DNA from: Balneola sp.
GTDB taxonomy: Bacteria > Bacteroidota > Rhodothermia > Balneolales > Balneolaceae
DNA: 64,000 nt
Assembly: GCA_002696035.1 (NCBI GenBank)
Contig: NZQV01000010.1
Coordinates: 806,001 to 870,000, forward strand
Direction: 5' to 3'
This document shows, in pieces, positions 1-64,000 of this stretch. The position numbers and the translations under genes were made by a program. The notes below the pieces were generated by a model. It did no database searches. It saw nothing but the letters and a program-made list of their open reading frames with translations, and had not been told where the DNA came from. Position 1 is the first letter of the stretch. Every line of letters starts with the position of its first letter.

Positions 1-445
1 ATTTGACCTTTACGTAACGGGTGGTCATCAAACGACCTGAACTCTCCTCGGGATATCCCAACAGTTTTCTAAGCTGTTTTTGGTCTTCCCGGTTGATGGA
101 GTTCATGACCCGCTGGGTAAGGTGACCAGGTAGCTCTTCCAGGATGGCTACCTGCTCATCCGGTTCCAGATTACTCATCACATCGCTGAGCTGCTGCTTA
201 CTAAACAACTCGAGTAGTTCTACTCCCTTGGTGGATGGGAGTTCTGCAAAAACATCTGCTGCAATTGGCTTTTTCAGCAAACGAAAAACCACAACGGAAA
301 TATCTCCTTCAAGCTCCAACAGAAGATCAGCGATATCTGCGGCCGGCACATCATTCAGTACCTCTTTGAGCGCTACCCAATCTTTATTGGCGATCAGCTC
401 GTCGAATTCCGGTTTTATAAGTTGTACAAACATGGGTTTTTGCAT
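1..445 (-). CDS. mgtE: Magnesium transporter MgtE, N-terminal part (cut by window edge)
   Basis: An open minus-strand frame runs from an ATG at 445 off the left edge with no stop. It gives about 148 residues that match the cytosolic N domain of MgtE Mg2+ channels: stacked acidic helical repeats, then a stretch reading LLGYPEESSGRLMTTRYV, which resembles the MgtE linker into the CBS domains (YPE..AG.LMT.EYV in the family). The CBS pair and the five-helix pore would lie outside the window. In the family the N and CBS domains sense cytosolic Mg2+ and gate the channel. A second ATG at 433 in the same frame is a possible alternative start. The gene follows rnc in the same direction with an 88-base gap, so it may be the last gene of the fab transcript. 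The family call is fairly firm; transport function cannot be checked from this fragment. Confidence 0.82.
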   Translation of the reverse strand, partial: MQKPMFVQLIKPEFDELIANKDWVALKEVLNDVPAADIADLLLELEGDISVVVFRLLKKPIAADVFAELPSTKGVELLELFSKQQLSDVMSNLEPDEQVAILEELPGHLTQRVMNSINREDQKQLRKLLGYPEESSGRLMTTRYVKVK

Positions 446-533
446 TGGAACAGCCTAAAGTGGTCGGGCTAAGAATCGGGCTTAATCGTGCAAAAAACAA
501 GTAGTGGAAGGCGGTAAAATCAGAAAATCAGTT

Positions 534-1280
534 TCAGTTAACCTTCAACATTTTTAAGGCTTCTTTAGCAGCTTTTTGTTCGGCTTTCTTCTTACTTTTT
601 CCCTTACCTGTCCCCATTTGCTTCTCGCCTATAAGCACTTGCACCTCAAAGGTTCTATTATGACCGGGACCACTTTCAGTGATAAGCTCGTATTTTGGAA
701 TTTCCATTTTTTCAGCTTGTGCGTATTCAAGAAGTGCGCTTTTATAATTATCGAGCGTATTGATGAGTTCTTCGATCTCAATATTTTGATCGATCACCCG
801 GTCTACAAACTGATATGCGTCTTTATACCCATGGGTGATATAAATTGCTGCAATAATAGATTCAAAAGCATCTGCTAAAATACTCTTGGAGACTTTTCCT
901 CCCCCATTTTCTGCCAGCTCCATAAGATCCTCGAGACCCAGCTCTTTTGAAAAAATGGTTAGAGTATCCCCTCGGACTAGCTTGGCACGCACTTTTGTTA
1001 AAAATCCCTCGTCTTTTTCAGGATATTTATTGAAGAGGATCTCAGCGGCAATGAGGTCAAGAACGGCATCCCCTAAAAACTCGAGTCGTTCGTAAGAATC
1101 ATACGTTTCGTATTTTTCCTGCGAAAGAGTAGAACGGTGACGAAGGGCTTTTAAAAAAAGAGAAGGATCGTCGATCTGAAAACCAACGATCCTCTCCAAT
1201 TTCTCAATTCTACTTGAAAGCTCAGGGCTAAGTTCTGATTTTTTCTTTTTACTAAAAAGTGAACTGAACCAACCCGGCAT
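534..1280 (-). CDS. rnc: Ribonuclease III
   Basis: This 248-residue protein is a double-strand-specific endoribonuclease that processes rRNA precursors and structured mRNAs. The RNase III signature ERLEFLGDAVL is at residues 64-74, with metal-binding E64/E67/D71, and the second acidic pair D138/E141 lies in LADAFESIIAA. A double-stranded RNA-binding domain fills roughly residues 180-248 and ends in a lysine-rich helix (GKGKSKKKAEQKAAKEAL). The N-terminal 25 residues are a lysine-rich extension absent from E. coli RNase III. The ATG lies 5 bases beyond the fabF stop on the same strand. The fabF-rnc neighbourhood is common in Bacteroidota and Firmicutes. All key residues are present. Confidence 0.96.
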   Translation of the reverse strand: MPGWFSSLFSKKKKSELSPELSSRIEKLERIVGFQIDDPSLFLKALRHRSTLSQEKYETYDSYERLEFLGDAVLDLIAAEILFNKYPEKDEGFLTKVRAKLVRGDTLTIFSKELGLEDLMELAENGGGKVSKSILADAFESIIAAIYITHGYKDAYQFVDRVIDQNIEIEELINTLDNYKSALLEYAQAEKMEIPKYELITESGPGHNRTFEVQVLIGEKQMGTGKGKSKKKAEQKAAKEALKMLKVN

Positions 1281-1285
1281 TTAGT

Positions 1286-2530
1286 CTAATCCTGATATTT
1301 TTGAAATACTAAGGTGGAATTATGCCCACCAAAGCCAAATGCATTGTTCAATGCGATGTTAACATCACGAACTTCTGCTTCGTTGGCCGTGTAATTCAGG
1401 TCACATTCAGGATCCTGATTTTCGATGTTAATAGTTGGCGGCACCATTCCGTGATAGATCGAGAGTAAGGCCGCTATAGATTCGATGGCACCGGCTGCAC
1501 CTAAAGTATGGCCATGCATACTTTTTGTAGAGTTTAGGCTGATCTTTTTGGCATGGTCTCCAAATACCTTCTTGATGGTATTCGATTCAGCTACATCACC
1601 AAGCGGCGTAGATGTTCCATGCATATTGATATGATCAACATCTTCAGGCTTTATACCTGCTGCTTTCAAAGCATTGGTCATGGCCAGAATTACTCCGTTT
1701 CCTTCAGGATCGGGAGCCGTAATGTGGTATGCATCAGCAGAAAATCCGTACCCTTTGATCTCTCCGTAAATACGGGCTCCACGATCAAGGGCTGATTGTA
1801 GTTCTTCAAGGATAAAGATCCCCGCCCCTTCACCAAGAACAAATCCATCACGATCTTTATCGAATGGACGAGATGCTGTTTCAGGGGAGTCGTTTCGGGT
1901 GCTCATCGCTTTCAGACTGTTAAAACCAGAAATTCCAATCTTGGTAACAGGTGCTTCTGTACCACCGGCTACGGCATAATCTGCCTGACCATATCTGATG
2001 GCATCGTAAGCCAGTCCGATGTTATGAGACCCGGTTGCACAAGCTGAAACTGCACAAAAATTCGGACCCCTGAACCCATATTTGATGGATATCTGTCCCG
2101 ATACGATATCGGGGATCAGCATGGGTATAAAAAACGGGGAAACTCCACGTGGTCCATGTTCATGAAATGAAATGGATTGTTCGTAGAAGGTTTCCATACC
2201 GCCTATACCAGTTCCTACCAATACAGCAACATGGTCCTTATTAATTTTTTCCAGATCGAGTTTACTATCTTCGAGCGCTTCACCGGAAGCAATAAGGCCA
2301 TATTGTGCGACCTTATCTAATCTCCGGACTTCTTTGCGATCGAAATATTTACTGTGATCGTAATCTTCAATCTGAGCAGCAAACTTTGTGGCAAAGTCCG
2401 TGGTATCAAAACGATCTACCATTCGCACACCACTTTTACCTGAAACTAAACCGTTCCAGAAATCTGGTGCACTTTTTCCAATAGGGGTAAATGCTCCGAT
2501 ACCCGTAACAACTACTCTCCGAGTGCTCAT
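1286..2530 (-). CDS. fabF: 3-oxoacyl-[ACP] synthase II
   Basis: This 414-residue condensing enzyme elongates acyl-ACP with malonyl-ACP in type II fatty acid synthesis. The Cys-His-His active site is visible: C164 in VSACATGSHN, H304 in NMHGTSTPLGD and H341 in KSMHGHTLGAAG. In most FabF proteins the last motif reads KSMTGH, so the His before G340 is a small local variation and not a loss of the catalytic residue. Length is typical of FabF. It follows acpP (24-base gap) and precedes rnc (5-base gap), as in the standard fab cluster. FabB is the alternative, but the position between acpP and rnc and the sequence favour FabF. Confidence 0.96.
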   Translation of the reverse strand: MSTRRVVVTGIGAFTPIGKSAPDFWNGLVSGKSGVRMVDRFDTTDFATKFAAQIEDYDHSKYFDRKEVRRLDKVAQYGLIASGEALEDSKLDLEKINKDHVAVLVGTGIGGMETFYEQSISFHEHGPRGVSPFFIPMLIPDIVSGQISIKYGFRGPNFCAVSACATGSHNIGLAYDAIRYGQADYAVAGGTEAPVTKIGISGFNSLKAMSTRNDSPETASRPFDKDRDGFVLGEGAGIFILEELQSALDRGARIYGEIKGYGFSADAYHITAPDPEGNGVILAMTNALKAAGIKPEDVDHINMHGTSTPLGDVAESNTIKKVFGDHAKKISLNSTKSMHGHTLGAAGAIESIAALLSIYHGMVPPTINIENQDPECDLNYTANEAEVRDVNIALNNAFGFGGHNSTLVFQKYQD

Positions 2531-2554
2531 AGAAGTTATTTTATAGAATTTAAA

Positions 2555-2794
2555 TTAGGAAAGTTTCCCTGAAAGGTAAGTAACTGCGTCTCCCACAGTT
2601 GCGATGTTCTCTGCATCTTCGTCTGGAATGCTGAGATCGAATTCTTTTTCAAATTCCATGATCAATTCAACAGTATCCAGAGAGTCTGCGCCCAGATCGT
2701 TGGTGAAGTTCGCATCACCAGCTACTTCTGATTCGTCTACACCTAGTTTATCTACAATGATAGCTTTTACTTTTGATTCTACGTCTTGTGACAT
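2555..2794 (-). CDS. acpP: Acyl carrier protein
   Basis: This 79-residue acidic four-helix protein carries growing acyl chains on a 4'-phosphopantetheine arm. The attachment serine is S38 in [14 protein letters not shown]. It lies between fabG (96 bases upstream) and fabF (24 bases downstream). The larger gap before acpP leaves room for its own promoter, as is common because ACP is needed in large excess over the enzymes. The protein has the strong negative charge expected of ACPs. No ambiguity in the call. Confidence 0.97.
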
Positions 2795-2890
2795 TTTGTG
2801 TCCTTTTCGATGGTTAGTTGATAATTATAATGTTGAGAAAATAAGTGTTTTCAACTTAAAAATTCAGTCGAGTATCTGCAATATATGTAA

Positions 2891-3640
2891 TTACATCGCC
2901 ATACCGCCATCAACGCGGATTACTTCTCCGGTGATGTATGAACTCATATCTGATGATAAAAATACAACGGCATCCGCTACTTCACTGGCATCACCGGCTC
3001 GACCAAGCGGAGTTTCAGCTTTGATACCTTCTAAAACTTTTTCGTCAAGCTCACCAGTCATGTCGGTGAGAATATATCCCGGAGCTACTACATTTGCACG
3101 AATATTTCGTGAAGCCAGTTCTTTTGCATATGATTTAGTGAATCCAATGATCCCTGCTTTTGAGGCTGCATAATTGCTCTGGCCTGCATTTCCGGAAATA
3201 CCCACAACCGAACTAATATTGATGATAGAACCTCCGCGGTTGCGCATCATTGGTTTGGCAGCAGCTTTGGAGTAATTGAAAATACTCTTCAAGTTCGTTG
3301 TGATTACATCATCCCATTGTTCTTCAGTCATTCTAAGGATGAGATTATCTTTTGTGATCCCTGCATTGTTTACGATCACATCAATTTTACCCCAATCATC
3401 TACGATCTCGGCAATTACTTCTTCAGCACGTTCTAAATCAACGGCATCTGCCTGTATCGCCTTTGCTTTTTGACCTTTGCTTTCGATCTCAGCTTTTACT
3501 TCTTCTGCTGCGTCGGCTGATCGAGAATAAGTTACGGCTACATCAGCTCCAAAATCAGCTAATTTCAATGCAATTGCACGACCAATTCCGCGACTACCGC
3601 CGGTTACTAAACAGGTTTTTCCTTCTAATGATAAACTCAT
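2891..3640 (-). CDS. fabG: 3-oxoacyl-[ACP] reductase
   Basis: This 249-residue short-chain dehydrogenase reduces 3-oxoacyl-ACP with NADPH in each elongation round. The cofactor motif TGGSRGIG is near residues 13-20, NNAG at 91-94, and the catalytic Ser-Tyr-Lys set is S144, Y157 and K161 in the YAASK motif. The C-terminal SSYITGEVIRVDGGMAM block is typical of FabG. It lies 9 bases downstream of fabD. Many SDRs share these motifs; the fab cluster context makes FabG the clear choice. Confidence 0.96.
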   Translation of the reverse strand: MSLSLEGKTCLVTGGSRGIGRAIALKLADFGADVAVTYSRSADAAEEVKAEIESKGQKAKAIQADAVDLERAEEVIAEIVDDWGKIDVIVNNAGITKDNLILRMTEEQWDDVITTNLKSIFNYSKAAAKPMMRNRGGSIINISSVVGISGNAGQSNYAASKAGIIGFTKSYAKELASRNIRANVVAPGYILTDMTGELDEKVLEGIKAETPLGRAGDASEVADAVVFLSSDMSSYITGEVIRVDGGMAM

Positions 3641-3649
3641 AGTTCTATT

Positions 3650-4537
3650 TTATTGATGTCCTGAAATTTCAACACCTTTTAAAGTGCGTTTTACTAATCC
3701 CTGAAGAACTTTTCCGGGACCCATTTCTATAAATGAATCTGCCCCGTTTTCACTCATATTATTAAGTGTCTGCGTCCAGCGAACCGGATTCAACAGCTGA
3801 TTCAATAAGTTTGAACGAATCTCCTCCGTATCAGTAGTTGCTTCCGCAGTATAATTACTGTAGATCGGGCAAATAGGTTCGCTGATCTCAAGTTGTTCGA
3901 GCTGTTCTTTTAAACCGTCATATGCAGGTTGCATAAGTGACGAGTGGAAAGCTCCGGAAACGGGTAACAGCTTAGCGAGTCTGGCACCATTCTCTTTGGC
4001 AAGCTCAACTGCTTTTTCAACTGCTTCTTTATATCCGGAAATCACAAGTTGGCCGGGACAGTTATAATTAGCAGCGATAACTTCCTTCCCTGAAGCTTCT
4101 GCAGCTTCAGCACAAACATTTTCAACGGCTTCATCATCCATTCCGATGACTGCAGCCATGGTGCCCGGGTTTTGCTCACCTGCCTGTTGCATCAATTCGC
4201 CACGTCTGCGAACAATTCTAAGCGCATCTTCAAAAGATACGGCTTTACTAGCTACTAAAGCTGAGAATTCACCCAAACTGTGGCCGGCAACCATGTCAGG
4301 ATTGGTGTCTAATGTTTTAAAAAGAGCCACTGAATGTAAAAATATAGCCGGTTGAGTAAACTCTGTTTGTTTGAGTTTCTCTTCAGGTCCTTCAAACATA
4401 ATTTCTTTAAGAGAGAACCCTAAAATTTCATCGGCTTCATCAAAATATTTTGCTGCTTCAGGGTTAGATTCATAAAGGTCTTTCCCCATTCCTACAAATT
4501 GTGATCCCTGTCCGGGAAATAAATATGCTTTACTCAT
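3650..4537 (-). CDS. fabD: Malonyl-CoA:ACP transacylase
   Basis: This 295-residue enzyme moves malonyl from CoA to ACP to feed chain elongation. It has the N-terminal LFPGQGSQFVGMG motif, the nucleophile elbow GHSLGE (residues 85-90, S87) and the catalytic His in SGAFHSSLM (H198). The start codon overlaps the end of fabH by 8 bases, which suggests translational coupling of the two initiation enzymes. Length and motifs are standard. Confidence 0.96.
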   Translation of the reverse strand: MSKAYLFPGQGSQFVGMGKDLYESNPEAAKYFDEADEILGFSLKEIMFEGPEEKLKQTEFTQPAIFLHSVALFKTLDTNPDMVAGHSLGEFSALVASKAVSFEDALRIVRRRGELMQQAGEQNPGTMAAVIGMDDEAVENVCAEAAEASGKEVIAANYNCPGQLVISGYKEAVEKAVELAKENGARLAKLLPVSGAFHSSLMQPAYDGLKEQLEQLEISEPICPIYSNYTAEATTDTEEIRSNLLNQLLNPVRWTQTLNNMSENGADSFIEMGPGKVLQGLVKRTLKGVEISGHQ

Positions 4538-5528
4538 TATTGATCCCCCAAGTTAAGTAGATAGCGCCCCATGTAAAACCGCCTCCAAAGGCAGCTAAAA
4601 CAATGTTGTCGCCATGATTCAATTTATCTTTCCAGTCATACAAACAAAGCGGAATAGTTGCCGCAGTCGTATTTCCATATTTATCAATATTGATCATCAC
4701 TTTCTCACTTGAAAGTCCCATTCGTCGGGCTGTAGCGTCAATAATTCGCAAATTGGCTTGATGTGGAACCAGCCAGGCTACATCATCAGGGTCAAGGTCG
4801 TTGCGCTTCATAATTTCCAGCGAAACATCGGCCATACCCATGGTTGCTTTTTTGAATACAGCTTTACCATCCTGTTTCAGGTGGTGAAGTCCATTTTCTA
4901 CCGTCTCTTTTGTAGCAGGATTTCTGCTTCCGCCACCAGGTTGATATAAACTGCAATTGGTATCGCCTTCCGTATAATGTTTCTGATCAATGATTCCGGT
5001 ACCATCATCAGATTCCTCCAGTAATACGGCACCGGCCCCATCACCAAACAAAATACAGGTGGTACGGTCGGTAAAATCCATAATGGAACTCATTTTATCC
5101 GTTCCAATAACCAGTACTTTTTGAGCACGGCCCGATTCGATGTACATTGCTCCAGTACTTAGAGCATACAAGAAACCGGAACAAGCAGCAGACAAGTCAA
5201 ATGCAAAAGCATTGGTAGCACCAATTTCTTTCTGAACCAAACAAGCCGTGGCCGGGAACATATAATCAGGAGTAACGGTAGCTAGAATGATCAGATCAAT
5301 TTCGGAAGCGTTTATGCCTCGCTGATCCAATAATTCTTTGGCAGCTTCTGATCCCATAAAAGCAGTTGCTTTATCAGGATCTTTCATCACTCTGCGTTCC
5401 TCAATTCCTGTTCGGGTGCGGATCCACTCATCATTGGTATCCACCATCTTCTCGAGATCGTGGTTTGTTAAACGTTCTTCGGGTAGATAGTGCCCTACCG
5501 CAGTAATCTTAGCTCTTTTTACTTCCAT
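4530..5528 (-). CDS. fabH: 3-oxoacyl-[ACP] synthase III
   Basis: This 332-residue enzyme starts fatty acid synthesis by condensing acetyl-CoA or a branched acyl-CoA with malonyl-ACP. The Cys-His-Asn triad is C116 in FDLSAACSGFLYAL, H256 in VPHQAN and N286 in YGNTTAATIP. It is 16 bases downstream of plsX and overlaps fabD by 8 bases. The plsX-fabH-fabD order is the usual one. Primer specificity (straight or branched) cannot be read from the sequence. Confidence 0.96.
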   Translation of the reverse strand: MEVKRAKITAVGHYLPEERLTNHDLEKMVDTNDEWIRTRTGIEERRVMKDPDKATAFMGSEAAKELLDQRGINASEIDLIILATVTPDYMFPATACLVQKEIGATNAFAFDLSAACSGFLYALSTGAMYIESGRAQKVLVIGTDKMSSIMDFTDRTTCILFGDGAGAVLLEESDDGTGIIDQKHYTEGDTNCSLYQPGGGSRNPATKETVENGLHHLKQDGKAVFKKATMGMADVSLEIMKRNDLDPDDVAWLVPHQANLRIIDATARRMGLSSEKVMINIDKYGNTTAATIPLCLYDWKDKLNHGDNIVLAAFGGGFTWGAIYLTWGINNE

Positions 5529-5544
5529 TTAATAAGAAATTAGC

Positions 5545-6528
5545 TCAATTTAGAGATGCTACAATTTTGCCGTTAACGTCTTGTTCAACGGTCTGTACGG
5601 CGCTTTTGATCATATTCTTGATGGCCAAAGGCGAGCTGCCACCATGCCCCACAATACTAACTCCATTTACGCCAAGAAATGGAATACCACCTACATTCTC
5701 ATAGTTGAATGAAGATAAAGCAGCATGTAACACTTTCTGAATGTTAGCTACTTCCTGCTCAGACATCTGCATTTCTTTGATAGCAGAACCGATCATTTTC
5801 TGAACGATCTCAGGAATAGACTCTCCGAACTTAAGTATAATGTTACCTACCAATCCATCACATACATACACATCGGCTTTGCCAGGCAGGATATCCTTAC
5901 CCTCAACATTGCCGATAAAGTTTTCGTGATCTTTTAGCGTAGCGTAAATTTCCTTTAGATTTTCGGTGCCTTTGCCTTCCTCTTCTCCAACATTCAATAG
6001 ACCCACTTTAGGGTCTTCGATATGAAGTATTTGCTGGCAATATATCTGCGCCATTTTTGCAAACTGAGAAGCCGTCTCCGGTTTGATATCCAGATTGGCT
6101 CCGGCATCAACAAGTAGCCTGAATCCTTTTAATGTGGGATAATAAGATGCAATAGTGGGTCGGAGTACACCTTCAAGTTTACCTAAAATAAACATTGATG
6201 CAGCCAGTAAAGCGCCCGTATTCCCGGCACTTACAAACGCATCACATTTACCGGCTTTATGAAGGCCTAACCCAACTACTATAGATGACTGTTGCTTGGT
6301 TTTGACAGCTTGAGCTGGAGATTCTTCCATTCCAATAATTTGGGGAGCATCATGTACCAGAACACGCTTCTCATCGTACTTATGATTCGCAAGTTCTTTT
6401 TTAATGATCTCTTCGGGGCCCACTAACAAAACAGTTAAATCACTGTTTTCTTCTATGGCCTGAAGTGCTCCTTCTACGGGATTCTTTGGGTAAAAATCTC
6501 CACCCGCTGCATCTACGGCAACAATCAT
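5545..6528 (-). CDS. plsX: Phosphate acyltransferase PlsX
   Basis: This 327-residue enzyme converts acyl-ACP to acyl-phosphate for phospholipid synthesis by PlsY/PlsC. It opens with the conserved IVAVDAAGGDFYP block (DAMGGD in most homologues; here the Met is Ala). The family motifs AGNTGALLA and DGLVGNIILK are also present. It sits between rpmF (11 bases upstream) and fabH, the classic rpmF-plsX-fabH arrangement linking ribosome and membrane synthesis. The call is secure. Confidence 0.95.
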   Translation of the reverse strand: MIVAVDAAGGDFYPKNPVEGALQAIEENSDLTVLLVGPEEIIKKELANHKYDEKRVLVHDAPQIIGMEESPAQAVKTKQQSSIVVGLGLHKAGKCDAFVSAGNTGALLAASMFILGKLEGVLRPTIASYYPTLKGFRLLVDAGANLDIKPETASQFAKMAQIYCQQILHIEDPKVGLLNVGEEEGKGTENLKEIYATLKDHENFIGNVEGKDILPGKADVYVCDGLVGNIILKFGESIPEIVQKMIGSAIKEMQMSEQEVANIQKVLHAALSSFNYENVGGIPFLGVNGVSIVGHGGSSPLAIKNMIKSAVQTVEQDVNGKIVASLN

Positions 6529-6539
6529 ATATCTGTTTT

Positions 6540-6719
6540 TTAGTTAGCTGCTTTCATTACCTGACGACCACGGTAGTAACCGCATTCGGCACAGGCATGG
6601 TGAAATCGGTGCAGCGCTCCGCAATTTGAACATTTCGCCAAATTAGCACCGGAAAGTCCGTGATGCGTACGACGTTTATTTTTACGGGAGTTGGATGTTC
6701 TTCGTTTTGGATGTGCCAT
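6540..6719 (-). CDS. rpmF: Ribosomal protein bL32
   Basis: This 59-residue protein begins MAHPKRRTSNSRKNKRR and carries a zinc-ribbon pattern with cysteines at 30, 33, 43 and 46 (CSNC and CAEC). bL32 binds 23S rRNA near the peptide exit region. The four cysteines mark it as the zinc-dependent (C+) form. The start is the ATG at 6717-6719 and the stop is 11 bases before plsX. It lies between the YceD-like gene and plsX, a near-universal neighbourhood. Confidence 0.96.
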   Translation of the reverse strand: MAHPKRRTSNSRKNKRRTHHGLSGANLAKCSNCGALHRFHHACAECGYYRGRQVMKAAN

Positions 6720-6737
6720 TAATTTAGTTTGTAAATA

Positions 6738-7244
6738 TTAGTCTTTTAACTTCTTCAGTTTTTCCCATCTTGGATCTATCTGTTCTTCATCATCTTCAGG
6801 AATATCGCCAAATTGTTCATTCAGAATTTCCTTAGGATTTCCATCTTCGTCCAAGAATCTGGGATGCAATTTTTTTGTTGGGAGGTTGAGCAAAATTGTA
6901 TCTCGTACATCTTGCTCAAGATCAATCTGTTGTGATGCATGATCAATGTTGCGTACGGCTCCATTCTCATTAGCAGATTCTTCAACATCATCTAATTTGA
7001 ATATAACCTCATATTGTTGATTCACATTATGATCAAAAGCATCGAGTGAGCGGTCACAAATCAGCTCAACAGTTACGTCAATTTCGAATTGTGAGCGAAT
7101 AAACCGAGGATTGCGATAAAAATCAATATGCAATACTCCACCCTTGAAAGTGACTTGCTCCCCTAAATCGAGGTCTTCCGCCTCTAATTCAATGGATTTT
7201 TCACTTTGCTCTTCAGCTAATTCAAAGATCTTAAATCTAAACAT
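6738..7244 (-). CDS. YceD/DUF177 family protein
   Basis: This 168-residue acidic protein belongs to the DUF177/YceD family by position (directly upstream of rpmF) and by its central motif, in which ELICDRSLDAF resembles the family's L.C.R.L pattern. Family members have been tied to 23S rRNA accumulation in plants and E. coli; whether that applies here is inference. The N-terminal half is predicted to be beta-rich. The C-terminus is charged and low in complexity (DIPEDDEEQIDPRWEKLKKLKD). The 18-base gap to rpmF implies co-transcription. Confidence 0.85.
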   Translation of the reverse strand: MFRFKIFELAEEQSEKSIELEAEDLDLGEQVTFKGGVLHIDFYRNPRFIRSQFEIDVTVELICDRSLDAFDHNVNQQYEVIFKLDDVEESANENGAVRNIDHASQQIDLEQDVRDTILLNLPTKKLHPRFLDEDGNPKEILNEQFGDIPEDDEEQIDPRWEKLKKLKD

Positions 7245-7297
7245 AGAATATCTCCTTAATAGCTACCTAAAATAAGCATTATAGTTCTGTGGTTCAA

Positions 7298-7933
7298 TCA
7301 ATTAAATAAACCAAACATACGCTGCTCAATCATCTCAATGATCTTACCCAGATCTTCCTGATTATTTACAAAATCAAGGTCATCTGTGTCAATAATCATC
7401 TTTTCGTGGGGATAACGGTCAATCCAGTCTTCATATAAATTATTCAAACGCTCCAGATATTCGATCCGAATTGTGTTTTCATAATCCCTGCCCCGCTGCT
7501 GAATTTGTTTGACGAGCGTGGGAACTTGTGCACGTAAATAGATCAAAAGGTCGGGCGGCCGAAGATAGTGACTCATCTCATGAAAGAGCGCTTCATAGTT
7601 GGTGAAGTCACGGTCACTCATCAAATTCATTTGATGAAGGTTCTTCGCAAAGATCTCCACATCTTCATAGATCGTCCGGTCCTGGATCAGATTTATGTCA
7701 TCCTCGAGCATTTCTTTTTGATGATGAAACCTGCTCGACAGAAAATAGATCTGAAGATTAAAGCTCCATCGACGCATATCTTCGTAAAAATCCTGTAAAT
7801 AAGGATTATCATCCACCGATTCGTAAAATGCTTTCCAATTGTAATGTTTGGCCAAAAGACCCGTTAATGATGATTTTCCGGCACCAATATTCCCTGCTAC
7901 CGCTATATACTTTGATGATCGTTTATCACTCAT
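7298..7933 (-). CDS. Deoxynucleoside kinase (dGK/dAK/dCK family)
   Basis: This 211-residue kinase phosphorylates deoxynucleosides with ATP for nucleotide salvage. The P-loop is GNIGAGKS at residues 14-21, and the family DRT/DRS motif appears as QDRTIYEDVEIFA. A lid-type Arg cluster is seen near QQRGRDYENTIR. Length fits the bacterial dGK/dAK group. It lies between pgi (14-base gap) and the YceD-like gene (53-base gap). Substrate preference cannot be decided from these motifs. Confidence 0.9.
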   Translation of the reverse strand: MSDKRSSKYIAVAGNIGAGKSSLTGLLAKHYNWKAFYESVDDNPYLQDFYEDMRRWSFNLQIYFLSSRFHHQKEMLEDDINLIQDRTIYEDVEIFAKNLHQMNLMSDRDFTNYEALFHEMSHYLRPPDLLIYLRAQVPTLVKQIQQRGRDYENTIRIEYLERLNNLYEDWIDRYPHEKMIIDTDDLDFVNNQEDLGKIIEMIEQRMFGLFN

Positions 7934-7947
7934 AATTTATGTTATGT

Positions 7948-9234
7948 TTATTTACCGAGTAAGCGGTACATGGCTTTTTTATAGTCTTCTACCCCAGGCT
8001 GATTAAATGGATTCACCCCAAGGCTGTATACAAAAATCCCGGTCAGTAATTCAAAGAAATATATGAGCTGCCCGATATTCTCGGCATTCAGAGCTTCTAT
8101 TGAAATACGCACAATAGGCACATCTCCTTCACTGTGCGCCTCGGTAGTTCCTTCTCTGGCTTTGGTATTAATTTCGTGGAATGACTTCCCGGCCAGGTAA
8201 TTAAGTTCATCATCATTACCGTCCAGTTTATTTACTTTCAGGTTAGAGAATGGTTTTTCAACAATGATCATCGTCTCCATAAGGCTGCGCTGCCCCTGTT
8301 GTATAAACTGGCCCAGACTATGGAGATCCGTTGAGAAGGTAGCCACTGATGGAAAGATCCCTTTCCCTTCTTTTCCTTCACTTTCCCCTAAAAGTTGCTG
8401 AATCCATCCACCTATGGATGATAGTTCAGGCTCAAAAGTAGCGAACACATCAATCGTTTTACCAGATTCGTGAATAGCATTTCGAAGGGCTGCATATTCT
8501 ATGACATCCTCAGCATTTTGCTCAAATTCACTATACGCTGAAACGGCCCCATAAAATAAGGTCTTGATGTCAATTCCAGCTACAGCAATGGGCAGGAGTC
8601 CAACCGGAGTTAAAACAGAATATCTGCCCCCAACATCACCAGGAATAATGAATTTTTTATATCCCTTTTGATCGATGAGTTTATTCAGAATGCCGCCTTC
8701 TTTGCTTGTTGTGCAAATGATGTGCTCAGAGGCTTCATCCTCGTACATATCTTCTATTAGCTCACGAAGCATTCTAAAAGAAAGCGCGGTCTCCAGGGTT
8801 GAACCGGATTTTGAGATCACATTGAGATAAATATTCTTGTGTGAGCCATCTTCCTTGGGTTCTTTTAAGTAGGCCAGCAGTTCTTTCAGGTATTTACCTC
8901 CCAAATGGTGGCCGGCGTACAATATCTCAGGCCCGGCACTCCCAAAATGAGGAGTCAATGCGTCTATGACGGCTTTTGCCCCCAGGTAAGATCCACCAAT
9001 ACCACATACAATAAATACGTCAGCTTTATCCCGCACTTTTTCACCCAGTGCAGTTATTTGCTCAAGTTCAGCATCGTTGGGATTTGCCAGAATATCGCGC
9101 CAGCCGAGCCATTCTGAGCCCGGTCCGGTTTTATTCTGTAATTGAAGAAGTGCTTCGTCAGCCTTTTTCCGGGCTTTCAGGTAATCTTCATCTTTTATAA
9201 ATCTACGGGCAAAACCAATATCGCATTTAATCAT
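7948..9234 (-). CDS. pgi: Glucose-6-phosphate isomerase
   Basis: This 428-residue enzyme interconverts glucose-6-phosphate and fructose-6-phosphate. The first SIS domain shows the FIVCGIGGSYLGAKAVIDAL motif, followed by the sugar-phosphate-binding SKSGSTLETALSF block. The catalytic region near GGRYSVLTPVGLLP and GESEGKEGKGIFP is also present. It is the short bacterial form (Bacillus-like, about 430-450 residues), not the 550-residue E. coli form. It lies 9 bases after pfkA, so two consecutive glycolytic steps are co-transcribed. Glucose-1-phosphate from the phosphorylase at 44512-47925 would enter glycolysis here after phosphoglucomutase. Confidence 0.95.
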   Translation of the reverse strand: MIKCDIGFARRFIKDEDYLKARKKADEALLQLQNKTGPGSEWLGWRDILANPNDAELEQITALGEKVRDKADVFIVCGIGGSYLGAKAVIDALTPHFGSAGPEILYAGHHLGGKYLKELLAYLKEPKEDGSHKNIYLNVISKSGSTLETALSFRMLRELIEDMYEDEASEHIICTTSKEGGILNKLIDQKGYKKFIIPGDVGGRYSVLTPVGLLPIAVAGIDIKTLFYGAVSAYSEFEQNAEDVIEYAALRNAIHESGKTIDVFATFEPELSSIGGWIQQLLGESEGKEGKGIFPSVATFSTDLHSLGQFIQQGQRSLMETMIIVEKPFSNLKVNKLDGNDDELNYLAGKSFHEINTKAREGTTEAHSEGDVPIVRISIEALNAENIGQLIYFFELLTGIFVYSLGVNPFNQPGVEDYKKAMYRLLGK

Positions 9235-9243
9235 GAGTTCTTA

Positions 9244-10233
9244 TTATCTGAGAATTTTAGCTAAATCAATTAATGTGTGGTCTAGTTCTTTCTTTTTAGA
9301 GATGGCTACACGCATCGGGGTGATCTTCAGTGAATTATTCACCACGCCAACCATCACTTCGCTATGGCCTTCCAGTAGAACTTTTACTGCGGCTGCACCC
9401 AGCCGGCTGGCTAATACACGATCGCGGGCAGTTGGAGCCCCTCCTCGTTGTATGTGTCCCAATATACATACTCGAACATCATACTGGGCAAAATCATCCT
9501 GAATATTCTCTTTCAGTTTTACAGCTCCTCCGGTTTCATCTCCTTCGGCTACCACAACCAGGCTGCTTCGGCGCTGAGACTTCAGCATATCATGCAGTTG
9601 TCTTTTTACATCTTCTACATGAGTCAGCTCTTCGGGCAACAGTGCTAATTCTGCACCACTTGCAATACCTGTCTCCAAAGCTATAAAACCGGTATCGCGG
9701 CCCATAACCTCTACCAGAAACATACGTTCGTGGGCATCGGCAGTATCGCGAATTTTATCGATTGCATCGAGAGCAGTGTTTAAGGCAGAATCGTAACCGA
9801 TGGTTTCATCCGTTCCAATTATGTCATTATCGATAGTGGCCGGAATTCCTACTACATTGAACTTAAACTCCTTGGATAGTTTATTGGCTCCGGTAAATGT
9901 TCCGTCACCACCAATAGCTATAAGCGCGTCAATATCATATTTCTTGAGATTTTCAGCTGCTTTTCTTCTTCCTTCTTCAGTTCGGAATTCTTCGGAGCGT
10001 GCGGACTTGAGGATGGTTCCTCCGCGCTGTATGATGTTTGATACCGAGTGCGCGTCAAGTTCTGTGAATTCTTCATTGATCAAACCATAGTAACCATGCT
10101 TGATACCATAAACCTTAATGCCAGCCTGCGAAGCTGCACGCACCACTGCCCTGATGGCAGCGTTCATACCGGGCGAATCTCCCCCGCTTGTTAAAACTCC
10201 GATGGTCTTAACTTTAATTATTTCGTCTGTCAT
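9244..10233 (-). CDS. pfkA: ATP-dependent 6-phosphofructokinase
   Basis: This 329-residue enzyme phosphorylates fructose-6-phosphate to fructose-1,6-bisphosphate. Nucleotide motifs are TSGGDSPGMNAA near residues 15-26 and GGDGT at 108-112. The catalytic base is D135 in PATIDNDIIGTD. A Gly after GGD, and no Lys before TIDND, point to ATP and not pyrophosphate as donor (PPi enzymes usually have GGDD and PKTIDND). It is the first gene of the long minus-strand run and faces the prenyl synthase across a 96-base divergent spacer. Confidence 0.95.
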   Translation of the reverse strand: MTDEIIKVKTIGVLTSGGDSPGMNAAIRAVVRAASQAGIKVYGIKHGYYGLINEEFTELDAHSVSNIIQRGGTILKSARSEEFRTEEGRRKAAENLKKYDIDALIAIGGDGTFTGANKLSKEFKFNVVGIPATIDNDIIGTDETIGYDSALNTALDAIDKIRDTADAHERMFLVEVMGRDTGFIALETGIASGAELALLPEELTHVEDVKRQLHDMLKSQRRSSLVVVAEGDETGGAVKLKENIQDDFAQYDVRVCILGHIQRGGAPTARDRVLASRLGAAAVKVLLEGHSEVMVGVVNNSLKITPMRVAISKKKELDHTLIDLAKILR

Positions 10234-10329
10234 AAATTTTCAATGAGAGTGAGTGATTGAGAGTAAATAATTGTTCGTATTATCAGTAAATTATTCAACG
10301 GCAAGTTTAAGAAAATTTCAACACAATTG
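10234..10329. promoter_or_regulatory. Divergent intergenic region between pfkA and polyprenyl synthase
   Basis: These 96 bases separate two divergent genes and must hold at least two promoters. The region is AT-rich. No clear TTTG/TAnnTTTG pair was found on either strand, so no start site is assigned. Confidence 0.4.
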
Positions 10330-11349
10330 ATGATTGATAACCAAGAGTTAACAAAGATAAATTCTGAGACCGTTACACGAAAAACATTAAAGGAAATTAC
10401 CGAACCGGTTTCAGCAAACTTGTCGGAATTTCGAAGCTTTTTTAAGGATACGATCAAGTCGGATGTATTCCTCCTGGATCAGATCATCAAGTACCTGCTC
10501 CGTCAGAAAGGCAAAGAACTCCGTCCTACCCTCGTTTTTATGACTGCCAACCTTTTTGGTGATATCAACCAGCGCAGTTACGTGGCCGCCACCATGATCG
10601 AGCTTCTGCATACCGCTACACTTATCCATGATGATGTAGTAGATGAGGCCGATACCCGCCGCGGATTTGTGAGCATCAATAAGATATGGAAGAATAAAGC
10701 CGGCGTGTTGCTGGGTGATTATCTGCTCTCAAAGGGATTACTTATCGCACTTGAGAATAAGGAGCACAATTTGCTTGAAGTGCAATCAAGGGCTGTACAG
10801 AAAATGAGCGAAGGAGAACTTCGTCAGCTTAAAACCGCCGGACTCTTTAACATGACCGAAGAGCGGTACTTCCAGATCATCTCTGAAAAAACAGCCAGCC
10901 TGATCTCAACTTGTTGTGAATGTGGAGCCGTATCTGCCACTGAGGATGAAAGCATGCACGAACTAATGCGTGAAATAGGAATGTGCATTGGCATTGCCTT
11001 TCAGATCCGCGACGATCTATTTGATTATGGCGTTTATGATATCGGAAAGCCCACCCGAAATGATATTCAGGAGCGAAAGGTGACGCTCCCACTTATCAAA
11101 GCTTTTGAGCATGCCCCAAAGCGTAAAGCAGCTAAGATCAGGGCGCTAATGAAAAAGCGTAAAAAGTCATCCCAAAATGTAGATGATATTGTCAGTTTTG
11201 TGCATGAACACAATGGAATGGAATACGCAAAAAAAGCTATGTACGACTACGCCAACAAAGCTATTGACGGACTTAGCACCTTACCGCCTTCCTCCGCCCG
11301 GCAAGATTTTGTTGACCTGATCCATTTCGTCATTACCCGTAAGAAATAG
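10330..11349 (+). CDS. Polyprenyl diphosphate synthase
   Basis: This 339-residue trans-prenyltransferase condenses isopentenyl diphosphate onto allylic primers to make a long chain for menaquinone or a related quinone. The first aspartate-rich motif is DDVVD at 101-105 (in LIHDDVVDEADTRRG) and the second is DDLFD at 228-232. GKELRPTLV near 61-69 is the usual substrate-binding block. The frame could extend one codon to a TTG at 10327, but the ATG at 10330 is preferred. The product is most likely octaprenyl- or heptaprenyl-PP; chain length cannot be fixed by eye. The next gene begins 4 bases after its stop. Confidence 0.92.
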   Translation: MIDNQELTKINSETVTRKTLKEITEPVSANLSEFRSFFKDTIKSDVFLLDQIIKYLLRQKGKELRPTLVFMTANLFGDINQRSYVAATMIELLHTATLIHDDVVDEADTRRGFVSINKIWKNKAGVLLGDYLLSKGLLIALENKEHNLLEVQSRAVQKMSEGELRQLKTAGLFNMTEERYFQIISEKTASLISTCCECGAVSATEDESMHELMREIGMCIGIAFQIRDDLFDYGVYDIGKPTRNDIQERKVTLPLIKAFEHAPKRKAAKIRALMKKRKKSSQNVDDIVSFVHEHNGMEYAKKAMYDYANKAIDGLSTLPPSSARQDFVDLIHFVITRKK

Positions 11350-11353
11350 TTTT

Positions 11354-12115
11354 ATGAGTTTTGAGCAGCATATTTTTTTATCGGATGTTCATCTGGGGGC
11401 TTTTTCTGCAAAAACGAATAAGCAGATCGAAGAAGACCTTTTAGCTCTGATCGAATATTGCAAACAGCGCCATATTGAATTGCACATTTTGGGCGATCTG
11501 TTCGACTACTGGATGGAATTTCCCGAAAAAGGCTTTGTGCCACAACTCGGGAAAAATATTCTTGAAGCTTTTCAGGATTATAATGAAACCGTTTCGCCTG
11601 CATTATTTGTTACCGGAAATCACGATAACTGGACTTTTGGGCATTTTAAGGAACGGGGTTTTGATCTTGAGGAAAATTTCCGCCTGAAAGAAATTAATGG
11701 AAAGCGATTCTTATTGATGCACGGTGATGGCGTAGCTGCCGCCAAGATCGACTTCCCCCGGGCAGCATTTCATCAGCTTTTAAGACACTCGAACTTTGTG
11801 AATGCATACCAAAAAGTACTCCCTCCGGCAACCGGCCTGGCTTTGATGAAAAAATTCTCATCCCTCACCCGGCGAAGAGATAATCACAACCCTGAGCCTT
11901 TAAACCGCCAGGCTAAAAAGATTTTTAGTCGCCACCGGTTAGACTATATAATTACCGGACACGATCATGTTCCCCGTGTGGAAACATTTCCTCAGGGACG
12001 GTATATAAATTGTGGTCCGTTCTTCAACAAACGAACCCTGGTGCTGCATACCAAAGATGATACTCAACTCGTTACGTGGAATGCAGAAGACAAAAATTTC
12101 ATACCTTTTGGCTGA
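11354..12115 (+). CDS. lpxH: UDP-2,3-diacylglucosamine diphosphatase (LpxH-like)
   Basis: This 253-residue calcineurin-like phosphoesterase is predicted to cleave UDP-2,3-diacylglucosamine to lipid X in lipid A synthesis. Metal-binding motifs are SDVHLGAF (D11, H13), GDLFDYW (D48), GNHDN (N89, H90), MHGDG (H123) and GHDHVPR (H203, H205), matching LpxH order and spacing. It follows the prenyl synthase by 4 bases and precedes the PBP1A gene by 14, so all three genes form an envelope operon. Some Bacteroidota paralogues of this fold have other roles, so the exact substrate is inferred. Confidence 0.85.
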   Translation: MSFEQHIFLSDVHLGAFSAKTNKQIEEDLLALIEYCKQRHIELHILGDLFDYWMEFPEKGFVPQLGKNILEAFQDYNETVSPALFVTGNHDNWTFGHFKERGFDLEENFRLKEINGKRFLLMHGDGVAAAKIDFPRAAFHQLLRHSNFVNAYQKVLPPATGLALMKKFSSLTRRRDNHNPEPLNRQAKKIFSRHRLDYIITGHDHVPRVETFPQGRYINCGPFFNKRTLVLHTKDDTQLVTWNAEDKNFIPFG

Positions 12116-12129
12116 AATAAAAACATATT

Positions 12130-14478
12130 ATGAGCGACGATAAAAAAGACCCTATTGACCATAAAAGGTATTTCAATGATCCGGAGTACCGGAAGAAGAT
12201 CCTGCAAGAGCGAAAAGAAAAGGAACAAGGTAGTTCTTCGAAATCTTCAGGCTCAAATTCTTCCAAAAGATCAAATCCCTATTTCCGAAAATTAAAGATC
12301 TGGGGAGGAAGTGTTGCCGCAGTATTGGCCCTTATAATTGGCGGTTATGTATTCTATTTATTCCAGGGACTTCCCTCGGCAGATGAATTTGAGAACCCCG
12401 AAACAGCTATAGCCTCAGAAGTTCGCAGTCGTGATGGGGAAACACTGGATAAATATTTCACCGAAAACCGTAAATGGGTTCGTTACGAAAATATTTCCCC
12501 AAATGTGATCGATGCCTTAGTGGCTACGGAAGATCATCGTTATTATGAGCACTGGGGCATGGACATGTTCCGAACGCTGGCTATTCCCTGGCATTTGATC
12601 AATGGACGCTGGCAGGGTGCTTCTACCATCTCTCAACAGCTGGCCCGAAACCTGTACAAGAAAATCGGCCAGGAATTTTCTGTCACCCGAAAGTTTCGGG
12701 AAATGATAACCGCGGTACAGCTGGAGCGCCGTTATACCAAGCGTGAAATTGCCGAGATGTATCTCAATACGGTAGAATTTCCGAATTCCACTTTTGGGAT
12801 CGAAGCGGCAGCACAAACGCACTTTGGGAAACCGGCAAAGGAATTAAACATCCCGGAAGCTGCTTCAATGATCGGTTCACTTCAGGCTATTTATGCATAC
12901 AATCCACGAATTTTTCCGGAACGAGCACAAAGCAGAAGAAATATTGTATTGAGGTTGATGTACGATCGTGGTTTTATCACCGAATCAGAATTCGCGGTGA
13001 TGACCGAACAGCCTATTGAGCTGGATTATCACCCTCCTTTCAAAACCGGGCGACAGAGTCGGTATTTTGGAGAATATGTGCGCCAGCAAGTACAACCCTG
13101 GCTCGAGGAAAATGGATACGATCTCTATAAAGATGGCTTAGTGATCTACACAACCATTGACTCAAGACTTCAGAAACATGCGGAAAGTGCTGTTAAAACC
13201 AAGCTGGATTCGCTGCAAAATATTTATGTAGATGAATGGACCTCACCAAAAGGCGAGTACATGGATAAGTTCTGGGAAGAATTTCCACAGTTTCTGAGAG
13301 AATTCATCCGGGAAACAGATCAATATAAAAACGGTTTTAGTAAATATGACACCCGACTGGAGAAAGTTGTATTTGATTCCCTTTTTGCAAAACCCGCATT
13401 CATCGACTCCGTTAAAAAAGCCAGAACCAAATTACAGGCAAGTTTTGTAGCTATTGAACCTGATAACGGCAATGTATTGGCATGGGTGGGCGGCACCGAT
13501 TATGGAAATGTACAATACGATCATGTATATCAATCCCGCCGGCAAGCAGGTTCAACCTTCAAACCTTTTGTATACGCCGTTGCTATTGATAATGGATATA
13601 AACCCTATCACAAATTTTCCAAATTCCCGGTCTCCTTTTATGACCGGCAGGGAAATGTCTGGAATCCCAAAGATCAAACGGTAGCCGATGGAGCTATACA
13701 GGTATCTTTGCGTGAGGCACTTGCCCGCAGTATGAACAATGTTACCGTTCGTTTGCTGCCGGAAATTGCAGGCGCTCCCGGCACCAACAAATTATGGGAA
13801 CTGGATCCTGCCGCCCGTAAGATCAAGGAAATGGCCTCAAACCTGGGAATAGACATGAGTGGCACGCGTGCCTTCCCTTCCATCGCACTCGGTACGGCAC
13901 GTGTATCTCTGCTTGAATTAACCAGTGCTTATACCACATTTGCTAATCAGGGTGTTCATATTGACCCGATCGCCATTACCAGAATTGAGGATCGTGAGGG
14001 CAATGTGTTAAAAGAATTCCATCCCAAATACACCAAAGAAGTAATTAGTCCGGAAACGGCTTACATCATTACTGATATGTTGAGAGGTGTGATACGAGGC
14101 GGCGAAGACTTTTATGGAACAGGCGTTCGCCTGAGAAATGTGTATGGCGTACGTCAAGATGTTGCAGGCAAAACCGGAACCACGCAAAACAGTGCTGATA
14201 ACTGGTTTATTGCCATGATGCCACATGTGGTAATGGGAGCTTGGGTTGGGGGCGCAGACCGAAGAATCCGCTTTCCGGATGACACCTACATTGGTCAGGG
14301 AGCTCGTTCTGCACTCCCCATTGTTGGAACCTTTATTAATAAAGCTACAGCTGATGAATCGGCCTACTGGAAATATGACGCTTTCGAACCCCCACCGGGT
14401 TTTGTAATGCCGGAAGATCCCTCTGAAACCCAAAATGAGCTGATCAAGGATAGTAATAAAGGAAATATTGGCTGGTAA
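12130..14478 (+). CDS. Class A penicillin-binding protein (PBP1A-type)
   Basis: This 782-residue bifunctional enzyme polymerises glycan strands and cross-links peptides in peptidoglycan. A basic cytoplasmic tail (1-57) is followed by one membrane helix (about 58-78). The GT51 glycosyltransferase has catalytic E134 in ATEDHRYYEHWG and the GASTISQQLARNLY motif. The transpeptidase has the SxxK motif at S475 (GSTFK), SMN at 534-536 and KTGT at 681-684. All catalytic motifs are intact. A charged, Ser-rich N-terminus is usual in Bacteroidota homologues. Confidence 0.94.
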   Translation: MSDDKKDPIDHKRYFNDPEYRKKILQERKEKEQGSSSKSSGSNSSKRSNPYFRKLKIWGGSVAAVLALIIGGYVFYLFQGLPSADEFENPETAIASEVRSRDGETLDKYFTENRKWVRYENISPNVIDALVATEDHRYYEHWGMDMFRTLAIPWHLINGRWQGASTISQQLARNLYKKIGQEFSVTRKFREMITAVQLERRYTKREIAEMYLNTVEFPNSTFGIEAAAQTHFGKPAKELNIPEAASMIGSLQAIYAYNPRIFPERAQSRRNIVLRLMYDRGFITESEFAVMTEQPIELDYHPPFKTGRQSRYFGEYVRQQVQPWLEENGYDLYKDGLVIYTTIDSRLQKHAESAVKTKLDSLQNIYVDEWTSPKGEYMDKFWEEFPQFLREFIRETDQYKNGFSKYDTRLEKVVFDSLFAKPAFIDSVKKARTKLQASFVAIEPDNGNVLAWVGGTDYGNVQYDHVYQSRRQAGSTFKPFVYAVAIDNGYKPYHKFSKFPVSFYDRQGNVWNPKDQTVADGAIQVSLREALARSMNNVTVRLLPEIAGAPGTNKLWELDPAARKIKEMASNLGIDMSGTRAFPSIALGTARVSLLELTSAYTTFANQGVHIDPIAITRIEDREGNVLKEFHPKYTKEVISPETAYIITDMLRGVIRGGEDFYGTGVRLRNVYGVRQDVAGKTGTTQNSADNWFIAMMPHVVMGAWVGGADRRIRFPDDTYIGQGARSALPIVGTFINKATADESAYWKYDAFEPPPGFVMPEDPSETQNELIKDSNKGNIGW

Positions 14479-14861
14479 TTATTGATCCAGTCAATAGATC
14501 AGCTTCATCAGTAGCTGTGCTCTTCCGAAAAGGAAACCTTGTGGGCTCTCCTTAATCATAGCTGTACTTTTTGCATACTGTGATTCAGGATGTGCCATTG
14601 ACTTTATTCTTAAGTGGAAGTGGGTCACCAAAATCACCTTCCCTTTACTCTTCTATAATCCCCCTTAGGAAGTTCTTGTTCAAACTCACACATACTACAA
14701 CCAAGGGCTTGCTTACCAGATTATCATAATATTTATACGGAAACGGGAAACATCACTTGCTCTTACTCTGATTTTCCTGCTGCTGAAAAAAATTCACCTA
14801 TAAAAAAAGCCGATAAGAATTTTCCTATCGGCTTGTAAGATCTAATTTTGTAATCTGGTGA
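14479..14861. other. Intergenic region between convergent PBP1A and atpC genes
   Basis: A 383-base convergent spacer. No open frame here looks coding on either strand. The only clear signal is the rho-independent terminator for atpDC at 14802-14832. No T-tailed hairpin for the plus-strand PBP gene was found. Confidence 0.6.
14802..14832 (-). terminator. Rho-independent terminator of atpDC
   Basis: GCCGATA (14809-14815) pairs perfectly with TATCGGC (14826-14832) around a 10-base loop. Seven A residues at 14802-14808 become the U-tract on the minus-strand transcript. It lies 30 bases beyond the atpC stop. Confidence 0.88.
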
Positions 14862-15125
14862 TCAGTCGTCGGCTTCTTCTACTGATTCTGCCAATAAGGT
14901 GAGCTTGTTGTTATTCACTTCCACAAAGCCACCGGAGATATTGAAATTCGTATCTCCGTCCTTCTTTCGGACCAAAACATTTCCCTTTTCTAAGGTAGAA
15001 ACAATAGGGGCGTGATTATGTTTGATCTCGAAACTACCCTGCGTCCCAGGAAGCTTTACGCCGCTTACCTCTCCCTCAAAAAGAGAGCCATTGGGAGTAA
15101 GAATTTGTGCATTGAATGTGCTCAT
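14862..15125 (-). CDS. atpC: ATP synthase epsilon subunit (short form)
   Basis: This 87-residue protein covers only the N-terminal beta-sandwich of the F1 epsilon subunit (MSTFNAQILTPNGSLFEGEV...PGTQGSFEIKHNHAP). Most bacterial epsilon subunits are about 130-140 residues and end in two helices that act as a rotation brake. Those helices are missing here, as in many Bacteroidota. It follows atpD by 22 bases. Loss of the C-terminal domain implies a different, or no, epsilon-based inhibition of ATP hydrolysis. Confidence 0.93.
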   Translation of the reverse strand: MSTFNAQILTPNGSLFEGEVSGVKLPGTQGSFEIKHNHAPIVSTLEKGNVLVRKKDGDTNFNISGGFVEVNNNKLTLLAESVEEADD

Positions 15126-15147
15126 AATTATTATCTGGCGTTAAAAG

Positions 15148-16650
<1,503 letters not shown>

Positions 16651-16720
16651 CTAAATCGCGATTTGTTAAACTTTTTCTTTAAAAATTTTTAGATCTAAAT
16701 ATGCTTTGTGGCAAAGGCTG

Positions 16721-16752
16721 GTAAAGATAGGCAGATACTTAAAGAGAGGCAA
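16721..16752 (-). promoter_or_regulatory. Candidate Bacteroidota-type promoter for atpDC
   Basis: On the minus strand TTG (16752-16750) is followed, after 20 bases, by TATCTTTAC (16729-16721). This resembles the TTTG/TAnnTTTG promoter of Bacteroidota. It would give a 5' leader of about 65 bases before the atpD ATG at 16647. Assigned by eye only. Confidence 0.4.
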
Positions 16753-16770
16753 CGAAAAAATCCGACTATA

Positions 16771-16843
16771 TTTCCCTCATCACTCCCGTTGGTGCGCACC
16801 CTGCCTGCCTGGCAAAATTAGCGGGCATCTAATGTGAGGGAAA
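16771..16843. repeat. 73-bp inverted-repeat element
   Basis: TTTCCCTCA (16771-16779) is matched by TGAGGGAAA (16835-16843), a perfect 9-bp terminal inverted repeat. The interior holds a GGTGCGCACC palindrome (16791-16800) and GC-rich tracts that contrast with the AT-rich surroundings. It could be a small repeat element or a structured RNA. No second copy was noticed in this window. Confidence 0.5.
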
Positions 16844-17037
16844 GCACAGGATAGAATCATTTTAATCAAACAATCGATGGTAAGACCCTAACCCTCAGCA
16901 TGAAAATCAGGACTTTGAAATGCTAATGCATTGATGAAGACAAACCAAGGCATAAAAACCATCCTTAAAAAACCTTTAAAACACCGTAGTTCGCATTAGC
17001 AACTCCCACCTTAAAATTTTATCTTTACAGCTTGTAA

Positions 17038-17066
17038 AGTCTCGCCAAAACGAGGCTCTTTTTATT
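17038..17066 (+). terminator. Hairpin with T-run upstream of rsmB
   Basis: GTCTCG pairs with CGAGGC (one G-T pair) around a CCAAAA loop, followed by TCTTTTTATT. There is no plus-strand gene upstream for it to terminate, so it may be a leader attenuator or the end of a short RNA. Confidence 0.45.
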
Positions 17067-17082
17067 ATGTCATCCAAATTCA

Positions 17083-17107
17083 AGGTGATCCGCAATCACC
17101 TTTTTTT
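17083..17107 (+). terminator. Strong hairpin with T7 run upstream of rsmB
   Basis: AGGTGAT (17083-17089) pairs perfectly with ATCACCT (17095-17101) around a 5-base loop, with seven Ts from 17101 to 17107. It has the shape of an efficient rho-independent terminator only 36 bases before the rsmB start, so it may attenuate rsmB or end a short transcript. Confidence 0.6.
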
Positions 17108-17142
17108 GTAGCAGGTAACCTCAATTATAAATTTGTACTCCT

Positions 17143-18462
17143 TTGGAAACTGAATTATCAGAACGCTCGGTTAGTGTAGATATACTTATTAATTTTGATG
17201 AAAATCAACGTATTGAATTTTCATATGCTGATGAGCTTGAAACCCGCGAACGAGCTCAGGTTCGTGAATATGTTCAAAATATATTACGAAAACGCAGCTA
17301 TCTCGATTTTCTAATCAACGAATTTTCCAGTGTTACCATCGAGGAAATGAAACCGGGGTTAAAGAACATCCTGCGGTTAGCCATTTACGATCTGTTATTC
17401 CAGGACAGTACGCCCGATTATGCAGCCATCAATGAAGCAGTTGAGATCGCCAAAATGAAGCTGGGCTCCAAAACCGGTGATCTGGTTAATGCTATTATGC
17501 GTAATCTGCAGCGCGACCGCGACAAACTTCCTAAGCCTGCATTCAAAGACCGTAACAAACTAGTTGCTACTACGTTCTCTCACCCGGAATGGATGGTGGC
17601 CCGATGGAGACAACGATTTGGAGAACGTGAAGCTTTCCAGCTGATGCAAGCCAATAATTCCCGTCCTAATTTTTATGTTCGGGTGAACAGCCTGCGAACA
17701 AAACCTGAGAATTTTGAGCTCCGAATGGAGAAAATGGATGTGATATTCGAAACCAGCGAATGGCTACCCTATTATTATAAGGTTGATTCTGTTCAGCCTT
17801 TCATCGAAAAGGGATTACTCGCCAAAGGAATCTGTCAGGTTCAGGATGTTGCAGCCGGTTTTGCTCCTACTATTCTGGATCCCCAGCCCGGCGAAAAAGT
17901 ATTTGACCTCTGTGCTGCACCGGGTACCAAATCGATCATGATGGCCGACCTCATGCAGGCTGAAGGCGATATCACTTCTGTGGATATTTCCAATGAACGA
18001 CTGCAAAAACTGGCGGAAAGTGCGCTCAACTACGGTGCTGAAAACATTAAGATCCGTGGTGGCGATGTTCGGGAAGTTTCCCTCGGTCTTGCTGATGCCG
18101 TTCTGCTGGATGCCCCTTGTACCGGAACCGGTGTTTTAAGTAAACGCGCCGACCTGCGTTGGAGACGTGATCAAGAAGGACTTGACAATGCTGTTGCCCT
18201 TCAGGAAGAATTACTGGAAGAAGCGGCTAACATGGTGAAGCGCGGAGGCCGTTTGGTTTACAGCACGTGTTCCTTAGAGCCTGAAGAGAATATGGAACAG
18301 ATCGAGAAGTTCCTTGAGAAGTATGACAACTTTGAGCTGGAGCCACTGGATATTTATCTCCCTGAGGAAGTACTTTCAGAAGATATGCTTTCCTATCAGA
18401 CATTCCCTCACAAACACGGTTGCGACGGTCACTTTGGCGTATTGCTGAAACGAGTGAAATAA
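17143..18462 (+). CDS. rsmB: 16S rRNA m5C967 methyltransferase RsmB
   Basis: This 439-residue enzyme methylates a cytosine in 16S rRNA using S-adenosylmethionine. An N-terminal NusB-like RNA-binding helical domain (about 1-150) precedes the Rossmann methyltransferase. The SAM motif is DLCAAPGTKS, motif IV is DAPCTGTGVLSKR (C326) and motif VI is YSTCSLEPEEN (C376, the covalent nucleophile). The frame is closed by a TAA at 17128-17130, and the first usable start is TTG at 17143; the first ATG would remove much of the NusB domain. The start is therefore TTG, which may keep expression low. Confidence 0.92.
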   Translation: METELSERSVSVDILINFDENQRIEFSYADELETRERAQVREYVQNILRKRSYLDFLINEFSSVTIEEMKPGLKNILRLAIYDLLFQDSTPDYAAINEAVEIAKMKLGSKTGDLVNAIMRNLQRDRDKLPKPAFKDRNKLVATTFSHPEWMVARWRQRFGEREAFQLMQANNSRPNFYVRVNSLRTKPENFELRMEKMDVIFETSEWLPYYYKVDSVQPFIEKGLLAKGICQVQDVAAGFAPTILDPQPGEKVFDLCAAPGTKSIMMADLMQAEGDITSVDISNERLQKLAESALNYGAENIKIRGGDVREVSLGLADAVLLDAPCTGTGVLSKRADLRWRRDQEGLDNAVALQEELLEEAANMVKRGGRLVYSTCSLEPEENMEQIEKFLEKYDNFELEPLDIYLPEEVLSEDMLSYQTFPHKHGCDGHFGVLLKRVK

Positions 18463-18469
18463 ATTATTA

Positions 18470-18503
18470 GAATTCAGAATTCTGAATTCAGAATTCTGAA
18501 TTC
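18470..18503. repeat. 34-bp perfect palindrome of GAATTC/AGAATTCT units
   Basis: GAATTC alternates with AGAATTCT and the whole 34 bases read the same on both strands. It starts 7 bases after the rsmB stop. It could fold as a cruciform or RNA hairpin; no T-run follows, so a simple terminator is unlikely. Confidence 0.85.
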
Positions 18504-18549
18504 CCTGATCCGTCGCTTCATATAAATTTTTGTTACCCGATCACGATCT

Positions 18550-21234
18550 ATGAGTTCAGAAAAGAATACTAAAGAAATTCCTGCACAATACGACGCCTCC
18601 AAAGTTGAGGATAAATGGTACAAGCACTGGATGGAGAACAATTATTTCCACTCCACTCCGGATGATCGAGAATCATTTACAGTAGTCATCCCTCCTCCCA
18701 ATGTAACCGGTGTACTGCACATGGGGCATATGCTCAACAACACGATTCAGGATGTGTTGGTCCGCAGAGCTCGAATGCAAGGCTATAATGCCTGCTGGGT
18801 TCCGGGAACGGATCATGCCTCCATCGCGACGGAAGCCAAAGTGGTAAAACGTCTGCGCGAAAAAGGCATCAAAAAAGGTGATCTGGATCGGGACGAATTT
18901 CTGGAACACGCATGGGAATGGACGCATGAGCATGGCGGAATCATTCTGGAGCAGCTGAAGAAATTAGGCGCAAGTTGTGACTGGGATCGTACCAATTTCA
19001 CGATGAATCCCGAGTATTCCGAAAGCGTGATCGATGTATTTATTGATCTTTATGAAAAAGGAAAGATCTACCGCGGGGCACGCATGATCAATTGGGATCC
19101 GGTTGCTAAAACCGCTTTGAGTGATGAAGAAGTGATTCACAAAGAAGTAAACTCTAAGCTCTACCACATCAAGTATAAAATTGTGGGCGAAGATGATTTT
19201 GTGACCATTGCCACTACCCGACCGGAAACACTGCTTGGAGATACTGCTGTTTGTGTTAACCCGGAGGATGAGCGCTATAGTCACCTGAAAGGTAAGAAAG
19301 TGATCGTTCCTCTTGTGAACCGCGAAGTCCCTATCATCGAGGATGATTATGTGGATATGGAATTTGGTACCGGTTGCCTGAAGATCACTCCGGCTCACGA
19401 TGAAAACGATTATAACATTGGTCAGAAACACAACCTTCCCACCATCAACATGCTGAATGAAGATGGTACAGTGAGTGAAGAAGGCGAGCTGTACATTGGC
19501 ATGGACCGGTTTAAAGTACGCAAGCAAATAACCAAAGATCTGGAAGAAGCCGAGCTGCTGCTGAAAACCGAAGATTATAAAAACAAGGTTGGCTATTCGG
19601 AGCGAACCGATGCGGTGATAGAGCCAAGATTGTCGCTGCAATGGTGGGTTTCCATGAAGGAACTGGCTCAGCCCGCTCTCGAAAACGTAATGGATGACAC
19701 GGTCGAATTTCACCCCAAAAAATTCAAGAATACCTACCGACACTGGATGGAGAATGTGCGCGACTGGTGCATCTCGCGTCAGCTTTGGTGGGGACATCGA
19801 ATTCCGGCCTGGTATAATGAAGATGAGGACTTTGTAGTAGCCAAGACTGAGGATGAAGCACGCGAAAAATTCAAAAGTCAGGATTTAAAATCTGAGAATT
19901 TAAGGCAGGATGAAGATGTGCTTGATACCTGGTTCTCATCCTGGCTATGGCCCATTTCTGTATTTGACCCCGAGTTCATCAAAACCGGAGAAGCCAATGA
20001 AGAATTAGACTATTATTACCCTACTAAAGATCTGGTGACTGCACCCGAGATCATGTTTTTCTGGGTAGCCAGAATGATCATTGCCGGTTATGAATATAAA
20101 GGCGATAAGCCCTTCGACAACGTGTACTACACCGGTATTGTACGCGACAAGAAAGGCCGGAAAATGAGCAAGAGCCTCGGGAATTCTCCCGACCCAATTG
20201 AATTGATCGGGAAGTACGGAGCGGACGGAATCCGAATGGGAATGCTCTTTGCTACACCCGCCGGAAACGACCTTCCCTTCGATGAAAAACTCTGCGAACA
20301 GGGTCGGAATTTCTCCAATAAAGTGTGGAATGCCTTCCGCTTCCTTACTATGAACATGGAAGAAGGTGTGAAGTATGAACCAAATCTGGAGATCAACAAA
20401 GACGACCTCTCTGACCGCTGGATGGCAGCAAGAATTCAGCAGACCATTGCCGGAGTCAACAAAGACTTCGATACCTATAAGCTGAATGACGCCATTAAAA
20501 AAGTGTATTCGCTGATCTGGGATGATTTCTGTGACTGGTACATAGAGCTGGCCAAGCCGGATGAGTACGGGCAGAATATCCCCAAAGAAAAGCTGAATAC
20601 GGCCCTTGGATTTTTTGAGCAGCTGATGAAGCTTCTCCATCCTTTTATGCCATTTATAAGTGAGGAGATCTGGCAGCACATTCAGGAGCGTTCTGCCGAT
20701 GAAGCCTTGTTGGTTTCCGCATGGCCGGAAATGGATGAGACCAAACTCGATGAAGATGACCTGAAACTATTTGATACGCTTCAGCAAATGGTTTCCTCAC
20801 TCCGAAATATCCGGGCTGAAGTCCAGGTATCGCCGAAAGAAGAGCTGGTTGTGTTTATTCAAACTAAAGATCAGCAAACTGCGGATGCCATCCTAACCCA
20901 TCGCGTTGTATTGGAGAAGCTGGAGAGCATTAAATCGCTTGAAGTTGGCCCTGAAGTTGAGAAGCCCGAAGTGTATTCCTCCTCCATTGTTGGCGGAAAT
21001 GAGATCTACATTCCACTTGAAGGTTTGGTAGACTTTGAAAAAGAGCGCGAGCGTATCCAAAAAGAAATTGACCGATTGGAAGGCTTCCTCAAAGGTATCA
21101 ATGGCAAGCTTTCCAATGAAGGCTTTGTGAGTAATGCCCCGGAAGCAGTCGTTGAAAAAGAGAAGAAAAAGAAAGCCGATACCGAAGAAAGCCTCGCCAA
21201 ATTACGCGAGCAACTAAAAGATTTTGAAGATTAA
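18550..21234 (+). CDS. valS: Valyl-tRNA synthetase
   Basis: This 894-residue class I synthetase charges tRNA-Val. The HIGH-type motif is HMGH at 57-60 (in PPPNVTGVLHMGHML) and the KMSKS motif is at 538-542. The CP1 editing domain is present between them (TTRPETLLGDTAVCVNP). The anticodon-binding domain is followed by the ValS-specific C-terminal coiled coil (about 825-894, rich in Lys and Glu). Length is normal. A tRNA-Val(GAC) gene lies about 7 kb downstream. Confidence 0.97.
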   Translation: MSSEKNTKEIPAQYDASKVEDKWYKHWMENNYFHSTPDDRESFTVVIPPPNVTGVLHMGHMLNNTIQDVLVRRARMQGYNACWVPGTDHASIATEAKVVKRLREKGIKKGDLDRDEFLEHAWEWTHEHGGIILEQLKKLGASCDWDRTNFTMNPEYSESVIDVFIDLYEKGKIYRGARMINWDPVAKTALSDEEVIHKEVNSKLYHIKYKIVGEDDFVTIATTRPETLLGDTAVCVNPEDERYSHLKGKKVIVPLVNREVPIIEDDYVDMEFGTGCLKITPAHDENDYNIGQKHNLPTINMLNEDGTVSEEGELYIGMDRFKVRKQITKDLEEAELLLKTEDYKNKVGYSERTDAVIEPRLSLQWWVSMKELAQPALENVMDDTVEFHPKKFKNTYRHWMENVRDWCISRQLWWGHRIPAWYNEDEDFVVAKTEDEAREKFKSQDLKSENLRQDEDVLDTWFSSWLWPISVFDPEFIKTGEANEELDYYYPTKDLVTAPEIMFFWVARMIIAGYEYKGDKPFDNVYYTGIVRDKKGRKMSKSLGNSPDPIELIGKYGADGIRMGMLFATPAGNDLPFDEKLCEQGRNFSNKVWNAFRFLTMNMEEGVKYEPNLEINKDDLSDRWMAARIQQTIAGVNKDFDTYKLNDAIKKVYSLIWDDFCDWYIELAKPDEYGQNIPKEKLNTALGFFEQLMKLLHPFMPFISEEIWQHIQERSADEALLVSAWPEMDETKLDEDDLKLFDTLQQMVSSLRNIRAEVQVSPKEELVVFIQTKDQQTADAILTHRVVLEKLESIKSLEVGPEVEKPEVYSSSIVGGNEIYIPLEGLVDFEKERERIQKEIDRLEGFLKGINGKLSNEGFVSNAPEAVVEKEKKKKADTEESLAKLREQLKDFED

Positions 21235-21310
21235 CCACAGAGTTCACTGAGGAACACAGAGGTTTATACGAATCATATCACTCCGCGAATCTCTGTGACC
21301 TCCGTGGTTT
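21233..21310. repeat. CCACAGAG-type intergenic inverted repeat
   Basis: AACCACAGAG at the left (overlapping the valS stop) is matched by CTCTGTG and CTCCGTGGTT at the right, making an imperfect inverted repeat about 78 bases long. The text (CCACAGAG.TCAC.GAG..CACAGAG) resembles dispersed intergenic repeats seen in many Bacteroidota and other bacteria. It fills almost the whole valS-helicase gap. Confidence 0.7.
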
Positions 21311-21319
21311 AGAAATATT

Positions 21320-23605
21320 ATGAAAACATTTTCACTTCCATCTGAAGAACCCAAGGGAAGGCCTGATTTTCTTTCGGGCCTGAACAAACAGCAAAAGCAA
21401 GCCGTTACACACACTGATGGTCCCCTGCTTATTGTAGCCGGTGCAGGTTCCGGAAAAACCCGGGTACTAACTTACCGAATCGCATATCTGTTGCAACAGT
21501 ACAAAGCCGCGCCAGAGCAGATCCTCGCTCTCACTTTTACCAACAAGGCTGCGCGGGAGATGAAAGAACGTATCAAGAATCTTATCGGAGATAAAGCCGG
21601 TAAGCTCTGGATGGGAACATTTCACTCCATTTTTTCTAAAATTCTGAGGTTTGAAGCAGAGAAAATTGGCTTTGGTTCCGATTTCACCATTTATGATACC
21701 AACGATTCCCAAACAGTGGTGAAACAAATTCTGCAAGAGCTGAATTATGACACCAAAGAGATCAAGCCAAAAACCATCCACAACAAGATAAGCGATTCCA
21801 AGAATCAATTGATCACGGCAGATACCTTTAAGGAAAAGTTCATCAGTAGTACGCTCGATGACATCACCTCCAGGGTGTACGATATCTACAACAAACGATT
21901 GAAGCAGAGTAATGCAATGGATTTTGATGATCTGCTGGTAAAGCCTATTGAGCTTTTTCAGCAGCATCCGGATGTACTCGAGAAGTATCAGGATCGTTTC
22001 AAATACATCATGATCGATGAGTATCAGGATACGAATCACGCCCAGTACAAAGTAACCAAGATGCTGGCCGACAAATATGAAAATATCTGCGTTGTAGGCG
22101 ATGATGCACAGAGTATCTATTCATTCCGGGGAGCTGATATCTCCAACATCCTGAACTTTAAGGAAGATTACGAAGACTCCACTCAGGTGCCGCTTGAACA
22201 GAACTACCGGTCCACAAAAGCTATTTTGCAGTGTGCCGATTCTATCATCAAGCAAAACACCCAGCAGCTTGATAAGACCCTTTGGACAGAACAAGATTAT
22301 GGTGAGCGCATTACCCTGCTGGAGAATTTTGACGAACGGGATGAAGCCAATCGGGTAGCCAGTCATATTCAGAATCTGAAGATGAAGCATGGGTACCAGA
22401 ACAACGCTTTTGCAATTCTGTATCGCACCAACTATCAGTCGCGGGTGTTTGAGGAAGCTCTCCGCCGTAAGGATCTCGCGTACCAGTTAGTAGGCGGACT
22501 CTCGTTCTATCAGCGCAAAGAGATCAAGGATGTGCTGGCGTATTTGACCTTATTAGTGAACCCGCATGATGAAACCAATTTACTGCGAATCATCAACGAG
22601 CCAAGCCGTGGAATCGGGAATAAATCCATTCAGGACATTTTGAAGCAGGCCCGGGATGAAGGCCGCTCGGTGTGGAATATCATTCAACGTGTGGAAGACC
22701 TGGACGTGTACAAACCTGCAAAAAAACGCGTGCGGGAATTTGTGGATATGATCGACCGGCTCCACAACAACCTGGAGAATGGAGAAAGCCTCACCGATAC
22801 TGTAAAAGCGGTACTTGAGCAATCCGGGTATATGCGTGCGCTGGTTGAAGAAAACTCCCACGAATCTATGATGCGGCGCGATAACATCATAGAGCTTCAA
22901 AATGCCATCTCCTATTTCGAGAAAGGAAAGTCAAATGCCTCGCTGAGTGCTTTTTTGCAGGAAATCAGTCTCATCACCGATCAGGATAAATTCGATGAAG
23001 ACAAACCGGCCATCACATTAATGACCGTTCATGCCTCCAAAGGACTGGAATTTCCGGTGGTGTTTATTGTGGGGCTCGAAGAAAACCTCTTCCCCATGGG
23101 AGCTCGCAACAATTTTGATGTGGATATCGAGGAAGAACGACGATTGTTCTACGTGGCCATAACCCGCGCAGAAGAACGACTGTTTTTCAGCCATTGTCGC
23201 AGTCGGTTCAAATTTGGAGAAGAAACCCGCCAGGCCCGCTCTCGTTTTCTGGAGGAAGTTGATTCCGGCGTAGTTCAAACCGAAACCGGAGCATCCATCT
23301 CCCAGAAGAAAGATCGTTTCACCGATAAAAGCGCTGGCGGATCTGATTATGAAGTAGAATACGACTGGAAGCAGGCTCAGCCTAAAAAGACCTTTAAATC
23401 GCCTTCGGCAACCATTCATTATGACTATGAAGATGGTGAAGATCCATTCCAGGTAGGCGTTAAAGTAGTTCACGGAAAATTTGGTCCCGGAAAGATCATA
23501 TCAAGAGACGGATCCGGTACCGATACAAGAGTAGTGGTGTTTTTTAAAAAACGAGGACAAAAAAAACTCATGCTGCGGGCCGCTCCATTACAAGTCATTG
23601 ATTAA
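21320..23605 (+). CDS. pcrA: UvrD/PcrA-type DNA helicase
   Basis: This 761-residue SF1A 3'-5' helicase unwinds DNA in repair and replication conflict resolution. Motif I is GAGSGKT at 41-47, motif II is DEYQDTN, motif III is VGDDAQSIYSFRGAD, motif IV is LEQNYRS, motif V is TVHASKGLEFPVVF and motif VI is FYVAITRAEERL. The C-terminus ends in a small beta-rich region (VVHGKFGPGKIISRDG) like the PcrA Tudor-type domain that contacts RNA polymerase. UvrD and PcrA are hard to separate; the Tudor-like tail fits either. Confidence 0.93.
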   Translation: MKTFSLPSEEPKGRPDFLSGLNKQQKQAVTHTDGPLLIVAGAGSGKTRVLTYRIAYLLQQYKAAPEQILALTFTNKAAREMKERIKNLIGDKAGKLWMGTFHSIFSKILRFEAEKIGFGSDFTIYDTNDSQTVVKQILQELNYDTKEIKPKTIHNKISDSKNQLITADTFKEKFISSTLDDITSRVYDIYNKRLKQSNAMDFDDLLVKPIELFQQHPDVLEKYQDRFKYIMIDEYQDTNHAQYKVTKMLADKYENICVVGDDAQSIYSFRGADISNILNFKEDYEDSTQVPLEQNYRSTKAILQCADSIIKQNTQQLDKTLWTEQDYGERITLLENFDERDEANRVASHIQNLKMKHGYQNNAFAILYRTNYQSRVFEEALRRKDLAYQLVGGLSFYQRKEIKDVLAYLTLLVNPHDETNLLRIINEPSRGIGNKSIQDILKQARDEGRSVWNIIQRVEDLDVYKPAKKRVREFVDMIDRLHNNLENGESLTDTVKAVLEQSGYMRALVEENSHESMMRRDNIIELQNAISYFEKGKSNASLSAFLQEISLITDQDKFDEDKPAITLMTVHASKGLEFPVVFIVGLEENLFPMGARNNFDVDIEEERRLFYVAITRAEERLFFSHCRSRFKFGEETRQARSRFLEEVDSGVVQTETGASISQKKDRFTDKSAGGSDYEVEYDWKQAQPKKTFKSPSATIHYDYEDGEDPFQVGVKVVHGKFGPGKIISRDGSGTDTRVVVFFKKRGQKKLMLRAAPLQVID

Positions 23606-23660
23606 GGTCTTATATTGCATGTTAGGTTAGTTAGTTAGCTAGGTTAGGAAGGAAGGAAAT

Positions 23661-25169
23661 ATGAGGCAGGCAATTTTTACGCTGCTCTTACTATGTGTGC
23701 TCTGCATTCATCTACAGGCACAACCGGTTTTTACTCCAAGAAATATGGCCCTTGGTGGTGGCGGAAGTACGTATTTGACCGATTTCCACGCTAATTTCTA
23801 CAATCCTGCCAATCTGATGATCCGCGATAAAGAAGGTACTTTCACCGTTGGTGCCGGCTCGGGTGGGTTCTTGCTTGATGGCTCTCGAAATTATGCCGAT
23901 ATCAACGCTCAGATTGAGAACAGCAGAGATTATATAGACACTTACGATCCGCAATTTGGGGCTTTCCCAGAATCTGAGCGGGCTGACTTACTGAGCAATA
24001 ATTATCCCGGTAACACACTTATCTCTGATCAGCGCACTCAATATCAGGCCACGCTATTGGGTTTGAACTGGCAACTACGCGACAAAGCATTTTCGATCGC
24101 AATACGAACACGAACTGCTTCCAATTACAGAACGGGTAAAGGTTGGTACTCCGATCGATTTGAAAATGTAAATGGCCTGCCCCCTACCCTCGAACGATCA
24201 CTGGTTCATCGATATCAGCGGTTACACGAAATTTCGGTTGGCTATGCAGAATCATTTCAGTTCCTGACTAATCTTACCTCAAGACTCGACAATTTTGTGA
24301 TCGGAATTGCCCCAAAACTCGTATTAGGTGGCAGTTACCTGAATGCAGACTGGAGTAATTTTTATGAAAATAATGAAGGTGCTATAAGACACATCGAATC
24401 ATTTTCGTACGATGCGAGTGGTGATTTTGGAGCCGCCACAACTTCTTACTCCAATGGCATAAGTCTGGATGCCGCAAACACCCAATTTGGCTCTGACAAT
24501 TATTTTGATCTCAACGGTTACGGAGCGGGCCTCGATGTTGGTATAACCTATCTGCTTACTTTGGGAAATGACTTGTCCGCAGTACGCCCTGGACAACAAC
24601 CTACACAAAAATCGCTTCGGCTTTCATTTTCTATGACCGATATTGGCCTTATTTCTTACAACACTGACGAAATTTCCTATTCCTCCAATCTTGACACAAG
24701 CAGTGTATCTTCCGTGCCTTCCACCTTCGCTGATACCTATTTTACTGGAGCAAAAGGACAGTACATTAACTTCATTCAGGAATTTGGTTCCCAAAACCCT
24801 TTTCAATCTATTTCACCAGAGCAGAATACCTTTTCCACCCTTTTGCCCATGGCTCTTCATGGCGGTGTACTTTTAGAGATCAACCGCATTAAGTTGATGG
24901 GCGATTTGAGTATCGGGCTAACCAACAGTGCCTTCAATTCCCCGAGAGCCATTTCTTCGGCCGGCATAGAAATTCGCCCACTTTCCTTCCTGCCCTTACG
25001 GGGCGGTATTCAATTCAAAGCCCAGCGCCCGGAGTTTGTAAGCCTTGGTTTTGCCCTTGAAACCAGATACTGGGATCTGTCTGTAGCCGCTCAATTCACT
25101 CCTGAATCATTCTCATCACAACCTATAGTAACCGGAGCTTCGGTCGCAGCACTGCAGTTTCACTTTTAA
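23661..25169 (+). CDS. Outer membrane beta-barrel protein (DUF5723-like)
   Basis: This 502-residue protein has a signal peptide (about 1-20, ending LQAQ) and then PVFTPRNMALGGGGSTYLTDFHANFYNPANL, which resembles the start of PorV/FadL-like and DUF5723 barrels. Alternating aromatic and small residues continue to the C-terminal LQFHF, a typical barrel end. It is not recognisably enzymatic. It lies alone between the helicase and lon, behind a purine-rich GGAAGGAAGGAAAT stretch that can serve as ribosome binding site. Function unknown; it could be a lipid or hydrophobic-substrate channel or a T9SS accessory barrel. Confidence 0.7.
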   Translation: MRQAIFTLLLLCVLCIHLQAQPVFTPRNMALGGGGSTYLTDFHANFYNPANLMIRDKEGTFTVGAGSGGFLLDGSRNYADINAQIENSRDYIDTYDPQFGAFPESERADLLSNNYPGNTLISDQRTQYQATLLGLNWQLRDKAFSIAIRTRTASNYRTGKGWYSDRFENVNGLPPTLERSLVHRYQRLHEISVGYAESFQFLTNLTSRLDNFVIGIAPKLVLGGSYLNADWSNFYENNEGAIRHIESFSYDASGDFGAATTSYSNGISLDAANTQFGSDNYFDLNGYGAGLDVGITYLLTLGNDLSAVRPGQQPTQKSLRLSFSMTDIGLISYNTDEISYSSNLDTSSVSSVPSTFADTYFTGAKGQYINFIQEFGSQNPFQSISPEQNTFSTLLPMALHGGVLLEINRIKLMGDLSIGLTNSAFNSPRAISSAGIEIRPLSFLPLRGGIQFKAQRPEFVSLGFALETRYWDLSVAAQFTPESFSSQPIVTGASVAALQFHF

Positions 25170-25295
25170 AGCCTGACACTTTGCCCTACTTTACTGACAG
25201 GCAGCGGGTGTAACTGACGGTTTGTTTATAGTGAATGGTATGGCTTTGTATTTGCCTTATACATAAAAAACAAAAAATAGTATTTACTTTACTTT

Positions 25296-27836
25296 ATGAA
25301 GAATCACTTTGATTTATTTCAACAACTGGATCAGTCTGACGATAACTTTGACGATTTTGAACAGGCCATTCCATTAATGTCGGAGGAAGAGGAGAAAAAG
25401 CTTACAGAAGCCGAAATTCCTGAAACACTCCCAATCCTTCCTTTAAAGAACACGGTTTTATTTCCCGGTGTGGTTGTTCCCATAACAGTTGGGCGCGACC
25501 GATCCTTAGCCTTAGTTAAAGAAGCTTATGAAGGCGACAAGATCATTGGCGTGGTTACCCAGAAAAACGAAGATATTGAAGAGCCTGAATTCAAGGACCT
25601 GCACACTATAGGGACCGTTGCTCAGATACTTAAGCTCATCAAGATGCCCGATGGCAGTAAAAGTATTGTAATTCAGGGGAAATCTAATTTCAAGGTAACG
25701 GATTTCACTCAAGATAATCCCTACTTCAAAGCTGAAGTTGAGCCCTATCCAAAAGAAATGGATATCGAAGGTGTAGAGCTGGATGCCTCGGTTCGAAATA
25801 TCAAAGAAACCGCATCCAAGATCATCAATATGTCTCCGAATATTCCTTCTGAGGCTTCCATTGCGGTCAATAATATCAACAGCCCTACTTTCTTACTGAA
25901 CTTCATTTCTTCAAACTTGAATGTGAATGTTGCGGCAAAGCAAGAACTGCTCGAGATCCGGAAGTTTTCTGACAATCTCGACAGAGTGATGGAGTTTCTT
26001 GAGAAGGAAATTCAGGTGCTGGATATGAGTGAGAAGATCCGTACCAAAGTGAAATCGGATATCGACGATCAGCAGCGTGAATTCTACCTGCGTCAGCAAA
26101 TGAAAGCCATTCAGGAAGAACTGGGCGAGGATGCTGAACAGCAGGATGTGGAGAAACTCCGCGAGAAACTTGCCAAAAAAGATATTCCCGATGAAGCACG
26201 CGAAACAGCCCAAAAAGAGCTGCAACGTTTAGAGATGACCCCAAATGCATCTCCAAACTACGGCATTATATATAGTTACATTGAGTGGATCCTGGATCTG
26301 CCGTGGAACGAGTATTCCAAGGATAAGCTCGATCTGGGCTATGCCCGCAAAGTGCTTGATGAAGATCACTACGGGCTCGAAAAAGTGAAGAAACGTATCG
26401 TTGAGTATTTGGCCGTATTGAAGCTGAAGAAAGATATGAAAGCCCCAATTCTTTGCTTCTACGGACCTCCGGGCGTAGGTAAAACATCACTCGGAAAATC
26501 AATTGCCCGAGCATTGAACCGCGAATTTGAGCGATTCAGTTTAGGTGGAATTCGGGATGAAGCCGAAGTTCGCGGTCACCGCAGAACATACATTGGTGCA
26601 CTTCCGGGACGAATAATTCGTTCTATGAAAAAAGCCGGGAAAGGAAACCCGGTCATTATGCTGGATGAGATCGACAAAGTGGGAGCCGACTACCGTGGTG
26701 ACCCTACCTCTGCCCTGCTTGAGGTGCTGGATCCTGAGCAAAACGATACCTTCACTGATAATTATCTGGAACTGGAATACGACCTTTCCAAAGTGATGTT
26801 CATCGCTACAGCAAACTCGCTGGATACTATTCCCGCTCCGCTCAAAGATCGAATGGAGATCATCAACATCAGTGGGTACACGCTGGAAGAGAAAACACAG
26901 ATCGCCAAGAAATACCTCATTCCAAAACAAATTGAAGAGAATGGATTGAAGGACGAACAAATTTCTTTTACAGATGAATCTATAGAGCGCCTCATAGATC
27001 GATATACTCGTGAATCTGGTGTTCGAAACCTTGAGCGACAAATAGCCGGTGTATGCCGTGGCGTAGCAGCCAAGATCGCCTCCGATGAAATTGAAAACTT
27101 TGACGTAAAAGTAGATGACGTTGAAGAATTTCTTGGCAAACGCAAGTTCTTTAGTGATGCAGCCGAACGCACCACCGTGCCCGGCGTAGCTACAGGAATG
27201 GCATGGACCCCATATGGCGGCGACATCCTCTTTATTGAGGCAAGTGTGTCCAAAGGATCGGGAAAATTAAATATTACCGGTCAGCTTGGAGATGTGATGA
27301 AAGAGTCGGCCATGCTGGCGGTCTCCTACCTGAAAGCTCATTCAGATGAAATTGGAATCCCTGAAGAAGCCTTCAAATATTGGGATCTTCACGTACACGT
27401 ACCCGCAGGAGCTGTTCCCAAAGACGGACCTTCCGCAGGTGTATCACTAATGTCGGCCATTGCGTCTATCTTCACACAAAGAAAAGTGAAGGGTACTATA
27501 GCAATGACGGGTGAGATCACCTTGCGTGGACTTGTACTTCCGGTTGGCGGCATCAAAGAGAAGGTTCTGGCAGCCAAACGAGCCGGGATCAAGAAAGTAC
27601 TTCTTCCCAAGAAGAACGAAAAAGATGTAGCTGAGATCGAAGATGAAGTACTCGGCGATCTGGAAGTTGAGTATTTAGAGCGAATGGATCCTCTTCTGGA
27701 TGTTGTACTTGATGAGGAACCAGAGATCGATCCTATGGATTTCTTCCAGGTAAGTGAGGCTCATAAAGCAGCTGTTTCCGGTAATAACGGTAAGCTTCCT
27801 GATGATGTTCAAGTCGCTTCCAGAGACGATAAATAA
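25296..27836 (+). CDS. lon: ATP-dependent protease Lon
   Basis: This 846-residue AAA+ serine protease degrades misfolded and regulatory proteins in the cytoplasm. An acidic N-terminal extension (about 40 residues) precedes the LON substrate-binding domain ([19 protein letters not shown]). The AAA+ Walker A is [14 protein letters not shown] and Walker B is VIMLDEIDK. The proteolytic dyad is S713 in [10 protein letters not shown] and K756 in [12 protein letters not shown], with the same 43-residue spacing as in E. coli Lon. The C-terminus has an extra tail of roughly 45 residues after the conserved core. Confidence 0.97.
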
Positions 27837-27844
27837 CTTAAATA

Positions 27845-27893
27845 GCACCGGGCACTACCTGGGATATCCCCAAAAGAATTGTTCGGTGCATTA
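27845..27893 (+). terminator. Possible terminator after lon
   Basis: GCACCG (27845-27850) pairs with CGGTGC (27884-27889), with an inner GGG-ATAT-CCC hairpin and a short T-rich tail. The long loop makes it a weak candidate. Confidence 0.4.
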
Positions 27894-28000
27894 TTTTCAG
27901 TATTACTTATAAGCTAAAAGGCAGCTAGCAAAATAAATATCAGTTTGTATTGTTTTGCACCCAAAAAGCTGCCTATATTTACAGCTCCATTTTTAAAATT

Positions 28001-28075
28001 GTGTCCTTAGCTCAGTTGGTTTAGAGCGCTGCCTTGACAGGGCAGAGGTCACTGGTTCGAATCCAGTAGGACGCA
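28001..28075 (+). tRNA. tRNA-Val (GAC)
   Basis: The full cloverleaf is visible. The acceptor stem GTGTCCT pairs with AGGACGC (one G-U), the anticodon arm is CTGCC-TTGACAG-GGCAG with anticodon GAC, and the T arm is CTGG-TTCGAAT-CCAG. The D arm is GCTC...GAGC. The CCA end is not encoded (ACAT follows). It reads GUC and GUU valine codons. Confidence 0.95.
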
Positions 28076-28085
28076 CATTCATTCA

Positions 28086-28119
28086 AGCCATGTTGATCAA
28101 AATCAGCCTGGCTTTTTTT
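28086..28119 (+). terminator. Terminator of tRNA-Val
   Basis: AGCCA (28086-28090) pairs with TGGCT (28109-28113) and is followed by seven Ts. It sits just after the tRNA and just before the convergent kinase stop at 28118. Confidence 0.75.
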
Positions 28120-30238
28120 AATTCAGCTTCTCTGTCCCCGATTTTTCAAAGGAAAACTCAAACACTGTTCCTCCATCACTGTGGTAGGTAAACTCTGAAT
28201 TCAGTTGTTTGGCGAGTGTGCGAATGAGCGTCATACCCATAGATTTTTTTATATCAAACTCAGGCTCTTCCGGCAGGCCGATCCCGTTATCGTGAACCCT
28301 GAAATTTAACTTCCCGCTGCATGTACCCATCCGTACCTCGATCCTGCCTGTTGTCCTGTCTTCAAATGCATGCTTAAAGCTGTTAGTAAGAATTTCATTC
28401 AGCAACAACCCGCATGGAATAGCTTGTGTGATCGGTAACTTAATTTGGTCAACCTGAAGATCAATATCTACCTTTACTTCAGTATCACTCATGGTTCTGT
28501 GTATAATATCTGTGAGCTCTTCAAAATACTGGCGAATATCAACTTCAGAAAAATCTTCACTTTTATACAGTTTTTCGTGCACCATGGCAATGGAATTCAC
28601 TCTCATCTGACTATCTTTCAAAATGCGTTTAGCACTTTCACTTTCGGCAGAATATGATTGCAACTCCAGTAAACCGGTGATAACGGCTAGGTTATTTTTT
28701 ACGCGGTGATGAACTTCGGCCAGCAGCATTTCCTTTTCCCGAAGAGAATTCCGAACCTGCTCCTCTGCTTTTCTGCGATCAGTGATATCCACATAAATGC
28801 CATAAATACCCACCACTTGCTTCTCTACCACCACTGGAACGGCATAAATGATCACATCAATGATGCTTCCGTCTTTACGAATTCGCTTCTCAGTTACTTG
28901 TTTAACGCGGTCGCTTTGTGAAAGCAACTGTGCTTCCTCATGCCGCTGTTTAGGTACAATGACTTTGTCAAGCTCAAGTCCCTGCAGCTCATTCTCCCGA
29001 AAGCCAAAAAGCTGTTCAAAACCATCATTCACCATCTCCACTTCCTGATGCTCATTCAGCAGCGCAATACCAATAGGCGATGAATTAAATAATTTACTAA
29101 AAAGACCTTCCCGCTGCTTCAGAGCCTCCTCAGATTCCTTTCGATCCGAGATATCCCTCTCAATGACAATGCTCACCTCTTCCCCAAAATAAGTCCCGGT
29201 ATTTACCAAAAACTCAGTCGGTATAACTTCACCATTCTTTTTCTTACCCCACCCTTCGTATTTTCCTGCTTCCCCCCGTTTTGCTTTCGATAAAATTTTC
29301 TGAATTCGCTGAGCGTCGTACTTCCCTGGAGCCGACATGATCTTGTTATGCTTGCCAATTATTTCCCTGCGGCTGAAGCCAAATGTCTTCTCTACACCTG
29401 CATTCGCTTCAATGATAATACCATCCTTATCCAGTAAATAGATCGCATCACTTATAGAATTAAACAGATCCTGATAGCTTCTCATACTTCGCTTGGTATT
29501 CTGCAGCGCTTCCTCCCGGTCGGTAACATCATGTGTCAGAGAATAGATCGCGGCAATGTTTCCATCTTCGTCGTACATCAATGAATTGTACCATTCGCAG
29601 TAAATAACTTTGCCGCATTTGGTGATATTCCGGTTGATATGAGAGACATTCTGCTCGCCTCGTTCAAAGGTGTCACTTACAATTTTACGCACACGATCTA
29701 CATCGTCGGGGTGAATGAATGTTTTCAGTAGCTGCTCTGATGAAATGGCTTCCTCTAAGGTATATCCAAATAATTCCTCTGCTTTTTGGGACCAGCGAAT
29801 GATATTTAAATTCTTATCCCATTCAATTTCAGCCAAAGGAAAATTTCCCAGGTTCAGTTGTGTAGATAGAACTTTCCTGCTTTTCTTTTCTCCTTGAATC
29901 AATCCGGTAACGTTATGAGCAATAACAAGCTTAGCCGGTTTTCCCTTATAGTTGATCAGATGCGCCGAAAGTTGAAAATACAGATCAGACTGTTCTTTTG
30001 TTTTAAACGCCCAAACTTTGTCTGAAATTTGTCCTTTATGGGCTTTGAGAGAGGCCTCCAATTCATTTAACGATTTTTGTGTGCCGAGATCTACCACTCT
30101 TTTCTTATAAAAATATTTCTTTGGATATCCTAAGATGCTAACAGCTGCATTGTTGACATCTAAAATTTTGAGGGTAGACTGATCACACACAAACATCGGT
30201 TGTGCATCGAAGAAGCTTTCTTCGGAAGAGAATTTCAT
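28118..30238 (-). CDS. Multi-PAS sensor histidine kinase (HisKA_2 type)
   Basis: This 706-residue protein lacks signal peptide and membrane helices, so it is cytoplasmic. Four PAS-type modules can be traced, near 1-110, 130-250, 255-375 and 380-500, separated by the typical DVTDREEA/DISDRKESEEA/DITDRRKAEEQ linkers. The kinase core has the HisKA_2 box LLAEVHHRVKNNL (H510/H511) and an ATP-binding domain with NEILTNSFKHAF and DNGIGLP. No response regulator is encoded beside it, so it is an orphan kinase here. HisKA_2 kinases often sense light, redox or general stress in other bacteria; the ligand here is unknown. It is transcribed away from thrS. Confidence 0.9.
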   Translation of the reverse strand: MKFSSEESFFDAQPMFVCDQSTLKILDVNNAAVSILGYPKKYFYKKRVVDLGTQKSLNELEASLKAHKGQISDKVWAFKTKEQSDLYFQLSAHLINYKGKPAKLVIAHNVTGLIQGEKKSRKVLSTQLNLGNFPLAEIEWDKNLNIIRWSQKAEELFGYTLEEAISSEQLLKTFIHPDDVDRVRKIVSDTFERGEQNVSHINRNITKCGKVIYCEWYNSLMYDEDGNIAAIYSLTHDVTDREEALQNTKRSMRSYQDLFNSISDAIYLLDKDGIIIEANAGVEKTFGFSRREIIGKHNKIMSAPGKYDAQRIQKILSKAKRGEAGKYEGWGKKKNGEVIPTEFLVNTGTYFGEEVSIVIERDISDRKESEEALKQREGLFSKLFNSSPIGIALLNEHQEVEMVNDGFEQLFGFRENELQGLELDKVIVPKQRHEEAQLLSQSDRVKQVTEKRIRKDGSIIDVIIYAVPVVVEKQVVGIYGIYVDITDRRKAEEQVRNSLREKEMLLAEVHHRVKNNLAVITGLLELQSYSAESESAKRILKDSQMRVNSIAMVHEKLYKSEDFSEVDIRQYFEELTDIIHRTMSDTEVKVDIDLQVDQIKLPITQAIPCGLLLNEILTNSFKHAFEDRTTGRIEVRMGTCSGKLNFRVHDNGIGLPEEPEFDIKKSMGMTLIRTLAKQLNSEFTYHSDGGTVFEFSFEKSGTEKLN

Positions 30239-30396
30239 TTAGTTCTGTAGCTGATTTTCATTGCCGTTCGAATATCACATTTCTGATCCATCAAATCCAA
30301 TGTAAATTTAGTGTAATTATAGGCAGAATTGATCTGTTCGTACATACTATTTTTTTTATCTTGTCATGTTAATAAAATTATGAGAATCAATACTGA

Positions 30397-32343
30397 ATGT
30401 CAGACCAAAAAATTACGCTTACTTTACCCGACGGATCACAACGTGAATATTCATCAGGAGTCACGGGACTTGAAGTTGCCCAATCTATTGCTTCCGGGTT
30501 AGCCCGTGCCGCTCTTAGCATTACCGTGAACGGAGATATCATTGACCTGGATCGACCAATCACTGAAGATGCTGAAATTGCCATCAACACCTGGGATAGC
30601 GAAGACGGAAAATATACGTTCTGGCATTCCTCCGCTCACCTTTTGGCTGAAGCCATTCAGGATCTGTATCCGAAAGCAAAGTTCGCCATCGGCCCGCCCA
30701 TTGAAAGTGGATTCTATTATGACATCGATTTTGGGGATAAGCAGATCAGCCAGGAAGACCTTCCTAAGATCGAGAAGAAGATCATCGAGATGGCGCGTAA
30801 GAAGACCGAATTTAAGCGCAAGGAAGTCTCTAAAGATGAAGCTCTCTCCTTCTATGAGGAAAAAGGAAATGAATATAAAGTTGAGCTGATCGAGAATCTT
30901 GAAGACGGAAACATCACTTTTTATACTCAGGGTGATTTTACCGATTTATGCCGCGGACCGCACATCCCCAATACCAAAGATGTAAAGGCTGTAAAGCTGA
31001 CTAGCCTGGCAGGGGCATACTGGCGTGGTGATTCTGACAAACAGCAACTCACGCGCATTTATGGCATCAGTTTCCCAAAGCAGAAAATGCTGGACGAGCA
31101 TCTGGAGCGCATTGAAGAAGCCAAAAAACGCGATCACCGCAAGCTTGGGAAAGAACTCGGCATTTACATGATCGATAACATGGTGGGCAGTGGCCTGCCA
31201 ATGTGGTTGCCCAATGGAACGGTGCTGCGCAGAACGCTCGAGGCTTTCCTTCGGGATGAACAGAAAAAGCGCGGATATAAAGAAGTCATTACCCCGCACA
31301 TCGCAAACATTGAGTTGTATAAGACTTCCGGACACTATCCTTATTACCAGGATTCTCAGTACAATCCCATGCAGGTTGATGATGAAGAGTACATGCTCAA
31401 GCCGATGAATTGCCCGCATCATCATAGAATCTATTCAAACGATTTACGCAGTTACCGAGACTTGCCTCTCCGTCTGGCAGAATTTGGCTCAGTCTATCGT
31501 TACGAACAATCCGGTGAGTTAAGCGGACTTTCGCGAGTTCGGGGATTCACCCAGGACGATGCTCACATTTACTGCACACACGATCAGCTGAAGCAGGAAA
31601 TTAAACACACTATTGAACTTACTCAGTTTGTATTCAACACTTTTGGAATGCCGGTAGACATCCGCCTTTCCTATCGTGATGACAATGAGAAGAAATACGG
31701 AGGGAACACGGAATATTGGGATCGTGCCCAAAAAGAGATTAAAGAAGTGGCTGATGAGATGGGGCTTGATTATAAGATTGCTCCCGGTGAAGCCAGTTTC
31801 TACGGTCCGAAAATTGATTTTATTATTCGGGATGCTATTGGCAGAAAATGGCAATTGGGAACAGTTCAGGTAGATTACGTAATGCCTGAACGTTTTGACC
31901 TGAATTACATTGGCTCTGATAACGAAAAACATCGTCCGGTTATCATTCACCGGGCTCCGTTTGGATCCATGGAACGGTTTACCAGTATTTTGATCGAACA
32001 CTTTGCGGGAGATTTCCCGGTATGGCTTTCTCCCGAACAAGTACGCATCCTTCCTATTTCGGATGATCAAAATGCTTATGCCCAATTTTGCTACGAGAAA
32101 TTAAACGAAATGGGTGTACGAGTGGAACTTGACTCACGCAGCGAACAAATTGGCGGAAAGATCCGCGATGCTGAAACGAGTAAGGTTCCATATATGTTAA
32201 TAGTAGGTGCGAAGGAAGTTGAAGATGAAACTGTTTCAGTTCGTCGCCATACAAAAGGCGATATTGGAACTTTCAAATTTTCTGACTTTCTTTCAGACAT
32301 CAACGAAGAGATTCAAACAAAAGCTTTACCAAACAAAGACTAA
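30397..32343 (+). CDS. thrS: Threonyl-tRNA synthetase
   Basis: This 648-residue class II synthetase charges tRNA-Thr. An N-terminal TGS domain (about 1-63) is followed by the SAD editing domain (HSSAHLLAEA) and the catalytic core, with a zinc-binding Cys at C339 in MNCPHHHRIY. Motif 2 is YRYEQSGELSGLSRVRGFTQDDAHIYC (partly quoted: FTQDDAHIYC) and motif 3 includes HRAPFGSMERF. The C-terminal anticodon-binding domain is complete. It heads the translation operon, as in E. coli (thrS-infC-rpmI-rplT-pheST). Confidence 0.97.
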   Translation: MSDQKITLTLPDGSQREYSSGVTGLEVAQSIASGLARAALSITVNGDIIDLDRPITEDAEIAINTWDSEDGKYTFWHSSAHLLAEAIQDLYPKAKFAIGPPIESGFYYDIDFGDKQISQEDLPKIEKKIIEMARKKTEFKRKEVSKDEALSFYEEKGNEYKVELIENLEDGNITFYTQGDFTDLCRGPHIPNTKDVKAVKLTSLAGAYWRGDSDKQQLTRIYGISFPKQKMLDEHLERIEEAKKRDHRKLGKELGIYMIDNMVGSGLPMWLPNGTVLRRTLEAFLRDEQKKRGYKEVITPHIANIELYKTSGHYPYYQDSQYNPMQVDDEEYMLKPMNCPHHHRIYSNDLRSYRDLPLRLAEFGSVYRYEQSGELSGLSRVRGFTQDDAHIYCTHDQLKQEIKHTIELTQFVFNTFGMPVDIRLSYRDDNEKKYGGNTEYWDRAQKEIKEVADEMGLDYKIAPGEASFYGPKIDFIIRDAIGRKWQLGTVQVDYVMPERFDLNYIGSDNEKHRPVIIHRAPFGSMERFTSILIEHFAGDFPVWLSPEQVRILPISDDQNAYAQFCYEKLNEMGVRVELDSRSEQIGGKIRDAETSKVPYMLIVGAKEVEDETVSVRRHTKGDIGTFKFSDFLSDINEEIQTKALPNKD

Positions 32344-32361
32344 CTAAACAACGAGGTTACT

Positions 32362-32907
32362 ATCGCAAGAAGAAGTTACTCGCGGCGACCACCTAAAAAT
32401 GATGATCGCCCAAATATTAACGAAGAAATAAGAGCCGACAAAGTTCGGGTTATCAAGCCAGATGAAGATCATGAGATCACAACTGTTGAACGAGGCATTC
32501 AAATTGCTGCATCGTACAACTTAGACTTGGTGGAGATTGCCCCTAAAGCCAAACCCCCGGTTTGTAAGGTGATCGATTTCGGCAAGTACATGTACGAGAA
32601 AAAGAAAAAGGAAAAAGAAGCGAAGAAGAAGCAGCACACCATGTCTGTTAAAGAATTGCGCTTCCGCCCTAATACAGATGATCACGATCTTGAATTCAAA
32701 ACTCGACATGCACGTGAATTTCTTGAAGGTGGCGATAAGGTAAAAGCTACCGTTCAATTCCGTGGACGAGATATGCTTTACACCGAGAAGGGTGAATTGT
32801 TGCTTTTACAACTCGCTAAGGATCTTTCGGATGTTGGCAAGATCGAATCTAAGCCAAATATGGAAGGGCGCAGAATGATCATGATATTAACTCCTTCCAA
32901 AAGTTAA
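32362..32907 (+). CDS. infC: Translation initiation factor IF-3 with AUC start codon
   Basis: IF-3 binds the 30S subunit and checks the start codon and initiator tRNA. The frame encodes about 181 residues with the two-domain layout: N domain (NINEEIRADKVRVI...) and C domain (DLVEIAPKAKPPVCKVIDFG, then the Lys-rich linker). No ATG, GTG or TTG lies in frame at the family start; the first TTG (32527) would delete the N domain. An ATC at 32362-32364 sits 5 bases after GAGG (32353-32356), and the protein then reads ARRRSYSRRPPK. Many bacteria start infC at AUU or a related codon, allowing IF-3 to repress its own synthesis. The start lies 18 bases after the thrS stop. Confidence 0.9.
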   Translation: MARRSYSRRPPKNDDRPNINEEIRADKVRVIKPDEDHEITTVERGIQIAASYNLDLVEIAPKAKPPVCKVIDFGKYMYEKKKKEKEAKKKQHTMSVKELRFRPNTDDHDLEFKTRHAREFLEGGDKVKATVQFRGRDMLYTEKGELLLLQLAKDLSDVGKIESKPNMEGRRMIMILTPSKS

Positions 32908-32981
32908 TTCTACGTTGCAGAGGGATATAATTCTCCCTATTTTATAAGTCTTTAAATTTTCACAAAAGTTGGTGGATTTCC

Positions 32982-33182
32982 ATGCCAAAAATGAAAAGTA
33001 ACAGTGGTGCTAAAAAGCGATTTAAGGTTACCGGTTCCGGTAAAATTAAACGTAAAAAAGCTTTTAAGCGTCACATTTTGACCAAAAAAAGTAGTAAAAC
33101 TAAGAGACAGCTTGGGAAAGACACATTGGTTGACAAAGCTGATGAAAAGTCTATCAAAAAGCAGATCCCTTATAAATTTTAA
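32982..33182 (+). CDS. rpmI: Ribosomal protein bL35
   Basis: This 66-residue, highly basic protein begins [21 protein letters not shown], the bL35 signature. It binds 23S rRNA in the large subunit. It lies 74 bases after infC; a weak AGGGA/TCCCT stem-loop is in the gap. bL20/bL35 synthesis is autoregulated by L20 in other bacteria; no such site was confirmed here. Confidence 0.97.
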
Positions 33183-33201
33183 ACTCTAAAAACACGACAA
33201 A

Positions 33202-33549
33202 ATGCCACGTTCATTAAATTTGGTGGCTTCCCGTCGCCGTCGCAAAAAGATTATCAATCAAGCGAAAGGTTACTGGGGCAAGCGTAAAAACGTTTACACG
33301 ATCTCTAAAAATGCGGTAGAGAAAGGTCTTCTGTACCAATATCGCGACCGCAAGAATCGTAAGCGTAATTTCCGTCGTCTATGGATTACCCGCATCAATG
33401 CGGCTGCTCGATTAAACGATACTACCTATTCCAAGCTCATCCACGGGATGAAGCAGAAGGATATGCAGATCAACCGTAAGGTACTTGCAGATCTAGCCGT
33501 ACACGATGCAGACACGTTTGCTGCTATTGTTAAGGAAGCCACTGCTTAA
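33202..33549 (+). CDS. rplT: Ribosomal protein bL20
   Basis: This 115-residue basic protein (MPRSLNLVASRRRRKKIINQAKGY... in outline) has the long N-terminal Arg/Lys extension and the C-terminal globular part typical of bL20 (LWITRINAAARLNDTTYSKL). It is needed for early 50S assembly and, in E. coli and Bacillus, represses its operon. It lies 19 bases after rpmI and is followed by a strong terminator. Confidence 0.97.
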   Translation: MPRSLNLVASRRRRKKIINQAKGYWGKRKNVYTISKNAVEKGLLYQYRDRKNRKRNFRRLWITRINAAARLNDTTYSKLIHGMKQKDMQINRKVLADLAVHDADTFAAIVKEATA

Positions 33550-33566
33550 TTGTATATTATTTAGTT

Positions 33567-33607
33567 TAAACCGGTAGATCTTTTTCATAAGGTTTACCGG
33601 TTTTTTT
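33567..33607 (+). terminator. Terminator after rplT
   Basis: AACCGGTA (33569-33576) pairs perfectly with TACCGGTT (33595-33602), followed by a T-run to 33607. It separates thrS-infC-rpmI-rplT from pheST, so pheST probably has its own promoter or depends on readthrough. Confidence 0.88.
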
Positions 33608-33653
33608 ATTTTTGGGAATTGTGATTAAATACTCAGGATTATATTCCGGCTTT

Positions 33654-33740
33654 GGTTCCCACAAAAAGCGTAGGAACCAGGCACGGTAATGACACCTAAA
33701 ACATATTTCGTTCTCGTTCCTCACGCTCTGCGTGGGAACG
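33654..33740. repeat. Two REP-like palindromes (GTTCC...GGAAC)
   Basis: TGGTTCC/GGAACCA (33653-33679) forms one hairpin and GTTCCTCACGC/GCGTGGGAAC (33716-33739) forms a second with loop TCT. The text CGTTC.C.CACGCTCTGCGTGGGAACG resembles a dispersed palindrome found in many bacterial genomes. It lies between rplT and pheS. Confidence 0.7.
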
Positions 33741-33772
33741 CACATACACTCACTAATTAGATAAAGCATCAC

Positions 33773-34780
33773 ATGCTTGATGACATAAAAGTTTTAGAAC
33801 AAGAAATTCAGCAGTTTGAAATAAAGGATGAGGATCAGCTTGAAGCTTTTCGCCTGGAATTCCTGTCCCGAAATGGCAAAGTACAATCCATGTTCAAGAA
33901 CATGGGTAAAGTGCCTAAAGAAGATCGGGCCAAGGTGGGAAAGGCTATGAATCAGGTAAAGGTTCTTGCCGAATCTAAATTTGAAGATGCTAAGCTGGCA
34001 CTCGACCAAGATCAAAGCAAAGATCTTAGTGCAAAAGATGATATCACACTTACTTCTCCCTCCTGGCCACTTGGTTCGCTTCATCCACTTACACAGACAT
34101 TGGAAGAAATGAAATCCATTTTTTACCGACTTGGATTTACCATTGCCGACGGACCTGAGATAGAAGATGATTTTCACAACTTTACTGCACTGAATTTCCC
34201 TCCAAATCACCCCGCACGTGATGAACAGGACACGTTCTTCATTCGGAAAAGTGATGATCCTGACATGCAGGATTTGGTTCTTCGAACGCATACTTCGCCG
34301 GTTCAAATTCGTTTAATGGAAAATACGGAACCTCCAATACGCGCTATTATGCCGGGACGTGTCTACCGGAATGAGGCTGTCTCCCCGAAATCATACTTCC
34401 TCTTTCACCAGGTTGAGGCTTTATATATAGATAAAAACGTCAGCGTAGCCGACCTAAAGGAAACCCTGATCACTTTTGCCAAGCTGATGTTTGGAACCGG
34501 TGTAAAATACCGTCTTCGTCCCGGATTTTTCCCCTTCACTGAACCCAGTCTGGAAATGGATGTTTGGTGGGGATCTGAACAAGACGGCAAATGGCTGGAG
34601 ATCCTTGGCTCCGGAATGGTGGATCCCAATGTTCTCAAACACGCCGGCGTAGATCCTGAAAAATATACCGGCTTTGCCTGGGGAATGGGTGTTGAACGAA
34701 TTGCCATCCTCCGCCACGGTATTGATGACATTCGTACCTTTTACGAAAACGACGTACGCTTCTTAGAACAGTTTAATTAA
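33773..34780 (+). CDS. pheS: Phenylalanyl-tRNA synthetase alpha subunit
   Basis: This 335-residue subunit forms the catalytic core of the alpha2-beta2 PheRS that charges tRNA-Phe. It has the N-terminal coiled coil (1-90), then SPSWPLGSLHPLTQTLEEM, motif 2 around RTHTSPVQIRLM and PGRVYRNEAV, and motif 3 as FAWGMGVERIAILRHG. Length matches the family. The next gene, pheT, begins 18 bases later. Confidence 0.97.
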   Translation: MLDDIKVLEQEIQQFEIKDEDQLEAFRLEFLSRNGKVQSMFKNMGKVPKEDRAKVGKAMNQVKVLAESKFEDAKLALDQDQSKDLSAKDDITLTSPSWPLGSLHPLTQTLEEMKSIFYRLGFTIADGPEIEDDFHNFTALNFPPNHPARDEQDTFFIRKSDDPDMQDLVLRTHTSPVQIRLMENTEPPIRAIMPGRVYRNEAVSPKSYFLFHQVEALYIDKNVSVADLKETLITFAKLMFGTGVKYRLRPGFFPFTEPSLEMDVWWGSEQDGKWLEILGSGMVDPNVLKHAGVDPEKYTGFAWGMGVERIAILRHGIDDIRTFYENDVRFLEQFN

Positions 34781-34798
34781 ATATCTCTCGCGCTCTCA

Positions 34799-37207
34799 AT
34801 GAAAGTATCCTATAACTGGCTTAAAGAATTTATTGACCTTCCCCTCAACCCGGAAGAAACTGCAGAAAAATTAACGCTCATCGGGCTCGAAGTTGAGGAG
34901 CTCGAGAAATACGGCAGCTCGCTGGATGGCGTGATCGTCGGTGAAGTGCTGGAAGTTAGAGAGCATCCCAACGCAGATCGATTGCAGGTTTGTGATATCA
35001 ATCTTGGCGATTCTAAAACTCAGATCGTGTGCGGGGCCAAGAATGTGGCGGCCGGACAAAAAGTGCCTGTTGCAACGGTTGGCTCTACCCTCCCCATCAA
35101 GCTGGATGATGGTTCTAACCTAAAGATCAAAAAAGCCAAATTACGAGGTGAAGTTTCTGAGGGGATGATCTGTGCAGAAGACGAGCTTGGGCTTGGAACC
35201 GATCATGCCGGAATTATGGTGCTTGATGAAAACCTGAAGGTTGGAACTCCAATTTCTGAGATCTTTGAATTGTATGAAGATACCATCATAGATATTGCCA
35301 TCACGCCAAACCGGCCGGATGCAACATGCCATTTGGGAGTTGCTCGCGATCTGTCCGCAGCGTTAAACCTGGAATTGAATAAACCTGAGATCCCATCCGG
35401 GAAAAATGTTCAGGCTTCTGATGACATCTCCATAAAAATTGAGAATGCTGCAAAATGCCATCGTTATGTAGGTAAGATGGTAGAAGGCGTTGAGATCAAA
35501 GAATCACCTCGCTGGTTGCAGAATAAGCTGAAAGCCATTGGCGTTCGTCCCGTTAATAATGTGGTTGATGTAACCAATTTTGTCATGTTTGAGCTGGGCC
35601 AGCCTCTTCATGCTTTTGACTATGCCTCTATACGTGGAAAAGAAATCGTAGTGAAGGATTTCGACAAGGAAATTGAATTCGAAACGCTGGATCATGTAAA
35701 GCGAAAGTGTTCACCTGGAACACTCTTTATTTGTGATGGTGAAAGTCCTGTAGCCATTGCCGGCGTAATGGGCGGTGTGAATTCCGAGGTAAGTGACAAT
35801 ACCACTGACGTCCTCATTGAAAGTGCCTATTTCGATCCTGGCTCTATCCGAAAGACCGCCAAAGAGCAAACACTGCAGACCGATGCCTCCTATCGTTTTG
35901 AACGGGGAATTGACCCTAATATTCAAGCTCTTGCTGCTGAACGAGCTGCTCAGTTAATTGCAGAAGTTGGCGGCGGAACCATCTCTGAAGAGACCATTGA
36001 TATTCATCCAACTAAAACGGAATCGCATGCACTCACGCTTCGAAAGAGTTATGTAAACCGCCTGCTTGGAACTGATTTTGATACCGACACCATCAGCAAT
36101 ATTCTGGATGGACTGGATTTGAAAGAGGTTGATAAGAACGACGAAACCATCACTTATGAAATTCCAACCTTCCGTCCTGATCTGGAACGGGAAGTAGACC
36201 TGATCGAAGAAGTGGGCCGGCTGTTTGATTACAACAAGATTCCGGCTCCCGGACATGGCATTTTTGTTTCCTCTGAACCCATAAATGAGTGGGAAAAGTT
36301 AAATCAAAAGATCCGGGAAACTGCTCAGCAACTTGGGCTAAGGGAAATATATTCCAACTCTCTGATATCAGAAAAAGATGCTGCCCTGTACGGAGAACAG
36401 GACGAAATGATCGCGGCACTCAATCCGCTAAACAAAGATAACAGCACGTTACGCCCTTCCCTTTTGCATGGGTTTATGAGATCGGCCTCTTACAACTTCA
36501 ACCGTAAAGCTTCCGGTGTTCGGTTCTTTGAACTGGGCCACATTTTTGAGAAGGACGATGAAGGAACATACTACGAAGGCATCAAAGAAGAAGTACATGT
36601 ACTGCTCGGCCTTGCGGGACTGAAGCATCAGGACAGCTGGTTAAAGGAAGCAGAATCATATTCCGTATTTGATTTGAAATCGCTGGTGAACGCTTTTTTC
36701 ACAAAGATCGGACTTTCAGATCACATAACATCCAAAGCAGCAAACGACACTACACTGGATTATTTCTGGGGTGATGTAAAGATCGGTTCCCTTTTTCTGC
36801 CCTCACAGGATCTTAAGAAAGCATACAATTTTGAACAGGATACCTTTGTAGCGGAGTTCTCCGTTTCAACCATTGCAGAAGCTCTAAAAGTGATCCCCGC
36901 TCACAACTTTCAGGCTGTGCCCAAGTTTCCCGCATTTGAATTCGACTTTGCGGTGATCGTTCCTCAACAAGTTACCGCAGGAGAGCTGATGGAAGTCATC
37001 AAGGAAAAGGCCGGCGATCAACTGCAAGACATTGATATATTTGATGTTTTTGAAGGTGAATCTATCGGAGAAGGGAATAAAAGTCTGGCCTTCAGACTAC
37101 AATTCCTTGACCGTAACAAAACCTTGAATATCAAACAAGTAGAACCTATTATTCAGCGTATAGTTAAATCCCTTGAAAAACAATTTTCTGCAAAACTAAG
37201 AGGGTAA
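34799..37207 (+). CDS. pheT: Phenylalanyl-tRNA synthetase beta subunit
   Basis: This 802-residue partner subunit holds the editing site and tRNA-binding modules. It begins MKVSYNWLKEFIDLPL, followed by the EMAP-type tRNA-binding domain (about 40-150), B3/B4 editing domain (about 210-375), B5 domain (about 400-475), the catalytic-like domain and a C-terminal ferredoxin-fold anticodon-binding domain (FPAFEFDFAVIV to the end). All modules are present at the usual length. Confidence 0.96.
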   Translation: MKVSYNWLKEFIDLPLNPEETAEKLTLIGLEVEELEKYGSSLDGVIVGEVLEVREHPNADRLQVCDINLGDSKTQIVCGAKNVAAGQKVPVATVGSTLPIKLDDGSNLKIKKAKLRGEVSEGMICAEDELGLGTDHAGIMVLDENLKVGTPISEIFELYEDTIIDIAITPNRPDATCHLGVARDLSAALNLELNKPEIPSGKNVQASDDISIKIENAAKCHRYVGKMVEGVEIKESPRWLQNKLKAIGVRPVNNVVDVTNFVMFELGQPLHAFDYASIRGKEIVVKDFDKEIEFETLDHVKRKCSPGTLFICDGESPVAIAGVMGGVNSEVSDNTTDVLIESAYFDPGSIRKTAKEQTLQTDASYRFERGIDPNIQALAAERAAQLIAEVGGGTISEETIDIHPTKTESHALTLRKSYVNRLLGTDFDTDTISNILDGLDLKEVDKNDETITYEIPTFRPDLEREVDLIEEVGRLFDYNKIPAPGHGIFVSSEPINEWEKLNQKIRETAQQLGLREIYSNSLISEKDAALYGEQDEMIAALNPLNKDNSTLRPSLLHGFMRSASYNFNRKASGVRFFELGHIFEKDDEGTYYEGIKEEVHVLLGLAGLKHQDSWLKEAESYSVFDLKSLVNAFFTKIGLSDHITSKAANDTTLDYFWGDVKIGSLFLPSQDLKKAYNFEQDTFVAEFSVSTIAEALKVIPAHNFQAVPKFPAFEFDFAVIVPQQVTAGELMEVIKEKAGDQLQDIDIFDVFEGESIGEGNKSLAFRLQFLDRNKTLNIKQVEPIIQRIVKSLEKQFSAKLRG

Positions 37208-37223
37208 TTAATCTCGAAAGCGT

Positions 37224-37478
37224 ATGAATAAACTTGCACAACAAAGTGATAAATTCAGGCAATTGCTCGATGAAGTGGGCACCGAGGTTGAGGATCTTAA
37301 ACAAGAGATCAGAGAACTGAAACGCGACAATGCGAAGCTGAAAGCCAAATTAGAAGAAGAGCACGAAAAACAGACTGACATCTTCTCAGCCATCAGCGAA
37401 AGTGAACGGCTGGCATTACGCCAACATGTGCAGGGGCTTATCCAAAAGATCGATCATCACCTGGGAGTTGATTCATGA
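37224..37478 (+). CDS. Small coiled-coil protein upstream of zapA (ZapB-like candidate)
   Basis: This 84-residue protein is mostly a heptad-patterned coiled coil (about 5-58: LLDEVGTEVEDLKQEIRELK and the Lys/Glu-rich run after it), then a short helical tail ending HLGVDS. No enzymatic motif is present. Its stop overlaps the zapA start (ATGA), indicating translational coupling. A partner role with ZapA at the division ring is inferred from this coupling and from the coiled-coil size, which is close to ZapB; sequence identity to ZapB cannot be claimed. Confidence 0.75.
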   Translation: MNKLAQQSDKFRQLLDEVGTEVEDLKQEIRELKRDNAKLKAKLEEEHEKQTDIFSAISESERLALRQHVQGLIQKIDHHLGVDS

Positions 37479-37768
37479 AATCCATCAAAGTTTCCATACT
37501 TGGCAAGCAATACCCGCTGAAGGTTGAAGACCATGAAGAAGAAGCTATGCTGCGAATCTGCAAATTTGTGGATGAGCGTTTTAAAACCTATCGGCAGCAA
37601 CTGGTGAAACAGCCGGAATCTACCGTTATGGTGCTGGCGGCGCTAAGTATTGCCGAAGAACTTTTTGAAGCCCGAAACGCCAGAAGTGAACAGGAAAATA
37701 GTGAAGAAGTATTGATGGAACGGGTTAATCACAGCCTTGAACGCTTGCTTACCGAGATCAAAGAATAG
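37475..37768 (+). CDS. zapA: Cell division protein ZapA
   Basis: This 97-residue protein has the ZapA pattern: an N-terminal beta strand pair (KSIKVSILGKQYPLKVEDHE), then EEAMLRICKFVDERF and a long C-terminal helix (TVMVLAALSIAEELFEARN). ZapA bundles FtsZ filaments at midcell. It starts inside the end of the coiled-coil gene (4-base overlap). pheT-zapA linkage is common in bacteria. Confidence 0.88.
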   Translation: MKSIKVSILGKQYPLKVEDHEEEAMLRICKFVDERFKTYRQQLVKQPESTVMVLAALSIAEELFEARNARSEQENSEEVLMERVNHSLERLLTEIKE

Positions 37769-37799
37769 AATACCAAATCCCAAATTAAAGGAGTTAGTT

Positions 37800-38612
37800 T
37801 TGGCTGATACCCTCAGCATTTTTTTTGTAGGAGATATTGTCGGTGATCCCGGCATCGAAATGGTAAACACTTTTCTACCCAGCCTTATCAAGAAGTACGA
37901 CGCCGATTTTGTGATCGCCAATGCTGAAAATTCTCACGAGGGCTTTGGCACCAATCGCCATATTATCAAAAACCTACTGGAGCTTGGAGTGAGCGTAATG
38001 ACCGGAGGAAATCATTCTTTTGCCAAGTGGAAGGTATTTGACTATATGCGTGAGCATGATCACATCCTACGTCCTCTCAACTATCCAAAAGGAAATTCGG
38101 GACTGGGCTTCAGCGTTTTTCCTGTCCCCAATAAGGAACATCTAAAAGTAGGTGTTCTGAATTTGCAGGGACGAACGTTTATGAATGATATCGACGATCC
38201 ATTTTCAGCAGCCGAGTGGGCACTGGAAAAGATCAAAGAAGAAACCGATATCATTTTCGTGGATTTTCATGCGGAAGCCTCCGCTGAAAAACAAGCTATG
38301 GGCTGGCATATTGATGGAAATGCTTCCGTGATGGTGGGAACCCATACCCATGTTCAGACCAATGATGCCCGCATTCTGCCACAAGGAACCGGCTACCTCA
38401 CCGATGCCGGCATGACAGGATCATTCAACTCCGTGATAGGCATGGACAAAAAAGTAGCCATAAAACGCTTTACCACCGGTGTTCATCAAAAATATCAGTC
38501 TGCCAAGGGTGATAATCAGCTTTGTGGCGTATTTACCAAAATTGATGTTGAAAGCGGAAAATGCGTACATATTGAACCCGTCACCTATCCTGGTCTTGAA
38601 AACTCAAAATAA
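37800..38612 (+). CDS. ymdB: YmdB-family metallophosphoesterase with TTG start
   Basis: This protein of about 270 residues belongs to the TIGR00282/YmdB family, whose Bacillus member hydrolyses 2',3'-cyclic nucleotides and affects RNA stability and biofilm choice. Metal motifs are FFVGDIVGDPG, NAENSHEGFG, GGNHSF, VDFHAEASAEK and GTHTHVQTND. The frame is open further upstream into zapA, but a TTG at 37800 lies 6 bases after a clear AAAGGAG (37787-37793), and the residues after it (ADTLSIFFVGDIVG) match the usual family start. I therefore place the start at TTG 37800. Its stop overlaps the lolD start by one base. Confidence 0.9.
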   Translation: MADTLSIFFVGDIVGDPGIEMVNTFLPSLIKKYDADFVIANAENSHEGFGTNRHIIKNLLELGVSVMTGGNHSFAKWKVFDYMREHDHILRPLNYPKGNSGLGFSVFPVPNKEHLKVGVLNLQGRTFMNDIDDPFSAAEWALEKIKEETDIIFVDFHAEASAEKQAMGWHIDGNASVMVGTHTHVQTNDARILPQGTGYLTDAGMTGSFNSVIGMDKKVAIKRFTTGVHQKYQSAKGDNQLCGVFTKIDVESGKCVHIEPVTYPGLENSK

Positions 38613-39310
38613 TGACCATGTCTGATACAGAGATTGTTTTAGAGGCTAAGGATCTCCGGAAAAGTTTCCCTGCCGGACCCGGTAAAGATGAACTTCACGT
38701 ATTAGAAGGGTTAAACCTGGAGATCCCTAAGGGAAGCATCACCTCTATAATTGGTTCCAGCGGCAGTGGCAAAAGTACACTACTGCATATTCTGGGCGGA
38801 CTGGACACGACCGACAGCGGCGACGTATTATGGGGCGGTAAGAACATCACAGATTACAAACCCGATGACCTCGCTGAATTCAGAAACCGGTACATCGGTT
38901 TTGTTTTTCAGTTTCACCATTTACTACCTGAATTTACCGCGCTCGAGAATGTGGCCATGCCCGCTCTTATTGCAGGAACATCTCATAAAGAAGCATACAA
39001 AAGAGCCCAAGAACTATTAGATCTTTTTGGGATCGAAAGCCGCAAAGGTCACCGCCCTACAGAACTTTCTGGAGGGGAGCAGCAACGTGTTTCTATGGCG
39101 AGGGCACTTATGAATAATCCCAATATCATTCTGGCTGATGAACCAACCGGAAACCTGGATCAGGAGAACACCAACATTATTTTGGATCAGCTTTTTGAGC
39201 TTCGGGAAGCTGTTGGCGTTTCCGTATTACTGATCACACACGAAAAAGAAATTGCAGAACGCTCAGATCGAATTTTAAATCTTAAAAAAGGTATCTTAGA
39301 ACCACTTTAG
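38612..39310 (+). CDS. lolD: ABC transporter ATP-binding protein, LolD/MacB-type
   Basis: This 232-residue ATPase has Walker [10 protein letters not shown] at 48-56, Q-loop [19 protein letters not shown], signature [15 protein letters not shown] and Walker [12 protein letters not shown]. The [11 protein letters not shown] stretch is typical of LolD, which powers release of lipoproteins from the inner membrane with LolC/E. No permease gene is adjacent, so the partner must lie elsewhere; FtsE/MacB-like roles are possible. The ATG at 38612 overlaps the ymdB stop (TAATG); a second ATG at 38618 is also possible. Confidence 0.88.
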
Positions 39311-39343
39311 TGTTTTGGGAAGTCCTAAAACAGTCCTATTTTT
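39311..39343 (+). terminator. Hairpin with T-run after lolD
   Basis: TGTTTT.GGA pairs with TCC.AAAACA (39311-39332, one G-T pair), followed by TATTTTTA. The same bases also match a TTTG-N21-TAnnTTT promoter pattern for the next gene, so either role is possible. Confidence 0.45.
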
Positions 39344-39380
39344 ACAATCTTAAAAATTCACAGCTACATTATTAAAAATT

Positions 39381-40064
39381 ATGTCTAAACGACTTTCAAA
39401 AGAAGAATTAGAATCGGATCCGCTGATTGAAAATTTCAATCGGTTAAATGCCTTTTATGCAGAAAATAAGTCAACTGTAATAAGTGTTTTAGTTGCTTTG
39501 GTTTTAGTGATCGGAGGTTTTTTTGGGTGGAAGGCCTACTCTGAGAATCAGGAAACTGAAGCTCAAAATTATCTTGCTGTTGCCGAAACATTTTATACCA
39601 ATGGTGAGTACGAAAGTGCACTTTACGGTGATGACGCCTCTCTTTCTTATGGATTTGATCAGATCGCTGATGAATATCCACTGACCAAGGCTGGAAACAT
39701 GGCCAATTATTATGCGGCCGTATCCAGCTACGAGTTAGGCGATGTGGAAACTGCACTCACCTACATCATAGAATTTGATGTTCCAGAAGGTATTTTAGGT
39801 GTAGGGCCACTTACCTTCCATGCAAAATTACTTTTGGCTAATGGAAGTCATGAAGCAGCCGCTCAGAAATTCGTTGAAGCGGCCAACTGGTCTAAAAATG
39901 ATGTAACCACCCCCTCCAATCTTTTTCAGGCTTCTCAGGCTTATTATGAAGCTGAGAATTATGATCGTGCAGGCAGCCTGGTAGATCAGATCATTAACGA
40001 ATATCCCGAAAGCAGCCAATTTGTGAAAGCGCAAAAGTTGAAGGGAATGTTGGTGGCTGGGTAA
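39381..40064 (+). CDS. Membrane-anchored tetratricopeptide-repeat protein
   Basis: This 227-residue protein has a charged N-terminus, one membrane helix (about 33-55: VISVLVALVLVIGGFFGW) and a C-terminal helical-repeat domain. Repeat units such as AEEFYTNGEYESAL-like and QASQAYYEAENYDRAGSLVD carry TPR features. This layout resembles YfgM-type proteins that stay in the inner membrane and expose TPRs to the periplasm. No signal peptidase site is evident. It lies between lolD and a strong terminator. Role unknown; periplasmic protein assembly is an inference. Confidence 0.75.
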   Translation: MSKRLSKEELESDPLIENFNRLNAFYAENKSTVISVLVALVLVIGGFFGWKAYSENQETEAQNYLAVAETFYTNGEYESALYGDDASLSYGFDQIADEYPLTKAGNMANYYAAVSSYELGDVETALTYIIEFDVPEGILGVGPLTFHAKLLLANGSHEAAAQKFVEAANWSKNDVTTPSNLFQASQAYYEAENYDRAGSLVDQIINEYPESSQFVKAQKLKGMLVAG

Positions 40065-40090
40065 ACTTCACATCAACCTTTATGAATATA

Positions 40091-40117
40091 AAAAAGGCCT
40101 CAATCGAGGCCTTTTTT
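40091..40117. terminator. Strong bidirectional terminator
   Basis: AAAAAGGCCTC (40091-40101) pairs perfectly with GAGGCCTTTTT (40106-40116) around an AATC loop. The A-run and T-run serve both strands: the TPR gene (plus) and the glucan operon (minus). Confidence 0.93.
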
Positions 40118-40216
40118 ATTGATCTATAATTTTATTTGATCTGATTTCATTCTGATGCTTCTTAGTGAACAGAAGCTATATCCAAATTACTCAAACCCTA
40201 GGGTAATAATGATTGG

Positions 40217-41647
40217 TTATAATTCCCCTCTTCTTTCAACAAGTTTATCCTGAATTTCTCTTGCTTTGTCTTCGGTTAGACCGTAGCTGTACATAACCCA
40301 TATTGCTAGTCCGGCTGTAACAGCAGGTATGACAATGTCTGCAATTCGAAGATTGGTCATAGTTTCGACACTCTGGGTAGCAGCATTTTGATCGAAGCCT
40401 ACAATTTCCAAGACCAATCCTCCAAGTACGAGAGCAATGGCCTGTCCAAGTTTTACCATCCACCAATAGATGGCTCCAAAGGTACCCTCTTTTCTGGGCA
40501 TTCCATTATTAAGCTCATCAAGGTCACAAACATCCGCAGTCATACTCATCATAAGCGTGAAGAGCCCTCCCAGGCCAAATGCCATAAAGGGAATAGGCAT
40601 GAACATCAGCCATGGATTTTCCGGACTAAACCCCCACCACTTTAAGATATAACCAACAATAGAAAGTGCAGTTGATATAATAAAGGCTTTCCTCTTACCA
40701 AGCTTATCCGACATCCAAGAAACTATCGGGATCACAAGGAATGCAGTACCAATCGCCGTTACAGTAGAAAACCAGGCAGGCCAGTTACCAGCAGCACCAT
40801 AATCACCGTTAAACATATAGAATACAATAATAAAGTAACTGAACGAAGCAACGAGCTGAAACCCATTAAATACCAAAAATGTGGCTCCGCATAATTTCAC
40901 GAAAGGTTTATTCTGAAAAACCAGTTTAATGTCTTGAAACAACTGCTTAAAGTTCTCCCAGATCGTACTAAAATTAATCTCTTTTTGATTCTGGATCTTA
41001 GAAGAATCCATGCCTTTACAAAATATTGCCGGTAGCACCCCTAAGATCATACAGGCCCCACCTACTATATATGCCAACTGCCTTACTCCAACTGCTTGTG
41101 ACTCAAATAGCTCAGGGTCAGCTATTATAACCCAGAACCAAGGCACGATCATCCAGGCAAATTGTCCCATAGTTTGAGAAAATGCCATTAAGCGTGTTCG
41201 CTCATTGTAGTCGGTTGTCATTTCATATCCCAACCCGATCAAAGGAGTTGCAAACATGGTATTTCCTAAAAGAAATACCATTGACATGATCAGAAAATAC
41301 CAGAAAATATAAGTCTGAGAATCAGTCTCATCCAACTGCCAAAGCATAATGTAGAAGATGCCGCTTAAAATGGCCCCTATAAGAATATATGGCCGTCTTC
41401 TTCCCCATCTTGATTTTGTATTATCTGAAATGAAGCCCATGATGGGATCCGTCAGAGCATCAAATATTCGAGGTAAACCACTTAATAGCCCGGAAAGAAA
41501 AGGATCCATCCCAAAAGCTGTTAAAAGGAAAAACTGAAATACTGCCAATGCCCCGGGAAGAAGGTTTAACACCAGGTGCCCGGTACCATATGCGAATTTT
41601 TGACCTACTGGGACTCTGTCCTTTATAACAGTTTTTTTAGCTGACAT
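40217..41647 (-). CDS. GPH-family sugar:cation symporter (MFS)
   Basis: This 476-residue protein has about 12 hydrophobic segments and the GPH signature region after TM2 (RIFDALTDPIMGFISDNTKSRWGRRRPYI, partly quoted: DALTDPIMGFISDNT). GPH symporters bring glycosides in with Na+ or H+. It is the last gene of the minus-strand glucan operon, 48 bases after the GH30 gene, so the expected substrates are beta-gluco-oligosaccharides that the cytoplasmic phosphorylase would then cleave. The substrate is inferred from context only. Confidence 0.85.
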   Translation of the reverse strand: MSAKKTVIKDRVPVGQKFAYGTGHLVLNLLPGALAVFQFFLLTAFGMDPFLSGLLSGLPRIFDALTDPIMGFISDNTKSRWGRRRPYILIGAILSGIFYIMLWQLDETDSQTYIFWYFLIMSMVFLLGNTMFATPLIGLGYEMTTDYNERTRLMAFSQTMGQFAWMIVPWFWVIIADPELFESQAVGVRQLAYIVGGACMILGVLPAIFCKGMDSSKIQNQKEINFSTIWENFKQLFQDIKLVFQNKPFVKLCGATFLVFNGFQLVASFSYFIIVFYMFNGDYGAAGNWPAWFSTVTAIGTAFLVIPIVSWMSDKLGKRKAFIISTALSIVGYILKWWGFSPENPWLMFMPIPFMAFGLGGLFTLMMSMTADVCDLDELNNGMPRKEGTFGAIYWWMVKLGQAIALVLGGLVLEIVGFDQNAATQSVETMTNLRIADIVIPAVTAGLAIWVMYSYGLTEDKAREIQDKLVERRGEL

Positions 41648-41695
41648 TCTATATTCTGAAATTTAGATTGGTTAGTTCAAATTTATTTCAAATTT

Positions 41696-43192
41696 CTATG
41701 ATGGAATTATAATAGTCTGTATAGCCTTTCGATCAATTGAGAATTCAGTAGCCTGACCATCAAGGTTCAGCTTGACCGAAGTTCTTTTCATCGTTGGGTT
41801 AAAAAGAACTACAGCAATACTTCCATCTGGATTTTGTGCGGCCGTCATCATGAGCTCAGTTTCGGAATGTTCAAATCCGATTCTTTTTGCCCCGGGTCGA
41901 ATATATCTACTGAAGTGAGACATGGTGTAATACAAAGGCGTGAAATAAACTTCATCAGCATCAGGGTCTACGATCACAGGAGCTACACACCAGTTTTCAG
42001 CCCAGTTTGGCCCCCCTTGTCTATCCAGAACCATATTCCAGTCTATCCAGCCATCTACCCAGTTATTCAACGTTCCTATCATATCCCGGGCATACCGAAA
42101 TACAGGTACATATTTTGGATGTAAGGGTTTTTGTTCTTCCGGAGCCCAATCATACCCCCAGTCTGTTGCCTCTTTCGACCAATACCATTCATCATCTCTC
42201 CATTTTGGTACTTCCGCATCAACGGTAGCCTCAGTCTGAATTATATATTTACCGGGAGCTGCCTCATGAGCATACTGCAAAGCATCTTCAAAGATCTTAT
42301 ACGTACTAGCATACCAGTGAACCGCAATTCCATCATAATAAGATGCAACTTCTTCATCTTCATACATGGCATCTACCCACTCATAGAGCTCATCTCCTCG
42401 ATTTTGATCATACCCTAGAACAATAACATCATGACTGTCGGCTTCAAGTTGAGGACCAAGATGATTCACCAAAAACTCATTCATCTCTTCCGGAGTGTAA
42501 TGCATGCTATCCCAGTTGCTATCGTTGCCCAAAGGTTCATTCTCGATAGTAATTCCCCAGATATCAATTCCTTCTTCATTGTAGGCAGTCAAATACTTCG
42601 AGAAATACAATGCCCAGGTATCGTAGTATTCGGGGAGTAACCTTCCTCCCTTCCAGTCGTTGTTGTCTTTCATCCATGGTGGGGCTGTCCATGGAGAGGA
42701 AATGATCCTGAATCCATCCGTTGATATTCTCATAGCATCTTTGATCATGGGAATAATGTCATCACGGTCTTCATCAATGGAAAAATTCGCCAGTGATTTA
42801 TCTTCTTCCGGAGCGTAAGAGTAGTTGCCTAATGAGAAATCGCTCGAATTAATATGAGTCCTTGTCAGAGAGTAACGAGCTCCTGAATCTCCGAAATAAG
42901 CTTCCAGAATACGCTCTCTGTTTTCCTGACTTAACTCATTTAACAGATATGCAGATGACTCAGTAAAAGAACCTCCAAAACCGGTGATCTCCTGAAAAGT
43001 TTCCTCAGGTTTTAGAACTATTTCTAAAACAGCTGATGTATCTGTTTGATCAAACTCAGTAAGTTCTGTGAGCTGATTTCCAGCCTCGGAGGTTTCAAAT
43101 ATCTCCGTTTCGAGCTTGCTATTTTGAGTGCAACTTGTGAATAATGTGATCATCAATACTATAATGAATGAGAGTGTTGTCGCTTGTTTCAT
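41696..43192 (-). CDS. GH30 family beta-glucanase lipoprotein
   Basis: This 498-residue glycoside hydrolase has an N-terminal signal with a likely lipobox (LFTSC, C21). The GH30 (beta/alpha)8 barrel starts at FQEITGFGGSFTESSAYLL. The acid/base is E219 in TIENEP and the nucleophile is E321 in IQTEAT. A beta-sandwich side domain ends the protein (VVLFNPTMKRTSVKLNLDG...). Related GH30 enzymes act on beta-1,6-glucan (the side chains of laminarin) or glucosylceramide; in this locus a beta-1,6-glucosidase or glucanase acting on laminarin branches is the best guess. It begins 5 bases after the GH17 stop. Confidence 0.88.
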   Translation of the reverse strand: MKQATTLSFIIVLMITLFTSCTQNSKLETEIFETSEAGNQLTELTEFDQTDTSAVLEIVLKPEETFQEITGFGGSFTESSAYLLNELSQENRERILEAYFGDSGARYSLTRTHINSSDFSLGNYSYAPEEDKSLANFSIDEDRDDIIPMIKDAMRISTDGFRIISSPWTAPPWMKDNNDWKGGRLLPEYYDTWALYFSKYLTAYNEEGIDIWGITIENEPLGNDSNWDSMHYTPEEMNEFLVNHLGPQLEADSHDVIVLGYDQNRGDELYEWVDAMYEDEEVASYYDGIAVHWYASTYKIFEDALQYAHEAAPGKYIIQTEATVDAEVPKWRDDEWYWSKEATDWGYDWAPEEQKPLHPKYVPVFRYARDMIGTLNNWVDGWIDWNMVLDRQGGPNWAENWCVAPVIVDPDADEVYFTPLYYTMSHFSRYIRPGAKRIGFEHSETELMMTAAQNPDGSIAVVLFNPTMKRTSVKLNLDGQATEFSIDRKAIQTIIIPS

Positions 43193-43197
43193 TGTAT

Positions 43198-44511
43198 TTA
43201 ATTGAGCTCTTCTGTTCTATTTTTAATTTCTTCCCTGGTTGGAGGAACCTTTACGGTTTTCATCATTTTACTTGTGTCACCGGCAAAAGATTTTTTGATC
43301 GGCATTCCATCTCTGGTCAATCCATCAAATACACCCGCTTCTACTTCATCCCAAAAGACGTATTTAGCTTCAGACTGTAAGTTGATCAATCCAAAATGAT
43401 TCTCAGAACCCCCGGGATTCTCCGCATCTTTCCATTGTTCATCAAAAGCCTCAAAGTAAAACATAGAGATTCCGTTTTCTTCGGTCCATTCCCGCATCAT
43501 ATCATGATACATAGCCATCTTATATTCATCGGTAGCTTTAGAACCGTCATCTCCATAATAGCCATTTGATTCGGTAGCCCATCCGGTCTCTCCAATATGA
43601 ACAGGCTTTTTAACGCCAATACTATCCATATATGCCACCACGCTTTGATATTGAGAAATGGCATAATCTCTGGATCTTGTCATAGCTGCCTTAATCTTTT
43701 CTTTGTCAGACAGATCTTTTTCAGTTTCTTCTACTCCCCAAAAATCAGGATTGTAATGTGTGTCGTGCATTGGATAGGTGTGCATGGAAATATAGTCGAC
43801 TGATTTTATCAGAGCATTCAGATCTTCTTTGTGGTATTCCGTACCTCCGCCTCCCCAGGATGCAAAATTATCAGAACTGGTTATCCATAAAGATCTTGGA
43901 AGTTCACCTTGTTCTTTCAACTGCTGTAAATGCTTGACCCATTTCAGAATGATACCCGGCTCCACAAAATATTCCCATTGCCAGTGAACCATTGCCTCAT
44001 TACCAACGGCTATGATCTTGACAATATCGGGATACTCCTTAGCCAGAGATACTGCACGGGCAATCTCCTCTGCATTTCTCGAACTGCCTTCATTGCGAAT
44101 GCGATCGGGTTTATCCGTCCAGGCATTCTTGGCATCTATCCAGGCCCCCATCATAACATACATCTCAAAAGATGGATCTTCGGTTTTGAGCTCCCGAATT
44201 GCGCGTAATAAATTCGGTACCGCTTCCAGGTACAGATTATAAGTTCGAACGATCTTGATATCTAAAGCAGATAATATCTTCATGTCATCCTTCAGCTCAG
44301 AAATAGTAGGCTGAATATCACGTGACAATCCTCTATATCCGCTATAAGAGATCGCTTTATACTCCGGATTCCCAAGAATTTCAGCAGCTGTTATACCTGC
44401 TCTTCTATCGTTATTTTGAGTACAAGCACTCAGCCCCAAGACAAAAGCTATCAACAGGAAAGTGCCGGATTTTAGCATCAAATGATTTGATCTACGATTG
44501 GAATTTATCAT
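43198..44511 (-). CDS. GH17-like beta-1,3-glucanase lipoprotein
   Basis: This 437-residue protein has a signal with lipobox GLSAC (C30). The barrel shows AISYSGYRG, then the acid/base E172 in AVGNEAM and the nucleophile E308 in HIGETGWAT, which are GH17 hallmarks. GH17 enzymes cut beta-1,3-glucans; bacterial members can be endo-glucanases or transglucosylases. The ATG follows the phosphorylase stop with no spacer (TAA ATG), so translation is probably coupled. A second in-frame ATG (residue 12, MLKSG) could also serve and would still leave the whole signal peptide. Confidence 0.84.
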   Translation of the reverse strand: MINSNRRSNHLMLKSGTFLLIAFVLGLSACTQNNDRRAGITAAEILGNPEYKAISYSGYRGLSRDIQPTISELKDDMKILSALDIKIVRTYNLYLEAVPNLLRAIRELKTEDPSFEMYVMMGAWIDAKNAWTDKPDRIRNEGSSRNAEEIARAVSLAKEYPDIVKIIAVGNEAMVHWQWEYFVEPGIILKWVKHLQQLKEQGELPRSLWITSSDNFASWGGGGTEYHKEDLNALIKSVDYISMHTYPMHDTHYNPDFWGVEETEKDLSDKEKIKAAMTRSRDYAISQYQSVVAYMDSIGVKKPVHIGETGWATESNGYYGDDGSKATDEYKMAMYHDMMREWTEENGISMFYFEAFDEQWKDAENPGGSENHFGLINLQSEAKYVFWDEVEAGVFDGLTRDGMPIKKSFAGDTSKMMKTVKVPPTREEIKNRTEELN

Positions 44512-47500
44512 TTATCTAAGCTCACTTTCTTTTAATGATACTGTGATCTGTTTCACGTTCCCTGATCTCTTGAATAGTTCATCTGAAAGTTGTTTTGTGA
44601 GACCCAGAGAATCTAACTCTTCAATTTCACCATCACTAAACTCTACTTTTATGCTATTGGTATCATTTAGTTTGTAGATTACGGGAACCTGACAGCATGT
44701 GAACAACAAACTATTCTCCGGAAGAGAAATTGAGTATTTTTCTTGTCCCAGATCAACCAGTTCAAAGGCTTTAGACTCAGCGATGAATGCATCACTGGAA
44801 AGGAGGAAAGGATCAAAACTCAGGATCCCATCCTCTACTCTCAATCCTAACTGAGCAAAACGAACTAAGATATCTTCTTTCACCTGTCCGGTCATGCCCG
44901 GTTGCTGAGCTCCACGGTGCTGCGGTGTATGCGAATATGGGTCTGTTGGAAATGCTCCATAAACTTCAGGATCTTTATGAATTCCAATTCCTTTACCTAC
45001 TTCGTCAAAATGCTTCAACAGCTGATCCAAAGTTGAAGGATCAACTTGCCCTTCATGAGCTTCAATAGTTATCTCAGTTACCGCAAGATGCAGCTTTGAG
45101 ACCATGTGCCAATAGATGGAACCAAGTCCTTCATAGGCGAAGAAGGTACCTGACCGACCGGTAAAAGATTTATGATCAAAGACCTGCTCGAAGATATCCA
45201 GAAGAAGTTGCTCTTCTTTCTTGATCATGGAACCATACTTCCCTGATCTCATTTCGTCTATTTTATTCTTCAGGTCTCTGGCATTCTTGAAATTACCGTT
45301 GAAGTGAAATCCTCCATTCACATCTTTATTTATGATATCAAGGTTTCCATCTGCAATCAGTGTCTGCAACAATTCTGACTTCTTAACTAGTTCTTCAGGA
45401 ATGTTGTTTCGTTCCAGAAAACCTGGCAGATCCTTGTTTGGATATAAGATATAGCTTTGCTGATCTTTTCTGTAAAGTGCACTATTTCTAAGGGCATCAA
45501 GTACTTTCAGGGAATCTTCAGGGCTGAGATATTTGGAACTAAGTACGGCCACTTGCCCCTCAAGCATCTCATCCAGATAGGATATTGAAATTCCTTCACC
45601 CTCAACACTCATAAGGTTGTAAGCATGATAGAGGTTATCTTCACGCTTATTCGCCCGGATCGAATGTTCAAGATATTCAAGCGCTACTTCCACAAAATGC
45701 TGCACTTCGGAAAGGCTAAGACCAGACTTCTTTCCACTAAAACCTTGATCATAGATCGTGTTCCTGAAATCACTGCCCGCTTTACCCAATCCATCGGTAA
45801 TATCTTTTCTTTTTTCATCATCAATGGATGTATCCAATAGCTGCTTTTTCTGTTCCAGCACAGCTTTGATATTGCTGAAAAACGTATTGAGCTCATCAGA
45901 GACTGCGATCTCATCAACTTCAGCTTCTTCCAACCTCGATTCAACAAACTTTAGAAATCGACGGAGATAATACAGCGTAACCATGGATACCCCATTTCCT
46001 ACCAGGGCATTGTTGGCATCATTCCACTCCGGCCGTTGTGTGTTCATCCATATTCCACCTTCAGGAATGAAATTCGATATTTTCGAAAGCACGGTAGCCA
46101 ATATCTTTTCAAGGAAATTTACGTGGTGGATGTCATCCTTGGAGCTTTTGAGTAATGCTCCATCAGCGCCAATTTCCGCAACTTTTTCTCTGATATCACG
46201 GTCCGATTCCATATCAAAATCGATGGTATCTTTCGGATCGTTTAAAATATCCTCATACGATTTGATGCGATAAGGCACATTGGCATACACGAAATTATTT
46301 TTTCTGAACAGAGCCTTGAATGCCTCAGGGCGATAATCATTATAGAACTCCAGAAACTTGAGCAGGTATATGATCTGATGATCTCCCCAGTAGCCAATAT
46401 AGGACCAGGGATCATCCGGCTCGATGGTCTCCCAGTCGAAACCGCCCTTAGTAACCCGGTAAGGATTGTAACCGTCGAAGGTCGTTGCATTCAAAAATTT
46501 CGATATCATGCTCTCCACAAACAGTGGGTAAGAATGAACCAAAGCCTCCCAATTTTGGAAAATATCCCGCCAGTTCCCTTCATAATCTAAGATCTTGGAA
46601 CCATCGACTTCGCTGTGGGTGTTAATAGAGAATTTATTCCATGGACGGCTGGGGTCTCCGTGACGGCGGCTGAATTTAAGGGATAAGTACTCTCCGGCTA
46701 AGCGGTCAAGATCTGCATCTTCACTTTCAGAAAGCAAACTATCCAGTTCAAATTTGGTGAAGGTCTCATTCAATTTACTGAAGAACACCGAATTTTGATC
46801 GAACACGGTGCTATTCGCATTCCGCAGATATTTCTCAAAATCAGCCTTTTCAACAACATAGTTCTTGTCAAAGGTACCCCCACGCATAATATTGAATAAA
46901 ACGTTAGAGTAATGCCGTGCATCCTGATATTCGTCCGAAGTCGCTTCCAGTCCATCAGCACCAGCTACCAGTTGGATCAGTTTTTCAGTACCACGCTCTA
47001 CATCTTGATCAACCCGTGATTTCAGATCCTCACCGGAACGAATAGCTTCATTCAGGCGAATCACATTTGGATGATTTTGATTTACATTAGCAACGATCAT
47101 CCAGGATTTATCCTTTCCGCCTTCAAGGTTTATTTCAGTTTGAATGAAATAGGCTCCTTTCTCTCCTTTTACATCTGTTTCTTCTACAACAGGCACCATA
47201 TCTCTGAACTTATCGAGCTGTAACGACGATAGAAGAAACCTGGGCTCCTCAAGTCCAAGTGACCAGACCACATTGGCTTTCAGGGCTTCGCTCGGTTCTG
47301 CTTTATCAACGATGATGGCGCTTAAGGCAAATATACCCAGCCCAGTATCTTTAACTAATTCACTGCGCTTATAGGCATCTACGAGGTTACTGGAACGGGT
47401 TTGCAGATCACTATTTACTCCGTGCGGAAGAATATTCTGAATTCCATCCAGCACTGATACCTTTTGCTCATCAGATGAGTGATTTATTAACTGTGATCTA

Positions 47501-47925
47501 CGAACAAATCCAAATTCGTTGCTCGAATTCCATTCGTATTTAAAGGTTAGCTCCAGATCGTGATTGATTTCCTCAAACAAGATCTTATTGCCATATCGAT
47601 TTTTGTACAGGTTTCTTGTGCATTTATATCGATAAGCATCTCTTTCTGAAAAAGGCTCCCAGACTTGTACTCCTTCATCTGTGAAAACTTGAAAGATGGT
47701 TTTACCTCCAGTAGTATCAGCAAGCTCTGTAAGCTTATCATCAGTATAATAAGGAAATAAAGCATATTCAGCGTTCTTTCTTCCGGCTGTCAATCCTCCG
47801 TTACTCGAAATAAACATCCAATGATTTGAATCACTGACAAGACTCATGAAGAAAGGTCTTAAATCATCGTGATCTGAAATTTTAAACCATGTTTCTTTTT
47901 CTGAATTTTCAATCGTTATGGACAC
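44512..47925 (-). CDS. Beta-glucan phosphorylase, GH149/GH161/GH94-like
   Basis: This 1137-residue protein has no signal peptide and is predicted to be cytoplasmic. It has a beta-sandwich N domain (WMFISSNGGLTAGRKNAEYALFPYY), a linker and an (alpha/alpha)6 barrel with GYWGDHQIIYLLKF near 511-524 and PEWNDANNALVGNGVS, in which D636 is the candidate catalytic acid, equivalent to the DWND aspartate of GH94 cellobiose phosphorylase. The size (over 1100 residues) and context fit GH149 or GH161 beta-1,3-oligoglucan phosphorylases better than the 800-residue cellobiose enzymes. Such enzymes split beta-1,3-glucan with phosphate to glucose-1-phosphate. The exact family was not confirmed by alignment. 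Confidence 0.82.
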   Translation of the reverse strand: MSITIENSEKETWFKISDHDDLRPFFMSLVSDSNHWMFISSNGGLTAGRKNAEYALFPYYTDDKLTELADTTGGKTIFQVFTDEGVQVWEPFSERDAYRYKCTRNLYKNRYGNKILFEEINHDLELTFKYEWNSSNEFGFVRRSQLINHSSDEQKVSVLDGIQNILPHGVNSDLQTRSSNLVDAYKRSELVKDTGLGIFALSAIIVDKAEPSEALKANVVWSLGLEEPRFLLSSLQLDKFRDMVPVVEETDVKGEKGAYFIQTEINLEGGKDKSWMIVANVNQNHPNVIRLNEAIRSGEDLKSRVDQDVERGTEKLIQLVAGADGLEATSDEYQDARHYSNVLFNIMRGGTFDKNYVVEKADFEKYLRNANSTVFDQNSVFFSKLNETFTKFELDSLLSESEDADLDRLAGEYLSLKFSRRHGDPSRPWNKFSINTHSEVDGSKILDYEGNWRDIFQNWEALVHSYPLFVESMISKFLNATTFDGYNPYRVTKGGFDWETIEPDDPWSYIGYWGDHQIIYLLKFLEFYNDYRPEAFKALFRKNNFVYANVPYRIKSYEDILNDPKDTIDFDMESDRDIREKVAEIGADGALLKSSKDDIHHVNFLEKILATVLSKISNFIPEGGIWMNTQRPEWNDANNALVGNGVSMVTLYYLRRFLKFVESRLEEAEVDEIAVSDELNTFFSNIKAVLEQKKQLLDTSIDDEKRKDITDGLGKAGSDFRNTIYDQGFSGKKSGLSLSEVQHFVEVALEYLEHSIRANKREDNLYHAYNLMSVEGEGISISYLDEMLEGQVAVLSSKYLSPEDSLKVLDALRNSALYRKDQQSYILYPNKDLPGFLERNNIPEELVKKSELLQTLIADGNLDIINKDVNGGFHFNGNFKNARDLKNKIDEMRSGKYGSMIKKEEQLLLDIFEQVFDHKSFTGRSGTFFAYEGLGSIYWHMVSKLHLAVTEITIEAHEGQVDPSTLDQLLKHFDEVGKGIGIHKDPEVYGAFPTDPYSHTPQHRGAQQPGMTGQVKEDILVRFAQLGLRVEDGILSFDPFLLSSDAFIAESKAFELVDLGQEKYSISLPENSLLFTCCQVPVIYKLNDTNSIKVEFSDGEIEELDSLGLTKQLSDELFKRSGNVKQITVSLKESELR

Positions 47926-48016
47926 AGTTAAAAAGTTTTTGTATTAATATTCGGGCCAGAACTTATTAGGCCATTATGTATTGTATATGAAATTGATCGC
48001 TGTATTTACCGCTCTT

Positions 48017-49291
48017 TCACCTTTCCTTACTAAGACCCGGGATCCGGATCTGATCGAAATGTTTTTTCAGTGATTCACTGGATGCATCTTCTGAATGCAC
48101 ATTATATTCATGTACTTCATCCAATAAGTAATATCCAAGTCTGGGCCGTAATTGGTAGAATCCTGAGGAGTCTGACTCCGCTTTTGCAGCCACCCCAAAC
48201 CACTCTTCATTCATATTATTCTGCCCTTCCGTGTAGTCAAACTCATAGCCTCCATTTGCCCAGGATGCAAAAGTATTGTGGACCTCAAGATCTTTGTTTT
48301 GGTCATATTTCCACCATCCATCACTGAATTGGAAAGTGTAGGCACCGATCACATTTTCATCCCCCCCCATACCGGACGCATTTTTGTAGATCTCTTTCCA
48401 GTTTCCCTTCAGGTAATAAGCCTGAGCCTCTTCTGCCTCTTCCTGAGTTTTAACATTGTATGCATCTGAACCAAACTCCGTTAGTAAGACCGGTTTCCCA
48501 TATTCCTTTTTGACGCGTTCAAAGAGATCAGTAAATGAGATCCCTCGATATGTGTTGGTGCCAAAAATATCAACGTCGGTCAGTTCTTCAGAAATGATAT
48601 CTAAGAACTGTACATCCCCGTTACAGAAAGCCACCGGATGATTTCCATCCACTGATTTCATTATTTTTGAGGCCTCATTCATTAACCGATACATGGCCCG
48701 GGCTTGAGTGGTTGAATTTCTGTCCTCAACAGGGATGTCTTCCGTTTCCGCTCCCTCCCAGAAAAGTCCATAGTTATTTTCGTTACCTATCAAATATAAG
48801 AGCAGACCAGGCGTATTCTTGTATTCTTCAGCCAGTCGCTTAACCTCCTCCAACAATATTGTTTGAACCTGGGGATCAGCATAATTTGTCTGAGGAATCC
48901 ATTCACCGTCGACAGAAACACCATAGCGTCCAAATGAATGGTTCAGCATCGTATAGATCCCATAATTCTCATAGATGTAGGTGATCCACTTTTGGGGAAT
49001 GCCGGTATACACACGGATCGAGTTCACACCAATATCCTGAAGCAAACCCATTTCGTAGTCCAACGCTTTTTGAATGAAATCATCGGATTGTTCCCATAAG
49101 CTGTATGAATATGTTTTGCCTATGGGGACGTAGTTCCAGTTCATCCCATTAATGAACTCGGCTTCTCCGTCTATAAGAAGCTGCCATCCATCATCAGATA
49201 GATTCACGGAAACATGATTTGGCTGAGCATGTACAGATGGGTTGCTACATGAAAAAACGACTATAAACAGACAAGCTTTAATTATATCCAT
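48017..49291 (-). CDS. Secreted clan GH-A glycoside hydrolase, family uncertain
   Basis: From the ATG at 49291 this protein has 424 residues, with a signal peptide (cleavage near VHA-Q22, or a lipobox at SC15). The barrel pattern is that of GH2/GH5-type clan A enzymes: FINGMNWNYVPIG, GVNSIRVYTG, acid/base E171 in LIGNENNYG and nucleophile E272 in LLTEFGSDAY. No GH2 sandwich domains are present. GH158 endo-beta-1,3-glucanases and GH2 C-domain-only enzymes are both possible. An earlier ATG at 49309 would add MRPECD, which weakens the signal peptide, so 49291 is preferred. It is the first gene of the glucan operon. Confidence 0.72.
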   Translation of the reverse strand: MDIIKACLFIVVFSCSNPSVHAQPNHVSVNLSDDGWQLLIDGEAEFINGMNWNYVPIGKTYSYSLWEQSDDFIQKALDYEMGLLQDIGVNSIRVYTGIPQKWITYIYENYGIYTMLNHSFGRYGVSVDGEWIPQTNYADPQVQTILLEEVKRLAEEYKNTPGLLLYLIGNENNYGLFWEGAETEDIPVEDRNSTTQARAMYRLMNEASKIMKSVDGNHPVAFCNGDVQFLDIISEELTDVDIFGTNTYRGISFTDLFERVKKEYGKPVLLTEFGSDAYNVKTQEEAEEAQAYYLKGNWKEIYKNASGMGGDENVIGAYTFQFSDGWWKYDQNKDLEVHNTFASWANGGYEFDYTEGQNNMNEEWFGVAAKAESDSSGFYQLRPRLGYYLLDEVHEYNVHSEDASSESLKKHFDQIRIPGLSKER

Positions 49292-49754
49292 ATCACATTC
49301 CGGTCTCATTATTTGGGATATAATGGCAGGAACTCAGAGCGGCTCCAAATCTATATTCACTGAATGAAATATTCATATGATCTTCTTAGTTATATGATAC
49401 CTTCGGTGTTTGGCATTAAGATATTTTACGACTCGAGTATAAGTTCATGCAAATTTTATCTTTTTTTTGCATGATTTTCCTACTTCTTTCTAACTCCTAA
49501 ACTAAATAAACAAACCATCAGCACTATAATTAAGCCTAAAGGTATTGAAATTTTCCGTTCGGAAATATGCTTTTTTCCTGAGTTATTTGCAAATTTAAGC
49601 AAAATTTTTCCTCAATTTGCGTTATACTATATGGGAGTGCTTTTACCCAGTCTTATTTTGGAAATTTGGCTTCGAATCGCATCTTAGAATTGGACTTTAT
49701 CCTGTGATATTGGGAGTACTCAGCGTACATTAACCATGCATTAAATTTTTGATT
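49292..49754. promoter_or_regulatory. Divergent control region of the glucan operon and GH16 gene
   Basis: About 460 AT-rich bases without a coding frame. A minus-strand TAGATTTG (49353-49346) matches the TAnnTTTG -7 element and lies about 55 bases before the glycosidase ATG, although no good TTTG lies at -33. A perfect dyad TTTCCG-TT-CGGAAA (49552-49565) and repeated GCAAA/TTTGC words (49587-49620) are candidate operator sites. No regulator gene is encoded nearby. Confidence 0.4.
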
Positions 49755-51659
49755 ATGACATTTTCCTTTCGAACCCTACTGAGCATCCTTTTTATTTCAC
49801 TGATATTTTCATCAAGTGCTTTTGCCCAAAAATTTGAATTGGTTTGGAGTGATGAATTCAATGAAACTGAACTGGATGAAAGTATCTGGAATCCCTGGGA
49901 AGGAACCGCCTATAATAATGAATGGCAATATTACACCCCTCGCGAAAAGAATATATATGTAGAAGACGGAATGCTCTATCTGGTAGGGCTACGTGAAAAT
50001 TATCAAGGACAACCATGGACTTCAGCTCGTATTAACACACAAGGCAACTTTGAGTTTCAATATGGCAAAGCAGAAATCCGAGCTAAGTTACCATTAGGGA
50101 AAGGTCTTTGGCCTGCTTTTTGGATGCTTGGTAGTAATATTGAGGATAATCAAATTGGTTGGCCTTATTCCGGTGAAATTGACATCATGGAATATCGTGG
50201 TCACTTACCTTATCAAACCAATGGGACCATACACTTTGCTGCCGAAGCACCGGAATTTCCGCGTACCCCAAACGAAGACCACCGGTATATTGGTCAGGAA
50301 TATGACCTGCCCTCAGGAAGTTTTTCCGAAGATTTTCACTTGTATCAATTTGAATGGACAGATTCTGTACTGGTTTGGTCTATTGATGATGTTGAGTTCT
50401 ACAGGCTTACACGAGAAGAGATCGAAGCGAGAACCAGCTACTACCCTTTTGATCAACCTTTCTACATAATTCTAAATTTAGCCATTGGTGGAGATTTCCT
50501 TGGCAATCAGCAGCCTGATGAAACTACCCCAGACAGAAATGAAGTGATCGTGGATTACGTACGTATATATCAGGATACGAATAAGGACCCCGAAGTAGAA
50601 ACTGGTTTGGGAAGTTCAGAAACTGTAGAACCTTACGACCTGATCGAGTTATCAGCTGAAGCAGCTGATGAAGATGGAAGCATCGAAAAAGTTGTCTTTC
50701 TAATGAATGAAAACATTATCGCTGTTGACTCTGTAGCTCCATATCAAGCCACTTGGAGGCCAGGCATTGACGGTTGCTATGACTTTCAGGTTAAAGCTTA
50801 TGATAATTTAAATAACATGGGTTCGAGCACACAAGAAACTGTTTTTATTGTTGGAACAGGTTGTGAAAAGCGTGCTTTTAATGACGAACCTCAAACATTT
50901 CCGGGAACGCTTCAATTTGAACACTATGATTATGGCGGTTTAGATAATGCCTACTATGACACTTCACCTGACACTAACCTGGGTAATAACCTGGGAAACG
51001 AATTCAGAGACACAGAAGCGGTAGATCTGATCCCAGATAAAAATCAAGAAGGTAATCACTTGCTCACAGAATTGGAGGCCGGAGAATGGACTACTTATCA
51101 GATTGAGGTCACCCAGTCAGGTATTTATGATCTTGAATTACGAGCTGTAGGAGGATCACAATCTGGTCGTTTAGATTTTATGATTGACGATGAGGATCTT
51201 GTCTATTATACACGTTTGGTGGCAAGAGATGGAGAACCTTACATCTCAAAAACCGTTACTGACGTTGAACTTACAGAAGGCTCATATGAACTAAAAATGG
51301 ACGTCGTTCAAGACGGGAACGGGCTTAAACCGGATCGGCTTAAAGCCATTTTGACAGAGAGTATAACCTCGAATGAATCTTCAAGAGGAATCCCATCCAC
51401 AGTAACACTGCATCAAAACTATCCGAATCCGTTTAATCCTAATACCAACATCTCTTTTAGTCTCGACCGACCACAACACACACATCTCTCTGTATACAAT
51501 AGTCTGGGCCAGCATATAAAAACCCTTTACTCTGGCACATTAACACAAGGTAGCCACTCTTTTTCTTTTGATGCATCCGGCTACAGCAGTGGTATCTACT
51601 ATTATCAGTTAACGTCTTCCACCGGGACTTGGACTCGGCAGATGCTGCTATTGAAATAA
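49755..51659 (+). CDS. GH16 laminarinase with T9SS sorting domain
   Basis: This 634-residue secreted enzyme has a signal peptide ending SAFA-Q25. The GH16 catalytic domain (about 26-275) has E141-x-D143-xx-E146 in GEIDIMEYRG, typical of beta-1,3-glucanases. An Ig-like domain (about 285-370), a CBM6-like jelly roll (about 390-535) and a T9SS type A C-terminal signal (HQNYPNPFNPNTNISF to the end) follow. It is therefore predicted to be exported by T9SS and held at the surface or released. The frame opens at a TTG two codons earlier, but the ATG at 49755 fits the signal peptide best. It is divergent from the glucan operon. Confidence 0.92.
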   Translation: MTFSFRTLLSILFISLIFSSSAFAQKFELVWSDEFNETELDESIWNPWEGTAYNNEWQYYTPREKNIYVEDGMLYLVGLRENYQGQPWTSARINTQGNFEFQYGKAEIRAKLPLGKGLWPAFWMLGSNIEDNQIGWPYSGEIDIMEYRGHLPYQTNGTIHFAAEAPEFPRTPNEDHRYIGQEYDLPSGSFSEDFHLYQFEWTDSVLVWSIDDVEFYRLTREEIEARTSYYPFDQPFYIILNLAIGGDFLGNQQPDETTPDRNEVIVDYVRIYQDTNKDPEVETGLGSSETVEPYDLIELSAEAADEDGSIEKVVFLMNENIIAVDSVAPYQATWRPGIDGCYDFQVKAYDNLNNMGSSTQETVFIVGTGCEKRAFNDEPQTFPGTLQFEHYDYGGLDNAYYDTSPDTNLGNNLGNEFRDTEAVDLIPDKNQEGNHLLTELEAGEWTTYQIEVTQSGIYDLELRAVGGSQSGRLDFMIDDEDLVYYTRLVARDGEPYISKTVTDVELTEGSYELKMDVVQDGNGLKPDRLKAILTESITSNESSRGIPSTVTLHQNYPNPFNPNTNISFSLDRPQHTHLSVYNSLGQHIKTLYSGTLTQGSHSFSFDASGYSSGIYYYQLTSSTGTWTRQMLLLK

Positions 51660-51770
51660 CTCCTTTCCTCTTTTCTTCCTCTCAGCTTTACCTTGACATT
51701 TTTTTTATGCAGAGAGTGCTATGGTTTGGAAATTTTGTTGCTCGGCAATTTAAGCAAGTATAAGACTGGC

Positions 51771-53501
51771 TTAGGGAAGACGCCTACCTTGTAAGGAAGG
51801 ATCATCGAAATGCTTCATAAGGCTCTCAAATGCAGTCGTATCAACCGATATTTCGGCATCAGCTCTTAGCTCCTGAATTTCTTTGACCACATTGTAGTAT
51901 TTTGACATTCGTTCGATCACCTGATCCTGAACTTCTTCAAACTCCACTCTCTGCATATCTCTTTCACTTACATTCATCACATAAAAAGCTTCGCCTGAAT
52001 TGGCTACTACTGTCTTATTGAGAGGAGCTCTAAATACATGAGATTGTAACGCATACACTTTTCTGACATCAGCACCCTTATGGTATTCGTAGTTTGGATA
52101 GGAATCAGGGGATGATTTTCCTGCTTGAATAGCATTTTTGATCTCCTGAGCAGCTTTAAAACTATCTGCTGTAATCACCCAACCTGAGAATGTTCTACTT
52201 TTGCCCGCATTCATGTCCATGCCACGGAAAGCTGCTTTTTGTTCTTCAATTGGAATATCAGGAACAGGTTGTTCAGACAAGTATTCTTTTACTAAGTAAG
52301 TCTTGTAAAATTTTGACCGGTAGTCCATATTGTACTCCACAATGGGGTCGTTTTCAATATCCTGAACCAAACCAGCTTCAAAAAATACCTGATTTCGAAG
52401 TGCTCTTCCCACTGAAGCCATGGTACGGTTTCTGGCTTCTTCCAGAGGAATTGTCTTAAGCCAGTCAAAATAATCTCCGGCAGTAAATATCCTTTCCTCT
52501 CCTAAGTGTGTGTAACTTGCTATCGGAGTATTGGGATTAAATTCTTGCTCTACAAATTCAACCTCAGCGCTTGTGGGATAACTGGAATTATCCTGTGGAA
52601 TTCCTGATGGCACCGGATTTGAACGGTTTCTGGGTTTTATTTGTCGGATTCTTTCAAAAAGATCTCTGACTGATTCCTGATCTACATTCACATCAAGACT
52701 TTGCATATACGTCTGTACAAACGCATCTCCTTTTAGCGTCATAATACGTTTTTTGGTCAGTCCTGTGATCCCCTCTTTTTTGTATTCAAATTCAGCACTA
52801 GTCATAATAGGATTACCGATCCTGTTATTGACAAAAATGATGTGATACCCCTGACGGGTTCGAACGGGCTCTGAGTATTCTCCCGCTTTCAGTTCATATG
52901 CGGCCTCTCCAAAAGCGTCATCAACGTTGAAATAACTGATCTCCCCCAAATAACCAGCCGTTGAATCATATTGGGGAACATTATAGATCTCATTGGCCAG
53001 ATCCAGAAAAGATTCTCCGTTCTGTAATCGTTGATAGGCTTGCTCGGCTTCTTTTTGATCTGTAAAGAAAAGGTGACTTACATGTAGCTTCACCTTGGTA
53101 TTAAAAAAAGCAGTTTCAACTTGCTGTTCGTCTGGTAAAGAAAGCGTATCAAGAAAGGAGGCTGAGTAGAATCGGTCGGCCACAGAAATTCGGAGAACCT
53201 GGTCCATATATTCTTCATACTGCTCCCCGATTAGGTCGTATTTCCCTGCCTGTTGAGCTAATAAAATATCATCCGTTAAAGAGTTCAGAAATGCATATCG
53301 CTCCTCTTTAGTATCGTTTCTCCCACTACTAAGAATATGCTGAATATACGCCTGCTGGAAAAACTCAGCTGTCACCGTATCATCATTCACTACCGATACT
53401 GTGGGACCTTGGTCAAAGGTTTCTTCAGTTTGGGATGATTCTCTCTCGCATGAAAAAAATAGAATTGAAAGTAGTGCAAAAAAGACAACAGTCTTTTTCA
53501 T
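51771..53501 (-). CDS. Parvulin-type peptidyl-prolyl isomerase lipoprotein
   Basis: This 576-residue protein has a lipoprotein-type signal (ILFFSC). A SurA-like N-terminal helical region leads to a parvulin domain at about 135-235 (LHVSHLFFTDQKEAEQAY ... GYLGEISYF ... VRTRQGYHIIFV). A second, more diverged parvulin-like region lies near 410-520. SurA/PpiD-type proteins help fold outer-membrane and secreted proteins. Its place 19 bases after the PorV-like gene suggests help for the barrel or cargo proteins of this operon. The active-site residues of the second domain are not clear. Confidence 0.8.
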   Translation of the reverse strand: MKKTVVFFALLSILFFSCERESSQTEETFDQGPTVSVVNDDTVTAEFFQQAYIQHILSSGRNDTKEERYAFLNSLTDDILLAQQAGKYDLIGEQYEEYMDQVLRISVADRFYSASFLDTLSLPDEQQVETAFFNTKVKLHVSHLFFTDQKEAEQAYQRLQNGESFLDLANEIYNVPQYDSTAGYLGEISYFNVDDAFGEAAYELKAGEYSEPVRTRQGYHIIFVNNRIGNPIMTSAEFEYKKEGITGLTKKRIMTLKGDAFVQTYMQSLDVNVDQESVRDLFERIRQIKPRNRSNPVPSGIPQDNSSYPTSAEVEFVEQEFNPNTPIASYTHLGEERIFTAGDYFDWLKTIPLEEARNRTMASVGRALRNQVFFEAGLVQDIENDPIVEYNMDYRSKFYKTYLVKEYLSEQPVPDIPIEEQKAAFRGMDMNAGKSRTFSGWVITADSFKAAQEIKNAIQAGKSSPDSYPNYEYHKGADVRKVYALQSHVFRAPLNKTVVANSGEAFYVMNVSERDMQRVEFEEVQDQVIERMSKYYNVVKEIQELRADAEISVDTTAFESLMKHFDDPSLQGRRLP

Positions 53502-53520
53502 AAACTGATATTATTTGTAA

Positions 53521-54588
53521 TTAAAAATAGATCTTAAAGTCGATCATTCTAACGTTGCTAAGGTAGTTTTGTTGGGCAATGGCAAAATCAAAACCAATCC
53601 TGATATCACTTAGTGCCATATCGAAGCCCGCACCATAACCGACATGACTATCAACTTCATTTCCCAAGAAAAGATCTTTGTATCCACCTCTCAGGTAGAA
53701 ATTTGTTGAATTCGTTGAGTACACGAACTCGGCTCCAAAATCTCCATTTAATTTCTGGTCATTGGTTTGGTGAGACTCTCCCATCAACCTAAAGGTGTAA
53801 TAATCTGTTTTCACTACCGGGACTTTTATCCCAAATTTAAAAGACAGTGGCAAGTTCCAGGATTGTGTCTCCCTGTTAACAAAAACGCGGTCGTTATTTC
53901 CGGCATTTTCAGGATTCGGGTCGTAAGTATCACGAAGGTTGATCCCTCCCATTTGGAGTTGCCCACCAAAGTTTTGGATCGAAGCCGCAAGGGTTAGTCC
54001 ATTCAAATAGTCCGTAATAAGAGTAAGGCCAATATCTACTGCAACCGCACTTGCCTTCATATCCCAAATTCGTTGGGATATATATTTAGCTTTTCCACCA
54101 ATAAAAAAGTTGTCCGTAAGTGGTTGAGCATAGCTTAAGCCAAAGACCATGTCACTGGCATCAAACAGTTCGCCATTACCGTTCGGCTGGGTCTCTGTGG
54201 TAACTTCCATCGTTCCATAGCTAACAACGGCACCACTTAGCCCGATCACACCTTTGTTTGAAATAGGAATCGCTACACCAACAGCATTATAGTCAATGTC
54301 AGCAAACATTTGGTAATTGGAGAAGAACACGCCTCCTTTCTTTCCTTCGTGCTCAATTGCAATACCAGATACATTCCAGAATAAGGCATCTGCCCCACTT
54401 GCTGAAGCCGTGTATGCATGCCCCAACGCCGACGCCCTTGATCCCGTCCCTATTGTCAGGAAAGGTGCTGCTGTAGTTCCCACTTTACTCTGAGCTTGTA
54501 TATCAGCCGCCAGAAAAAGCGCGATAAAAAATATACCTATGTATGTGACAAAACTTCTGTTCATGATCTTCTTGTTCTGCAATTTCAT
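53521..54588 (-). CDS. PorV/PorQ-family outer membrane protein
   Basis: This 355-residue protein has a signal peptide ending IQAQ and begins SKVGTTAAPFLTIGTGSRASALGHAYTASASGADALFWN, which resembles PorV and PorQ (segments such as GSRASALG and ALFWNVSGIA). It is predicted to be a FadL-like beta-barrel ending DFKIYF. PorV shuttles T9SS cargo from the translocon to the attachment complex. Here it is translated directly after a T9SS cargo gene (stop and start share one base, TAATG), so it may be a dedicated partner of that cargo. A start at the second ATG (54564, MNRSF) is also possible. Confidence 0.82.
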   Translation of the reverse strand: MKLQNKKIMNRSFVTYIGIFFIALFLAADIQAQSKVGTTAAPFLTIGTGSRASALGHAYTASASGADALFWNVSGIAIEHEGKKGGVFFSNYQMFADIDYNAVGVAIPISNKGVIGLSGAVVSYGTMEVTTETQPNGNGELFDASDMVFGLSYAQPLTDNFFIGGKAKYISQRIWDMKASAVAVDIGLTLITDYLNGLTLAASIQNFGGQLQMGGINLRDTYDPNPENAGNNDRVFVNRETQSWNLPLSFKFGIKVPVVKTDYYTFRLMGESHQTNDQKLNGDFGAEFVYSTNSTNFYLRGGYKDLFLGNEVDSHVGYGAGFDMALSDIRIGFDFAIAQQNYLSNVRMIDFKIYF

Positions 54589-57500
54589 TACTTAATCACC
54601 GCAAATTTTCCAGTTTTCTCTCCTACTCCCGGTGCTTCTACGTGGAACACATAGATGCCGTATGCCACATCAAGTCCGTCTTTTGTGCGAAGATCCCAAT
54701 CGACATCACCATCATTAGTATTTGTATTATGCTGTAAGGTCTGGATGAGTTCGCCTCTCACATTAAAGATCCTGATCGTACACTCCTGAGGAAGATTGAT
54801 AAACTTGATCCTTCGTTCTCCACGCCCTTCCAGGGAATTACTTACCTGGGGTTCATACAAAGAGTATGCCCTATATGGATTTGGAACCACTTTGACATTC
54901 TCTAGTTCGGTAGCAGCAAGTTCTTCGTCTATGGAAGATTCACTGGTAGTGAACTGGAAGAAGTCGCCCTCTGCAAAGGGTTTGTTGTTTGAAATTCTGA
55001 GCACCTCGCCTTCACCCGGCATAACGGGAGTTTCTCCTGAAGGAGCCCGGAAGTTGATATTATGTCTCAGAACACGAACAGCTGCAGACTTTTGCTCCAT
55101 GATGATCAGTTCATCTGAAATGTCATATTCCTCATTCTCATTTCTGTCAAGGACCAACAGTTCAGCAGCTTCTCCTGTCCGCAAATTAACGGCCATCACA
55201 TTCAGGGAATCCCTTAGGTAAGTTGCTGTCTGAAATCTTGGAGGATAGTACACGTCATTGTCTGACCATCTTAATTCGAAGTCATCCGGAGTCAATTCGC
55301 CATTTCCAGTTTCATTCACCTCAAAATCAGCAAGCCAGTTCGTTTCATAGCCATCCACTCTTCTGGGATCGAAATTGAACTGCTCATTATCAGAACCGTA
55401 ATTGCCAACCCAGCCAGATCTGCCGAGGTTATAACCGATCTCAATATCATTCTGAAACTGCATGATAAAGCCTTCGACCACTGGAGACGATTCTTCCATC
55501 TGCCGGCTAATCAAGGTATCAGACCTACTGACATTGATCAGGGAATATCCGGCTGTTGCATAATATTCCGGGCTGACTCGAGTATCTGCACTGTCTCTGA
55601 AGAGAACTCTGTATGTATCTCCAAATGGAACTTGTGAACGGTCCACAATGGTAATTCCCATTGAACCTGTCCCGATCCCTGAAGTAATTTGATCAAGATC
55701 ATCTTCTGTTCCACTTTCAATGTAACCGGCCGGGCGGGCTCTTGGCGTCACAGCTTTAGCGTTGATGGATGAACCTGTGAGATTGAAGAACTGATCTACC
55801 CCAAAGTTGAATACATTTTCTTGCGGATCGATCTCAACCCTTCCTGTCGAATCTACCACGCCGCGATCGTAAGCCACAACAGCGTAGTAATAGGTAACTC
55901 CGTTGGTGACCTCCTCATCTACATAAAAGTATTGCAGGCCAGTATTTGAACCAAGCTGATATACAGCTGTATTATCGAGTACCGGCAAAGATCCTTGTAT
56001 ATCATTTACAAGATCCCACTGAGCGATTGGCTCATAGAAAGTCGGTGTTCCCTCTACGTTCGTGATCGTTCGGGCATCACTTAGTATGGGGTCCGTTCCT
56101 TTGTAGAGTCGGTATCCTTCAAAGTCGAATTCCTGAGTGAACCGGTCAAAACTGTTCACTGACACTGAATCCCAACCCAGGGTTACTTTACCATCCCCGG
56201 CAATAGCGGTAAGTGTTGGTGCAAAGGGAGGTTGTGCAAAATTATAGTTGGCATCATAGATATTTTGAACCGTGATACGGTTTCTAAAGAAGTCATTTTC
56301 GTCTTCACCAAATAACCATGAAAGGGAGAAAAAATCACTTACTGACGGTGGCAGATCAACCGGCCCTGATGTAAAGAGCACAAAAGGCTCATTATTTCGA
56401 AGTACTTCCGGTTCTTTGCCAATTTCTTCAAATAAATTTTCTTCGATCTTTTCCCAAATAAACTGGTCTTCCAGTAGGATGGTGAACTCATAATTCTGTC
56501 TAACACCCAGATCAAAACCACTTAAACCGATTTGATCTGACTCAGGTATATCAAGCTGGTCGAAATTTCGTTCTCCGTCCTGAGGAATTCCATCAGCCTG
56601 TCCAAAATCAGGTCCCGGATAACCGCGGTCATTCGGGCCCAATCCATCAACACCTGTATCAGAGTTCAGAAACTCACCGGGATCCCATTGTCCATTATCA
56701 TTTTCATCCGAAAAAGAGATCCAATTCGCATTTTCATCACCGGTCCACCAGCGTCCGGCCTGGTAAGCAGGCAGTTGGTCTATAGAGCCATAGACGCGTT
56801 CAAAGTTGGCCATGTTATAGTTAGATTCGATGTAGTTTCGAATATTCTCTTGTCCTTCTATAAGCATTCCTGGTCCGGAATCACGGCGTTCATCAACGAT
56901 CCCATCCTCATCATTATCCAGCATATCAAATGGATCAGCTGGACTTTCAAGGAAAGCAAAACCAGTATATCCCAATTCATACTGTCCCCCATTGGGAAGC
57001 GTTCCTAGCCCATTACTGTCCCATCCGTAAGCAATATCAAGCTGAGCATTGAAAGCGGCATTGTCATCCGTTTCATCATTATCACCACCAAGCCCATAGT
57101 CATTTCCCTGAGCAAAGAACAAGCTGTCGTGTTGTGTTTGTCCTACATTCGTGATCCGGTACAACATGAACATCGTATCTTCAGCCAGCAAGTTAGCCCA
57201 CTGTAAATATCGGACTTGTATTTGCAGACCTAATCCCCCTTTGGTTGAATCTGTAGCATCCGGATAGTACACGCCATATTCACTATAGGGTTCGCCGGTA
57301 TCTTCATCGATCTGATATCCCTTATTTTGAAGATCATCGATCACATAGTACGTTTCGAGATCGGCATTGAATACTCCTTTCCCGAATAAACCATTCCATG
57401 CTCCGGGCCAGCCGGGATCATCCGGATTGTCCAAACGATCTGGCCAAAAATCAGGCCAACTTTGTTGATCGTCACTGATAGCGGGAATTCGCTGAAAAGA

Positions 57501-57962
57501 ACCACTTATCGGACTTACCCTATTTTGATTCAAAAATCCATTAAGAGGTTGCATACTCCATAATTCCCCTGAAGGGCTTCTTCTTTGTCCCGTTTCGCGA
57601 TAGTTGATGGCAACCGGATTCAAGGTTGTATCAGACATGCCGGGATAATATTGTTGCCATTTTTCTCTTTCTCCAGTGACACGGCCGACAATGTAGAGAC
57701 CAATTCCGTCAATATGCCGACCACCAATGGAACGGGGCCATACACCAAACGGTACATCGTTGTATCGGGATAATTCGCCCGTATTACGATAATTTGTTTC
57801 GATCAAATTACCATCCAATACTCCCCTGGATATCCAGTTGGAAGATCCCCGGTATTCATCGGGAATGGATGATTGGGCAAATGCAAATTCGGACAAGCCA
57901 ATAAATGCAATTACACCTGCTAATAAAATTCTGTTTAGATACTTCTTATACATGTATTTCAT
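54588..57962 (-). CDS. Large T9SS-sorted surface protein of unknown function
   Basis: This 1124-residue protein has a signal peptide ending FAFAQ and a T9SS C-terminal signal (KVVPNPYRAYSLYEP to GKFAVIK). In between I see no catalytic motif. Calcium-binding-like Asp loops occur near 345-358 (DNDEDGIVDERRD) and 420-434 (DENDNGQWDPGEF), and a fibronectin III-type domain near 578-695 (PTLTAIAGDGKVTLGW). It is the third gene of a conserved-looking set: TonB receptor, this protein, PorV-like barrel. I infer a glycan-capture or receptor-lid role in place of SusD, but there is no direct proof. Confidence 0.75.
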   Translation of the reverse strand: MKYMYKKYLNRILLAGVIAFIGLSEFAFAQSSIPDEYRGSSNWISRGVLDGNLIETNYRNTGELSRYNDVPFGVWPRSIGGRHIDGIGLYIVGRVTGEREKWQQYYPGMSDTTLNPVAINYRETGQRRSPSGELWSMQPLNGFLNQNRVSPISGSFQRIPAISDDQQSWPDFWPDRLDNPDDPGWPGAWNGLFGKGVFNADLETYYVIDDLQNKGYQIDEDTGEPYSEYGVYYPDATDSTKGGLGLQIQVRYLQWANLLAEDTMFMLYRITNVGQTQHDSLFFAQGNDYGLGGDNDETDDNAAFNAQLDIAYGWDSNGLGTLPNGGQYELGYTGFAFLESPADPFDMLDNDEDGIVDERRDSGPGMLIEGQENIRNYIESNYNMANFERVYGSIDQLPAYQAGRWWTGDENANWISFSDENDNGQWDPGEFLNSDTGVDGLGPNDRGYPGPDFGQADGIPQDGERNFDQLDIPESDQIGLSGFDLGVRQNYEFTILLEDQFIWEKIEENLFEEIGKEPEVLRNNEPFVLFTSGPVDLPPSVSDFFSLSWLFGEDENDFFRNRITVQNIYDANYNFAQPPFAPTLTAIAGDGKVTLGWDSVSVNSFDRFTQEFDFEGYRLYKGTDPILSDARTITNVEGTPTFYEPIAQWDLVNDIQGSLPVLDNTAVYQLGSNTGLQYFYVDEEVTNGVTYYYAVVAYDRGVVDSTGRVEIDPQENVFNFGVDQFFNLTGSSINAKAVTPRARPAGYIESGTEDDLDQITSGIGTGSMGITIVDRSQVPFGDTYRVLFRDSADTRVSPEYYATAGYSLINVSRSDTLISRQMEESSPVVEGFIMQFQNDIEIGYNLGRSGWVGNYGSDNEQFNFDPRRVDGYETNWLADFEVNETGNGELTPDDFELRWSDNDVYYPPRFQTATYLRDSLNVMAVNLRTGEAAELLVLDRNENEEYDISDELIIMEQKSAAVRVLRHNINFRAPSGETPVMPGEGEVLRISNNKPFAEGDFFQFTTSESSIDEELAATELENVKVVPNPYRAYSLYEPQVSNSLEGRGERRIKFINLPQECTIRIFNVRGELIQTLQHNTNTNDGDVDWDLRTKDGLDVAYGIYVFHVEAPGVGEKTGKFAVIK

Positions 57963-57963
57963 T

Positions 57964-60726
57964 CTAAAATTTGACGCTAAATCCTATACTTATTCTTCTT
58001 GGTGCAGATAAAAACTCCGGACGTTCGAACCAATCATCATACGTATTTAACCCAAGAAGGCGACCTTGCCTTGCATTCACTTCATCAATGGTAAAATCAG
58101 GGCGTCCTGAATCGTTATATACCTGTTGTGGAGCTTTTGCATCGAAAAGATTTTCGATCTGAAGTATGAGTTGTGCATTTTGCCAAGGTAATGTGTAATA
58201 AGCTCTCAAATCACTTAGCAAAGTAGTAGGACGATCTACATTATTTGGAATGTAGGAAGTTACACCAGACCGTTCACTTGTATAAGGCCGGCCGGTGTTC
58301 AAACGATTTACTAATGTGATGTTTAGGTCATCGATCGGTACGAATGTCAAAATGCTATTGATCACATGCCGTCTATCCCAGGGTAAACGGGCCAGCACAG
58401 TTATATCATCAAGCCCCGCCTCTCTTCTAAGCTGACTATTACCCGAAACAAAAGCACTTCCATCAGCAAACTGAAGGGTATAATCCAGGTTCCACCGAAA
58501 CGATCCAACAGGTCTTTGTGAAAGTGATAAGGTAAAGCCACGAATAGTTCCATAGTCCTGATTTTCCGGCCTTGTTACAATCCCGGAAGTAATCTCGTTT
58601 CGTTCGATCAATATGGCAGTCAGGTTACGAACATCCTTTGTGAATAGGGTTAGTTCCAAGCCAATATCTTCTGTTAATGCCTGCTGAAGCCCGATTTCAA
58701 ATGTAGATGTTTGCTCCGGATCAATGTCAGGATTACCAAAGCTTGTGGTGGTCGAACCTTCCAATACAAAGTATTCAGGATTCAAATAAATGCTGTTGAA
58801 AGAAGGAGTTTGAAAGAAAAGACCGTAAGAAAATCGTACTACACCGGTCTCACTAATTGGGAATGCAACACCTATTCTTGGACTGATCTGTGTTTTAATA
58901 CTTGCTGGTCTGCGATTGTAAACCGAGTCAGCAGGATTGTTTACATCGGGTATGTACTCCTGTCCACCTAATGAATAATTTTTTGGAACCAAAAAGTCCG
59001 GATCAAAATAATCAAATCGTACTCCGGCATTAATAATCAGGTTTTCCAGCTCTATCTTGTCTTGTATATAACCGGCAAATTCTATGGGATTCACATTTAG
59101 ATCTCTAAAACCTGCTCCGGGATCACGACTCGGATTGATCTCAGGTTCAAATCCAGTACTGGAATCAATGATAATCCCATAACTTTCACTCGATATATCG
59201 TGAAGACGAACCTGTCCGCCCACTTTAACCTGGTGAACACGGTTAACCTGGCTTGTCACACTACCTACAATGGTATGTGTTTGTGTAAGGTCGTTACCAT
59301 AGCCAAGATCGTTACCTCCTATAGCAAAAGCATAAGCCCCTGTTTGTTGACCAAAACGAGGCTGAACCAGGCGATCATCTAAAATACCGTCATACAGTTT
59401 GCTCTCGAACTCGGATCGCAGGTAACTATATGACAGATTGGAAAAGGTCTTCGATGAAAAGGAATGTCTTAGACTCAGAATATGCGTCTGGTTGAAGGTA
59501 TACTGACTATTTCTTCCTCCGGGCACATATTTTCGGTCATGAGCATAGTAGCTGCTTTCTCCGGATTGAAGAAAGGCATTATAATCCAGTTTTGTAGTGC
59601 CTGTGAAGTTATATGTCAAACTGCCGTTTAAAGAATATCTTTTCCCACCGCTCATAGGTACAAAATCACCATCTCCTGTAGATTCTATGATCCAGTCTTG
59701 TTCAGGATTATTTGGGTCTGTATAGCCGCCAGGAGGACTTGATTGGATATAAGAAGATGAATCTGAGGGATTGAAAAGCTCTCTTCCAAACAGGGTCCCC
59801 TTATCATCGATGAATCTTCCTGTCAGCTGGATTCCCAATTTGTCCTTGATTATAGGTCCTCCTGCATTTAATTGAAAGTCTAAGCGGTTCGGGATTCCGG
59901 CAACTTCATAATAAGGTACTTCTTCTGTTTCAAAATCCAGGTAACTCAGATCTGATCCTGGATCTGCATTACGTTCTAAAAAGTTAAGTTTTCTGTTACT
60001 GGCAATTGCCCTGACCAAGCCGCGGGTGTCAAAACTCCATTCATTTGGAACATCTTTAGTTACAATATTTACTACACCGGAAAGTGCTTGTCCATATTCA
60101 GCATTAAACACACCACTTATAACTTCCAGGCTGGAAACCATGTTTTGCTCAACCTCAAATCCAGCGCTGTTTGTATAAGAGTTATTAATTGGAACACCGT
60201 TCACAACATAGGCAACCTCACCTATTCTGCCTCCCCTGAAGTGCCCTTCTACCACACCAGCCTGAAGGTTAACAACATCATTAACAGACTGAACGGGAAG
60301 ATCTTCGATCTCTTCAGAACTTACATAGGAAGTTGTAGTAGTACGATCCTTTTCAACTATGGGGCGTTCAGCTGTTACAACCACCTCCTCTCCTTCAATG
60401 ACCTGTTCCTGAAGCTGGACATTTATCTCTGTAGTACGGTCTATGATCACCTCTACGTTTTTGACCCGTGTTTCCGCGAAACCGATGAACTTAAACACCA
60501 AATGGTATACACCTGGATCTACGTTAATGATACTGTAGAAACCATCAGGTTCAGTGATGGTACCTCTGTTTGTTCCATCAATGATAATCTGAACTCCCGG
60601 TAATGGGTCTCCATACTCGTCAGTAACTTTTCCGGATATTTTCCCTTTGCTTTGAGATAAAGCCGCAACTGGCATCAGTAATAATATCAAGAGTACCAGT
60701 AGATCTCGAGCTGATGATAAATTCAT
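57964..60726 (-). CDS. TonB-dependent receptor with CarboxypepD_reg-type domain
   Basis: This 920-residue outer-membrane receptor has a signal peptide (about 1-25), a CarboxypepD_reg-like beta-sandwich (GKISGKVTDEYGDPLPGVQI, about 28-115), a plug domain (about 130-235, EIEDLPVQSVNDVVNLQAGVVEG) and a 22-strand type barrel ending ISIGFSVKF. It would import oligosaccharides with TonB energy. Unlike canonical SusC it has no SusD gene after it, and at 920 residues it is closer to general CarboxypepD_reg receptors. Only one base separates it from the 1124-residue gene. The receptor class is secure; the substrate is inferred from the locus. Confidence 0.88.
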   Translation of the reverse strand: MNLSSARDLLVLLILLLMPVAALSQSKGKISGKVTDEYGDPLPGVQIIIDGTNRGTITEPDGFYSIINVDPGVYHLVFKFIGFAETRVKNVEVIIDRTTEINVQLQEQVIEGEEVVVTAERPIVEKDRTTTTSYVSSEEIEDLPVQSVNDVVNLQAGVVEGHFRGGRIGEVAYVVNGVPINNSYTNSAGFEVEQNMVSSLEVISGVFNAEYGQALSGVVNIVTKDVPNEWSFDTRGLVRAIASNRKLNFLERNADPGSDLSYLDFETEEVPYYEVAGIPNRLDFQLNAGGPIIKDKLGIQLTGRFIDDKGTLFGRELFNPSDSSSYIQSSPPGGYTDPNNPEQDWIIESTGDGDFVPMSGGKRYSLNGSLTYNFTGTTKLDYNAFLQSGESSYYAHDRKYVPGGRNSQYTFNQTHILSLRHSFSSKTFSNLSYSYLRSEFESKLYDGILDDRLVQPRFGQQTGAYAFAIGGNDLGYGNDLTQTHTIVGSVTSQVNRVHQVKVGGQVRLHDISSESYGIIIDSSTGFEPEINPSRDPGAGFRDLNVNPIEFAGYIQDKIELENLIINAGVRFDYFDPDFLVPKNYSLGGQEYIPDVNNPADSVYNRRPASIKTQISPRIGVAFPISETGVVRFSYGLFFQTPSFNSIYLNPEYFVLEGSTTTSFGNPDIDPEQTSTFEIGLQQALTEDIGLELTLFTKDVRNLTAILIERNEITSGIVTRPENQDYGTIRGFTLSLSQRPVGSFRWNLDYTLQFADGSAFVSGNSQLRREAGLDDITVLARLPWDRRHVINSILTFVPIDDLNITLVNRLNTGRPYTSERSGVTSYIPNNVDRPTTLLSDLRAYYTLPWQNAQLILQIENLFDAKAPQQVYNDSGRPDFTIDEVNARQGRLLGLNTYDDWFERPEFLSAPRRISIGFSVKF

Positions 60727-60753
60727 GAGTAAAATTGGTTAAAATTTAGAATA

Positions 60754-60779
60754 GAGAAGGTGCCTTCACACACCTTCTC
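60754..60779 (-). promoter_or_regulatory. Intercistronic hairpin between surface protein and TonB receptor
   Basis: GAGAAGGTG (60754-60762) pairs perfectly with CACCTTCTC (60771-60779) around an 8-base loop on the minus-strand transcript. No U-tract follows, so it is more likely an mRNA stability or processing element than a terminator. Confidence 0.6.
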
Positions 60780-60798
60780 AGTTTAAATACTTCAAAAA

Positions 60799-63700
60799 TT
60801 ATTTGATCAGCATCATTTTCTTGCTGCTGCTGAATTTGCCGGCTTCGATTCTGTAAATGTACAGTCCCGAGCTGAACATGGACGCATCGAAATTAACAGT
60901 ATGCGCTCCGGATGTCATTTGCTGTCCGTCGATCAAGGTTGCAACTCTTTGTCCAAGAATGTTATAGATAGAGAGTTGAACTTTTTGACTGCTTGGCAGC
61001 GTAAATCCAATTTTTGTAGTTGGGTTAAATGGATTTGGATAATTTTGATCCAGGTTGAAACGCAGTGGAGTATCTACAAATTGCTCGTTACTGGTAACAA
61101 GGTCACTTCCCGCGATTGCAGCAGAACCCAACATGGTGATATTATCGTCACCCTCGTAGTTGAACCCTCCGGCCAAAGAAGATGGATATGTAATAACATG
61201 AGATGGATTTTCCCACCAGTTACCACCGTCGCCACTGTCTTTGTCGTATAATTCAAAACTCAGTGGAATATACTTGAGAGCATTTTTCTCAGGCAGTACC
61301 AATGGTTCATCTATAGGTTCACCACTATCATCAGTAGCTACTAAAAGATCATTTACATCAAATGCTGTTACAGCTCTCCAACCAACTCGGCTTTCACCTT
61401 CTACTATATTTTCATATAAAGAAGTAAAGGTAAATTGATGCTCACTGTTGTAATATAGCGTATTGTATGGTTTGTCAGGATCTTCAGTATTGTGCTCTGT
61501 CACCCAGAAACGAGTCAACATTCCATCTGGACCAGGATCGGTACTTTCGGAACTCATTTTAGGCTGTAGAGATAGGAAATAATCTGGCTTATCACCACGA
61601 CTTCTGAATTCATTGGTAGTACCTGTTGCGAAATCAACATCGTAGGTACCAAAGTGAATTTTCAGCTGGTCTTTAAGGTAATAGTTCCATTCCAGATCAC
61701 CGTCGCTAAACTCAGAAGACAGGTCTCCTGTCCCAACTCCCGGTATAAATGTATTAGGGTCCTGGTTCTCACGAGGATATACCGTTGTACCAAACATATC
61801 GGTTGGTGCGGATGTTGGTCCCGCAAGAATGTCATCATCATAAGCTTCTACGAAAATATACATTGTTTGCAGTCCTTCGGCTCTACCAAATGCCATCCAA
61901 ACCTGAGCTGAGGCGTCTGTCTGATCAATTCCCTCTTCTGATAGTAAGAAAGGCTTAAAATCATCTGTGGGCCAGCTCTCAAGATTGATCTCTCCTGATT
62001 CAAGATCAGAAATGATCTGTTCTTCTTGCTCAGTTGATAGTTCAAATATGTAAGGCATTACATCGCCAGTAGCCGTTACATTAGATGCAGTAAAGTTGGT
62101 TGGCGACTTGATGCTGTACTGTGTAGTTGGAACTACAGCATAATGGTACTCTACACCACTTACAGAAGGGTGAGGCAGCTCAGCTTCGTGAGTATAACTC
62201 AGAGCATCTGAAGTTCGGAAACTACCGATGAATTTAACTCCTTCGTCTTCAATGCTTTCAATTTCAGAGCCACTGTAATACAACTCATAGTTGAAAATAT
62301 TGGAGCTTACATCGTGGTCCCAGGAAATATTTACTTCCCCTTGGCTTGATTCAGAAACCACGTTTCCGGGCAAGTCAGGCAATGCAGTAGCTACACTTAG
62401 ATCCGTTTCGGAACGAGAACCAATGAAGAAGTCATCCACATAGAATGCACCACTTTGGTTGTTACCTAATCGGAAAGCAATTCTTCCCAATTTGCCCCAC
62501 TCCGGGTCGCCACCCAGTGTAGAATCGTTAGGGCTGACATCCATACTTCCATTCCATGCGGTTGGGAACGTCCATTTTTCTTGCTCTTCGCTGTATTGTT
62601 CGCTTGCAGGAAGCGGATCTCCATTCAGATCTAAACCTTTCAATGCAGAATCGTGCTCAGCAATAGTTGGTTTTGGCAATGGAATCGCAAGCTCATGCCA
62701 TTCATTGTCATAATATTCGCCCAATGGATACGCAATACCCCATTGTAGATCACTGTTTGTACCGTTTGTGACATCTGCAAGCATCAGGCTACCTGTTGCT
62801 CTCAACACACCTTCAGCATCCGTGTGATCCGCAGGATTGATTCGGATTCTCAGATATACAGTATCTACATCGGCCATATTTTGAGAGAAATCTACTCCAC
62901 CGGAGCCTCCCATATCCCAGAAGTATCCTAATTCGAAGAAAGCTCCTCCGTCTCCCAAACGGTGAACGAGATTATCTTCTTCAATAACATCTTCAACAAC
63001 TGTTCCATCAATGCTTGGAACTAATACATTCGGTCCGTCAACAAATAGAATTTTGTTGTCTCCAAACGGAGGATTTGGCGGATCGTTCTTAATAAATGTA
63101 ACGTCATCCCAATAATAGGTCTGTTCACCTGCATCAGCTCCGGCAGTACCGAAATTGAAGAAAATGGAAGCTTTGCTATATACGTTAGCAGTATTGAGCT
63201 CTGCCGTTCCTTCTACCTGATTCGTAAAATCAAACTCAAGTGTTTCCCAGCCTTCAGCTACGGTTGTATTAACCTCAGTTTCTACACTTATATTAGCATC
63301 AGCAGCGTCTTCAACTTTCAATCGTACAGGTACATCTGCAGCTGGAGACCAAACTCGAATAGTCATCACTGTGCTAAATTCAGAGAAAGGAACCGGGGCT
63401 GTAAAACCGGCGGCACCACCAATTGTTGTACCTGCCCAGGTTTGAGCAGAATCTGTTTTCACTGATTTGGCAACCAGGTTTTCATCATCGGTAGGATCTA
63501 CAACGATTTCGGAAACATTATTTCCAAAATCAGTCAATGCATAATCTACACTGGCTGTATCTTCAAAAGATACCGGTAGAGAAACCATATCCTTAACATC
63601 ACCTGAACCCCCACCTTCAACTCCAACTTGTTTAAGGGACATATTATCAACTATGAAGTCGTCGGCCGATAATCCTAATTCAAAAGCGAACTTAACCGGA

Positions 63701-64000
63701 TCTACAGTCTGAGACAGGTTAAATTCAAATTCGTAGGTTTGCATCTCAGTATTGGCCACAGAGTCAACAACAAAGAATGACGTAAATGATCCTCCATTTT
63801 CACCAAAGTAAAGTCTGAATGGGCGGCCATCAACATTTGACTGCGCATCAAAACTAATCACATACGATTCACCGGCTACCAACATATTAAGCTGTTCAGC
63901 GGAAAATTCCTGAATAAATTGCAGATGCCATGTAGCCGGACTTTCTGTAATAGTAGCATTGGTTACGGTAGCCTGACCATCAGTAACGCCAAAATCAGCC
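60799..64000 (-). CDS. Multidomain carbohydrate-binding T9SS surface protein (5' end outside window)
   Basis: The minus-strand frame stays open to the right edge, so the 1028-residue piece from the ATG at 63885 is not the true start. The visible part begins inside a CBM4/9-like jelly roll (VAGESYVISFDAQSNVDGRP ...), followed by further beta-sandwich modules (about 135-315 and 320-540, ending in YWDDV and YVDDFFIG motifs typical of such domains), a fibronectin III domain near 540-630, a large region resembling glycan-binding outer-membrane proteins, and a T9SS signal (NLDQNYPNPFNPTTKIGF ... MMLIK). No catalytic motif is seen. I read it as a surface glycan-binding protein feeding the TonB receptor 72 bases downstream. 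Confidence 0.8.
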   Translation of the reverse strand, partial: ADFGVTDGQATVTNATITESPATWHLQFIQEFSAEQLNMLVAGESYVISFDAQSNVDGRPFRLYFGENGGSFTSFFVVDSVANTEMQTYEFEFNLSQTVDPVKFAFELGLSADDFIVDNMSLKQVGVEGGGSGDVKDMVSLPVSFEDTASVDYALTDFGNNVSEIVVDPTDDENLVAKSVKTDSAQTWAGTTIGGAAGFTAPVPFSEFSTVMTIRVWSPAADVPVRLKVEDAADANISVETEVNTTVAEGWETLEFDFTNQVEGTAELNTANVYSKASIFFNFGTAGADAGEQTYYWDDVTFIKNDPPNPPFGDNKILFVDGPNVLVPSIDGTVVEDVIEEDNLVHRLGDGGAFFELGYFWDMGGSGGVDFSQNMADVDTVYLRIRINPADHTDAEGVLRATGSLMLADVTNGTNSDLQWGIAYPLGEYYDNEWHELAIPLPKPTIAEHDSALKGLDLNGDPLPASEQYSEEQEKWTFPTAWNGSMDVSPNDSTLGGDPEWGKLGRIAFRLGNNQSGAFYVDDFFIGSRSETDLSVATALPDLPGNVVSESSQGEVNISWDHDVSSNIFNYELYYSGSEIESIEDEGVKFIGSFRTSDALSYTHEAELPHPSVSGVEYHYAVVPTTQYSIKSPTNFTASNVTATGDVMPYIFELSTEQEEQIISDLESGEINLESWPTDDFKPFLLSEEGIDQTDASAQVWMAFGRAEGLQTMYIFVEAYDDDILAGPTSAPTDMFGTTVYPRENQDPNTFIPGVGTGDLSSEFSDGDLEWNYYLKDQLKIHFGTYDVDFATGTTNEFRSRGDKPDYFLSLQPKMSSESTDPGPDGMLTRFWVTEHNTEDPDKPYNTLYYNSEHQFTFTSLYENIVEGESRVGWRAVTAFDVNDLLVATDDSGEPIDEPLVLPEKNALKYIPLSFELYDKDSGDGGNWWENPSHVITYPSSLAGGFNYEGDDNITMLGSAAIAGSDLVTSNEQFVDTPLRFNLDQNYPNPFNPTTKIGFTLPSSQKVQLSIYNILGQRVATLIDGQQMTSGAHTVNFDASMFSSGLYIYRIEAGKFSSSKKMMLIK

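Follow-up and report, generated by a model that had tools for sequence, protein, structure and literature searches.

The locus described here raises the question of why a TonB-dependent receptor should be encoded together with a large protein that ends in a T9SS-type C-terminal domain (CTD) and with an outer-membrane barrel related to PorV. The window (the whole stretch of DNA that was analysed, 64,000 nucleotides of the Balneola sp. contig NZQV01000010.1) carries these three genes next to one for a parvulin-like PPIase. The original prediction read the four as a receptor built with its own surface lid, cargo shuttle and folding helper, possibly in place of SusCD. The features on which the following analysis rests are listed in Table 1.

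Table 1. Positions in the window of the four-gene unit, of two parts of the cargo and of the neighboring glycan-related genes.
Feature	Position	Strand	Remark
TonB-dependent receptor, 920 aa	57964..60726	(-)	N-terminal CarboxypepD_reg, plug and barrel (Pfam)
Cargo, 1124 aa	54588..57962	(-)	signal-like N-terminal helix, beta-supersandwich, FN3-like part, middle beta region, PorZ-type CTD
Cargo residues 31-575, predicted mutarotase-like beta-supersandwich	56238..57872	(-)	structure model
Cargo residues 1011-1124, PorZ-type CTD	54591..54932	(-)	conserved stretch from about residue 1024
PorV/PorQ-family outer-membrane barrel, 355 aa	53521..54588	(-)	14 predicted barrel strands and N-terminal helices
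Parvulin/PrsA-like PPIase	51771..53501	(-)	lipoprotein-like N-terminus; facultative neighbor of the trio
T9SS type A protein, 1278 aa, two CBM_4_9 stretches	60799..64000	(-)	start outside the window (L026:15800-19636)
GH16 glycanase with type A CTD and CBM6-like stretch	49749..51659	(+)	family match
Glycoside hydrolase	48017..49309	(-)	GH2-type TIM barrel match; family match
GH149 beta-1,3-glucan phosphorylase	44512..47925	(-)	1749 bits, cut-off 1150
GH17-like protein	43198..44511	(-)	30 bits, cut-off 28.2
GH30	41696..43192	(-)	family match
MFS sugar transporter	40217..41647	(-)	family match

The tight coupling of the four minus-strand genes was borne out from the DNA. The receptor stop codon TAG is separated by one base from the cargo ATG, the cargo stop overlaps the barrel start by one base (TAATG), and 19 bases (53502-53520) lie between the barrel and PPIase genes. 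Across sampled relative loci and the two modules of the source genome, the gap between receptor and cargo had a median of 4 bases (33 of 38 within 30 bases) and that between cargo and barrel a median of 2 bases (33 of 37), with lengths counted from the first start codon of each ORF. Since it recurs in relative loci, the tight spacing is beyond chance. The receptor scored 87 bits against TIGR04056 (SusC; cut-off 368), with the best stretch at its N-terminus, and by sequence it falls short of a full SusC. The cargo, searched as a whole protein, had no Pfam match, and the PPIase gene matched the PPIC rotamase family (Pfam/NCBIfam).

Conservation of the trio was assessed in 121 loci, comprising our own two, 39 hand-picked from a search of the phylum and the best 80 relatives from public contigs, all found through the cargo alone and then searched in six frames. 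Receptor, cargo and barrel adjoined in that order in 108 of these loci, where adjacency denotes a model-bounded distance of -300 to 400 bases and where the 121 include at least two duplicate pairs, each from one contig (L122/L137 and L102/L151). Eight of the remaining 13 loci end at contig edges (L117, L136, L146, L155, L194, L195, L201 and L204), and the other five (L114, L174, L181, L191 and L202) have a gene inserted or moved, with receptor and barrel still in the locus. Of the 296 genomes searched in the phylum, 132 matched a two-sequence cargo model at 1e-10, and 108 of these, belonging to 26 families, did so below 1e-40. Public genome contigs scanned with 25 cargoes gave at least 544 relatives among at least 582 stretches, and the best 80 of these were analyzed. 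By the titles deposited with these 80, which come mostly from metagenome-assembled genomes with taxonomy as deposited, the hosts include Rhodothermales, Balneolaceae, Ignavibacteria, Caldithrix, Neomarinimicrobiota, Latescibacterota, WOR-3, Stahlbacteria, Eisenbacteria, Fibrobacter and others. The span of hosts reaches from Balneolota to Ignavibacteriota, Calditrichota, Marinimicrobia, WOR-3 and Fibrobacter, so that the gene neighborhood proposed for comparison in Balneolota, Rhodothermota and Ignavibacteriota is conserved, and is conserved outside those groups as well. A gene for SprA, the T9SS translocon, was found in 36 of 37 trio genomes searched, the sole miss being a 1.2 Mb WOR-3 assembly.

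The PPIase is an optional part of the module. It was present on the same strand, at 300 bits or more, in 32 of the 121 loci, either after the barrel or before the receptor, and its absence from most loci does not agree with the folding helper that had been proposed as a regular member. A lipoprotein PPIase is reported on SprA (PMC9127263); a link of the window PPIase to that protein was considered and rejected, since its PDB matches, as listed, were PrsA and other parvulins alone.

The barrel belongs to the PorV family (PF19572) and, at 168.5 bits against NF033709 (cut-off 90), to the PorV/PorQ family in the wide sense. It stayed below the cut-offs of the equivalog models for PorV (NF033710, 64.8 bits, cut-off 250) and PorQ (NF033711, 79.7 bits, cut-off 220). 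The source genome has 11 PorV-family matches, nine of them above the cut-off, and ten of the 11, the window barrel included, were scored against NCBIfam. Among them L017 is the true PorV (298 bits, cut-off 250), L020 is the true PorQ (294 bits, cut-off 220), and L021 resembles PorV2 with a score below that cut-off. Judged by these profile scores, the window barrel is neither the housekeeping PorV, nor PorQ, nor the PorV2-like protein. A tree was built from 91 PorV-family proteins. Its 44 trio-barrel rows, which cover all sampled lineages, formed one group with support 95/95; the housekeeping PorV of 11 genomes, taken as the top NF033709 match of each genome with the equivalog model applied to L017 alone, formed a separate group (89/96), and the third group (100/99) comprised PorQ (L020) and three more rows. 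In the source genome, each of the two trio barrels grouped with its own orthologues and not with the other. The structure model of the window barrel (pLDDT 92.5; strands of Table 1 counted manually) was closest in Foldseek to PorV of the SprA complex (8gl6_F, E 1.1e-13) and then to FadL, and by sequence PorV was likewise the closest solved structure, ahead of FadL-family channels. The original prediction named two outcomes that would count against it, a trio confined to this locus and a barrel clustering with housekeeping PorV. What was found is a trio conserved elsewhere and a barrel distinct from the housekeeping protein in both tree and equivalog score.

PorV-family genes were also seen in other arrangements. 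L024:7278-10869, L270 and L260 encode a 522-553-aa protein; two PorV-family barrels come in tandem after it, and no receptor is present. In L024, the end of this protein matches PorZ weakly (40 bits). At L023:8810-18805, another PorV-family barrel comes after a 3005-aa protein whose type A CTD match is weak. The housekeeping PorV is followed by an inactivated M6-like metalloprotease at L017:190-4521 and comes directly after PorU at L265.

The C-terminus of the cargo matched the end of the NCBIfam PorZ model at 23.9 bits (cut-off 260), and a whole-protein score so far under the cut-off means that the cargo is not PorZ itself. The type A domains PF18962 and TIGR04183 had no match in the cargo at E 0.001. 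The cargo ends form a CTD family of their own (29-row alignment, cut by hand to 112 residues, about 100 of them conserved), and the best solved relatives of its profile were PorZ (5m11, E 2.4e-6, whole CTD) and PorU (6za2, E 0.0015); no cleaved CTD was among the 11 solved-structure sequences listed at E up to 1. The top Foldseek match of the cargo model was again 5m11, which aligned at Z 12.1 and rmsd 2.3 Å over 90 residues within 590-1124 (30% identity), and the CTD alone aligned with 6za2 at Z 10.7 and rmsd 2.8 over 88 residues of 1015-1124. The cargo CTD is PorZ/PorU-like in sequence and in predicted fold. The label "type C CTD" was considered for it and dropped, since a review already uses that name for ChiA (PMC10202324). 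The CTDs of PorU and PorZ are described as remaining uncleaved and as longer (PorZ 96 and PorU 108 residues, versus 67-88 in cleaved CTDs; PMC11285876). PorU remains on PorV and PorZ on PorQ, and it has been suggested in review that cognate PorV-like barrels may shield CTDs from cleavage (PMC10202324). PorU-PorV and PorZ-PorQ are reported as 1:1 subcomplexes (PMC5562754).

The AlphaFold model of the cargo (82-row alignment, pLDDT 88.4, pTM 0.78) is nearly all beta with few helices. In VIA alignments, a region within about residues 31-724 aligned with beta-supersandwiches over 250-278 residues, at Z from 20.1 down to about 15; the aligned ranges extend to residue 724 and further. The matches were dextran dextrinase, cellobiose and laminaribiose phosphorylases, GH116 and GH149, and the helical catalytic domain of those enzymes was not seen in the cargo model. 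The beta-supersandwich is common to many proteins, and the fold alone is no sign of binding. Conserved Asp-rich loops at residues of about 349-358, 419-430, 435-440 and 452-464, recognized from the sequence and its conserved columns, look like calcium sites and may bind calcium. With region limits set by hand, the FN3-like part and the CTD were the most conserved, and residues 721-1010 were the least conserved besides the signal peptide. A SusD-like identity of the cargo was rejected, given that none of the four genes had a SusD family match and that the model combines a supersandwich with FN3; no SusD was among the fold-search matches listed for the model, which carries no weight alone.

One full-length paralogue of the cargo exists in the source genome, within a second complete trio (L018, gaps 0 and -1). 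The genes after this second trio encode a type A protein that has CBM48/CBM20-like stretches, then a LacI regulator and an alpha-amylase. A third and looser module (L019) has receptor and barrel adjoining, with a PorZ-type CTD protein further up. The PorZ-type CTD profile was then applied to five genomes and gave 31 strong matches (75.6 to 149 bits). A PorV-family barrel lies in the same locus for 30 of these 31 proteins (G000 3/3, G089 3/3, G003 10/10, G236 9/9, G172 5/6), and a TonB receptor for 29. CTD gene and barrel mostly adjoin, and in a second layout the cargo is some 5 to 8 kb away. Upstream of the 28 listed barrels that go with PorZ-type CTD proteins, the immediately preceding gene was a PorZ-type cargo in 22 cases, a receptor in five, unlabelled in one and a type A protein in none; type A CTD matches in the same five genomes number at least 454 (66, 66, 52, 150 and 120). 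The profile (A4) was built from proteins near PorV-family genes and may therefore miss diverged CTDs that have no barrel; the next match after the 31 scored 51.0 bits, and this gap speaks against many having been missed.

The single exception to the pairing (L277:8380-10452) encodes a strong PorZ-type CTD protein with no barrel or receptor in a stretch of 19.9 kb, and a lipoprotein-like gene comes after it. The second layout (L019, L246, L251, L267 and L271) starts with a PorZ-type CTD protein and ends with a TonB receptor and then a barrel, with one or two genes in between. In four of these loci an intervening gene encodes a type A CTD protein; the barrels of the second layout form their own clade in the tree.

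Co-divergence of the parts was measured over 29 modules of the five genomes. Barrel and receptor distances were correlated at r 0.84, and at r 0.81 among paralogues inside genomes (0 of 2000 permutations). The CTD followed the barrel at r 0.39 (within genomes 0.29, 29 of 2000 permutations) and the receptor at r 0.51 (within genomes 0.29, 41 of 2000). In partial correlations over 103 trios, barrel and receptor retained 0.55 and three regions of the cargo body retained 0.23 to 0.28 with the receptor. Co-divergence of CTD and barrel was absent in these trios once all other parts were fixed (partial r 0.02), so that specificity of the CTD for its barrel gains no support by this route and barrels may be exchangeable. 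The data indicate that the module travels as a unit, with its tightest link between receptor and barrel. A conserved order of genes is by itself no proof of a complex.

The role of a glycan importer, which had been proposed for the receptor, is backed by the neighboring glycan-degrading genes (Table 1). Past the window edge follow a LacI regulator, a GH3 enzyme and one more hydrolase. The 1028-aa ORF listed at 60799-63885 is a shortened view of the 1278-aa CBM_4_9 gene. Laminarin loci of Formosa are reported to combine GH16, GH17, GH3, GH30 and GH149 near TonB receptors and SusD, plus an MFS transporter (PMC6246565). The window module lies in a laminarin-type locus and its paralogue (L018) in a starch-like one; judging from its neighbors, laminarin would be the substrate here. 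Near neighbors on the same strand were pooled from 28 loci out of 45 picked and were counted with no background set. These 84 proteins included 30 type A CTD proteins, 14 PPIases and 13 LacI regulators, and among the 25 of 50 families listed were CBM_4_9 (6), CBM_48 (4) and alpha-amylase (3). At 20 other GH149 regions of Balneolaceae, the enzymes had no receptor in their midst except for a single weak match in L286. Another 20 stretches, adjoining 13 of these regions, contained SusC-like genes in L309, L312 and L318 and a trio about 20 kb away in L320. No consistent uptake partner was seen at the 20 loci with SusC and SusD models built from two sequences and one, respectively; with models this small, and with large unlabelled genes that may be receptors, the misses weigh little.

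As a substitute for SusCD, the module fits in its role and not in its fold, the cargo not being SusD. Strict replacement also failed, as the source genome has one SusD match (PF07980, on another contig than the window) and two full SusC, elsewhere than the window module. Within the family of the window, 20 trio genomes had 0 to 7 SusD matches (median 2.5) versus 5 to 7 in 16 genomes without the trio (rank test 6e-7), where scoring stops at about 7 per genome and 12 of the 16 trio-less genomes come from two genera, so that the difference is not independent evidence. Over all 296 genomes, SusD was present in 58 of 108 with the trio and 101 of 188 without (odds ratio 1.0), the trio being scored as a cargo match below 1e-40 and a genome with a 9e-11 match counted as without. 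The trio as a strict alternative to SusCD was rejected on this basis. Like SusC-SusD, the trio joins a TonB receptor with a large protein of the outer surface, and its loci also encode glycoside hydrolases and proteins that bind glycans at the surface; unlike SusC-SusD, its cargo differs in fold and presumed export route, its receptor is not a full SusC, and an extra barrel is encoded.

We consider it probable that the trio is a self-contained outer-membrane glycan importer, in which a T9SS-exported cargo is kept on its own PorQ-like barrel as the glycan-binding partner of the receptor. The cargo would cross the envelope via Sec and then the T9SS translocon. Its PorZ-type CTD would stay uncut and, in the manner of PorZ with PorQ and PorU with PorV, dock on its cognate PorV/PorQ-family barrel, presumably 1:1, which would make the barrel both collector and lasting membrane anchor. 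The beta-supersandwich may then sit over or beside the receptor in a physical complex, binding or guiding oligosaccharides, here perhaps laminarin fragments that the GH16 enzyme releases and the CBM4 protein captures. The original prediction had seen the barrel as a cargo shuttle, and the nearest models, PorZ-PorQ and PorU-PorV, point to a standing anchor in place of a recycling shuttle.

A barrel that is only a recycling shuttle, which would carry the cargo from SprA to PorU, where the CTD is cut and the cargo anchored or released like a type A protein, is suggested by its membership in the family of the PorV shuttle and by the PorU gene beside PorV in a genome of the same genus (L265). We regard it as unlikely, however, as the solved T9SS relatives of the CTD are the uncut PorZ and PorU with no cut CTD among the 11, and as the literature has the many type A proteins of the five genomes all served by PorV, whereas a barrel of its own accompanies almost every PorZ-type cargo. 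Most CTDs are assigned to two families, type A, all PorV-served, and type B, tied to cognate PorP/SprF barrels (PMC12618676, 2025); anchoring of type B proteins by PorP-like barrels has also been reported (PMC9143113).

The barrel might instead be a diffusion channel of FadL type or play a structural role beside the receptor, with the cargo exported by the housekeeping PorV or PorQ. Its FadL-type fold would suit this, as would the barrel-receptor co-divergence, the strongest direct link within the module, and BamG, a FadL-family barrel, is reported to hold BamH in the BAM complex. Against it stand PorV as the closest solved structure, ahead of the FadL-family channels, and the presence of such a barrel in the locus of all but one of the PorZ-type CTD proteins, and we give it rather little credence. 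Improbable to a still greater degree is a cargo that is a surface-layer or adhesin-like protein and merely shares a common operon with the receptor; the FN3-like region and an S-layer protein as second Foldseek match of the cargo model speak for it, and the pairing with TonB receptors across phyla and the within-genome co-divergence speak against it.

The importer that we favor has partial counterparts among known systems. PorZ-PorQ and PorU-PorV, of the T9SS attachment complex, share the PorZ-type CTD and the PorV/PorQ-family barrel; these housekeeping pairs come without a TonB receptor, whereas the trio type reaches 3 to 10 modules per genome in the five genomes. In SprB-SprF (type B CTD, PorP/SprF barrel), a cognate barrel gene likewise adjoins that of a T9SS protein and is thought to be its anchor (PMC9143113, PMC12618676), but CTD and barrel family differ, and instead of receptors the proteins are gliding adhesins or similar. 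In the Bacteroidota BAM complex, BamG-BamH also has a FadL-family barrel that holds a surface-exposed partner (PMC12611786, PMC12578637), with another partner and another task.

The trio is real, widespread and coherent. The original prediction held that a dedicated PorV paralogue for a nutrient receptor was not well described, and we likewise found no description of one, or of the module, in the literature searched (titles and abstract starts on PorV and T9SS, with most subscription papers outside this scope). The barrel family has already been named by NCBI, so the single genes are known; the module and the pairing of CTD and barrel appear undescribed in that literature. We tentatively suggest, as a possibility short of an even chance, that such modules constitute a third class of TonB-dependent glycan importer in FCB bacteria and beyond, with a T9SS-exported outer partner held permanently on its own PorQ-like barrel and export and import joined in one complex. 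SusCD may remain scarce, as within Balneolaceae, in genomes that rely mainly on this system, which may be the older solution. If the proposed mechanism is true, a gene trio that recurs in these phyla without a name would gain a function, and the 8 to 24 PorV-family matches (some of them fragments) per such genome would in part be explained. T9SS proteins would have one more route to a cognate barrel. The trio would also provide a readable marker of glycan uptake for uncultured marine and groundwater lineages that is missed by SusCD searches.
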